A stretch of DNA of 40,155 nt from Wenjunlia tyrosinilytica (GTDB taxonomy: Bacteria; Actinomycetota; Actinomycetes; Streptomycetales; Streptomycetaceae): positions 1 through 40,155 of the forward strand of contig NZ_BMMS01000045.1 of assembly GCF_014646055.1 (NCBI RefSeq), written 5' to 3'. Both the position numbers and the translations under genes were made by a program. Position 1 is the first letter of the stretch. Every line of letters begins with the position of its first letter. Positions 1 to 40,155 of this stretch are shown here, in pieces. The notes under the pieces were generated by a model, which saw nothing but the letters and a program-made list of their open reading frames with translations, was not told where the DNA came from and made no database searches.

Positions 1-3000
1 GTGGGCCGTTGGCTGCCGGACGGGACGTTGGAGTTCGTGGGACGCAATGATTTCCAGGTCAAGGTCCGGGGTTACCGGATCGAGCTCGGCGAGATCGAGG
101 CCCGACTGCTGGAGATCGACGCCGTCCGGGAAGCCGTCGTGGTGGCGCACGGTGATCGCCTCGACGCCTACTACGTGCCCGACAGCAGCATCGGGGTCGA
201 AACGCTGCGCGATGCGCTGAGTGAGGTCCTTCCTTCCTACATGGTGCCGTCGGCGTTTGTCGCGCTGGAGTCGCTGCCGTTGACCCCGAACGGGAAGGTG
301 GACCGGGACAAGCTTCCGGTGCCGGACGGTGGCGCGGTGGTGGCCCGCGGCTACCGGGCCCCGGTGGGTGTGGTGGAGGAGGTGCTGGCCGGGATCTGGT
401 CGGACCTGCTGAATGTGGAGCGCGTCGGGCGCGACGATGACTTCTTCGAACTCGGCGGGCACTCCCTGCTCGCGGTCTCGCTGGTGGAGCGGATGCGGCA
501 GGCCGGGCTGTCGTGTGATGTGCGGGCGGTGTTCACCACCCCCACCGTTGCCGGACTGGCCGCGGCGGTCGCGGCCGGAGGCGGCGCCGAGGTGTCGGTG
601 CCGCCGAACGCGATTCCGGCGGACGCCGATGTGATCACGCCGGGGATGCTGCCGCTGGTGGATCTGACCGAGGAACAGATCACCAAGGTGGTCGCCTCGG
701 TGTCCGGTGGCGCGGGCAACGTGCAGGACATCTACCCGCTCGCCCCGTTGCAGGAAGGCTTCCTCTTCCACCACGCGATGCACGAGGACGGCGACCCGTA
801 CTTGCTGTCCTTCCTGCTCACCATGGACACCCGGGCCGCGGTGGACCAATTCACGGCCGCGGTGCAGTCTGTTCTGGACCGGCACGACATCCTGCGTACG
901 TCGGTGGCGTGGGACGGCCTGCCTCGGCCGGTCCAGGTGGTCTGGCGACACGCCGCCCTGCCCGTGGAGGAGCTGTCGCTCGACGGGGCCGTCGATGCCG
1001 CCGCCGAGCTGCAGGCCAGGTTCGAGCCCCGGCACTACCGACTTGACCTGGGAACCGCGCCACTGCTGCGGGTGGCCACGGCGTACGACGAGCCGAACGA
1101 GCGGTGGCTGTTGCTGGTGCTGATGCATCATCTGGTCGGCGACCACACCACATTGGATGTGATGCGGGAGGAGATTCGTGCCCTGCTGACCGGTCGGGCC
1201 GGTGCGTTGCCGGAGCCGGTGCCGTACCGCAACGTGGTGGGCCAAGCCGTGCTGGGTACAACCCAGCAGGAGCACGAGGAGTTCTTCACCGAGCTGCTCG
1301 GCGATGTCGACGAGTCGACAGCGCCGTACGGCCTGCTCGACGTCCGCGGTGACGGCACCCGTATGGCCACGGTCTGCGTCGAGCTCGACCCGGCGGTGGC
1401 CCGGTCCCTGCGCGAACAGGCACACCAGCGGGGCGTGTCCCCGGCGAGCGTGTGCCACCTCGCCTGGGGCCTGGCGCTGTCGCGGCTGACCGGCCGCTCG
1501 GATGTCGTGTTCGGCACGGGGCTGTTCGGCCGACTGAGTGGCGGCGACGGGGCGGACCGCGGTATCGGCCTGTTCATCAACACCCTGCCGGTGCGGATCG
1601 CGGTCGGCACGGCGAGCGCGGCGGACGCCGTACGAGGGACCCATCACCTGCTCGCCGACCTGCTGGCGCACGAGCATGCCCCCCTGATGGTGGCGCAGCG
1701 GTGCAGCCGCGTCGCCGCCCCGGCGCCGCTGTTCACCAGCCTGCTCGTCTACCGGCACAGCCCTGTGACGGCCGCCGAACCGGACACCGAGGCGACGCCA
1801 TGGTCAGGTATGCAGGTGCTGCAGGCCGACGAGCGCACCACGTACCCGGTCGACGTTACGGTGGACGACCTCGGCGAGGGCTTCGTTCTGACTGTGAAGG
1901 TGGCCGAGCCGGTCGACCCGGAGCGGGTGTGCGCGCTGTTCGGCAGCGCCCTGACGACCGTGACCGAGGCCTTGGAGCGGGCGCCCGGAACCCCGGTACG
2001 GGACTTGGACGTCCTGCCTGCCGACGAGCGCGACCTCGTGCTGACCGCCTTCCCGGAGGCGGTGGGCCGGCGGGTGTACATCCTCGACCCGCAGGACCGC
2101 CCGGCTCCTATCGGTGTGACCGGTGAGCTGGCTGTCGGTGAGCTGGCGGTCGGTGAGTTGGCTGTCGGTCAGCCCGGCGCCGGGCTGCGGCGCACCGGTG
2201 AGCACGGCCGGTGGCGGGCCGACGGAACCCTCGAAGTGGTGACTCCGGAGGGGGAGGCCGGGGACGTTCCCGGTCGCACTGGTCCGGCGGAGCCCGCGTA
2301 CGAGGCCCCGCGCGGAGAGGTCGAGGAGAAGATCGCGGAGATCTGGGCGCGGTTGCTCGACGTGCACCGCATCGGCCGCCACGACAGCTTCTTCGAGCGC
2401 GGTGGTCAGTCCCTGCTTGCGATCCAGGTCGGACTGGAGTGCAAGAGGGCGGGCCTGGACGTGACGGTCGCCGACTTGTTCGCGTACCCCCGGCTCAAGG
2501 ATCTCGCGCATGCCCTGGCCGGGCGGTCGGGGGCGGCCGGGCCGGCCGCCCTCGAGGACCGGGCCGTGGTGCTGCGCGCCGGGGACCGCCGCCGCGCGCC
2601 GCTGTTCCTGGTGCATGACGGCGACGGATACCTGCTCTACGGTCGGGCGCTGCTGCCGTATCTCGACGAGGACCAGCCGGTGTACGGCCTCCCGGTGGAC
2701 CCGGCCGGACCGGATGGCATGCGTACGGTCGAGGGCAGTGCGGCCCGGATGGTCCGGCTGATCCGTCAGGTGCAGCCGGAAGGGCCGTACAGGGTGGCCG
2801 GCTACTCCAGCGGCGGGACGCTGGCGTACGAGATCGGGGTCCAGTTGCGTGGCCTGGACCAGCGGGTGGACTTCGTCGGGCTGATCGACACCCACTTCCC
2901 AGGTGACGCCGGCTTCTTCGCCGACGTGCTGGACAGCGACGAGGGCTTCCTGCTGCGCATGTACGAGCGGCTGGCCCAGGGCGATCCGGACTGGGAGGCG

Positions 3001-4218
3001 AAGGTCCGCGGGCTCGCCGCGTCCGGACCGCACGACTTCACCGCGCTCGTCGAGGCCGTGGGGGCGGTGTGGCCCTCGGAGATGACGGTGACGGAGTTCC
3101 GGGCCGCGGTCTCTGCCATGCGGGCGATGCTGCGCGCCGAGACCGGGTACGTGGTCCAGCCCAGCACCGTCCCGGTGCACCTGTTCCGGGCCGCTGAGCC
3201 GACCGGCAGCGCCGAGCCGGACGAGATGCTCGGCTGGGGCCGGGTGCTCACTCCGCATACGGTCACTGTGACCACCGTCCCGGGCGATCACCAGACGATG
3301 CTGGTGGCGCCGAACCTGGACCGGTTCGGGGCGGATTTCGCGGCCGCGCTGCACAGTGTCGGCACGCCGCGGCGTGCAGACACGTATCAGCCGGTGGTGA
3401 CGCTCCAGCGCGGACGGCCCGGCACGCACCCGACGGTGTTCTGCGTGCCCGGTGCGGGCGCGGGCGTGGTCAGCTTCAGCGACCTGGTGTCCCGGCTGGG
3501 CCGGGACTGGACCGTGTACGGCCTGCAGCCGCGCGGCCTGGACGGCACGGACGTGCCGCACAGCAGCGTGACCGCGGCCGCCCGCGCCTACCTGGACGGG
3601 ATCGCGCGCACCGGTATCGGCGGACCGCTGCACCTGGTCGGCCACTCGTTCGGCGGCTGGGTGGCCTACGAGATGGCCACCATGCTGCGGGCCGAGGGCC
3701 GGGACGTGACGTTGACCATCGTCGACAGTGAGGTTCCCGATCCGGCGGGTGCGCCCGCCCGGCAACACAGCCATCTCCAGGTGCTCACCCGCTGGCTGGA
3801 GGTCTTCGAGCTGACTGTCGAGCAGCCGTTGGGCCTCACCGCCGAGCGGCTCGCGGCACAACCGCTGACCGCGCAGCTGACCGCGGTCCACGGTCGGCTG
3901 GTCCACTTCGGACTGGCCTCCGCCCGCACCACACCGAGCTACTTGCGAGGTCCGCTGACGACGTTCGCCGCCGCGGTCCGGACGACGTACACCCCCCGGC
4001 ACGCCTACCCGGGCCCGGTGCACATGGTGTTCGCCGACGATCCCCGCCAGACCGAAGCGGAGAACGACCTCGAGTGCGCCGAGCGGGAGCGGGGCTGGGC
4101 CGCCTGGATCGCGGATCTGCACGTCTCCCGGGCCCCCGGAAATCACATGACCACCCTCGATACGCCGCATGTCGACGCCATTGCCGCACTGCTGCGACAA
4201 CGCCGTACGGATTGCTGA
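1..4218 (+). CDS. NRPS, 3' part: A(end)-PCP-dual C/E-relic A-PCP-TE-TE
   Basis: This is the C-terminal part of a nonribosomal peptide synthetase; the reading frame is open at base 1, so the gene starts upstream. In order: the end of an A domain (A8 motif near residues 14-33, A10 with Lys99), a PCP (GGHSL, Ser155), and a condensation domain. The latter has HHxxxD at His376-His377...Asp381 and the extra N-terminal HH...GD signature at 257-265, typical of dual condensation/epimerization domains. Then comes only a scrap of an A domain (about 690-745), a second PCP (GGQSL, Ser804) and two thioesterases (Ser936 in GYSSG with His1097; Ser1216 in GHSFG with His1382). Both TE active sites look intact. 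As the final module it should release the peptide by hydrolysis or cyclisation. The last module cannot activate its own amino acid. The stop codon lies inside the first of the 11-nt repeats at 4214-4242. Product unknown. Confidence 0.95.
2122..2166 (+). repeat. Three 15-bp in-frame tandem repeats in the relic A domain
   Basis: Three consecutive 15-nt units (2122-2136, 2137-2151, 2152-2166) each encode Gly-Glu-Leu-Ala-Val (residues 708-722). The unit derives from the GEL motif that normally follows the A5 region of an A domain. The repeats mark the point where most of the domain is missing, so slippage or recombination at this spot is a likely part of how it was lost. Confidence 0.85.
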
Positions 4219-4242
4219 CCACCGGCTGACCGACTGCTGAGC
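4214..4242 (+). promoter_or_regulatory. Putative SARP box before mbtH: three heptamers at 11-nt period
   Basis: Heptamers GCTGACC (4214), GCTGACC (4225) and GCTGAGC (4236) are separated by exactly 4 nt, giving an 11-nt period. SARP regulators bind direct heptamer repeats of this layout next to the -10 region. A possible -10 (CATTAT) lies at 4254-4259. The core CTGA recurs at the same period, on the other strand, at 9211-9258, and the sequence just downstream of the last repeat (CAAA-GC) is shared too. The likely target is the mbtH and A-domain pair. Binding by the SARP encoded at 11068-11988 is inferred. Confidence 0.6.
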
Positions 4243-4320
4243 AAAAGCACAGCCATTATTCCGGCGCACCATCCGGAGCGCCATGATGTAACCGGGCCGC
4301 GGATTCCGCCGCCCACCGAA

Positions 4321-4338
4321 TTCCGGAGGATTCCGGAA
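4321..4338. promoter_or_regulatory. Inverted repeat just upstream of mbtH
   Basis: TTCCGG and CCGGAA flank a 6-nt spacer, ending 20 nt before the mbtH start and just ahead of its ribosome binding site. It could be an operator or a leader hairpin. There is no evidence for a specific regulator. Confidence 0.3.
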
Positions 4339-4358
4339 CTCCCGAAAGGACACGAGTG

Positions 4359-4568
4359 ATGATCAATGTATTCGACGATCCGGACGGTCAGTTCGTCGCC
4401 GTGGTGAACGCGGAGAATCAGCATTCGCTGTGGCCGACCGCCCTCGGCGTACCGGGCGGCTGGACGGTCGTGCACGGCCCGGACACCCGGCAGAACTGCC
4501 TCGACTACATCGAGGACAACTGGACCGACATGCGCCCGGCGAGTCTGATCCGGGAATCGGCCGGCTGA
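4359..4568 (+). CDS. MbtH-like protein
   Basis: A 69-residue protein of the MbtH family, small partners that bind NRPS adenylation domains and are often needed for their folding or activity. It shows the family features: start MINVFDDPDG, the QHSLWP segment, GGWTVVHGP and the C-terminal LDYIEDNWTDMRP. The ATG at 4359 is preferred over the GTG at 4356, because AAGGA sits 8 nt upstream of the ATG and the family begins at this methionine. It lies 140 bp after the NRPS and 31 bp before a free-standing A domain. It is probably co-transcribed with the latter and could serve both that enzyme and the NRPS. Confidence 0.95.
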   Translation: MINVFDDPDGQFVAVVNAENQHSLWPTALGVPGGWTVVHGPDTRQNCLDYIEDNWTDMRPASLIRESAG

Positions 4569-4599
4569 GCGGCCCGGCGGGACGGGGGAGGGAGACCGC

Positions 4600-6126
4600 G
4601 TGACATCCATCGATCTGTCGGCCCGCACCGGCGGCCTGCACGACCTGGTGACCGCGCGGGCGCGGGCGGCGCCTGAGGCCGTGGCGGTCACGCTCGGCCC
4701 TGCGTCCATCAGCTACGGCGATCTGATCGATCGCGCGGAGCGGCTCGCCCGGCGCCTTCTTGAGGCCGGCGTCCGGCCGTGGGACTTCGTCGGGGTGGCG
4801 GTGGACCGCTCCCTCGACGCCGTCACCGGGCTCCTCGGCGTCCTGCTGTGCGGCGCCGCGTATGTGCCGATCGCTGCCGAACTGCCGGCCGAGCGGATCC
4901 GGGTGATCGCGGTCGACGCGAAGCTCGGCGTGGTGACCGGGTCCGGCGCCCCGGTCGCCGCCGCGATCCCGGCCCGGTGGATCCCGGCTGACGGGACCGG
5001 GCCGGCCGACGGGGACCTGCCGGACTCCGACCCGGACCGGCCCGCGTACGCCATCTTCACGTCCGGATCGACCGGGCGACCCAAGGGCGTGGTGGTCTCG
5101 CACCGGGCGGTGGTCGCGTCGACGCTGGCCCGGTTCGGCGTCTACCCCTACGACGACGTCACCTACCTGATGCTCGCGCCACTGACCATCGACGCCGCCG
5201 TCGCCGGCCTCTTCTTCACACTCGCCGCCGGCGGCCGGGTGGTGATACCCACCCCGGACGAGGTGCTCGACCCGCAGCTGCTCGCCGACCTGGTACGTGA
5301 CCGTGCGGTCAGCCACCTGGACGGCCTGCCGTCCCAGTACGCGGCACTGCTGCGCTTCCACCCCGAGTCGCTGACCGGCCTGCGGTGCGTCATCGCGGGC
5401 GGCGAGAGCCTGCACCACGCCGTGGTCCGCGAGCACCTGGCGGCCCTGCCCGACACCCTGCTGTTCAACGAGTACGGGCCGACCGAGGGCACCGTGTGGG
5501 CCACCGTGCACCGATGCACCTCGGCCGATACCGGCCCGCTGGTCCCGATCGGACGGCCGATCACCGGGGTCCGGGCCACTGTCCGAGCGGCCGACCTGAC
5601 CGCGGCCGAACCCGGTGCCCTCGGCGAGATCTACCTCGGCGGCGCCGGGCTGGCGTGGAGCTACCTCGGCCGGCCCGCCCTGACCGCGGAACGGTTCGTC
5701 GCCGACCCGGATCCCCGGTTCCCGGGCCGGCGGATGTACCGCACCGGCGACCTGGGCCATGTGACCCCGGACGGCGACCTGGTCTTCCAGGGCCGCGACG
5801 ACAACCTGGTCAAGGTCCGCGGCTTCCGCGTCGAACTCGGCGAGCTCGAGGCACATTTGCTGCAGCATCCGGATCTGGCGGACGCGGCCGTCGTGCCGCA
5901 CGCTGCCCCGACCGGCCTGCGCCTGGTCGCGGTGGTGGCGTTCGCCCCGGGCCGGTCCGTCGGCGGCCGGGCGCTGGCCGCCTTCCTGGCCGACCGGCTG
6001 CCCGCCTACATGCTGCCCACCCGCTGGCGGCAGGTGCCCGAGCTGCCGCGGACCGGCAACGGCAAGGTGGACCGGGCTCTGCTCCGCGCGTCCGCCACGA
6101 CGGTGGGCGCCGAACTGCCGACCTGA
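4600..6126 (+). CDS. Stand-alone amino acid adenylation domain
   Basis: A 508-residue free-standing AMP-forming adenylation enzyme with no carrier domain. It has A3 (TSGSTGRPKG), A5 (NEYGPTEG), A7 (YRTGDLG), A8 (GRDDNLVKVRGFRVELGELE) and A10 with its lysine (GNGKVDR). It is of amino-acid type: the substrate-pocket Asp is present in IDAAVAG. Aligning by eye to GrsA I read the pocket as D-A-A-G-I-G-E-V-W-K, which I cannot assign to a substrate. The GTG start at 4600 follows a GGAGGGAG site. Two jobs fit: loading in trans the last NRPS module, whose own A domain is a relic, or charging the free carrier protein at 8151-8405, with the aminoacyl thioester then oxidised by the neighbouring flavoenzymes. 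The gene converges on the ACAD operon across a hairpin-rich repeat block. Confidence 0.9.
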   Translation: MTSIDLSARTGGLHDLVTARARAAPEAVAVTLGPASISYGDLIDRAERLARRLLEAGVRPWDFVGVAVDRSLDAVTGLLGVLLCGAAYVPIAAELPAERIRVIAVDAKLGVVTGSGAPVAAAIPARWIPADGTGPADGDLPDSDPDRPAYAIFTSGSTGRPKGVVVSHRAVVASTLARFGVYPYDDVTYLMLAPLTIDAAVAGLFFTLAAGGRVVIPTPDEVLDPQLLADLVRDRAVSHLDGLPSQYAALLRFHPESLTGLRCVIAGGESLHHAVVREHLAALPDTLLFNEYGPTEGTVWATVHRCTSADTGPLVPIGRPITGVRATVRAADLTAAEPGALGEIYLGGAGLAWSYLGRPALTAERFVADPDPRFPGRRMYRTGDLGHVTPDGDLVFQGRDDNLVKVRGFRVELGELEAHLLQHPDLADAAVVPHAAPTGLRLVAVVAFAPGRSVGGRALAAFLADRLPAYMLPTRWRQVPELPRTGNGKVDRALLRASATTVGAELPT

Positions 6127-6356
6127 TCGGCGGGACCGGCCGTCGTGTGGGGACCCTGCTCGGCGGGACCCGCCGTCATGTGGGGATCCTGCTCGGCCGG
6201 ACGGCTGGTCCGGCCGTCTCGCGGGGATCCTGCTCGGCGGGATCCGCTGTCTCGTGGGGATCCTGCTCGGCCGGACGGCTGGTCCGGCCGTCTCGCGGGG
6301 ATCCCGCTCGGCGGGATCCGCTGTCTCGTGGGGATCCTGCTCGGCCGGACCGGCCG
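6127..6356. repeat. Hairpin-rich tandem repeat block between convergent genes
   Basis: The whole gap between the A-domain stop and the ACAD stop consists of two alternating related units: 33 nt (6156-6188, 6230-6262, 6304-6336) and 41 nt (6189-6229, 6263-6303), with partial copies at each edge. Units begin CTGCTCGGC and end GGGGATC or similar. The 41-nt unit contains a perfect stem, CGGCCGGAC/GTCCGGCCG, around a short loop. The 6230-6303 pair repeats a 74-nt composite almost exactly. The last partial copy runs into the 3' end of the ACAD gene. It may act as a bidirectional terminator or mRNA-end protector. Confidence 0.85.
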
Positions 6357-7082
6357 TCATGTGGAGGCGGGGGCGGCGGCCAGCCAGCGCTCCCCGGCCG
6401 CCTGCCACAGGCTGCGCGGGGATCCGCAGAGTTCGGTCAGGGCGTACGCGCCGCGGTAGCGTCGGACCACGTCCGGGTCGCTGGTGCCCGCCGCGCCGAA
6501 CGCTTGTACGAGTGTGTGCGCGCAGGTCAGCGCCGCTGCCACGCTCGCAGCCGCGGCAGCCGGTGCGGCATGGCCGGCCGGGCGGCCCCGGTCCTCGTAC
6601 CAGGCGGCGTGCCAGACCGCGATCCGGGCCAGGGCCAGGTCCAGGGCGGACTCGGCGAGGCGGTGCGAGGTGCCCTGGTACTCGATCTGCCGTCGGCCCG
6701 TGATCACCCGATCGGCCGCACGATCCTGCGCCACCTCCAGGCATTCGCGGCCGAGACCCACCCCGTAGGCCGCGCAGAGCAACAGGTCGCGGTCGGTCGT
6801 GGGGGTGGCCGGTTGGGCGCTCGGCACGACATCCGGCAGTTTCTCGCCGGGATGGGCGTCGAGGAACGCGAACGCCGCCCGTACCGTCGTGATGTCGTGG
6901 CAGCTTGCGCCCAGTTCCTCCAGCGCGAGGCACCACTCCACCAGCCCGCCGTCGGCCAGGGTCGCGGTGACACCGGCTTGCCGCAGAACCGCCCAGCCGG
7001 AGCCGGCAGGCGAAACCGCCAGCAGGGCGGTCCGCACGGCGCCAAGCAGATTCCGCTGGTCGTCGTCGAGATCCAGATTCAC
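6357..7082 (-). CDS. Short acyl-CoA-dehydrogenase-like protein lacking the middle domain
   Basis: A 241-residue protein with the N-terminal helical segment of the acyl-CoA dehydrogenase (ACAD) family (residues 1-75) followed, after a short linker, by a C-terminal helical bundle (about 100-240; GRRQIEYQGTSHRLAE, ALDLALARIAVWHAAW). The central beta-domain that covers FAD in normal ACADs (380-400 residues) appears absent. The GTG start overlaps the TGA of the full-size ACAD upstream by 4 nt (GTGA), so the two are translationally coupled. Actinobacteria are known to build heteromeric ACADs from paired subunits, so this is probably the non-catalytic partner of the 7079-8161 product. That pairing is inferred. 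The end of the gene merges with a repeat block. Confidence 0.75.
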   Translation of the reverse strand: MNLDLDDDQRNLLGAVRTALLAVSPAGSGWAVLRQAGVTATLADGGLVEWCLALEELGASCHDITTVRAAFAFLDAHPGEKLPDVVPSAQPATPTTDRDLLLCAAYGVGLGRECLEVAQDRAADRVITGRRQIEYQGTSHRLAESALDLALARIAVWHAAWYEDRGRPAGHAAPAAAAASVAAALTCAHTLVQAFGAAGTSDPDVVRRYRGAYALTELCGSPRSLWQAAGERWLAAAPAST

Positions 7083-8161
7083 CGTACGGCCCGTCCGATC
7101 GGGAAGTCAGTGGCGATGAGGTCGAGCTGCAACTCCTGGGGGCCGCCCGAGATGGTCAGCTCCGGGGCCTCGTCCACGGCCGCGCTGAGCTCCGGCGTCG
7201 GCGCCAGTTCCTCGCCCGCCCACCGGGCCACCGCCTGACCGGCCCGCGCGCACGCCAGCTTCGAGTACGCGATCAGGACCTCGTCGACGTCGAGGACGTC
7301 GGCCGTGTGCATGGCGTGGAACGCGAGCGCGCGTGCCCCGGCCACCTGGGCCCGCAGCCGGACCAGGTCGCCGGCCGCCGCCGCCCGGGCCGCCCGGGGC
7401 AGCCGGTGGAACTCCGTCTCGGTGGCGCGCATCCAGGACGTCGCCCGGGACAGGCACTCGAACCCGGCCCGCTCGAAACCGATCGTGGACGGCAGCAGCG
7501 ACCATCCGCGGTGCAGCGGCCCGACCAGGGCGTCCGGGCCCACGTAGGCGCCGTCGATCGTGACCTCGAAATAGGGGTCGCCGAGCGCCCGGGGCACCGG
7601 CGTCATCTGGATCGCCGGGTCGGTCAGGTCGAGCAGGAACAGGCTGATCCCGTCGTACCGGCTCCGGCCGGCCCGGGTCCGCGCCGAGCACAGGGCGATC
7701 CCGGACCGGTCGGTGCTCACGCTCCAGGTCTTGACGCCGGTGATCCGCCAGCCCCCGCTGTCCGGGGTGGCCGTGGCCCGGATCGCGGCCGAGTCGCTGC
7801 CGGCGCCCGGCTCGGACAGCAGGAGGCTGCCGAACAACCGGCCGGCCGCGATCTTGGGCAGCCAGCGGGCCTGCTGTTCCGCGCTGCCGAAGGCGAGCAG
7901 CGCGCCGCCCACGGCCTGCACCGTGACGATGTGGATCACATCCGGCAGGCCGCGGGCACCCATCCGCTCGGCGGCGGCCACATGGTGTGCCAGACTCAGC
8001 CCGCGCCCGCCGAACGCGGCCGGATAGTGCACGGCCAGCAGCCGCTCGGCGCCGAGCCGGGCGAACAGGGCCAGCGGATCCGTGCCGGGCGGCGCGGCGT
8101 CCAGCACGCGGTCCACCTCGTCGGCCAGCCGTGCCTGCGCGGCGTCGAGTTCAGGACGCAT
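7079..8161 (-). CDS. Acyl-CoA-dehydrogenase-like flavoprotein
   Basis: A 360-residue flavoprotein of the acyl-CoA dehydrogenase family. Visible are the N-terminal helical domain, the FAD/substrate segment SEPGAGSDSAA with the following WRITGVKTWSV, and the C-terminal TISGGPQELQ, which matches the conserved GGTxEIQ region. The ATG at 8161 lies inside the carrier-protein gene, whose stop it overlaps by 11 nt; its own stop overlaps the next gene by 4 nt. In such a context ACAD enzymes commonly oxidise acyl groups held on a carrier protein, as in pyrrole formation from prolyl-PCP. Here the substrate is probably an aminoacyl or acyl group on the adjacent PCP. It could also act on a fatty acyl chain, but no fatty acyl-AMP ligase is seen nearby. 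Confidence 0.85.
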   Translation of the reverse strand: MRPELDAAQARLADEVDRVLDAAPPGTDPLALFARLGAERLLAVHYPAAFGGRGLSLAHHVAAAERMGARGLPDVIHIVTVQAVGGALLAFGSAEQQARWLPKIAAGRLFGSLLLSEPGAGSDSAAIRATATPDSGGWRITGVKTWSVSTDRSGIALCSARTRAGRSRYDGISLFLLDLTDPAIQMTPVPRALGDPYFEVTIDGAYVGPDALVGPLHRGWSLLPSTIGFERAGFECLSRATSWMRATETEFHRLPRAARAAAAGDLVRLRAQVAGARALAFHAMHTADVLDVDEVLIAYSKLACARAGQAVARWAGEELAPTPELSAAVDEAPELTISGGPQELQLDLIATDFPIGRAVR

Positions 8162-8405
8162 GGCTGGCTTGCTCGGCCGTCGCCCGGACCTGCTCCACGG
8201 ACGCCGCGAGGTCGCGCAGCGTCGGGTTCGCGAAAATCTGTGCCACCCGCAGCCGCAGCCCGGTCTGCCGGGCGAGCCGGCCGATCAGATGCATCGCGGT
8301 GATGCTGTCCCCGCCGGCCGAGAAGAAGTCCTCGTCCATGGTCAGGTCGGGGCGGTCCAGCAATTCCCGGGCGAGCTCGAGCACAAGCGCCTGGTCGTCC
8401 ATCAT
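8151..8405 (-). CDS. Free-standing peptidyl/acyl carrier protein
   Basis: An 84-residue carrier protein with the phosphopantetheine site GGDSITAMHL (Ser34 counting from the first Met), preceded by EDFFSAGG and followed by the usual IFANPTLRDLA helix. There are two adjacent ATG codons (8405, 8402); GGAAGGA stands just ahead of both, and the second has the better spacing. The gene begins 12 nt after the hydrolase stop and ends inside the start of the ACAD gene. It probably carries the substrate that the flavoenzymes modify. The candidate loading enzyme is the A domain at 4600-6126. Confidence 0.92.
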   Translation of the reverse strand: MMDDQALVLELARELLDRPDLTMDEDFFSAGGDSITAMHLIGRLARQTGLRLRVAQIFANPTLRDLAASVEQVRATAEQASHAS

Positions 8406-8416
8406 CTGTCCTTCCG

Positions 8417-9115
8417 TCACGCGGCGGCAGCGTCGATCGCGGCCGACAGCAGGGCCTGGACCTGCGGGGATCCGAGCGGTCCTGTGGCGGCGTCGACGTG
8501 GCGTACCGTCGCCTCGGCCGGCTTGGCGAGCAGGGTGTCCAGGCCCGAGAGAGGTTTTCCGGCGATCACCAGCACCTGGTCCGGATCGGCCGGGCGGGCG
8601 GCCGAGCACGCGGTCAGGAACCGCAGCCAGGACCGGTAGCGGTCGAGCAGGCCGTCCACCATTTCGGACGCCGTCTCGTCAGAGCCGTATTGCTCGACCA
8701 GACCGTCACGGGCCTTGTTCAGCACCATCTCCCACTGCCCGAGGCCGCCCGCGGCGAACTCGTCATATCCGGGCGGGTCGCATGCCAGGGTGCGGCAGAG
8801 CTTGGTGAGCTCGAAATGAATGACTCCCGTGGTGATCGGATAAGGGTCGACCAGCACGGCGCGCGCCCCGGCCCGTTCGGCGAGATGCACCGCGAACGTC
8901 GCACCGGCGCAGTAGGCCAGCACCACCTCGGGCCGGTCCGGCCGGTCCTCGAGCAGATCGGCGGCCTGCCGCTCGAGGTCCAGCGGTCCGGCGACCTGCC
9001 CGACCAGCGGGTCGACCCGGGTCAGACGCCCGGAGGTGCCCGGTCCGGCCAGGAAGCCGAAATCCGCGGTGTTGCCACTACCGGGAAGATCCAGTGCGAG
9101 GACCTCGGTCAGCAT
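8417..9115 (-). CDS. Alpha/beta hydrolase with Cys in the nucleophile elbow
   Basis: A 232-residue alpha/beta-hydrolase or thioesterase-like protein. The beta-strand/elbow segment VVLAYCAGATFAVHLAERAG has Cys69 where such enzymes usually have Ser in GxSxG, and Ala replaces the first Gly. A candidate acid lies in VLVDPYP; the C-terminal His is less certain (VRHVD). The ATG at 9115 is preferred to the GTG at 9133 because GGAAAGG stands 9 nt upstream of it. First gene of a coupled four-gene operon with the PCP and two ACAD-like proteins. Possible roles are release or transfer of the modified group from the carrier, or acyltransfer through a cysteine. It is transcribed away from the five-copy 11-nt repeat at 9210-9261. 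Confidence 0.7.
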   Translation of the reverse strand: MLTEVLALDLPGSGNTADFGFLAGPGTSGRLTRVDPLVGQVAGPLDLERQAADLLEDRPDRPEVVLAYCAGATFAVHLAERAGARAVLVDPYPITTGVIHFELTKLCRTLACDPPGYDEFAAGGLGQWEMVLNKARDGLVEQYGSDETASEMVDGLLDRYRSWLRFLTACSAARPADPDQVLVIAGKPLSGLDTLLAKPAEATVRHVDAATGPLGSPQVQALLSAAIDAAAA

Positions 9116-9209
9116 GCGTCCGAGCCTTTCCACAGGGCAGCGAATGGAATCCTTTGTGCTTCATCATCGGCGTACGAATGTCATTCCGGGAAGGCTTCTC
9201 GGCGCTTTG

Positions 9210-9261
9210 ATCAGGACCCGGTCAGGCGCCGTTCAGCGGTTGGTCAGCGCTTACTCAGGCC
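9210..9261 (-). promoter_or_regulatory. Putative SARP box: five TCAG-core repeats at exact 11-nt period
   Basis: TCAG occurs at 9211, 9222, 9233, 9244 and 9255, five times with a perfect 11-nt period, embedded in related heptamers such as GTCAGGC, TTCAGCG, GTCAGCG and CTCAGGC with 4-nt spacers. Read on the minus strand (CTGA) this is the same motif and orientation, relative to its target, as the triple repeat before mbtH. It lies between the hydrolase operon (start 9115, minus) and the methyltransferase (start 9369, plus), and could control both. Direct heptamers once per helical turn are the known binding pattern of SARP regulators. A SARP gene lies 2.7 kb away. Confidence 0.65.
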
Positions 9262-9368
9262 TTGCCGAGAACCCATTCTGCGCCCTTGCCGAGAAATTTC
9301 CGGGCGCCCATTATGGAATGACCTCGCCCGCGCGGCCGGGCGGAATATGGCCGAGGAAAGGGCATCGG

Positions 9369-10535
9369 ATGGTCAGCGAATGGGAAACCCTGGTAGCCGG
9401 TGACCGCCAGACGAGGGTCGGAATCACCGGGCAGGTGCCGGACCCGGATCGACCCCACCTGTGGCCGTCGGTCGGCGAGTACCCCATCTATGACGCCTTC
9501 CTCTATCACGCCATGCTCGCCGACCAGCACCGCAACGCGGTGTTCCGCGACGCCGTCCTGCGGCAGGCGCCCGGCGCCACGGTGCTGGAGATCGGCTGCG
9601 GCCCCGACCTGCTCTGGTCGCTGTACGCCGCGGAGGCCGGCGCCGACCGGGTCGTCGCCATCGAGAGCCTGGACGACAGTGTCCGCCGGGCGGAGGAACT
9701 GGCCCGGGACCGGGCGCCGGGCCGGATCCGCGTGGTGGCGGGCCTGTCGACCGAGGTGACGCTCCCGGACCGAGCCAGCCTCTGCATCGCCGAGCTGGTC
9801 GGCTGCATCGGCGGCTCCGAAGGCATGGCCCGGGTGATCGAGGACGCCCGGCGCCGTCATCTGTGTCCGGGCGCACGGGTGGTGCCGCACCGGGTCCGTA
9901 CGATGGCCGCCGCGGTCTGCCTCGCCGACCTGATGCCCGACGGCCCCGGCGTGCCGGAGATCCTGGTGCCGTACGTGGAGTCGGTCTTCCGGGCGGCCGG
10001 TGGCTTCTTCGACCTGCGGATGTGCGTCGGTGGGGTCGGGTACGAAGCGATCCGCTCGACCACCGCGGCGGTCGAGGATCTGCGGTTCAACGAGGGCGAC
10101 TACCGGCAGGGCGGCGACCTGCGGCTGACCATGACCCGGCCGGGCGGGGTCGACGGGCTGCTGCTCTGGCTGGACCTGCAGGGCCGGGCCGGTGGCGAGC
10201 GTCTCGACACCCTGGCGACCCGGACCAGTTGGCTGCCCGTCTATGTGCCGCTGGTGGGTGCCGAGCCGATGACCCTCGACCCGGGCGACGTCATCGAGCT
10301 GCGGGTCACGTCCGAGCTCAGCGCCGACGGGATCCACCCGGACTACCGGTTCGCCGGGTCGGTCCGGCGCACCGACTGCCGGCGCATCCAGGTCGCGGCC
10401 GAGTCGCTCTACGCCGGATCGGCGTTCCGGCGGTCGCCGCTGCACGCGGCTCTGTTCAGCGCTGAGAAGCCGGTCGACCCTGACCGGGCGAGCCGGGCCC
10501 GGCGGCCGTCCGATCCGGCCGAAGTACGCCCGTAA
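9369..10535 (+). CDS. PRMT-like class I SAM-dependent methyltransferase
   Basis: A 388-residue methyltransferase. SAM motif I is VLEIGCGPD (residues 72-80), followed by the acidic end of the next strand (VVAIES). Ahead of it the YDAFLYHAMLADQHRNAVF segment resembles the protein arginine methyltransferase (PRMT) N-terminal signature. The CIAELVGCIGGSEGM stretch matches the PRMT double-E loop position, with one Glu kept early and one late. The C-terminal beta-rich half also fits PRMT architecture. The ATG at 9369 is chosen because GAGGAAAGGG precedes it; an upstream in-frame extension runs through the control region and looks non-coding. In this cluster it more likely N- or O-methylates a precursor or the peptide than a protein. 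It shares its upstream region with the hydrolase operon. Confidence 0.85.
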   Translation: MVSEWETLVAGDRQTRVGITGQVPDPDRPHLWPSVGEYPIYDAFLYHAMLADQHRNAVFRDAVLRQAPGATVLEIGCGPDLLWSLYAAEAGADRVVAIESLDDSVRRAEELARDRAPGRIRVVAGLSTEVTLPDRASLCIAELVGCIGGSEGMARVIEDARRRHLCPGARVVPHRVRTMAAAVCLADLMPDGPGVPEILVPYVESVFRAAGGFFDLRMCVGGVGYEAIRSTTAAVEDLRFNEGDYRQGGDLRLTMTRPGGVDGLLLWLDLQGRAGGERLDTLATRTSWLPVYVPLVGAEPMTLDPGDVIELRVTSELSADGIHPDYRFAGSVRRTDCRRIQVAAESLYAGSAFRRSPLHAALFSAEKPVDPDRASRARRPSDPAEVRP

Positions 10536-10674
10536 CCCCGTCGGATCCGGTCGGCCGTGAGGCCGTCCTCGAATGGACGCGTACCGTCGGGTCAGGCGGA
10601 CGTTCCGGCGGACCCGCTCGTATCGGGGACCACGTCGAAGCCGTTGATGCGCGCCGTGCCGCCGGCCAATCCCG

Positions 10675-11175
10675 GTGCTGACGCGGCGGGCTGCGGACGA
10701 CGTCGCCGCTGCCGTGCTGGCCCGGCAGGGCCGCACGCTGGCGACGGGTGCCGGCCGCGGGGGCAGAGGTGTGGCTGCGCGAGAGCGCCGACCTGTGCGC
10801 TGGCGGGTGGACGCGACCGGGCCGCGCTCGGCGCGGATGGTGCTCGGCGGCCCCGGCGCGCAGACCGTGCCGCACCGCGCACGGTGGCACGGTGCGGCAC
10901 GGCCCCGGGTACGACTCGACCGATGTCGGCGCGTCACCGACATCACCGCCGACCACCTCGGCCACGACGGGCGGCAGTCCATCGAGGACATCGCGTACGT
11001 CAAGGCGCTCCTCGCCGAGCGGGTGCGCGACGGCGGCACACTGGTGCTCGACGCCGACGACCCGTGTCTACCCGCGGTCGTCGACGCATCCAGCCGGCAG
11101 CCGTCGGCCGCGGACCGGATCCCGGCGGTCACCTCGGCCCAACTGGCCCGGCGTCCGCCGGTCAGGACCGGTTGA
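10675..11175 (+). pseudogene. Frameshifted fragment of a cyanophycin synthetase-like Mur ligase
   Basis: Pieces of a CphA-type Mur-ligase domain can be read in the expected order but in alternating frames: VLARQGRT (frame of 10675), then VWLRESADLCAGG (frame of 10748), then DATGPRSARMVL, then HGGTVRHGPGYDSTDVGA, then ITADHLGHDG, IAYVKALLAERV and LVLDADDP (frame of 10675 again). At least three frame changes are needed, the ATP-grasp half is missing, and the 3' end stops in the region shared with the SARP C-terminus. The gene is dead. Cyanophycin polymer synthesis has no obvious link to the NRPS, so this is probably a relic from before the cluster was assembled. Confidence 0.7.
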
Positions 11176-11988
11176 GGGCTGTCGGCCGGTCCTGTAGCTG
11201 TTGGTGACCGATTCCGGGTAGTGGTCCGGCCCGTTGCCCGTCAGCACCCGCTGGTGCATCGCGGCCAGTTCCGGGCTGGGGTCGAGCCCGAGCCCTTCGC
11301 GCAGGATCTGCCGGGCGGTGGTGAAGGTCTGCAGGGCATCGACCCGCCGGCCGACCATCATCAGCGCGACCATGAGGTGGATGTAGGCGGTCTCGCGGTA
11401 CGGATTGCTCGTGATGAGTTCCTCCAGCGGCGGAATCGCCTCGGTGTGGCGGCCCATGGCGATCAGCGCGGAGGCGTACTCCTGGGTGGCCTCCTCGTGC
11501 AGGCGTGACAGGCGGCGCCGGAACGCTGCCAGCCGCGGCCCGCAGTACACGCCGGTGAGCGGTCCGGAGCGCCACAACCGCAGCGCTGCGGCGAACTGGT
11601 CGGCTGTGTCCTCGATCGCGCCCCTGCTCAGCGCGCTGCGCGCCTGGGCGACGTGGTTCATGAACCGGTCCGCGTCGACCAGTTGCGGGTCCAGCCGCAG
11701 CATGTAATTGCCGTGCAAGTGCCGGATCTCTGGGTCGGCCACCCCGGCCGGAAACCGGATTGTCCGGCGGATGCGCGAGACGTAGACCTGGATCGTGTTC
11801 ACCGCGGTCTTTGGCGCGAACGCGCCCCAGACCTCGTCGATCAGGTCCGCGACCGCCACGTACGAGTTGTTGTGGGCGGCGAGTAACGCGAGCACCGTCT
11901 CCACCTGCGGGCTCAGCGATGCCTGGCTCGCGCCCTTGACCTCGAGGCCGCCCAGCAATTTGATGATCATAGCGTCGTCGCAACTCAT
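11068..11988 (-). CDS. SARP-family transcriptional activator
   Basis: A 306-residue regulator with an N-terminal OmpR-type winged helix (about residues 8-100; LSPQVETVLALLAAHNNSYV, DEVWGAFAPKTAVNTIQVYV) and a bacterial transcriptional activation domain (about 105-250; LRLDPQLVDADRF, LWRSGPLTGV, LHEEATQEYASALIAMG, PYRETAYIHLM, ILREGLGLDPSPEL). The length fits small Streptomyces antibiotic regulatory proteins without an NB-ARC region. The ATG at 11988 has GAGGGAAGG 9 nt upstream. The last 35 or so residues overlap the cyanophycin synthetase pseudogene and look extended, perhaps reading into foreign DNA. It is the likely pathway activator of the NRPS cluster, acting on the 11-nt-period repeats at 4214-4242 and 9210-9261. 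Confidence 0.92.
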   Translation of the reverse strand: MSCDDAMIIKLLGGLEVKGASQASLSPQVETVLALLAAHNNSYVAVADLIDEVWGAFAPKTAVNTIQVYVSRIRRTIRFPAGVADPEIRHLHGNYMLRLDPQLVDADRFMNHVAQARSALSRGAIEDTADQFAAALRLWRSGPLTGVYCGPRLAAFRRRLSRLHEEATQEYASALIAMGRHTEAIPPLEELITSNPYRETAYIHLMVALMMVGRRVDALQTFTTARQILREGLGLDPSPELAAMHQRVLTGNGPDHYPESVTNSYRTGRQPSTGPDRRTPGQLGRGDRRDPVRGRRLPAGCVDDRG

Positions 11989-12489
11989 GGATGCGATCCT
12001 TCCCTCGAGCGCTTGGCCAAGGCGGACCACCACTGAGAGCGTGGCCGCATGGGCTCTGCCAACTTGGAGTGCCGGGACCGGCCCGAGAGGCCGGGTCGTA
12101 CCCTGATCTCGTACCGGCCGGTCCCTCCGGCCCCGGGGGTTCTGCCCGGGGGTGGAAGTCGTCCGGGCGGCCTGGCCCGGCTCATTCCTCAGCTTTGCCC
12201 GTGGGGTGCGAGGGACTTCTCGGCGGGTGTCGCGCAGGATTCCTGATGGCTTGGTCAAGTCCCACCCTGCGTACCCGGATGGCTTGCTGCTCATATGCCG
12301 GAGCTTCTGGGATTGGCACGACGATACTCCTCGTGCTGCTGGTGGAGGGCTTCCCCTTTGCGGACCTCCACGACCCGTACTACGGAGAACCAGCCCCGAG
12401 GGGTTCAACTGCGTCGTCGACGCATTGCCGGCCCGGCGTCGCAGCCACCTCCGTTGGCGGGGTTGTGCCGGCAGACCGCACGGCAATCC

Positions 12490-12531
12490 GACCGGTCCGG
12501 CCGGGCGTTGCCGCGCCCGGCCGGACCGGTC
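12490..12531. terminator. Perfect 18-bp GC-rich stem-loop
   Basis: Arms 12490-12507 and 12514-12531 are perfectly complementary over 18 bp, GACCGGTCCGGCCGGGCG against its complement, with a 6-nt loop TTGCCG. No T-tract follows on either strand. It could act as a bidirectional factor-independent terminator of the actinomycete I-shaped type, shielding the SARP promoter side, or be a trace of a mobile element end. There is no intact gene immediately beside it. Confidence 0.6.
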
Positions 12532-12795
12532 TCGATGAGTCGACGGCGCTCGGGCACGGCTTCTCTCGCTGAGTCCGTCCAGCAGTGACGCATGACACAG
12601 CATCGGTCGGTGTCGCCGTGATGGTTCAGCCGCGTCGTCGCCGCCGACGATGGCCCGGTGCGCTCCCGTCACCCACGATGATCGCGGCGATCGTGCCGAG
12701 CCTTGGACGCCGGCCTGTGTCGGCACGGGAGGCGATGGTCACACTGCTTGTCCGGTCGGTCGGAGGGGCGGTGCGCACCAGCGGCTGTGACAGTG

Positions 12796-12820
12796 GTCAG
12801 GTCAGGTCAGGGCAGGGCAG
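12796..12820 (+). repeat. Five-nt direct repeats GTCAG x3, GGCAG x2
   Basis: Contiguous 5-nt units: three GTCAG then two GGCAG. The period (5) differs from the 11-nt SARP-like repeats, so despite the shared TCAG core this is not read as the same kind of site. Function unknown. Confidence 0.5.
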
Positions 12821-13528
12821 GTTACGTCGGCTGAGGCGATGCTCGCCCAGATTGAGACGCTGAGGCACTTCGACGCAGGCGGCTTCCGCTGGCCTCGCCC
12901 GCACGGCGCGCGCCCCCGTCGTGATGCTGTGGCTGGACGCGGTGGACAACACGGCCCGGGCGCCGAACGAGAACCTCGCCCGCGATGGCGGCCGGCATCG
13001 CCGCTGGTAACGCCGATTGCTGGAGGGTTCGCTGATGGGTCATCGGTCAGTCCTACCTGAAGAAGGGGCCATCGCGTACCACCGTACTGAGCACGACGGA
13101 TCGGCAGGGCGGTATGCGGGCAAGGGTGACCTTTCTCATCGCCCCCGCGGCCGCGCGCGGCCGCTTGTTGGCTGGTTTCTGGACACCGTGTGCCGGTCTC
13201 TCGTCGAGAAACGAGGGGACGCACGGGGAGAGTCGGCAGGGGAAGATGCTCGCCTGTCCGTCGACGGTCGGTCACCCCTCGTCTCATTGAGCGAACCATG
13301 CGGGGCGATCCCGGTTGCGGTGAGTCGGCCGTCGACGGGAGCGGCCGCGGACCCGGACGATCGGGGTGCCGTCCCGCCGACCCCAGGCACGTGCACGTAG
13401 CGGTGTCGAACATCTGTGCCGCTTCAAGAGCGATCATGAATGCGCCGATGTGCGTCGTCGCTTCGGATCGCGGGGTCCTTCGGCCGCCCCGGCCGATGTC
13501 GCCCGCACTGTCTCTGTCGTCGTCCCGC

Positions 13529-13831
13529 TCATTCGGCACGCGCCATGAGTGCGGCGGCGGGAACGCCGTCGAGGAGCCCGAGCATCTCGCCAGGGTCGAA
13601 TTCGACGCCGATCGGATTGTTCTGGTGAATGGGCGACTCCATGAACGTATTGGCTTCCTCGACGCTGTCGAATGCGTCGACCTGCAGTTCCACATGGTTA
13701 CCATCCGGGTCGCGGGAGTACAGCGAGACCGTCGCCCCGTGATTGAGGCACATGGTGGGCAGCACGTTCCGCTCCTTCAGTCGCTGGTAGTTGGCGAGCA
13801 GTGGGCCGAGCGAGTCGTAGGTGTACGCCAT
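13529..13831 (-). pseudogene. C-terminal remnant of a VOC-family (extradiol-type) protein
   Basis: About 100 residues remain of a vicinal-oxygen-chelate protein. It keeps the C-terminal betaalphabetabeta module (YDSLGPLLANYQRLKERNVLP, MCLNHGATVSLYSRDPDGNH, VELQVDAF), in which the His and Glu positions of the family's metal site are recognisable. It ends with the family's IGVEFDPGEMLGLL tail. The N-terminal module is missing, and the sequence upstream of 13831 in all frames is unrelated. The usual gene is 150-300 residues long. The ATG at 13831 gives a possible small product, but no good ribosome binding site is seen, so a broken gene is the better reading. It may once have belonged with the aromatic-type operon that follows. 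Confidence 0.65.
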
Positions 13832-14048
13832 GGCGCCTCCCCGGTGAGCGGGGCGCCGGCGTCCCCGGCCCAGCCCCTGGCCGGGGACCCGGACTGCGCG
13901 GGGGAGCGGTGAGCCGCATCCGACCCACCGCATCCGACCGACCGCAGCCGGGCGACCGTAACGATCCGGCGCGGTGCGCATCGCAGGACCCGCCCCACGC
14001 GCCGTCCGGTGATGCCCAGGATGGGCAAAATGTCGGCACACTCCGCTA

Positions 14049-14091
14049 CTTGCCACCGTCAACTTAACGGTGTCAGGCTGACGGCGGCAAG
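14049..14091. promoter_or_regulatory. Nested palindromes: probable TetR operator
   Basis: ACCGTCAACTTAACGGT (14055-14071) is a 17-bp palindrome with one mismatched pair. It sits inside a larger inverted repeat, CTTGCCACCGTCA (14049-14061) against TGACGGCGGCAAG (14079-14091), with one mismatch. It ends 16 nt before the start of the first gene of an operon whose third gene is a TetR repressor. Autoregulation through this site is the natural inference. Confidence 0.5.
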
Positions 14092-14107
14092 TTGCGAGGA
14101 GGCAAGC

Positions 14108-14512
14108 ATGGCTGTTTCGGCCGAGGCGATTTATGAGGCGGCCCCGTTCGCCCGGACGCTGGGAGTCCGCTTCGACGCGTTGTCGGCGTCGCAGGTCCGC
14201 GCGCGGCTGCCGTGGGGCAAGGGGCTCTCCACGGTCGGTGGCGGGATGCACGGCGGTGCGCTGATGGGACTGGCCGACGTGGCCGCGGCGGTATGCGCCT
14301 CGGCGAACGGTCCCGAGGGCACGTTGCCCTCCACCATCGAATCCAGCTCCCACTTCCTGCGACCGGTCACCGGCGATCACGCCCTCGCCGTCGCCCGCCC
14401 GATCCACGTCGGCGGCAGCTCGGTGGTGGTGGAGGTGGACCTGCTCGACGAACACGAAGTGCTCTGCGTGCGGGTCACCCAGGTCGTCGTCATCCGTGCC
14501 CCGAAGCGCTGA
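14108..14512 (+). CDS. PaaI-like hotdog thioesterase
   Basis: A 134-residue single hotdog-fold thioesterase of the PaaI/YbgC type. The HGGALMGLADVAAA motif near residues 50-65 is the family hallmark, followed by the STIESSSHFLRPV strand and the C-terminal VVVEVDLLDEHEVLCVRVTQ strands. The ATG at 14108 follows AGGAGG closely; an upstream in-frame extension covers the operator region and is not translated. It probably hydrolyses an acyl- or aromatic acyl-CoA in the cytoplasm. First gene of an operon with an alcohol dehydrogenase, TetR regulator and ABM protein; the next start is 7 nt past its stop. Confidence 0.9.
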   Translation: MAVSAEAIYEAAPFARTLGVRFDALSASQVRARLPWGKGLSTVGGGMHGGALMGLADVAAAVCASANGPEGTLPSTIESSSHFLRPVTGDHALAVARPIHVGGSSVVVEVDLLDEHEVLCVRVTQVVVIRAPKR

Positions 14513-14519
14513 GGTGATC

Positions 14520-15557
14520 ATGATGCGGAGCCTGACGGTGGTCGGTCCCAGCCGTGTCGAGTGGAGGGAGGCCCCTTCTCCCGAGCTCCAGGAGGACACG
14601 GACGTTCTCGTGCGCCCGATCGCGTCCGCCACGTGCGACTTGGACCGGCGCCTGGTGCTCGGTGACAGCCCGTTCAAGCCGCCGTACGCCCTGGGTCACG
14701 AGGCGGTCGGTGAGGTCGTGGCGACCGGCGACGCGCCATGCGGCCTGCGACCCGGAGACCGGGTGGTGATCCCGTGGCACATCAGTTGCGGCACCTGCGC
14801 CGAGTGCGGCCGGTCGATGCCAGGCGCGTGCCGCTCCGTTCACCGCCTCGCAAGTTACGGCAACACCGCGGGCGGCCATTGGGGAGGCCTGTTCGACGAA
14901 CTGGTCCGCGTGCCTTGGGGTGCCCGCAACCTCGTGGCCCTGCCACCGGACGTGGACCCGGTGGTGGCGGCGTTCTGCTCGGACAGCCTGGTCGACGCCT
15001 ACCGCACGGTCAGCCCGCCTCTTGCCGCGCAGCCGGGGGCCACCGTGCTCGTCGTCGGCGGCACGGCCAGTCTCGGGCTTCTGACGGTGCTGTCGGCCGT
15101 GGCACTCGCCGCCACCGAGGTGTTCTATGTGGACCGCAATCCACGGTCGGTCCAGACGGCGGCCCGGCTTGGTGCGACCGCGATGCTGATCACCTCGTAC
15201 TCCGAGCCGGTCAGCGGTGTGTTCGACCTCACCGTGGACGCCTCCGCAGACACCGAGGGCCTTCGCCGCGCGCTGAAGTCCACACGCCCCGGAGGGACAT
15301 GCGTGTCCCGTTCTGTGTATTTCACCGAACCCGCGCTGCCCTACCTCGACCTGTACGCCAGCGGCGTCACCCTCGTCACCGGCCCGCCGCACGCCACCCC
15401 TCATATGCCCGAAGTGCTGCGGCTCCTCTCATCCGGAGCCCTTGACCCGAGGCCGGTCCTCGCCGGCCCCTACTCCTATGACGAGGCACCCGAGGTGCTG
15501 CGCGACCCGCCCCCCGGCAAGCCGGCGTTCGCACACCCGCGGGCCGGTGCGGCCTGA
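14520..15557 (+). CDS. Zinc-dependent alcohol dehydrogenase (MDR family)
   Basis: A 345-residue medium-chain dehydrogenase. It has the catalytic-zinc motif GHEAVGEVVATG, the structural-zinc cluster CGTCAECGRSMPGAC with four cysteines, and a Rossmann segment VLVVGGTASLGLL in which the usual GxGxxG is altered to GGTASLG. Two ATG codons (14520, 14523) follow GAGGTG. Length and motif order match the family. The substrate is unknown; an alcohol or aldehyde related to the thioesterase product is plausible. Its TGA overlaps the ATG of the next gene by one base (TGATG). Confidence 0.9.
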   Translation: MMRSLTVVGPSRVEWREAPSPELQEDTDVLVRPIASATCDLDRRLVLGDSPFKPPYALGHEAVGEVVATGDAPCGLRPGDRVVIPWHISCGTCAECGRSMPGACRSVHRLASYGNTAGGHWGGLFDELVRVPWGARNLVALPPDVDPVVAAFCSDSLVDAYRTVSPPLAAQPGATVLVVGGTASLGLLTVLSAVALAATEVFYVDRNPRSVQTAARLGATAMLITSYSEPVSGVFDLTVDASADTEGLRRALKSTRPGGTCVSRSVYFTEPALPYLDLYASGVTLVTGPPHATPHMPEVLRLLSSGALDPRPVLAGPYSYDEAPEVLRDPPPGKPAFAHPRAGAA

Positions 15558-16249
15558 TGGCCCCCAGCCGCAACCGCAAGCGGGCACGACCCGGTGAGGG
15601 CCCTCGGCTGCGAGCAGAACTGCTCGCAGCCGCCGAACACGTCCTCGACGAGCAGGGGGAGGAAGCCCTCACCGTACGCGGGATCGCCACACTGGTCGGG
15701 GTGACGACACCGTCGGTGTACCTGCACTTCGAAAGTCGGCTCGACCTGCTGCACGCCGTCTGCCTGCGGGTGTGGGACCACCTCGAGGAACGCATGCGGG
15801 AAGCCGTGGCCGGCACCGACGACCCATTCACCGCACTGTACCGGCGATGCGCCGCCTACATCTCCTTCGGACTCGAACATCCGCTGCGCTACCGCCTCGT
15901 CATGAACGGGCCCGCGAGCGAGGCGACCCGTCAGGTGGCCGCCGACTCCTTCCGCCACCTCGCCGAAGCGGTCGAGCCGTGCGTCGCCAGCGGCGCCCTG
16001 CGCGGCGACGTGGTAGAGCTGACCCGCAACATCTGCGCCGGCCTGCACGGAGCGGTGGCTCTGCTTGTGCAGCAGCCACCAGCGACGTGGCCGAAAGACC
16101 TCGCCGCCTACACCTCCCGCGCAGCCGCCACGGTGTCCTTGGGAGCCGCCGCGCTCGGACGACTGCCCGACCCGGTCACCACTGCGACCACCGCCACCCT
16201 CACCGAACTCTTCGGCGCACCGAGTGCGCCCCCGACCATCGGAGACTGA
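15557..16249 (+). CDS. TetR-family regulator
   Basis: A 230-residue regulator with an N-terminal TetR helix-turn-helix (about residues 18-65: LLAAAEHVLDEQGEEALTVR, IATLVGVTTPSVYLHFESR, LDLLHAV) and a TetR_C-type ligand domain (from about 80; AAYISFGLEHPLRYRLVMNG). It starts within the stop of the alcohol dehydrogenase, so it is translationally coupled to it. It probably represses its own operon through the palindrome at 14055-14071. The ligand is unknown, but an acyl or aromatic metabolite of the pathway is likely. Confidence 0.92.
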   Translation: MAPSRNRKRARPGEGPRLRAELLAAAEHVLDEQGEEALTVRGIATLVGVTTPSVYLHFESRLDLLHAVCLRVWDHLEERMREAVAGTDDPFTALYRRCAAYISFGLEHPLRYRLVMNGPASEATRQVAADSFRHLAEAVEPCVASGALRGDVVELTRNICAGLHGAVALLVQQPPATWPKDLAAYTSRAAATVSLGAAALGRLPDPVTTATTATLTELFGAPSAPPTIGD

Positions 16250-16251
16250 CC

Positions 16252-16545
16252 ATGAGTTATGTACTGCGCGCGGAATGGACCATCGGCGAAGGGCACACCG
16301 ACACCGTCCTCAAGGCCCTGGCCGAACTGGGACCACTGTCCAGGCGGGAACCCGGCAACAAGATCTACCAGCCCTACCAGGCCCCCGACCGGCCGGACGT
16401 CATCCACATCTTCGAGGTGTACGAGGACGAGTCGGCCTTCCAGGCGCACATCGACTCCGACCACTACCAGCGGCTTGTCATCGGAACCGTGGCCCCCCTG
16501 CTCGTCGACCGCCAACGAGCCGTCTTCCACACCCTCGACCTCTAG
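16252..16545 (+). CDS. ABM-family small monooxygenase
   Basis: A 97-residue protein of the antibiotic biosynthesis monooxygenase (ABM/YgiN) fold, with a first strand YVLRAEWTIGEGH, the EPGNKIYQPYQ segment, VIHIFEVYEDESAFQAHIDS and the SDHYQRLV helix. Such dimeric proteins act as cofactor-independent monooxygenases or quinone-handling enzymes, or as binding proteins. The ATG lies 2 nt after the TetR stop. The TAG stop is followed directly by a transposase-like scrap, so the operon may have lost later genes. Confidence 0.88.
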   Translation: MSYVLRAEWTIGEGHTDTVLKALAELGPLSRREPGNKIYQPYQAPDRPDVIHIFEVYEDESAFQAHIDSDHYQRLVIGTVAPLLVDRQRAVFHTLDL

Positions 16546-16670
16546 GCCGTGTCCGATCATTGATCTTGTGGCTGGCTGTGGTGAGTTGGCGGATGCGGCG
16601 TGGGAGCGACCCGTCCGTCTGCGGACAGGCGGTGACAGCGCCGCTCGGCGGCCTCCTCCATCCGGAGCGC
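16546..16670 (+). mobile_element. Short remnant resembling an IS transposase start
   Basis: Around 16585-16620 one frame reads GELADAAWERPVRL, which resembles the start of IS5-type DDE transposases common in Streptomyces (GELTDAAWERIAPLL). Similarity then stops, and no terminal repeats or target duplication could be found. It is at most a short relic, but it falls exactly at a change of gene content between a plus-strand operon and a minus-strand operon. Confidence 0.35.
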
Positions 16671-17645
16671 TCAGCCGGGAGTGGTGGGCGAGGTGGCGTC
16701 GGGCACGCGCAACCGGGGCGCGCCCGAGCCGTCTGCCGGGACCGTCCAGATGTCGCCACCGCGGCTGTACGCAATGGTGCGGTCGTCCAGCCAGGCGGCC
16801 TGGTCGTCCACACTGTGCCGTTCCGCGAGCGGGCGTTCGCGCATGGTGCTCAGATCGAGTACGTGGAGCCGCCAGGGCGCCCTCGGGTCGTCGGAGACCT
16901 TCTTCTTGAAGGCGATACGGGTGTTGTCGGGCGACAGCGAGGGACATTCAACGTTCGAACGCAGCGCCCGCGCCGACCACTTCCGCATATCGCCTTCGAC
17001 GAGGTACGTGCGCCCGCCGGTCGAGACGGTCGCGTAGAAGCGGTTGTCGTCGCGGGCGAAGGTCACGCCCCAGTAGTTGACGTCGGGCGCATAACGGCGG
17101 CGGCCGTCGATGGTGAGCTGGATGTCCTCCATATTCTTGATCAGATAACCGGTGCGCAGGTCGAGGATGGACGTGCGGGTCGAGAAGGCGGAGGTGGCGT
17201 ACGAGTCGCCGCTCGCGAACATCGTCCACGACAGCATTCGTCCGGAGGCCGAGACCCGCGCCCGGTTCGGGATGCCGGGCAGGTTGATGCGGCGGATCTC
17301 GCGGAGCCGGCGGTCGAGGACGACGGCGTACGCGCTGACCGGTACGCCTGCCCGGCGCCGGAGGCACAGGGCCCTGCCGCCGGCCGCGTAGAAGCGGTCG
17401 CAGACAGGGCCTCCGGTGGCGCGCCGCTCCCCGACCGAGCCCGCGCCCAGGGGCCGGCGGGCGATGCGCCCGGTCGCGGTGTCCCGGAAGTAGAGCCCGC
17501 CCTGCGCGAGAGTGAACCCACTGTCGGCGGAGGTGGGTTGGCGGTCGCGCGAGGCCCGCAGCGTGTAGCCGACGGCTCCCCCGGCAAGGACGAGGAAAGC
17601 GAGCGCGACGACGGCGATCCGGCCGCGTGCGGTGAGCGGCTTCAT
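16671..17645 (-). CDS. Membrane-anchored TolB-like beta-propeller protein
   Basis: A 324-residue protein with an N-terminal signal anchor (RIAVVALAFLVLAGGAVGY, residues 9-27) and an extracytoplasmic repeat region. It has PD40/TolB-like blades: SASGRMLSWTMF, GVTFARDDNRFYATV, CPSLSPDNTRIAFKK, AAWLDDRTIAYSRGGDIWTV. There is no catalytic signature, so a binding or scaffold role is more likely. Its ATG overlaps the stop of the MFS gene by 4 nt. Third gene of the metallophosphatase-MFS-propeller operon. Function unknown. Confidence 0.8.
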   Translation of the reverse strand: MKPLTARGRIAVVALAFLVLAGGAVGYTLRASRDRQPTSADSGFTLAQGGLYFRDTATGRIARRPLGAGSVGERRATGGPVCDRFYAAGGRALCLRRRAGVPVSAYAVVLDRRLREIRRINLPGIPNRARVSASGRMLSWTMFASGDSYATSAFSTRTSILDLRTGYLIKNMEDIQLTIDGRRRYAPDVNYWGVTFARDDNRFYATVSTGGRTYLVEGDMRKWSARALRSNVECPSLSPDNTRIAFKKKVSDDPRAPWRLHVLDLSTMRERPLAERHSVDDQAAWLDDRTIAYSRGGDIWTVPADGSGAPRLRVPDATSPTTPG

Positions 17646-18895
17646 TTGGCCTGCCTTTCAGGGGACTTGACACGAAGAAGTCGCACGGTGCCCGCGAGCG
17701 CCACGAGCAGCGCACTCGCCGCCCCCCACAGCGCGGGGGTCGACCCCCAAAGCGTCCAGGCCGCTCCGAAGCCCGCTGCGCTCACCAGCCGGGCCAGTAC
17801 CTGAGCGGTCTGGAGCAGGGCCAGTCCGCCCGCCCGGCCCTCGGCCGGGAGCAGCGGTCCCGCGAGGGCCATCAGCACCCCGTCCGTCGCCGCGTAGAAG
17901 AGGCCGAGCAGCCCCGGCACCAGAACGAGGAGTGGCACCGCACCGACCGGGGCGAGCAGCAGGATGTACACGAGAAGAAGGGCCATGTGCCCGTACAGGA
18001 AGGGCCGCCCACGGCCCACGCGGTCGGCGATCCGGCCCGCCGGGACCGCGAGGAGCAGATAGCCCGCGGCCGCTCCCAGCGGAAGCAGCGGGAACCAGCT
18101 CACCGCCAGGTCCAATCGGCGCTGCAGCAGCAGATAGACGAAGCTGTCGCCGATGGTGGTGACGCCCAGCAGTGAAGCCGCGTACAGGATCCGGCGGAAG
18201 GCGGTGTCGCGCAGCGCCGAGAACACCTTTCCCCTGCGGGGAGTCGAGACCGGAGTGTGAGCGCGTCCCGGGACATACACCACCAGCAGCACGACCCCCA
18301 GCAGGCCCGTGCAGAAACTGACCACGAAGACGGCGTCGTACGCGTCCGCCGTCGCCCACAGCAGGGCGAAGGCGGCGAGCGGTCCCAGCAGCGCGCCCGT
18401 CGTGTCCATCGCCCGGTGCACGCCGAAGGACCGGCCGAGCGCTTCCGGCGGGCTGCTGAGCGAGATCAGCGCGTCGCGCGGCGCGGTCCTGATGCCCTTG
18501 CCGACGCGGTCCGCGGCGAGGGCGGCCGCGATCCCCGGCACCGCGCCGCCCGCGAGCAGCAGGCCGAGCCGTGAGCAGGCGGAGAGGGCATAGCCGAGCC
18601 CTGCGACCCGTTTGTGGCGGCCGCTGCGGTCGGCGGCATGTCCGCCGAGCAGCCGCACGAGGGCGGCGGCGCCGTTGAACAGACCGTCCAGGAAGCCGAA
18701 TTGGAGGGGGGAGAGGCCCAGCCCCAGGACGAGGTAGAGCGGCAGCACGGCGGTGACCATCTCGGAGGAGATGTCGGTGACGAGGCTGACCGCGCCGAGC
18801 GCGAGTACGGTGCCGGGGACGCGACGCCCTGCCCCTGGTGGGATGGGCGTCGCGTCCCGGTCGCCGTCACGGCGGCCTGTGGTCGCCAGATACAT
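17642..18895 (-). CDS. MFS transporter
   Basis: A 417-residue major facilitator superfamily protein with about 12 hydrophobic segments. The loop between segments 2 and 3 has the MFS motif in the form GGHAADRSGRHKR. The conserved DRVGKGIRTAPRDALIS stretch is typical of a group of actinobacterial MFS proteins of unknown substrate. It sits in the cytoplasmic membrane, probably as a drug or metabolite exporter. Its ATG shares a base with the stop of the metallophosphatase (TGATG), and its stop overlaps the next gene. Strict coupling implies that all three products work together, perhaps in handling a phosphorylated extracellular compound. Confidence 0.9.
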   Translation of the reverse strand: MYLATTGRRDGDRDATPIPPGAGRRVPGTVLALGAVSLVTDISSEMVTAVLPLYLVLGLGLSPLQFGFLDGLFNGAAALVRLLGGHAADRSGRHKRVAGLGYALSACSRLGLLLAGGAVPGIAAALAADRVGKGIRTAPRDALISLSSPPEALGRSFGVHRAMDTTGALLGPLAAFALLWATADAYDAVFVVSFCTGLLGVVLLVVYVPGRAHTPVSTPRRGKVFSALRDTAFRRILYAASLLGVTTIGDSFVYLLLQRRLDLAVSWFPLLPLGAAAGYLLLAVPAGRIADRVGRGRPFLYGHMALLLVYILLLAPVGAVPLLVLVPGLLGLFYAATDGVLMALAGPLLPAEGRAGGLALLQTAQVLARLVSAAGFGAAWTLWGSTPALWGAASALLVALAGTVRLLRVKSPERQAK

Positions 18896-20244
18896 CAGTG
18901 GCAGCGGTAGTCGGGGCTGGTGTCGTTGACGTTGCCGTCCGTGCCGATGTTCTGCCAGCTGTAACCGGTGTCCGTGAAGTCGAACTTCAGCACGCCGTAC
19001 TTGCCGCTGATCCTCTTCTGGCTGTTGGGCTGGACCTCCTCGATCTTGTAGGGCAACGCGCCGCCCATGCCGCCGAGGACCTCGACGATGCCGTCGGCCT
19101 TCGCCTCGCCGTCCGGGTTCTGCGGTGCGAACCGCTCGTAGTGGTGGTCGTGGCCGTTGAGGACGAGGTCCGCCTTGGCTCCGTAAAGGATCTTCCAGAC
19201 GGGCTTGCCGACCGGTTGATTGCCGTGTTCGCCGGAGCTGAAGAGCGGGTGGTGCCAGTACGCGGCGATACAGCCCTTGGAGTTGTGCGCCAGGTCCGCC
19301 TTGAGCCAGTCGATCTGCGCGCTCTGGTCGAAGGAGTTGGAGTCGAGCGCGATGAAGTGCCAGTTGCCCTCGTCATAGCTGTAGTAGGGCTTGCCCTGCG
19401 GATACGCGATGGCGCCGAAGTACGCCTTGTAGCCCGCCAATACGCCGGCCGGGTCGTACGTCTCGTGGTTGCCGGGCGCCGGATGGGTCTTTGCCTTGAA
19501 CGCTCCCCAGGTCTTGTCGTAATAGGCACGGAAGTCGGAGATCCGGGCGTCGTCGTACTGGTTGTCACCCATCGTCAGATAGAACTTCGGGTTGATCTTC
19601 TTCGCCTGAGCCGCGGTCTTGGGGTGTGCGCACGAGCTCGATGAGGCGGTGCACTGTTCGGCTATGTCGCCCGCAGCGACAACGGTGAATTTTCCCGTCG
19701 GCGGCTCTCCGCCGTCAAAAGCGCCGTAGACCTCGAATTCGTAGAGCGAGTAGCCGTACGAGGTGCCGCGCGCAGTGCCGTACATGCGCAGGTAGCGGCC
19801 CTTGCCGCTGAGCCCGGTGAAGTCGTCCGTGCCGCCGTTGCCCGCCGTGTCGCCCGCGATACGGGTCCAGGACGCGCCGTCGTCGGAGACTTCGACCCGG
19901 TAGGAACTCGCGTACGCGGCCTCCCAGTTGAGCTTGACGCGGGAGACGGTGGCGGTGGCGCCGAGGTCGACCCGGATCCACTGCGGGTCCTTGCCCTCGG
20001 CGGACGCCCAGCGGGTATCGGGGTCGCCGTCGAAGGCGTTGGCCGCACCGAGGGAGGTGCTTTCGGTGGAGGAGGCGGTGGCGGGCTTGCCTTGCGACAC
20101 GAGGGAATCGGCCTGGGAGGCTGCGGGGCCCGCGTCGGCGCGGTCGGGATAGGCGACGAGAACGCCCCCGAGCAGTAGCGGGAGGGCTGCGACGAAGGCG
20201 AGGACCGCGGTGCGGCGTGGTGAGTTGGAGACGAGCAGGCGCAT
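18895..20244 (-). CDS. Secreted metallophosphatase with F5/8 C (discoidin) domain
   Basis: A 449-residue exported protein. It has a signal peptide (RRTAVLAFVAALPLLLGGVL, then ...ADAGPAA), an F5/8 type C or discoidin-like domain (about 45-180; GKPATASSTES, NAFDGDPDTRWAS, WIRVDLGATATVS, YRVEVSDDGASW, GRYLRMYGTA), and a calcineurin-like metallophosphatase domain (about 190-449). Metal-site motifs are AAGDIA, MGDNQYDD, PGNHETYD, AYWHHPLFSSGEHG and NGHDHHYERF. It is probably an acid-phosphatase or phosphodiesterase anchored to a carbohydrate surface by the discoidin domain. The ATG at 20244 is preferred to an in-frame upstream start because the signal peptide begins there and GGGAG precedes it. 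First gene of a three-gene operon. Confidence 0.92.
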   Translation of the reverse strand: MRLLVSNSPRRTAVLAFVAALPLLLGGVLVAYPDRADAGPAASQADSLVSQGKPATASSTESTSLGAANAFDGDPDTRWASAEGKDPQWIRVDLGATATVSRVKLNWEAAYASSYRVEVSDDGASWTRIAGDTAGNGGTDDFTGLSGKGRYLRMYGTARGTSYGYSLYEFEVYGAFDGGEPPTGKFTVVAAGDIAEQCTASSSSCAHPKTAAQAKKINPKFYLTMGDNQYDDARISDFRAYYDKTWGAFKAKTHPAPGNHETYDPAGVLAGYKAYFGAIAYPQGKPYYSYDEGNWHFIALDSNSFDQSAQIDWLKADLAHNSKGCIAAYWHHPLFSSGEHGNQPVGKPVWKILYGAKADLVLNGHDHHYERFAPQNPDGEAKADGIVEVLGGMGGALPYKIEEVQPNSQKRISGKYGVLKFDFTDTGYSWQNIGTDGNVNDTSPDYRCH

Positions 20245-20742
20245 ACCTGGGCTCCCTGGACGGGGACGGCGAGAGCTGGACTCCGTGCGAACTGCCGGGC
20301 CCGGGCAGGGCGCAGCGCGCGGCGGCCGGGTCAGAGCTCTCGCTGAGCGCGTCACGTCCGAGAAGCATGCCGGAGAAGGTCAAGGGATGGGCGCCGCGCC
20401 AAGCCGCCGCCGACAGCGTGGCAACGAGCAGTGCCCATGTCAAGGGCTGATAGGAAACCTTCCTTCCAGTCTTCACTCGCGGTCGGCCACCGACTGGAAG
20501 AAGCACGTGTCGTCCGACTCGTGCCCCGTGGTCGCATCGCGGCGATGCCGGGTCGGGAGAGGTGGCTCACACGCACGTCAAGCGAGTGTGCGACAGGTGT
20601 AACCGTTCGCGACCGGCATGTGTGACGTGCACGCAATGGGTGCTCTCTACGGTCACACGTGCGTGGCCTGCCCACTGCTGGGCGCTTGCAGCCCGGCTGG
20701 TTGGAGTCCGCGCGCCGGATTGCGATTCGAGAGGGGCTGTCC
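20245..20742. promoter_or_regulatory. Divergent control region of phosphatase operon and nitrate reductase
   Basis: About 500 bp between divergent genes without a credible ORF. Contains a 9-bp perfect inverted repeat CTTCCAGTC (20463-20471) / GACTGGAAG (20492-20500), a minus-strand TTGACA at 20438-20443 that could be a -35 for the phosphatase operon, and separated GCACGTCA/TGACGTGC arms around 20572-20633 on the nitrate reductase side. No confident -10 elements or GlnR/PhoP boxes were recognised. Confidence 0.4.
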
Positions 20743-23700
20743 GTGACGGCACCAGGCCCACAGGCCCCGGCCGCGAGGGTGAAGACGGTCTGTTCGTACT
20801 GCGGTGTTGGCTGCGGGATGGTGCTCGAGGTCGGGGCGGACGCCGCCACCGGGCGGCGCACGGTGGTCAAGGCCTCGGGTGACAAATCCCACCCCGCGAA
20901 CTTCGGTCGGCTGTGCACCAAGGGTGCGACCAGTGCGGACATGCTGGCGGCCCCCGGCCGTCTGAGCACGGCCCTGGTGCGTGCGGATCGCGGCGCCGAG
21001 CCGGCTGCCACCGATGTGGACGAGGCGATCACGCGGACCGCGCGGCGTCTGCGGCGGATCCTCGACGAGCACGGTCCCGACGCGCTGTCGTTCTATGTGT
21101 CCGGCCAGATGACCCTGGAGGCGCAGTACTTGGCGAACAAGCTCGCCAAGGGATTCGTGCGTACCAACCAGATCGAGTCCAACTCCCGCCTGTGCATGGC
21201 CAGTGCGGGTAGCGGCTACAAGCTCTCGCTGGGCGCGGACGGGCCGCCCGGTTCGTACCAGGACTTCGAACACGCGGATGTCTTCTTCGTCATCGGTGCC
21301 AACATGGCCGACTGCCATCCGATCCTGTTCCTGCGGCTGATGGACCGGGTCAAGGCCGGAGCCAGGCTCATCGTGGTCGACCCCCGGCGCAGCGCCACCG
21401 CCGACAAGGCCGACCTGTTCCTGCAGATCAAACCGGGCACGGACCTCGCGCTGCTCAACGGGCTGCTGCACCTGCTGGTGGAGAACGGGCACACAGACGA
21501 GGAGTTCATTGCGGAGTTCACGGACGGCTGGGAGGCGATGCCCGCGTTCGCGGCGGACTACCCGCCCGCGAAGGTCGCCGAGATCACCGGCATCCCGGAG
21601 GCGGACATCCGGCAGGCGGCGCGGTGGATCGGCGAGGCCGGGGAGTGGATGAGCTGCTGGACGATGGGGCTCAACCAGAGCACCCACGGTACGTGGAACA
21701 CCAACGCCCTGTGCAACCTTCATCTGGCGACCGGTGCCATCTGCCGCCCGGGCAGCGGTCCGTTCTCCCTGACCGGCCAGCCCAACGCCATGGGCGGCCG
21801 CGAGATGGGCTACATGGGACCGGGACTGCCAGGGCAGCGGTCGGTGCTCGTCCCGCAGGACCGCGAGTTCACCGAGAACCTGTGGGGTCTGCCCCCGGGC
21901 ACCCTGCGCACCGACGCCGGTCAGGGAACGGTCGAGATGTTTGCCCGTATGGCCCAGGGCGGGATCAAGGCCTGCTGGATCATCTGCACCAACCCGGTCG
22001 CGTCGGTGGCCAATCGCAAGACGGTGATCGCGGGGCTGGAGGCCGCCGAGTTCGTCGTCACGCAGGACGTGTTCGGTGAGACGGAGTCCAACGCGTACGC
22101 CGATGTCGTTCTGCCCGCCGCCATGTGGGCCGAGACCGAGGGGGTGATGATCAACTCCGAGCGCGACCTCACTCTGCTCCAGCGGGCCGTCGAACCCGTG
22201 GGCCAGGCGCTGCCGGACTGGCAGATCATCGCGCGTGTCGCCTGCGAGATGGGCTTCGAGGACGCTTTCGGCTACACCTGCGCCGAAGAGGTCTTCGAGG
22301 AGATCAAGCTGGCGTGGAACCCGAAGACCGGGTACGACCTGCGGGGCGTTACCTACGAGAGGCTGCGCGGCACCCCGGTGCAGTGGCCGAGCGCATCCGA
22401 AGAGGGGAGCGATCGCAATCCGGTCCGCTACGTCAACGACGGTGTGAGCCAGTCCTTGGCCGATCGGGCCGACGGCACCCGGCCCCGGTTGTCGTTCCCG
22501 ACGGCGAACGGCCGCGCGTCCTTCTTTGCCCGCCCGCACATGCCCGCGGCCGAGCTGCCCGACGACGACTTCCCCTTCGTGCTGAACACCGGTCGGCTTC
22601 AGCACCAGTGGCACACGATGACCAAGACCGGCAAGGTCGCCAAGCTCAACAAGCTCAATCCCGGCCCCTTCGTGGAGATCCACCCGCGGGACGCGGAAGC
22701 GATGGGCATCGGTGAGGGCGACGACGTCGAGGTCGCATCCCGGCGTGGCCGAGCCGTGCTGCCGGCTGTCGTCACGGACCGGGTACGGCCGGGGAACTGC
22801 TTCGCTCCCTTCCACTGGAACGACTTGTTCGGCGAGTACCTCAGCGTCAACGCGGTCACCAATGACGCCGTCGACCCCGTCTCCTTCCAACCCGAGCTCA
22901 AGGCGTGCGCCGTCTCCTTGACCAAGCTGGCCGCCCCCGTGCGCAAGGTGGCCGCCGGGCCCGCGGCCGCACAGGTCACCTCCTCCGGCGGGCACACCGA
23001 TCCGGCTGAAACGCGTGAGAACGCGGACATCGCCGCTCTGCGCGCTCTCCTCGGTCTCGCGGACTTCGCGCCGCCCCCGTTGTCCGCCGACGAGCGGCGC
23101 TACCTGGCCGGCTTCCTCACCGGTCTGGGGACCGACCCGCAACCTTCCGCCGGATCCTGTGCCGTGCCGGTGCTCCCCGCCCGGGCACCCATCGCCACGG
23201 ACCGCGCCCTGTGGCTCAACGGCGTACTCGCCGGGATGTTCTCCCGCACCCACTCGGCACCGTGCGCGTCACCGAGCGCCGCAGGCCAGCCGCCGCACGA
23301 GGACGGCGGGCAGGCGCGGGAGGTCATCCTCCTGTGGGCCTCGCAGACCGGCAATGCCGAAGAGGTCGCCTCCGAGTCCGCACGTCGGCTGGCCGAGGCC
23401 GGCTGGCTCCCCAAAGTCGTCAGCATGGCCGACTGCACCCCGGGCTCCCTGCCGTCCGACGGGACCGTTCTCGTTGTCACCAGCACCTTCGGCGACGGCG
23501 AATCTCCGGACAACGGAGCCGGGTTCTGGGAGGCACTCTGCGACCCCTCACACCCCGGGATCGACGGCCTGCGGTATTCCGTACTGGCCCTCGGCGACTC
23601 CAGCTACGACGACTTCTGCGGCCACGGCCGCCGCATCGACCAGCGCCTCGGGGAGCTGGGCGCCACCCGGCTGGCCCCCCGCGCCGACTGCGAGCCCGAC

Positions 23701-24975
23701 TACGACCGGACCGCCGAGCAGTGGCTCGACCGCGTACTCGCAGCCCTGGCAGCCCTGGCAGCCGAACGCACGACCGGGCGTCCGGAACGCCTGGAGCCCA
23801 CCGCGACGCCGAGTCCGGAGCGCAGCACCGCGGACGGCGAAGCCGGATACTCGAAGGCTTCCCCCTTCGCCACCCTTCTGATCGGCAACCGACTCCTCAG
23901 CCTGCCGGGTGCCGCAAAGGAGGTAAGACAGTTCGCGTTCGACACACGCGGCGCGGACCTGGGCGAGCTTGATTACGAAGTCGGGGACGCACTGGGGGTC
24001 TGGCCCGCCAACTGCCCCGAACTCGTTGCGGAATGGCTGGCGGTCACCGGCCTCGATCCGGCCGATACGGTGTCTTTTCCGGACCTGGGCGACCTTACGC
24101 TGGGGGAGGCCCTCCGCACCCACCTGGAGATCGCCCGTATCACCCCTGACCTGCTCCGGTTCCTGGCCGAGCGCACCCGCGACAGGGAGCTCGCGCGCCT
24201 GCTGCGTCCCGACAACAAGGGCGAGCTGGCGAAGTGGAGCTGGGGCCGCCAGGCCGTCGACATCGTGGGAGCCTTCCCCGTCCGGGCCACCGCGCGGGAA
24301 TGGTCCCGCGTCCTCAAACGCCTGCAGCCGCGGCTGTACTCGATATCCTCCAGTCCACTGGCCCACCCGGCACAGGTCCGGCTGACCGTGTCCGTCGTGC
24401 GTTACGACAACGGTCTCGGTACGCAGCGCAAAGGCGTGTGCTCCACCTACCTCGCCGACGCCGCCGACGACGGTCCCGTACCCGTCTTCGTCCAGCGCTC
24501 CGCCCACTTCAGGCCCCCTGCCGACCCCTCCACGCCCATGGTGATGGTGGGACCGGGCACCGGTGTGGCGCCGTTCCTGGGCTTCCTGGAAGAGCGGCAG
24601 GCCCGCGGTGCCAGGGGCCGCAACTGGCTGTTCTTCGGCGAACAGCGGCAGGCGACGGACTTCTACTACCGCGACGAACTGGCCGAGTTCCAGCGCGCGG
24701 GCCTGCTCGACCGCCTCGACCTCGCCTTCTCCCGTGACCAGCGGTCGAAGATCTACGTCCAGGACCGCATGCGTGAGCACGGCGCCCGCCTGTGGGACTG
24801 GCTGCAGGACGGAGCGCACCTCTACGTCTGCGGCGACGCCGGCCGCATGGCCAAGGACGTCGACCAGGCACTGCACGAGATCGTGTCCGCGCACGGCGGC
24901 CTGGACGACGCCGAGGCCGCCACGTACGTCAAGCAACTCGCCGCTGAGAAGCGATACGTCCGCGACGTCTACTGA
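20743..24975 (+). CDS. Nitrate reductase - flavodoxin - CysJ-type reductase fusion
   Basis: A 1410-residue three-part enzyme. The N-terminal molybdopterin oxidoreductase (1-780) has a [4Fe-4S] motif Cys17-x2-Cys20-x3-Cys24...Cys58 and the Mo-ligand context NSRLCMASA with Cys151, as in Nap/Nas nitrate reductases. The C-terminal part of this domain has the molybdopterin dinucleotide region ([18 protein letters not shown]). A flavodoxin domain follows (about 860-1005; [30 protein letters not shown]), then a sulfite-reductase-flavoprotein-like FAD/NADPH module (about 1045-1410; [52 protein letters not shown], ending RYVRDVY). It should move electrons from NADPH through FAD and FMN to the Fe-S/Mo centre for cytoplasmic nitrate assimilation. 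GTG 20743 follows GAGAGGGG; a longer start at 20659 is less likely. Confidence 0.93.
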
Positions 24976-25127
24976 GAGCGCCGCCGCGGGAACGACGTCA
25001 GGACCGGGCAAGGCATTCCACCAGCGACTGGATCACAAGGGGCGCGGGCGGAGCGGGCAACTGCGGGATCTGCTGCGCGACGCCGTTGACAGAACCGTCC
25101 TCCACAGCGGCCCGACGGATTTGCCGG

Positions 25128-25928
25128 TCACATTCGCACGGCGCAGTAGACGGCACCGATGAACCTCTCGGTCTTCGCGGTGAACTTCACCTGAGTGGCG
25201 GGCGGGCAGGGGACGGACTTCTCCCCGCGTATGACCGTGGTGGTGCCCAAGGCGATCACGCGGTAGTCGGGCGCTTCGGAGCCGGTGCCGGCACATGCCG
25301 TTTCGAAACTGGACGTGCCGGACCCCGTGCCTGTGCCCGGTAGTCCATAGGACTTCCTCTCCACCAGGCAGTCGCCCTTGATGATGTTGGGGCCGCCTCC
25401 TTGGCCCGGGTCGCCGGGGTGCGGTGCTGCGAGGTTGCGCAGGCACACCGGGGCGTACTGCAACTTGCCGGCGTCCTTGCCCTTGCCCAGTCGGCTCAAT
25501 TGGATCAACTTGTCGGCGTTCCCCGCCTCTTTCGAGCATCTGGACACCTTGGTGACGTCGAAGGCCTCGCGTTCCACCACCTTCGCGAAGGCCTCGGGAT
25601 CCTTGCAGGTGACCTCCGCAAGGAACGCCGTGTCCTCGGACGCCGACGACCGGTCCTCGGCCACGCAACTACCCTTCGCGAAGGACTTGTTGCTGAGGGT
25701 GGGCCTCGCGGTCGGCGTCGGTTCGGTGGTGGCAGCCGTGCTCGGTCCCGGCTGCGCAGTGGAAGAGACCGACACCGACGGGCTCCGGGTGCCGTCCGAA
25801 GGCGGGTCCGCCCTGTCCTGCGACGAACCACAGGCCGCGAGGGCCACACCGCAGATGACGGCCACCGCGGCCAACGGCCCTCCTGCGAACACTGCGCGGC
25901 CGATTCGTACACGTCTCACACGCTGCAT
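25128..25928 (-). CDS. Secreted lipoprotein, possibly LppU/SCO3897-like
   Basis: A 266-residue lipoprotein. An Arg-rich n-region (MQRVRRVRIGRAVF) and hydrophobic core precede the lipobox LAAC, so Cys should be acylated and the protein anchored outside. A Ser/Thr/Pro-rich linker follows, then two similar cysteine-containing halves: FAKGSCVAEDR...EVTCKDPEAFAKV, and IKGDCLVERK...FETACAG...AVYCAVRM. They suggest a duplicated small domain with paired disulfides. The arrangement recalls the Streptomyces LppU/SCO3897 family, but this is tentative. ATG 25928 is chosen because a GGGGGG site stands 6 nt upstream; another ATG lies at 25943. It is transcribed alone. Confidence 0.8.
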   Translation of the reverse strand: MQRVRRVRIGRAVFAGGPLAAVAVICGVALAACGSSQDRADPPSDGTRSPSVSVSSTAQPGPSTAATTEPTPTARPTLSNKSFAKGSCVAEDRSSASEDTAFLAEVTCKDPEAFAKVVEREAFDVTKVSRCSKEAGNADKLIQLSRLGKGKDAGKLQYAPVCLRNLAAPHPGDPGQGGGPNIIKGDCLVERKSYGLPGTGTGSGTSSFETACAGTGSEAPDYRVIALGTTTVIRGEKSVPCPPATQVKFTAKTERFIGAVYCAVRM

Positions 25929-26176
25929 TGCTGCCCCCCACATGACGCTGCCGTACTCCGCTGATACGGCGTTGACAGAAGGCTACGGGCACAGGGCGAC
26001 AGCGGGGCGGGCAGGGCGCAGCGCCGTGATCGACGGTCAGGGCACGCGCCCGGGCTTTCCCCTTGACCATCCCACGCCGAGCCGCAGACCGCTTTTACGT
26101 CTGCGCGGGTCCTTGACGGTCTCTTGACGACACCGCAGGACATGGTTGGCGGCTGCCGGGTAACGAGCGGGGAGTG

Positions 26177-27757
26177 ATGCGTATCGGATTGGTCGTCCTC
26201 ACCGTGGCTGCGGCCCTCGCGGCGGCCGGAGCCGCGGGGTGGATCTCGCCGTTGTGGTGGTTCGCCGCCGTCCCGCTCGCCCTGCTGGGCCTGCTGGGCT
26301 CGTGGGACCTGCTGCAGCGCCGGCATTCGGTGCTGCGCAACTACCCCGTCGTCGGGCACGTCCGCTTCCTGCTGGAGCGGATCCGTCCCGAACTCCAGCA
26401 GTACTTCGTCGAGCGGAACTTCGACGGCCGTCCCTTCGACCGGGAGGTGCGCACCATTGTCTACGAGCGGGCGAAGGGCACTGACGCCGAGCAGCCGTAC
26501 GGCACCGAGCAGGACGTCTACCAGCCCGGCTACGAGTTCCTCGTCCCCTCGATGGCGCCCCGCCCGGTGCCGCAGGTGCCGCCGCGGGTGCGGATCGGCG
26601 GACCCGACTGCAGTCGGCCGTACGACATGGCGCTGCTGAACGTGTCGGCGATGAGCTTCGGCTCCCTGTCCTCGAACGCGATCCTCGCCCTCAACGGGGG
26701 CGCTGCGGCCGGGGGTTTCGCCCACGACACCGGTGAGGGCGGCCTGTCGGAGTACCACCTGCGGCCGGGCGGCGATCTTGTCTGGGAGATCGGCACCGGA
26801 TACTTCGGCTGCCGGACCCGGGACGGCGGGTTCGACCCCGCGGAGTTCGCCGACAAGGCGGCGCACGACCACGTCAAGTGCGTGTCGCTCAAACTCTCGC
26901 AGGGCGCCAAGCCCGGCATCGGCGGGGTCCTGCCCGGAGCGAAGGTCAACCACGAGATCGCGCGCGTTCGGGACGTGCCCGCGGGGCGGACGGTGCTCTC
27001 ACCGCCCTACCACCGGGTGTTCTCCACCCCCCGTGAACTCGTCCGCTTCCTCGCCGGGATGCGGGAGCTTTCCGGCGGCAAGCCGACCGGCTTCAAACTC
27101 TGCCCGGGTTCGCGCCGGCAGTTCCTCGCCGTGTGCAAGGCGATGCTGGAGGAGGGCACGGCCCCGGACTTCATCATCGTGGACGGAGCCGAGGGCGGTA
27201 CCGGCGCGGCACCGCTGGAGTTCGCCGACCACGTCGGCAGCCCGCTCACAGAGGGGCTGCTGACCGTGCACAACGCCCTCGTCGGCGCAGGTCTGCGCGA
27301 CCGGATCAGGATCGGGGCGAGCGGCAAGATCGCCACCGGCGCCGACCTGGTCAAACGCCTGCTGCAGGGCGCCGACTACGGCAACGCCGCGCGGGCGATG
27401 ATGTTCGCCGTGGGCTGCATACAAGCGCAGCGGTGCCACACGAACACTTGCCCCACCGGTGTCACCACCCAGGACCCGCGGCGTGCCCGCGCCCTCGACG
27501 TCGGCGACAAGACGCTGCGCGTCCGGCGCTTCCAGGAGGCGACGGTGGCCGGCGCGCTGCAGATCATGGCAGCCATGGGGGTCAGCGATCCCTCGCAGCT
27601 GCGTCCGCACATGCTCCACCGGCGTATCGACCCGTACATCGAACGCTCCTACGAGGAGCTCTACGAGTGGCTGGCGCCCGGGCACTTGCTCGCCGAGCCG
27701 CCCGCGTCCTGGGCGGCCGACTGGGACGCCGCCGACCCCGACCGCTTCACCGTGTGA
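26177..27757 (+). CDS. FMN-binding glutamate synthase-like membrane protein
   Basis: A 526-residue protein of the FMN-binding glutamate-synthase family (GltB2/YerD-like). Two N-terminal hydrophobic segments (LVVLTVAAALAAAGAAGWIS and WWFAAVPLALLGLLGSW) should anchor it in the membrane. The synthase barrel follows, with MSFGSLSSNAI, GEGGLSEYHL, SLKLSQGAKPGIGG, VDGAEGGTGAAP, GASGKIATG and a C-x5-C-x4-C motif at Cys414, 420, 425, which in this family binds a [3Fe-4S] cluster. The glutaminase domain of true GltB is absent. The ATG at 26177 (GTG at 26174) follows GGGGAG. It lies 13 nt ahead of the TPP enzyme and is probably co-transcribed with it; a shared redox role is plausible. Substrate unproven. 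Confidence 0.88.
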   Translation: MRIGLVVLTVAAALAAAGAAGWISPLWWFAAVPLALLGLLGSWDLLQRRHSVLRNYPVVGHVRFLLERIRPELQQYFVERNFDGRPFDREVRTIVYERAKGTDAEQPYGTEQDVYQPGYEFLVPSMAPRPVPQVPPRVRIGGPDCSRPYDMALLNVSAMSFGSLSSNAILALNGGAAAGGFAHDTGEGGLSEYHLRPGGDLVWEIGTGYFGCRTRDGGFDPAEFADKAAHDHVKCVSLKLSQGAKPGIGGVLPGAKVNHEIARVRDVPAGRTVLSPPYHRVFSTPRELVRFLAGMRELSGGKPTGFKLCPGSRRQFLAVCKAMLEEGTAPDFIIVDGAEGGTGAAPLEFADHVGSPLTEGLLTVHNALVGAGLRDRIRIGASGKIATGADLVKRLLQGADYGNAARAMMFAVGCIQAQRCHTNTCPTGVTTQDPRRARALDVGDKTLRVRRFQEATVAGALQIMAAMGVSDPSQLRPHMLHRRIDPYIERSYEELYEWLAPGHLLAEPPASWAADWDAADPDRFTV

Positions 27758-27770
27758 TCTGGAGGATCCC

Positions 27771-29534
27771 GTGGCACGAACCGTTGCCCGCGTCATCGTG
27801 GACGCGCTGGAGGAGCTCGGCGTGCGCCAGGTCTTCGGCGTCGTCGGCGACGCGCTCAATCCGCTGACGGACGCCATCCGCACCACCGAGGACGTGGAGT
27901 GGGTGGGCTGTCGGCACGAGGAGGTGGCGGCGTTCGCGGCGAGCGCCCAGTCGCAGCTGAGCGGCACCCTCGGTGTGTGCATGGGCACCGTCGGACCTGG
28001 CTCGATCCACCTGCTCAACGGGCTGTACGACGCGGCCAAGAGCCGTACCCCGGTCCTGGCGATCGCCGGCCAGGTGCCGCTCGCCGAACTCGGCAGCGAC
28101 TACTTCCAGGAGGTCGACAACGACGCGCTCTTCAGCGACGTGGCCGTCTTCCGCGCGACGATCACCTCCCCCGACCAGCTGCCGCAGATGCTCGAGGCGG
28201 CGGTGCGCAACGCGCTGGGCCGCAAGGGCGTCGCCGTCCTCACCGTGCCGGGTGACCTCGGCGACCGGGAGCTGAGCGCGGACCGGTCGGCCCGCTTCTC
28301 CCTGAGCGCCCCCGTGAGCCGGCCGGAGGAGTCCGCCGTGCGACGCGCCGCGGAGTTGCTCGACCGCGCGGAGCGGATCACGCTGCTCGTCGGCAGGGGC
28401 GCCCGCGCCGCCCGCGAGGACGTGCTGACCTTGGCCGACCGCCTGGCCGCGCCGATGGTGCTCACCCTCAAGGCCAAGGAGGGATTCGAGGGCGAGACCA
28501 ATCCCTTCCAGGTGGGCCAGACCGGGCTGATCGGCAACCCCGCGGCGGCCTCCGCCCTGCACGACGCGGACACGCTTCTGCTGCTGGGCACCGACTTCCC
28601 CTACCGGGACTGGTATCCGCAGGGCCGGACGGTCATCCAGGTGGACACCGAGGCCGCCCACATCGGGCGCCGGGTGCCGGTCGAGGTCGGGCTCGTCGGC
28701 GACACGGGCGCCACCGTCCGGGACCTGCTCGGCCACCTGGCCGCCACGCCCGCCGGGGCCGAGGGAGCGCGCGACCGCTCGCACCTGGAGAACGCGCGCA
28801 AGAGCTTCGCGCAGTGGCGCGCGGGTCAGGCCCGGCTCGCCGACCCGGCGCACGACAAGGGCCTGGTCGGACGGGTCCGCTCCGCGCTGGACAACCGCGG
28901 GCACGATATCCGCCCGGAGGCGCTGGCCGCCGTGGTGGACCGGGTTGCCGAGGACAACGCCGTCTTCACCTCCGACACGGGCATGGCCACGGTGTGGCTC
29001 TCGCGGTTCGTCGAGATGCGCGGCGAGCGGCGGCTCATCGGCTCGTACAACCTCGGCTCGATGGCCAACGCGATGCCCCAGGCGCTCGGCGCCCAGTGCC
29101 TGGACCGGCAGCGGCAGGTCGTGGCCTTCTGCGGCGACGGCGGGCTGAGCATGCTCCTCGGCGATCTGATGACGCTGAAGGCCAGTCGGCTCCCCGTCAA
29201 GCTCGTCGTCTTCGACAACCGCCGCCTCGGCATGGTGAAGCTGGAACAGGAGCAGGCCGGGCTGCCGGAGTTCGGCACCGTGCTGGACAATCCCGACTTC
29301 GCCGCCGTCGCCACTGCCTTGGGCATCACCGGTATCCGCGTGACGGATCCGGACCAGCTGGAGGAGTCCGTGCGCCGCGCCTTCAGCGCCCCTGGCCCGG
29401 TCCTGCTCGACGTGCTCACCAACCCGGACGAGATCGCCGTGCCGGCCAAGCCGACGGTCGAGCAGGGCTGGGGCTTCGCGGTGGCCAAGGTGAAGGAGAT
29501 TGTGCGCAGCCACGGGGACACAGGCGGGCACTGA
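27771..29534 (+). CDS. TPP-dependent pyruvate oxidase-like enzyme
   Basis: A 587-residue thiamine pyrophosphate enzyme with the three expected domains: PYR (about 1-170; VRQVFGVVGDALNPLTDAI, the conserved Glu in CRHEEVAAF), the central FAD/nucleotide-type domain (about 190-330; LLVGRGARAAREDVLTLADR), and the PP domain. The latter has the GDGGLSMLLGDLMTL ... VVFDNRRLGMV motif for Mg-TPP. It resembles pyruvate dehydrogenase (quinone)/pyruvate oxidase (PoxB), which decarboxylates pyruvate to acetate, with acetolactate synthase or another 2-oxo acid decarboxylase as alternatives. GTG 27771 follows GGAGG at 5-6 nt. It follows the FMN enzyme by 13 nt. Its last residues contain no clear membrane-binding helix. 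Confidence 0.9.
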   Translation: MARTVARVIVDALEELGVRQVFGVVGDALNPLTDAIRTTEDVEWVGCRHEEVAAFAASAQSQLSGTLGVCMGTVGPGSIHLLNGLYDAAKSRTPVLAIAGQVPLAELGSDYFQEVDNDALFSDVAVFRATITSPDQLPQMLEAAVRNALGRKGVAVLTVPGDLGDRELSADRSARFSLSAPVSRPEESAVRRAAELLDRAERITLLVGRGARAAREDVLTLADRLAAPMVLTLKAKEGFEGETNPFQVGQTGLIGNPAAASALHDADTLLLLGTDFPYRDWYPQGRTVIQVDTEAAHIGRRVPVEVGLVGDTGATVRDLLGHLAATPAGAEGARDRSHLENARKSFAQWRAGQARLADPAHDKGLVGRVRSALDNRGHDIRPEALAAVVDRVAEDNAVFTSDTGMATVWLSRFVEMRGERRLIGSYNLGSMANAMPQALGAQCLDRQRQVVAFCGDGGLSMLLGDLMTLKASRLPVKLVVFDNRRLGMVKLEQEQAGLPEFGTVLDNPDFAAVATALGITGIRVTDPDQLEESVRRAFSAPGPVLLDVLTNPDEIAVPAKPTVEQGWGFAVAKVKEIVRSHGDTGGH

Positions 29535-29843
29535 TCCCGGAGCCGCTCCGGACAGCCGCTGCCTCCGACGCAGTCGCTCGCCCCACCGGCCGCTACCGGC
29601 TATGCGCGCGAGGCTCACGAGCGGTTCGAGCAGATGCAGCAGCGAAACCACGAGGGCGAGCGGCCGCCGGGCGACCGGGTCATGGCACAGCACCAGGAGA
29701 TGTTCGGCCGCGACTACCGGTGGAGACGGCGCCGGACGCAAGGTGCCTGCGCGACGGCATGCGGCCGGCGGCATCGGGACGTCGCCGATGTCCGCCCTGG
29801 GTAGGAGCGTTGTGGGCAGCCTGGGCGAACCGCGCGCCGCCTG
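29535..29843 (+). other. Convergent gap with an orphan coding-like scrap
   Basis: This gap between the TPP enzyme and the GntR stop contains no complete gene. From about 29592 one plus-strand frame reads YAREAHERFEQMQQRN followed by GERPPGDRVMAQHQEMFGRDYRW, with protein-like composition, and runs to a TAG near 29804. There is no start codon or ribosome binding site. It looks like the 3' tail of a lost gene; I do not recognise the family. No terminator hairpin is obvious. Confidence 0.4.
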
Positions 29844-30497
29844 TCATTCGAGCGGCTGGTGCAGCCCTTGCAGTGCGCCCAAACGGTGGGCGTCCAGCAA
29901 TCCGGTCAAGCGTTCCGCGTCGCGGCCTTCGACCGCATGCATGATCTCGTCGTGCTCGTCATGATTGCCGCGGCGGCTGACGGGGTCACTGAGGAACTTC
30001 GCTCTGTAGTGATCGGAGCGATCCCACAAAGAGGTGAGCACCCTGAGCAACTGGGGACCGCTGCCCGGTCGCAGCAGTGCGAAGTGGAACCGGCGGTCGG
30101 CCTCCAGGAACCCCATGACGTCGTCGGTCTCGTCCGCCTCATGCATCTGCGACGCGGCGGACCGCATCTCCGCGATCACTTCGACGTTCATGCGGTCCAC
30201 GCCCTGATGGACGGCCATGGCCTCCAGAACTGCCCGGATGGCGCAGATCTCCAGCAGGTCATCGCGGCTGTATTCGCTGACGAAGAACCCCCGGCGAGGG
30301 GCGAACACCACCTGGCCCTCGCCCTGCAACGACTTCAGCGCCTCGCGCACGGGGATCACCGAGAGCCCCAGCCTGTCTGCCACCGCCTCCTGCGTGATCT
30401 GCGCGCCGGGCGGATACTCGCCGGTCAGGATCAGCCCTCTGATCTCTCTCAGAGCGACGTCGTACGCGCTCACCGTTCGGCGGGAGGGAATGGCCAT
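29844..30497 (-). CDS. GntR-family (FadR/VanR-type) regulator
   Basis: A 217-residue regulator with an N-terminal GntR winged helix (about 10-75; LREIRGLILTGEYPPGAQIT, QEAVADRLGLSVIPVREALK, GEGQVVFAPRRGFFVSEY). A C-terminal FCD helical domain follows (about 85-215; ICAIRAVLEAMAVHQG, FHFALLRPGSGPQLLRV, HDEIMHAVEGRDAERL), whose Asp/His positions usually bind a metal and a carboxylic acid ligand. ATG 30497 is chosen. It is divergent from the 3-hydroxyanthranilate operon and should repress it, with a pathway acid such as 3-hydroxyanthranilate or 2-aminomuconate as possible ligand (inferred). Confidence 0.93.
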   Translation of the reverse strand: MAIPSRRTVSAYDVALREIRGLILTGEYPPGAQITQEAVADRLGLSVIPVREALKSLQGEGQVVFAPRRGFFVSEYSRDDLLEICAIRAVLEAMAVHQGVDRMNVEVIAEMRSAASQMHEADETDDVMGFLEADRRFHFALLRPGSGPQLLRVLTSLWDRSDHYRAKFLSDPVSRRGNHDEHDEIMHAVEGRDAERLTGLLDAHRLGALQGLHQPLE

Positions 30498-30557
30498 GGT
30501 CACGAGTAAAGCACAGGCTCTTGTTTCTTCTAGTTTATAAGATCTAAGCTTTGTCGG
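30498..30557. promoter_or_regulatory. AT-rich divergent promoter with GntR operator candidate
   Basis: A 60-bp gap between divergent starts, far richer in A and T than its surroundings. TCTTCTAGTTTATAAGA (30526-30542) is a 17-bp imperfect palindrome with arms TCTTnTA and TAnAAGA. It contains TATAAG (30536-30541), a possible -10 for the operon. With no clear ribosome binding site before the GTG at 30558, the first gene may be translated from a leaderless or near-leaderless mRNA. Operator and promoter would overlap, as expected for repression. Confidence 0.5.
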
Positions 30558-32009
30558 GTGGACGTCACCAACTTCGTGGAGAACCGACCCGTCGAGACCG
30601 GACGCACCTTCGCCATGACCAGCCCGGTCGACGGCTCTGCCCTCGGGCAGGTGCACGAGGCGGACGAGCGGACGGTGGACCAGGCCGTACGAGCCGCGCG
30701 TGCGGCCATGGAAGGACCATGGGGGCGCTCTACGGTCGCCGAGCGTGCCGCCTTCCTGCGCAAGGTCGCCTCGCGGATCGAGGAACGGTTCGACGACCTG
30801 GTGAGGGCGGAGTGCGCGGACACCGGAAAGCCGGTGCGGCTCGCCAGGACGCTCGACGTCGCGCGCGCCGTGGCCAACTTCCGCTCCTTCGCCGACACCG
30901 TCGCCGCACACGGCATGGAATCCTTCATCACCGAACTTCCGGATGGGCGCCGTGCCCTGAACTACGCCGTCGGCAAGCCACTGGGCGTAGTGGCGGTCAT
31001 CGTCCCCTGGAACCTGCCGCTGCTCCTGCTCACCTGGAAGGTCGCCCCCGCACTGGCCTGCGGCAACGCCGTCGTGGTCAAGCCCTCGGAAGAAACCCCG
31101 TCCAGCGCGACGCTCCTTGCCGAGATCATGGCCGAGGTCGGCGTTCCCGACGGCGTGTACAACGTCGTTCACGGCTTCGGCCCCGGTTCCGCGGGCGAGT
31201 TCCTCACCACGCATCCCGGCATCGACGGCGTCACGTTCACCGGCGAATCGGCTACGGGGTCCGCGATCATGCGGGCGGTGGCGCCACGGGTGCGACCGGT
31301 GTCCTTCGAGCTCGGCGGCAAGAACGCCGCTGTCGTGTTCGCGGACGCCGACCTGGAGCAGGCCGTCGACGGCTTGGCGCGCTCGGTGTTCACCAACACC
31401 GGCCAGGTCTGCCTGTGCACCGAACGGATCTACGTCGAACGCCCGGTGTTCGACGAGGTGGTGACCGGCCTCGGCAAGCGCGCCGCCGCACTTCGGCCAG
31501 GACGACCGGAAGACCCGCGGACCACGCTCGGGCCGCTCATCTCCACCGCTCATCAGCAGAAGGTCCTTGCCTACTACCGCCTGGCCGAGCAGGAAGGCGC
31601 GCAGACCGTCGTCGGCGGCAATGTGCCCTCCCTGGAAGCGGACCTCACAGGCGGCGCCTGGATCGAGCCGACGCTGTGGACCGGTCTCACCAACTCCCAC
31701 CGGACAGTGCGCGAGGAGATCTTCGGGCCGGCCGCGGCGGTGATCCCTTTCGACGACGAGGAGGAAGCAGTGCGCCTGGCCAATGACACCGAGTACGGCC
31801 TTGCCGCGGCGGTGTGGACCACCGACCTGGAGCGCGCGCACCGCGTGGCCCAGCGGATGCGCGTCGGGCTGTCCTGGGTGAACACGTGGTTCCTGCGCGA
31901 ACTGCGCGCACCTTTCGGCGGCGTGGGACTGTCCGGGATCGGCCGCGAGGGCGGCGAACACTCCTTGCACTTCTACCGGCAGGCGACCAACGTCTGCATC
32001 CAGCTCTGA
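30558..32009 (+). CDS. 2-aminomuconate 6-semialdehyde dehydrogenase
   Basis: A 483-residue NAD-dependent aldehyde dehydrogenase. It has the usual cofactor segment VPWNLPLLLLTWKVAPALAC, the general base Glu251 in FELGGKN and the nucleophile Cys285 in NTGQVCLCTERIYVER. The latter block is characteristic of hydroxymuconic/aminomuconic semialdehyde dehydrogenases (DmpC, XylG, AmnC, NbaE). In this operon the substrate should be 2-aminomuconate 6-semialdehyde from the ACMS decarboxylase; the product is 2-aminomuconate. The GTG at 30558 gives the full N-terminus (NFVENRPVETGRTF); ATG at 30615 would truncate it. First gene of the operon, divergent from the GntR regulator. Confidence 0.9.
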   Translation: MDVTNFVENRPVETGRTFAMTSPVDGSALGQVHEADERTVDQAVRAARAAMEGPWGRSTVAERAAFLRKVASRIEERFDDLVRAECADTGKPVRLARTLDVARAVANFRSFADTVAAHGMESFITELPDGRRALNYAVGKPLGVVAVIVPWNLPLLLLTWKVAPALACGNAVVVKPSEETPSSATLLAEIMAEVGVPDGVYNVVHGFGPGSAGEFLTTHPGIDGVTFTGESATGSAIMRAVAPRVRPVSFELGGKNAAVVFADADLEQAVDGLARSVFTNTGQVCLCTERIYVERPVFDEVVTGLGKRAAALRPGRPEDPRTTLGPLISTAHQQKVLAYYRLAEQEGAQTVVGGNVPSLEADLTGGAWIEPTLWTGLTNSHRTVREEIFGPAAAVIPFDDEEEAVRLANDTEYGLAAAVWTTDLERAHRVAQRMRVGLSWVNTWFLRELRAPFGGVGLSGIGREGGEHSLHFYRQATNVCIQL

Positions 32010-32021
32010 GGAGCCGTTGTC

Positions 32022-32813
32022 ATGTCGGACGTCATCACCCAAGCCGCCACACGCCTGCAAGAGGCCGCCAGGAAGAGGGTGCCCTGCCCGCCGGTCCGCG
32101 ATCTCATCGGAACGCAGGACATGGAGAGCGCCTACGCGGTGCAGGCCGCGACACTCTCGGCCCGCGTGACCGACGGTGAACGCGTCGTCGGCCACAAGAT
32201 CGGCCTGACCTCTCCGGCCGTACAGCGCCAACTCGGCGTCTACCAACCCGACTTCGGCACACTCACCGGCGCGATGGCCTACACCGACGCAGAGCCCCTT
32301 CCTCTGGGCCGGTTCCTTCAGCCACGCATCGAGGCGGAGGTCGCCTTCGTTCTCGGACGAGATCTCACATCGGAGTACAGCACGGTGGCGGATGTGCTGC
32401 GCGCCACCGAGTTCCTCCTGCCGGCCATCGAGATCGTGGACTCACGGATCGCGGACTGGGACATCAGGATCACCGACACGATCGCCGACAACGGCTCTGC
32501 CGGCGCTTTCGTCCTCGGCACCTCTGCGACCAGGCCGGACGCGGTCGCGTTGGCGGACATCGGGATGGTCATCGATCACCGAGGCGCGCCCGTCTCGACC
32601 GGTGCGGGCGCCGCGTGTCTCGGCTCGCCCGTCGCGGCCGTGGTCTGGCTCGCCAACGAACTCGCCAGACGCGGGCGACCCCTCCAGGCCGGACAGATAG
32701 TGCTGTCCGGCGCGCTGGGCCCCGTCGTCTCCGTGACCAGCCCCGGCGTCTACCGCGCGTGCCTGGAAACGCTGGGCAGTGTGCGCGCCACATTCCAGGG
32801 GGAGTCCTCGTGA
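32022..32813 (+). CDS. mhpD: 2-oxopent-4-enoate hydratase
   Basis: A 263-residue enzyme of the fumarylacetoacetate-hydrolase fold, hydratase/decarboxylase branch. It has the conserved [18 protein letters not shown], the metal-binding region [26 protein letters not shown] and [16 protein letters not shown]. It adds water to 2-hydroxypenta-2,4-dienoate (2-oxopent-4-enoate) to give 4-hydroxy-2-oxovalerate. The operon carries two members of this family; this one is closer to the MhpD/DmpE length and motifs, while the 34713-35432 product is taken as the decarboxylase. The distinction is by operon order and likeness, so the two could be swapped. Its stop overlaps the next GTG start by 4 nt. Confidence 0.85.
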
Positions 32814-33706
32814 GCGCAACCGTGGCCGTGCTCGGTTCGGGCAACATCGGCACGGACCTCATGTTCAAGGTCATCAGGCTGTCCGAGCGGCTCCGCCTGG
32901 CCGCGGTCGCCGGCATCGACCCCGAGTCCGACGGCCTGGCCAGGGCACGCCGACTCGACGTCGCCACCACCCACAAGGGGGTCGAAGGCCTCGTAGCGCT
33001 CCCTGAGTTCCAGGACGTACAGGTGGTCTTCGACGCCACCTCGGCGGGTGCGCACAAGCACAACTACGCCGTACTCCGCGAACACGGCAAGACCGTCGTG
33101 GACCTGACGCCGGCCGCCGTCGGACCGTACGTTGTGCCGTCGGTGAACATGGACGCCCACGTGCACAAGGACAACGTGAACATGGTCACCTGCGGAGGCC
33201 AGGCGACGATCCCGATCGTCGCCGCGATCTCCAGGGTCGTCACTCCGGCCTACGCGGAGATCGTGGCATCCATCGCCTCGAAGTCCGCCGGTCCGGGCAC
33301 CCGGGCGAACATCGACGAGTTCACCGAGACCACGGCGGCGGCGCTGGTCAGCGTGGGCGGAGCGAGCCGGGGCAAGGCCATCATCGTGCTCAACCCGGCC
33401 GACCCGCCCGTCGTCATGCGCGACACCGTCTACTGCCTGGTTCCCGAGTCCGCCGACCACGACGCGATCAACCGGTCCGTGCACGAGATGGTCGCCGCGG
33501 TGTCCCAGTACGTTCCCGGCTACCGGCTCAAACAGGACGTCCAGTTCGAACCGCGGGACGGACTCACCCAAGTCGGCGTCTTCCTGGAAGTCACCGGTGC
33601 GGCCCACTACCTGCCGGCCTACGCCGGGAACCTCGACATCATGACGTCCGCTGCCCTGCGCACAGCGGAACGCATGTCCGAACTGCGCGCTGAGGAGGCA
33701 GCATGA
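32810..33706 (+). CDS. mhpF: Acetaldehyde dehydrogenase (acylating)
   Basis: A 298-residue acylating acetaldehyde dehydrogenase. It has the N-terminal NAD fold ([19 protein letters not shown]), the [17 protein letters not shown] region, the catalytic Cys128 in [10 protein letters not shown] and the C-terminal dimer interface ([20 protein letters not shown]). It converts acetaldehyde, CoA and NAD to acetyl-CoA. In known systems the aldolase channels acetaldehyde to it directly, and here the two genes overlap by 4 nt (ATGA). GTG 32810 is used because GGGGGAG precedes it and overlaps the hydratase stop. Confidence 0.95.
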
Positions 33707-34716
33707 CTTCGGTGTATGTGCAGGACGTCACCTTGCGGGACGGCATGCATGCGATGCGCCACCAGTACACGCTGGACCAGGTCCGCGAGATCGCCCGTGC
33801 GCTGGACGAGGCGGGTGTGGCCGCCATCGAGGTCGCACACGGCGACGGTCTGGCGGGATCGAGCATCAACTACGGCCGCGGCGCGCACACCGATGCCGAG
33901 TGGATCGCCGCCGCGGCCGAGGTGGTGAAGCACGCCAGGATCACTACTCTGCTCCTGCCGGGGATCGGCACCATCGACGACCTCCGCCGAGCGCGGGACG
34001 CCGGAGCGACAAGCGTGCGCATCGCCACTCACTGCACCGAGGCCGACATCGCCGAGCAGCACATCGCCTGGGCCCGCCAGGCGGGTATGGACGTGGCGGG
34101 CTTCCTCATGCTCAGTCATATGAGCGAGCCGTCCCGACTCGCCTGGCAAGCCGCGATCATGGAGGCAGCGGGCGCGCACTGCGTCTATGTCACTGATTCC
34201 GGCGGTCGCCTGACCATGCGGGACGTGGCCGAGCGGGTCGATGCCTATCGTGAGGTGCTCGACCCGGTGACCGAGATCGGTATCCACGCGCACGAGAACC
34301 TGTCACTGAGCGTCGCCAACAGTGTGACCGCGGTCGAGCACGGTGCCGTCAGGGTGGATGCCGCGCTGGCGGGCCAGGGTGCCGGAGCGGGCAACTGCCC
34401 GATCGAGGCGTTCGTGGCCGTCGCCGACGTGATGGGATGGGATCACGGCTGCGACCTGTTCCGTCTGCAGGACGCGGCGGACGATCTGGTGCGGCCGCTC
34501 CAGCAGCGTCCGGTGAGGGTGGACCGCGAGACGCTCACCCTCGGGTACGCCGGGGTGTACTCCAGCTTCCTGCTGCATGCCGAGCGCGCGGCGGACCGCT
34601 ATGGACTCGACGTCCGCGACATCCTGGTGGAACTCGGCCGCCGCAACATGGTCGGTGGCCAAGAGGACATGATCGTCGATGTAGCACTGGACCTCGTCTC
34701 CGGCGGGGCACGATGA
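33703..34716 (+). CDS. mhpE: 4-hydroxy-2-oxovalerate aldolase
   Basis: A 337-residue class II aldolase of the DmpG/BphI type. The HMGL-like TIM barrel starts with [17 protein letters not shown], which includes the metal-binding Asp and the RDG motif. [16 protein letters not shown] and the metal-site [14 protein letters not shown] follow, then [20 protein letters not shown]-terminal helical DmpG communication domain begins near residue 260. It cleaves 4-hydroxy-2-oxovalerate to pyruvate and acetaldehyde and should form a complex with the dehydrogenase encoded just upstream. Its start and stop both overlap neighbours by 4 nt. Confidence 0.95.
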
Positions 34717-35432
34717 ACCCGCGGGCCCTCGCCGAGATACTGGCCGGCGCAGCGGCCGACGCGGTCGCCGTCCCCCAGCTCAGCATCGAGCACCACCTGA
34801 GCCTCGCCGACGCCTACGCCGTGCAGCGGCTCGTCGTGGACGCCCGGCGCCGTCCGCGCACCGGGGTGAAGCTCGGTCTGACCAGCCGCGCGAAGGCCCT
34901 CCAGATGGGGGTTTCCGACGTGATACTCGGCGAGCTGACCGAGGACATGGCCATCGAGGACGGAGGCTCCCTCGACCCCGCCCGGTTCATTCATCCCAGG
35001 GTGGAACCCGAGGTCGCCTTCCTCCTGCGCGACGGCGAGGTCAAGGGCGTCGCCCCGGCTCTGGAAATCATCGACTCCCGGTACCAGGACTTCCGCTTCA
35101 ACCTGGTCGACGTGGTGGCGGACAACACCTCGGCGGCCGCATACGTCCTCGGACCGTGGCAGCGCGCGGACCAGGACATCGGCAACCGGGGAGTGGTCAT
35201 GGAGATCGACGGGCGGGTCGTCGAAACCGGCTCGACGGCCGCGATCCTCGGCCATCCGCAGCGCGCGACAGAAGCGGCTGCCCGGCTGGCGAGGACGATC
35301 GCCCTGCCGATGCCCGGCGAGATGGTCCTGCTGGCCGGGGCGGCCACCGCGGCGGTCACGCTGAAGCCCGGCGTCGTGGTCGAAGCACGCATATCCACCC
35401 TCGGCCGCGTGGGTTTCACGTACATCTTCTAG
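34713..35432 (+). CDS. 4-oxalocrotonate (2-oxo-3-hexenedioate) decarboxylase
   Basis: A 239-residue fumarylacetoacetate-hydrolase-fold enzyme, a paralogue of the hydratase at 32022-32813. It shows [51 protein letters not shown] and [14 protein letters not shown]. It should decarboxylate 2-oxo-3-hexenedioate to 2-oxopent-4-enoate and, as for DmpH/DmpE, associate with the hydratase. The ATG at 34713 overlaps the aldolase stop. Its TAG stop overlaps the AGGAGG ribosome binding site of the next gene. Assignment between decarboxylase and hydratase is by likeness and operon order. Confidence 0.85.
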
Positions 35433-35441
35433 GAGGCACAA

Positions 35442-35969
35442 GTGGCTGTTCCCCCGGTCTTCAACTTCGACCAGTGGGTCTCCGAACACGAGCACCTGCT
35501 CAAACCCCCGGTCAACAACAAGCAGATGTGGGACGGGACCGGAGACTTCATCGTGCAGGTGGTTGGCGGGCCCAATCAGCGCACCGACTTTCACGTCGAC
35601 CCGTACGAGGAACTCTTCTATCAGGTCAAGGGCAACATGCACGTCAACATCATGACGGCCGACGGCCCTGAGCGGATCGACATCCGCGAGGGTGACATGT
35701 GGCTGCTGCCCCGCGACACCCCGCATTCGCCCCAGCGCCCGGAACCCGGCTCGATCGCCATCGTGGTGGAGCGCATCCGGGAGGAGGGCAGGATGGAGAA
35801 GTTCCAGTGGTACTGCCTGGAGTGCCACTCCCTCCTGTACGAACTGGAACTGCAGGTCCGGGACATCGTCTCCGACCTTCCCCCGGCATTCGAGAAGTTC
35901 TACGCCAGTGAGACCGCCCGCACATGTGCGGCCTGCGGTGCGCTCCACCCCGGCAAATCCGCCCTCTGA
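35442..35969 (+). CDS. nbaC: 3-hydroxyanthranilate 3,4-dioxygenase
   Basis: A 175-residue cupin dioxygenase that opens 3-hydroxyanthranilate to 2-amino-3-carboxymuconate semialdehyde. The iron ligands fall at His51, Glu57 and His95, with Arg47, Arg99 and Glu110 in the pocket. The second, rubredoxin-like iron site is Cys125-x2-Cys128 and Cys162-x2-Cys165. These positions coincide, as I recall them, with the numbering of the structurally studied Cupriavidus metallidurans enzyme, so alignment is gapless across the active site. GTG 35442 lies 10 nt past the previous stop with AGGAGG ahead of it. This is the key enzyme that defines the operon's entry substrate. Confidence 0.97.
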   Translation: MAVPPVFNFDQWVSEHEHLLKPPVNNKQMWDGTGDFIVQVVGGPNQRTDFHVDPYEELFYQVKGNMHVNIMTADGPERIDIREGDMWLLPRDTPHSPQRPEPGSIAIVVERIREEGRMEKFQWYCLECHSLLYELELQVRDIVSDLPPAFEKFYASETARTCAACGALHPGKSAL

Positions 35970-35981
35970 CAGGAGACTTCC

Positions 35982-37436
35982 ATGTTCGACTCTCACTACC
36001 TGCCGCTCATCAACGGTCGTTTCACCGCCTTCTCCGAGGAGACCTTCCCGGCGAGCAACGCCGCCACCGGCGAGGAACTGGCCACGATCACCCGCTCAGG
36101 GAAGGCAGAGGTGGACGCCGCCGTCGCCGCGGCCAAGGCCGCCTTCGCGGGCTGGGCCGCGACCCCGGCCGCCGAGCGGGCCAAGCTGCTGCTGAAGGTC
36201 GCGGACTGGCTGGAGGAGAACACGGAGCGGCTCGTCCAGATCGACGCGCGCGACATCGGTCGCACCGTCTTCGAACTTCCCCAGGACTACCGGCAGGCCA
36301 TCGGCCAGTACAGGTTCTTCGCCGCCGCCATACTGACGCACGACGGCTGGAACAACGTCGTGCCGGGCGGCTGGGCGATCGCGAAGCGCGAGCCGTACGG
36401 CGTCGTCGGCCAGATCATCCCGTGGAACGTCCCGTCCATCATGGTCAGTTTCAAGCTCGCTCCCGCGCTTGCCGCCGGCAACACCGTCGTCCTCAAGCCG
36501 GACGAGAACGCCTCCCTGTCCACGCTCGAACTCGCCAAGTACCTGGCGGAGATCTTCCCTCCCGGTGTGGTGAACGTCGTGCCCGGCTTCGGCGAGGAAG
36601 CGGGAGAGGCCCTCACCGCCCATCCGGACGTCGCGAAGCTCGCCTTCACCGGATCCACCGAGGTGGGCAAGATCATCGCGCACGCGGGTGCCTCGCGTCT
36701 GGCGCCCGTGTCGCTCGAACTGGGCGGCAAGAGCCCGAACATCGTGTTCCCGGACATCGAGGACATGGACGCGGTGGTGGACAACACCACGTTCGCCGCC
36801 ACCTTCTGCAACGGTCAGTCCTGTCTGGCAGGGACACGACTGTTCGTGCACGATGACATCTACACCGAATTCATGGCGAAGCTGACCGACGCCTTCCGGA
36901 GCATCCGGATCGGCTCCCCCCTCGACCCCGCCACGCGGCTGGGCTGCCTCGTCTCCTCGAAGCAGGGCGAACGCGTCATGAAGTACATCGAGTCCGGCAG
37001 GTCCGAAGCCCGCCTCGTCACCGGCGGAGAGCGCGTCGAGGTGGCGGACAGCCAGGCGGGCTGGTTCATCGCGCCCACCATCTTCGAAACCGGCAACAAG
37101 ACCACGATCGCCCAGGAGGAGATCTTCGGTCCCGTGCTGTCGGTGATCCGGTGGAACGACTTCGACACGATGATCCACGAGGCCAACGACATCCCTTACG
37201 GCCTGGCATCCGGTGTCTACACCTCCAGCCTGCGCAACGCCATGCGCACCGCGGACCGGCTGCAGGCCGGGCAGGTGTGGGTGAACCAGTACGTGAACCT
37301 GGTCGACGGCTCCCCGTTCGGCGGTTACAAGGCGAGCGGCCTGGGCCGTGAGGTCTCCAAGGAAACCCTGCACATGTACACCCAGTTGAAGTCGGTCATG
37401 CTGGCCGAGCAGGTTCCGCCCCCGTTCTACGTGTAG
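35982..37436 (+). CDS. Second aldehyde dehydrogenase of the operon
   Basis: A 484-residue NAD(P)-dependent aldehyde dehydrogenase with PYGVVGQIIPWNVPSIMVSF, the Glu in SLELGGKSPNIVF and the nucleophile Cys in NGQSCLAGTRLFV. It ends with GGYKASGLGREVSKETLHMY. It resembles broad ALDHs (betaine/phenylacetaldehyde/indole-acetaldehyde type) more than semialdehyde dehydrogenases. AGGAG stands 6 nt before ATG 35982 and the gene lies 12 nt after the dioxygenase. The core pathway does not need it, since the semialdehyde dehydrogenase is encoded at 30558. It may handle an upstream aromatic aldehyde or relieve semialdehyde build-up. Its role is open. Confidence 0.88.
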   Translation: MFDSHYLPLINGRFTAFSEETFPASNAATGEELATITRSGKAEVDAAVAAAKAAFAGWAATPAAERAKLLLKVADWLEENTERLVQIDARDIGRTVFELPQDYRQAIGQYRFFAAAILTHDGWNNVVPGGWAIAKREPYGVVGQIIPWNVPSIMVSFKLAPALAAGNTVVLKPDENASLSTLELAKYLAEIFPPGVVNVVPGFGEEAGEALTAHPDVAKLAFTGSTEVGKIIAHAGASRLAPVSLELGGKSPNIVFPDIEDMDAVVDNTTFAATFCNGQSCLAGTRLFVHDDIYTEFMAKLTDAFRSIRIGSPLDPATRLGCLVSSKQGERVMKYIESGRSEARLVTGGERVEVADSQAGWFIAPTIFETGNKTTIAQEEIFGPVLSVIRWNDFDTMIHEANDIPYGLASGVYTSSLRNAMRTADRLQAGQVWVNQYVNLVDGSPFGGYKASGLGREVSKETLHMYTQLKSVMLAEQVPPPFYV

Positions 37437-37566
37437 GCCCCGAATCCGGCATCTCATGACGCCCCACCCGGCAGCGCTCCACCCGGCAGCGGCCATAGCC
37501 GGACGGCCATGGCCGCTACACAGATAGGCATTGGTGATGTCGGCTTCACCGAACCACAGTGGACTC

Positions 37567-38001
37567 ATGGCGAACCAACCGCGAAGCGGATCCCGCACCG
37601 TCCCGGCACTGGCACGGCCGCGGGGGCGCTTCCCCCATGTCAGGGTGTCCGGAGACCTCGTCTTCGTGTCCGGCACCAGCGCACGGCGTCCGGACGACAC
37701 CATCGCTGGGGCCGACGTGGACGAGCTGGGGACCACCAGCCTGGACATCCGCGAGCAGACCCGCGCCGTCATCGAGAACATTCGCCTCATTCTCCGGGAG
37801 GTCGGAGCGGACCTCACGGACATCGTGCAGGTGACGACCTACCTCGTCTCGATGAACGACTTCGGCGGATACAACGAGGTGTACGGCGAGTACTTCGACG
37901 AGAACGGACCGGTGCGCACCACAGTCGCGGTGCACCAACTGCCGCACCCCCACCTGCTGATCGAGATCCAGGCCGTCGCCGTGCTGAGGACCGGGGCATG
38001 A
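37567..38001 (+). CDS. 2-aminomuconate deaminase (RidA family)
   Basis: A 144-residue RidA/YjgF/UK114-family protein: RGRFPHVRVSGDLVFVSGTS, DIREQTRAVIENIRLILREVGA, VQVTTYLVSMNDFGGYNEVY and PHLLIEIQAVAV. The SGTSARRPDDTIAGA region matches the 2-aminomuconate deaminase branch (AmnD/NbaF), in which this fold removes ammonia to give 4-oxalocrotonate. ATG 37567 is preferred over in-frame TTG, GTG and ATG codons at 37531-37537, as family members start here; the ribosome binding site is weak. A 130-bp gap before it holds a CCACCCGGCAGCG direct repeat and may carry a second promoter. Its stop overlaps the decarboxylase start. Confidence 0.88.
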   Translation: MANQPRSGSRTVPALARPRGRFPHVRVSGDLVFVSGTSARRPDDTIAGADVDELGTTSLDIREQTRAVIENIRLILREVGADLTDIVQVTTYLVSMNDFGGYNEVYGEYFDENGPVRTTVAVHQLPHPHLLIEIQAVAVLRTGA

Positions 38002-38981
38002 ACGGCCTGATCGATGTGCACACGCACTTCGTGCCCGACGGCTGGCCCGATCTGACCCGGTGGGCGGGGTCCGAGGCGCCGTGGCTGCGGTCCGACAAGG
38101 TGATCATGACGGGGTCACGCGAGTTCCGCGCGGTCGGGGCTCAGTGCTGGGACCCCGACCTGCGTCTGGCCGACATGGACGCCGACGGCGTCGACATCCA
38201 GGTGGTCTCTCCCACCCCCGCGTTCTTCCAGTACGGGTTGCCCGGCACGGATGCCGAGGCGATCTGCCGGATCTTCAACGACCTGGCACTGGAGCTTGCG
38301 GCTCCTGCCGCCGACCGCCTCGTGCCCTTCTGCCAGGTTCCCCTGCAGGACACCGATGCGGCATGCCGGGAACTCGAACGCTGTCTCGCCGACGGCCACC
38401 GCGGCGTCGAGATCGGCAACCACGTCGGTGACCTCGACCTGGACAGCGCCGGGGTGGTGACGTTCCTGCAGCACTGCGCATCACTGGACGTCCCGGTGTT
38501 CGTCCACCCGTGGGACATGGCCGACTCGCCTCGGCTGAACCGCTGGATGGCGCAGTGGCTGACCGGCATGCCCGCCGAGACCCACCTGTCCATCCTTTCG
38601 CTCATCCTCGGTGGCGTCTTCGACCAGGTGCACGAGCGGTTGCGCATCTGTTTCGCTCACGGCGGCGGGTCGTTCGCGTTCTGGCTGGGCAGGCTGGAGA
38701 ACGCCTGGCACCGGCGCAACGACGTAGTGGGAACGTCGCAGCACCCACCCTCGCACTACATCGGACGGTTCTCCGTGGATTCCGTGGTGTTCGACGAACG
38801 GGCCATGCGCCTGCTGGTGGACACCCTGGGGGCCGACCATGTGATGGTCGGCAGCGACTACCCCTACCCCTTGGGCGAACGTCCGGTGGGCACGGTGCTC
38901 GACAAAAGCGCGTTTCTCTCGCCCGAAGAACGAGCGTTGATCTCCCGGGGCAACGCAGAACGCTTCCTCGGACAGGCGTGA
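37998..38981 (+). CDS. nbaD: 2-amino-3-carboxymuconate 6-semialdehyde decarboxylase (ACMSD)
   Basis: A 327-residue amidohydrolase-superfamily decarboxylase. The zinc site is visible as His8-x-His10 in DVHTHF, a His in VPVFVHPWDM, a His in RICFAHGGGSFAFWLGR and the Asp in VGSDYPYPLGE, all in the ACMSD arrangement. It converts the unstable dioxygenase product to 2-aminomuconate 6-semialdehyde, steering it away from cyclisation to quinolinate. The ATG overlaps the deaminase stop (ATGA). Last gene of the operon; no clear terminator follows before the convergent glycosyltransferase. Confidence 0.95.
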   Translation: MNGLIDVHTHFVPDGWPDLTRWAGSEAPWLRSDKVIMTGSREFRAVGAQCWDPDLRLADMDADGVDIQVVSPTPAFFQYGLPGTDAEAICRIFNDLALELAAPAADRLVPFCQVPLQDTDAACRELERCLADGHRGVEIGNHVGDLDLDSAGVVTFLQHCASLDVPVFVHPWDMADSPRLNRWMAQWLTGMPAETHLSILSLILGGVFDQVHERLRICFAHGGGSFAFWLGRLENAWHRRNDVVGTSQHPPSHYIGRFSVDSVVFDERAMRLLVDTLGADHVMVGSDYPYPLGERPVGTVLDKSAFLSPEERALISRGNAERFLGQA

Positions 38982-39110
38982 CCGACCTGCCGCGGCGGGA
39001 CGGCGAGCCGGGTGAGCCCCGCGTCGTGTCCGGCAACAGCGCCGGGCAGCGCTGCGATGGCGTCGTCCTCCAACAGCAACTGACGGGACCTCAAAGAGGG
39101 TGGTCCGTCC

Positions 39111-40155
39111 TCACCGGCTGACTGCGTCCTGGAGCAGTTTCGCGGCCACCGCCGCCCCGTCGGTGCGGATCGCGCCGGCCACGGCTTTCGCTCGTGCGCG
39201 GGTCTCGGGCGTCAGGGCCGTTGTGAGCGCGGCGGACAGGGAGTCGAAGGTCGGCGTCCGGCCGTCGTGTGCCGCGCCGATGCCCAGCTCGGCCACTCGG
39301 GCGGCCCAGTACGGCTGGTCCGCGATCTGGGGGACCACCACCTGAGGCACGCCGGCCCGGGCCGCCGTCGTCGTGGTGCCCGCGCCGCCGTGGTGCACCA
39401 CGGCGGCCACCCGGCCGAACAGTGCCTGCTGGTTGACCTCGCCGACGACGTAGCAGTCGTCGGCGTCGTCGATCGGGGCGAGGTCGGCCCAGCCGCGGGC
39501 GAGGAGTACCCGGCGGCCGTGGGCGCGGCTCGCTTCGATGGCCACCCGGGCGATGTCCTTCGGGGCGTGCGCGGCCATGCTGCCGAAGCCCACGTACACC
39601 GGCGGTGCGCCCGCGTCCAAGAACGCCTCGAGCCCCTCCGGGAGCGGACGGTCGTCGGGCAGGATCCACGCCCCGGTCTGCACGATGTCGAGGTCCGTCA
39701 TGCCCTGCGACGGACACAGCGTCGCGTCTGCCGCCAGCCACGGCTGGTCGGTGAAGACGTAGTCGCGGACACCTGCCACCGGCGGCAGGCCGATCGCCGC
39801 CCGATGGCTGTTGAGTGCCTCGCCGTACAACGCGTTCACCCTCTGGGCGTCCTGCTCCCACAGCACCCGGTTGTCCGTCTCGTCCCGCGGGGATTGCCTG
39901 CCCGGCCGCGCCCCGGGAGAGAAGTGCCGCGACGGCAGTCCGAAGATGTGGAAGCACGCGTACACGTAGTGGATGCCCAGTTTCTCGGCCACGTCCCGTG
40001 CGCCGGCCGGCATCAGGCCGGTTGCCAGCAGCGCGTCACATCCCTCGGCCGCCGCGCTGAGCGTGTCGAACCGCGCGGCGACCAGTTCGGGAGCGAGCCG
40101 GAAAGCGTCTTGCGCCGTCGGCGGCTTCGTTCCGGCGACCACCGAGCGCACCGTC
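39111..40155 (-). CDS. Glycopeptide-type glycosyltransferase (3' part)
   Basis: The C-terminal 347 or so residues of a GT-B, UGT-like glycosyltransferase; about 60 N-terminal residues lie beyond the window edge. Visible are RFDTLSAAAEGCDALLATGL, VAEKLGIHYVYA, SHRAAIGLPPV, DIVQTGAWILPDDRPLPEGL, PPVYVGFGSMAAHAPKD and the donor-binding HHGGAGTTTTAARAGVP. Near the C-terminus are TPETRARAKAVAG and IRTDGAAVA. This matches the vancomycin-group enzymes GtfA-E very closely as I remember them. They glucosylate or attach amino sugars to aromatic residues of peptide scaffolds. It may belong to the NRPS product of region 1 or to another cluster outside the window. Confidence 0.92.
   Translation of the reverse strand, partial: TVRSVVAGTKPPTAQDAFRLAPELVAARFDTLSAAAEGCDALLATGLMPAGARDVAEKLGIHYVYACFHIFGLPSRHFSPGARPGRQSPRDETDNRVLWEQDAQRVNALYGEALNSHRAAIGLPPVAGVRDYVFTDQPWLAADATLCPSQGMTDLDIVQTGAWILPDDRPLPEGLEAFLDAGAPPVYVGFGSMAAHAPKDIARVAIEASRAHGRRVLLARGWADLAPIDDADDCYVVGEVNQQALFGRVAAVVHHGGAGTTTTAARAGVPQVVVPQIADQPYWAARVAELGIGAAHDGRTPTFDSLSAALTTALTPETRARAKAVAGAIRTDGAAVAAKLLQDAVSR

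Follow-up and report, generated by a model that had tools for sequence, protein, structure and literature searches.

The window analysed here is the whole stretch of 40,155 nucleotides of contig NZ_BMMS01000045.1 from Wenjunlia tyrosinilytica. Between positions 6357 and 9115 it carries four coupled minus-strand genes, exactly where the earlier note had placed them. The first encodes a thioesterase-fold protein with a Cys nucleophile, a probable aminoacyl shuttle (8417..9115, 232 aa, nucleophile Cys69 in AYCAGA), whose ATG at 9115 is the same start as in S. himastatinicus. It is followed by a free-standing peptidyl carrier protein (PCP; 8151..8405, start at 8405 or 8402), with a PF00550 match (E 5e-16), a GGDS phosphopantetheine motif and a Shine-Dalgarno-like stretch, GGAAGG, upstream of the gene. 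The third gene encodes ACAD1 (7079..8161, 360 aa), which is Fic32-like and the putative alpha chain of a heteromeric flavin dehydrogenase; it has the N, middle and C domains of Pfam and carries SEPGAGSD, E230 within GFER and a GxxE loop in its C-terminal part. The fourth encodes ACAD2 (6357..7082, 241 aa), the corresponding Fic33-like beta subunit, in which the middle region is lost, Pfam finds only the C-terminal domain, and R125 and a QAFGAAG stretch are present. The Cys protein and PCP genes are separated by 11 bp, and the PCP/ACAD1 and ACAD1/ACAD2 genes overlap by 11 and 4 bp, respectively. Third-position GC was 0.84-0.94 in three of the cassette genes and 0.76 across the over-long PCP frame.

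On the plus strand, convergent with this operon, lie genes for an MbtH-like protein (4356..4568) and a free-standing amino-acid adenylation (A) domain (4600..6126), preceded by the end of a large NRPS with the order C-[no A]-T-TE-TE. Its terminal module (733-2514) comprises a condensation (C) domain (733..2031), a 59-residue remnant of an A domain left after deletion (2062..2238) and a thiolation (T) domain (2332..2514), to which the shuttle is proposed to deliver its aminoacyl load; tandem thioesterase (TE) domains follow (2650..4185). This A-less module was missing from the account of the earlier note. Beyond the Cys protein, a protein-arginine-methyltransferase-like protein is encoded on the plus strand (9369..10535), and is 89% conserved beside the cassette in S. 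himastatinicus.

A search of genome neighbourhoods, which the earlier note had proposed, found all cassette parts in S. himastatinicus ATCC 53653, in the same layout and beside a 14-module NRPS. Since all four proteins recur there at 81-95% identity, in the same order and orientation, the cassette is not a chance arrangement. The S. himastatinicus NRPS has the same C-[no A]-T-TE-TE end, with 13 A-bearing modules and one A-less module. Two further relatives carry the cassette in other arrangements. In G166 the co-directional genes run MbtH-PCP fusion, Cys protein, A, PCP, ACAD1 and ACAD2. Streptomyces sp. rh34 has MbtH, A, PCP, ACAD1 and ACAD2 in this order, the Cys protein being found behind an MbtH-PCP fusion on another contig. 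The A domain thus directly precedes PCP-ACAD1-ACAD2 in both these relatives, and the PCP directly precedes ACAD1 in all four cassettes. No MbtH-PCP fusion is encoded in the window, and the clusters may therefore not all use the same direct acceptor. Both the sequences and the neighbourhoods speak for the proposal that the four genes serve one pathway with a carrier-bound oxidation.

The free adenylation domain

The free A domain scored above the cut-off of the amino-acid adenylation model TIGR01733 (365.8 versus 317.4 bits), consistent with the earlier view of it as an activator of amino-acid type. Its nine-residue code, DAADIGEVW, to which K517 is added by assumption, follows the pattern DAAD[IV]GEVWK conserved in the four cassettes. 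The window domain has an Asp at the amino-group position, and the code includes two acidic residues, Asp278 and Glu322. Code columns were calibrated on an A domain of rh34 that we take, from its code, to be of threonine type. The cassette code is presumably unlike that for proline. Oxidation of a prolyl to a pyrrole group by ACAD1 was rejected as a candidate, the model of prolyl-PCP dehydrogenases (RedW/PltE), NF045652, giving 61 bits against a cut-off of 650; with this score and that code, prolyl-PCP dehydrogenation to pyrrole, offered earlier as the parallel, is not the best one.

The ACAD1-ACAD2 pair

The closest solved chain to ACAD1 was 8hk0_A, with 199 bits over residues 6-354, compared with 88 bits for the next PDB chain. 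Entry 8hk0 is titled as the Fic32-33 complex, and ACAD1 and ACAD2 seem to be the two parts of a single enzyme related to that crystallised complex. A partner reading frame followed the alpha gene in 33 of 33 loci, six of which were the seeds of this test. These comprised 28 loci (L049-L076) together with those of the window, G166, S. himastatinicus, rh34 and Pseudosporangium, a duplicate entry for rh34 (L048, identical to L078) being counted once; the alpha-gene search had listed 34 matches, for part of which loci were obtained. Near-identical species are among them, so the 33 loci do not represent 33 independent events. Window ACAD2 matched PF00441 with E 4e-17, and all nine partners checked with Pfam, the window's and eight others, exceeded the cut-off of this family.

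E230, R231 and G233 were invariant in all 33 ACAD1 sequences, and R125 in all 33 ACAD2 sequences. The motif E-[P/A]-x-x-G-[S/T]-D was present in 31/33 ACAD1 proteins and in none of the partners, whereas R-x-Q-[F/Y]-[G/D] was found in 26/33 beta chains, although not in the window's ACAD2. Judged by these motifs, the predicted FAD site is divided between alpha and beta chains, a split that is not absolute because an R-x-Q-F-G string also occurs in two of the 33 ACAD1 proteins. Motif complementarity and the solved heteromeric relative 8hk0 argue for an interaction between ACAD1 and ACAD2, as the earlier note supposed. Both ACAD-like subunits that it described are present; the short one, however, is better seen as the partner subunit of a known heteromeric kind of ACAD than as a second, separate enzyme. 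The lack of the middle beta-domain in the partner, also noted earlier, was borne out by Pfam and by a gap over the middle in the alignment. Pfam detected no middle domain in longer partners either (6/6 tested), so only the length of the partner is special to the window clade: 237-276 aa, with one protein ended at 239 by the end of its contig, against 304-408 aa for unfused partners outside the clade, plus one of 496 aa (L053). From these comparisons, the window-clade partner appears to have deleted an already degenerate middle region. In a tree of ACAD1 the four window-type rows fell on one branch (support 94/98); only this grouping is relied on, because two of the seven own-genome paralogue rows, with very long branches, are probably in a wrong frame.

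The classical C-terminal base is absent from ACAD1. We assume Glu230 to be the catalytic base instead, by a parallel with isovaleryl-CoA dehydrogenase.

The gene neighbourhoods bear on the type of substrate. A T domain was encoded within the fetched flanks of 12/29 loci of the ACAD-pair family but of none of seven ordinary ACADs of the same genome; an A-domain-like match nearby was unspecific, being seen for two of these seven controls. ACAD2 is fused to A-T in one locus (L098); in three others, each ending at the edge of the fetched stretch, the beginning of an A domain is joined to it. ACADs acting on fatty acyl thioesters are common, and ACAD-like enzymes do so in some lipopeptide clusters. 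The pair could accordingly desaturate, at the alpha,beta position, the fatty acyl tail of a lipopeptide on its carrier, the "PCP" being an acyl carrier. A lipopeptide product is conceivable, since the first C domain of the S. himastatinicus NRPS seems to be preceded by an initial segment that resembles AMP ligases. We nevertheless regard a role in tail desaturation as rather unlikely, given that the pair comes directly after an amino-acid A domain and its PCP in G166 and rh34, that ACAD2 is fused to A-T in L098, and that the window A domain, with its Asp at the amino-group position, also passes the amino-acid cut-off.

The pair might also act on the assembly line, on the residue or peptide held by the terminal T domain, with the free PCP as a loading relay and the shuttle moving an unmodified amino acid. 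The Fic32-33 pair indeed lies behind a C-A-T-TE module with no free PCP beside it, and CaeB1 works on an NRPS module (PMC8149447). The 11-bp overlap of the PCP and ACAD1 genes in the window, and the PCP directly before ACAD1 in the four cassettes, point instead to oxidation on the free carrier and make action on the assembly line improbable in our judgement.

The Cys protein and the proposed acceptor module

The Cys protein had no match in Pfam, NCBIfam or PHROGs and only weak ones in the PDB, and its predicted structure, from a 2-row alignment, was too poor to use (mean pLDDT 45). When a profile of 13 rows was compared with thioesterases, a thioesterase (alpha/beta hydrolase) fold was obtained with a probability of 96% (P 1.9e-9); the same comparison with four rows gave only 2.9%, and an ACAD control, with a profile of only two rows, gave 0.1%. 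The Cys aligned to the TE Ser in 13/13 rows, that of the window included.

The four cassette proteins have neither a His at the thioesterase column nor an Asp at the usual acid position, and share no His at any aligned column; the window protein and its three cassette relatives thus lack the Ser/Cys-Asp-His triad of hydrolytic type II thioesterases. Four of the 13 rows fall short of the His column. Among the nine that reach it, six are without the His (the four cassette proteins, L099 and L101), and it is present in L100, L102 and L015. Loss of this His in the whole family is therefore ruled out, and since three of the five more distant relatives reaching the column keep it, some members may be hydrolases. 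A, C or T domains were encoded in the fetched flank of five of nine loci outside the cassettes (L011, L013, L014, L099 and L101), and not in that of L012, L015, L100 and L102.

The Cys protein might instead be a thioesterase for editing or release, which sets the amino acid free after its oxidation or strips wrongly loaded PCP, the terminal T domain being loaded otherwise. The fold itself and the His kept in 3/9 wider-family rows would suit such a role. The four cassette members, however, are without this His, without a common His and without the Asp at the acid position, and a free acid could not be re-activated by the terminal module, which is A-less; we hold editing or release to be unlikely. 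The Cys protein and its three cassette relatives, termed a Cys hydrolase in the earlier note, are probably better read as aminoacyl shuttles. As the cassette proteins themselves are without the thioesterase His, the odds of the cassette reading set out below are unchanged by the His of distant relatives.

The A-less terminal module (733-2514) suggests where the cassette product goes. The residue would be the last of the peptide, which makes a modified starter unit, one of the products envisaged earlier, unlikely. An A-less C-T unit is also encoded in G166, and rh34 has such a unit only as a contig-end fragment. Among the points against the mechanism proposed below are the distance of ~23 kb between the G166 unit and its cassette and the location of the rh34 pieces on separate contigs.

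Proposed route and known systems

On balance, the cassette probably loads one amino acid on a private carrier, oxidises it there and hands it to the last module of the large NRPS. We infer its substrate type, reaction, direction of transfer and product as follows. Helped by the MbtH-like protein, the free A domain would activate an alpha-amino acid and load the free holo-PCP. ACAD1 and ACAD2 would together make up a single heteromeric flavoenzyme whose FAD site is composed of both chains, and in which Glu230 of ACAD1 would take the alpha proton while the beta hydride would pass to FAD, yielding a 2,3-dehydroaminoacyl-S-PCP or something formed from it by a further reaction. The chemistry poses a difficulty here: a free amino acid dehydrogenated at the alpha,beta position would tautomerise to the imine form, which may then be hydrolysed unless it is trapped. 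The Cys protein would then take the group on Cys69 and pass it to the T domain of the A-less module, whose C domain would condense the residue before the TE domains release the peptide.

A more specific and very unlikely version has the A domain activating arginine or another basic amino acid. On the free carrier, the heteromeric ACAD, its partner shortened by loss of the middle region, would form a thioester of 2,3-dehydroarginyl type, to whose double bond the guanidine can add, and the cyclic guanidino residue would be set last in a 14-residue peptide by the Cys shuttle that lacks the thioesterase His. Hints behind it are Asp278 and Glu322 in the code and the methyltransferase-like enzyme encoded by the next gene; a text search of the literature for arginine A-domain codes gave nothing, so arginine stays a guess. 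If true, the cassette would make a cyclic guanidino residue on a carrier protein, driven by flavin chemistry.

If right, the cassette reading describes a portable module that activates, oxidises and hands over one residue off the assembly line, into a module with a deleted A domain. It would link the family of Fic32-33 ACAD pairs to carrier-bound amino-acid oxidation, and would present a partner subunit reduced to little beyond the helical domain that holds FAD and a thioesterase fold retaining Cys without His. With the full gene set present in S. himastatinicus ATCC 53653, a direct search for the product is possible in that strain.

Each step of the cassette has precedents elsewhere; in the open-access literature, outside which most subscription journals fall, no description was found of the combination, of the function of Fic32-33 or of a matching S. 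himastatinicus peptide. Fic32-33 of Streptomyces ficellus is alike in that chain A of 8hk0 is homologous to ACAD1 over nearly its full length, with partner chains C/D solved in the same entry, and in that its alpha and beta genes are neighbours and lie next to an NRPS C-A-T-TE; in its partner as in window ACAD2, the C-terminal ACAD domain is the only one that Pfam places over its cut-off. It differs in that its partner (374-380 aa) retains the degenerate middle region, and in that no free PCP, free A domain or Cys protein directly adjoins the pair.

Mycobacterial ChsE4-ChsE5 and Tcur3481-Tcur3483 of Thermomonospora are two-gene heteromeric ACADs with split FAD sites that act on CoA thioesters of steroids. 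Chains of 4x28 and Tcur3483 were among the PDB matches of ACAD1; both subunits of these enzymes, unlike ACAD2, have about full ACAD length (361-407 residues).

CmaE and SyrC use a Cys nucleophile, and the cassette protein is likened to them by description. CmaE, SyrC and LgnA are acyltransferase- or thioesterase-like shuttles that move aminoacyl groups between T domains, and LgnA-type clusters have extra C-T units (PMC8748450). The cassette has the features of this type, namely a thioesterase fold, a Cys nucleophile and an A-less acceptor module in the same cluster, but LgnA has a Ser-Asp-His triad (PMC8748450) where the cassette protein has a Cys and no thioesterase His.

CaeB1 and ColB1, of the caerulomycin and collismycin pathways, are trans-acting flavoproteins, ColB1 being an ACAD-fold entry in the PDB. 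The substrate that CaeB1 dehydrogenates is cysteinyl-S-PCP, in which L-cysteine is bound to the PCP as an alpha-aminoacyl thioester (PMC8149447). In contrast to the cassette pair, CaeB1 works as one polypeptide, has E372 as a Glu base of its own and is brought to an NRPS module by a Ct domain, and in the passages of PMC8149447 on this enzyme no free PCP or shuttle is described.

The proposed sequence of steps also resembles azaserine biosynthesis by AzsP-AzsQ-AzsF-AzsD, where a carrier is charged by a ligase, both of them free-standing, the group is oxidised on this carrier by an ACAD, and a transferase moves it to a second carrier (PMC10445470). Ligase, carrier protein, ACAD and carrier-to-carrier transfer are all shared with the proposed cassette. 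The azaserine substrate, however, is succinyl-hydrazinoacetate, its ACAD is one protein, and its transferase is annotated as a 3-oxoacyl-ACP synthase, not as a Cys protein of thioesterase fold.

Organization and distribution of the cassette

The four minus-strand genes that the earlier note had assigned to one cassette were all confirmed, encoding a thioesterase-fold protein with a Cys nucleophile (hereafter Cys protein; 8417-9115), a free PCP (8151-8405), ACAD1 (7079-8161) and ACAD2 (6357-7082). In that order they are spaced by a gap of 11 bp and overlaps of 11 and 4 bp, which point to a single, translationally coupled operon. Genes for an MbtH protein (4356-4568) and, at 4600-6126, a free A domain face the operon convergently and are preceded by the end of an NRPS gene (1-4218). 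The window is the entire contig C45, one of 172 in a genome of 8.5 Mb, and its 5' end falls inside this NRPS gene. The family label of the genome is also that of Streptomyces sp. rh34, which places it in the Streptomyces family. The gap separating the A domain gene from the convergent ACAD2 gene (6122-6364) is filled by a 74-bp tandem repeat in three copies (92% matches), and measures just ~70 bp in S. himastatinicus ATCC 53653.

The neighbourhood search proposed in the same note recovered these four genes in S. himastatinicus, in genome G166 and, on two contigs, in Streptomyces sp. rh34. S. himastatinicus proteins are 89% (ACAD1), 81% (ACAD2), 84% (Cys protein), 95% (PCP), 89% (A), 90% (MbtH), 82% (NRPS end) and 89% (methyltransferase) identical to those of the window. 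The other two genomes are more distant relatives. G166 carries, co-directionally, an MbtH-PCP fusion, Cys protein (46% identity), A (63%), PCP (67%), ACAD1 (56%) and ACAD2 (48%). In rh34, MbtH-A-PCP-ACAD1-ACAD2 share one contig, and the Cys protein (40%) lies behind an MbtH-PCP fusion on another. The strongest sign that the window's free A domain would serve its free PCP is that, in G166 and rh34, the A gene stands immediately before that of the PCP. The cassette is rare among the sampled genomes: of 249 genomes in the family, seven had a Cys-protein match at E 0.001, only two of them a strong one, and an ACAD1 more than 50% identical was found in 2 of 391 genomes of the order, the window's own genome included in both cases. 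A scan of the genomes' contigs by only two peptide patterns returned four loci, two being this cassette.

Beyond the cassette, an open frame at 10675-11175 with a Mur-ligase middle-domain/cyanophycin-synthetase-like stretch (PF08245, TIGR02068) looks partial; most of it falls in 10475-11140, a segment that no DNA of the S. himastatinicus locus matched. A BTAD-type (SARP-like) regulator lies near the cluster at 11068-12726 and, over 11141-12098, shares 87% DNA identity with that locus. At 20659-24975, a molybdopterin oxidoreductase is fused to a flavodoxin/FAD/NAD reductase module in a protein of 1438 aa, apparently unrelated to the cassette.

The ACAD1/ACAD2 pair

By sequence, ACAD1 and ACAD2 look like a single enzyme. 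The best solved relative of ACAD1 was 8hk0_A (199 bits; runner-up, 88 bits), titled in the Foldseek table 'Crystal structure of Fic32-33 complex from Streptomyces ficellus NRRL 8067'. Genome G075 (locus L092) encodes a protein identical to 8hk0 chain C at each of 374 positions, its gene directly behind a homologue of chain A. A partner frame followed ACAD1 in all 33 loci having enough sequence, six of which had served as seeds, and all eight partners tested besides that of the window passed the Pfam cut-off for PF00441.

E-[P/A]-x-x-G-[S/T]-D, the stretch contacting the flavin, was present in 31 of 33 ACAD1 and in none of the partners; a C-terminal GxxE loop and Glu230-Arg231-x-Gly233 were invariant in ACAD1. 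Glu230 presumably occupies the position of the catalytic base in isovaleryl-CoA dehydrogenase and prolyl-PCP dehydrogenases; the classical C-terminal base is missing from ACAD1, which has Ser/Ala and Ala/Gly/Ser at positions 338-339. All partners kept Arg125, 26 of 33 had R-x-Q-[F/Y]-[G/D], and the Q-x-x-G glycine was present in 31, the remaining two having gaps. The R-x-Q-F-G string also occurs in two of 33 ACAD1, counting against a perfect split of motifs. Judged by its RVITG in place of RQFG, the window ACAD2 is a diverged member among the partners. In its predicted model (mean pLDDT 69), residues ~93-239 match ACAD C-terminal domains (best 7y0a_A, Z 17.3, rmsd 2.4, 144 aligned); since unrelated helical bundles can score Z ~14 in this comparison, the match is taken only as support for the sequence result.

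Partners of the window type are short (237-276 aa, that of rh34 ending at 239 aa with its contig) and show an alignment gap where the middle region has been lost. Unfused partners outside this clade have 304-408 aa, except one of 496 aa (L053); their middle region is present, yet so degenerate that Pfam recognised it in none of six tested. In four loci the partner continues into an A domain, complete in L054/L098 and, in L058, L060 and L063, as far as the fetched stretch reaches. ACAD2-A-T of L098 is one 978-aa chain adjoining a thioesterase, which ties the family to carrier-bound substrates. This frame (7540-10476, noted together with 4726-6741) lies behind ACAD1; downstream are the thioesterase and a protein that we take, from its look, to be a copper amine oxidase. 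T domains flanked 12 of 29 family loci, the rh34 cassette among them, versus none of seven ordinary ACAD loci of the window's genome, and A-type matches were nearby in 17 of 29 versus two of seven; the T-domain count is thus the more discriminating.

The Cys protein

The Cys protein had no Pfam or NCBIfam family match. Two rounds of profile search among the fetched loci gave an alignment of 13 rows, the window's included, with Cys at the nucleophile position in all. Compared with NRPS thioesterases, this profile gave a match of 203 columns at a probability of 96% (P 1.9e-9), its Cys aligned to the thioesterase Ser; a control with a thin ACAD profile gave 0.1%, and a four-row Cys-protein profile a weak 2.9%. 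Of the 'Cys hydrolase' in the earlier note, the nucleophile stands and the hydrolase is the less likely part: in the four cassette members, His is absent from the column where thioesterases have it, no aligned column has a His common to all four, and the position that usually holds the acid lacks Asp. An acyl shuttle would fit these members better than a hydrolase. The His column, not reached by four of the 13 rows, lacks His in L099 and L101 and has it in L100, L102 and L015.

In the latter three relatives the His contexts are HADIL, HSDIL and HADLL; no NRPS domains were found in their flanks, and the gene adjoining L100 and L102 is, by its look, presumably a cytochrome P450. In genome G045 (L011, 1-3447, minus) the Cys domain and an A domain are fused in one open frame, with a T domain upstream in an overlapping frame, and in L013 the Cys domain sits between T domains. 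MbtH-carrier fusions immediately precede the Cys-protein gene in G166 (L016, 18379-18960) and rh34 (L085, 8548-9060), where they are possibly acceptors for the shuttle.

Proposed acceptor module and route, and precedents

The window NRPS ends in A(end)-T-C-[59-residue A remnant]-T-TE-TE. Its S. himastatinicus counterpart (L091+L088+L083+L084, 18496-67276) has 13 A-bearing modules and ends in the same A-less one; its A-domain codes resemble, in our reading, Val/Thr/Gly/Ala/Ser types, and an insertion within one of the Thr-type A domains is a possible N-methyltransferase. In G166, an A-less C-T unit lies ~23 kb from the cassette. In the simplest accounting, the one free A domain would supply the one A-less module; PMC8748450 describes clusters that contain shuttle proteins together with additional C-T units.

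In the proposed route, the free A domain would load the PCP, ACAD1/ACAD2 would oxidise the bound aminoacyl group to a dehydro product in need of trapping, and the Cys protein would shuttle it onward for condensation in the A-less last module. The A-domain code, DAAD[IV]GEVWK (final K assumed), is identical in all four cassettes save I/V. Its two acidic positions and a neighbouring arginine-methyltransferase-like gene (top PDB match PRMT7, E 1e-10) lead us to guess at a basic amino acid; this gene, shared by the window and S. himastatinicus, was not found in 40 kb of G166 or the searched rh34 locus.

In the open-access literature searched, neither this combination nor the shortened partner was found described, nor was any similar Cys protein. 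Each step is separately precedented. The ACAD-like flavoprotein CaeB1 is reported to dehydrogenate a carrier-bound free alpha-aminoacyl thioester, with cysteine as substrate (PMC8149447), desaturation of carrier-bound N-acyl-beta-alanine by BolQ was proposed following gene deletion (PMC7756342), and a ligase-CP-ACAD-transferase relay is reported for azaserine (PMC10445470).
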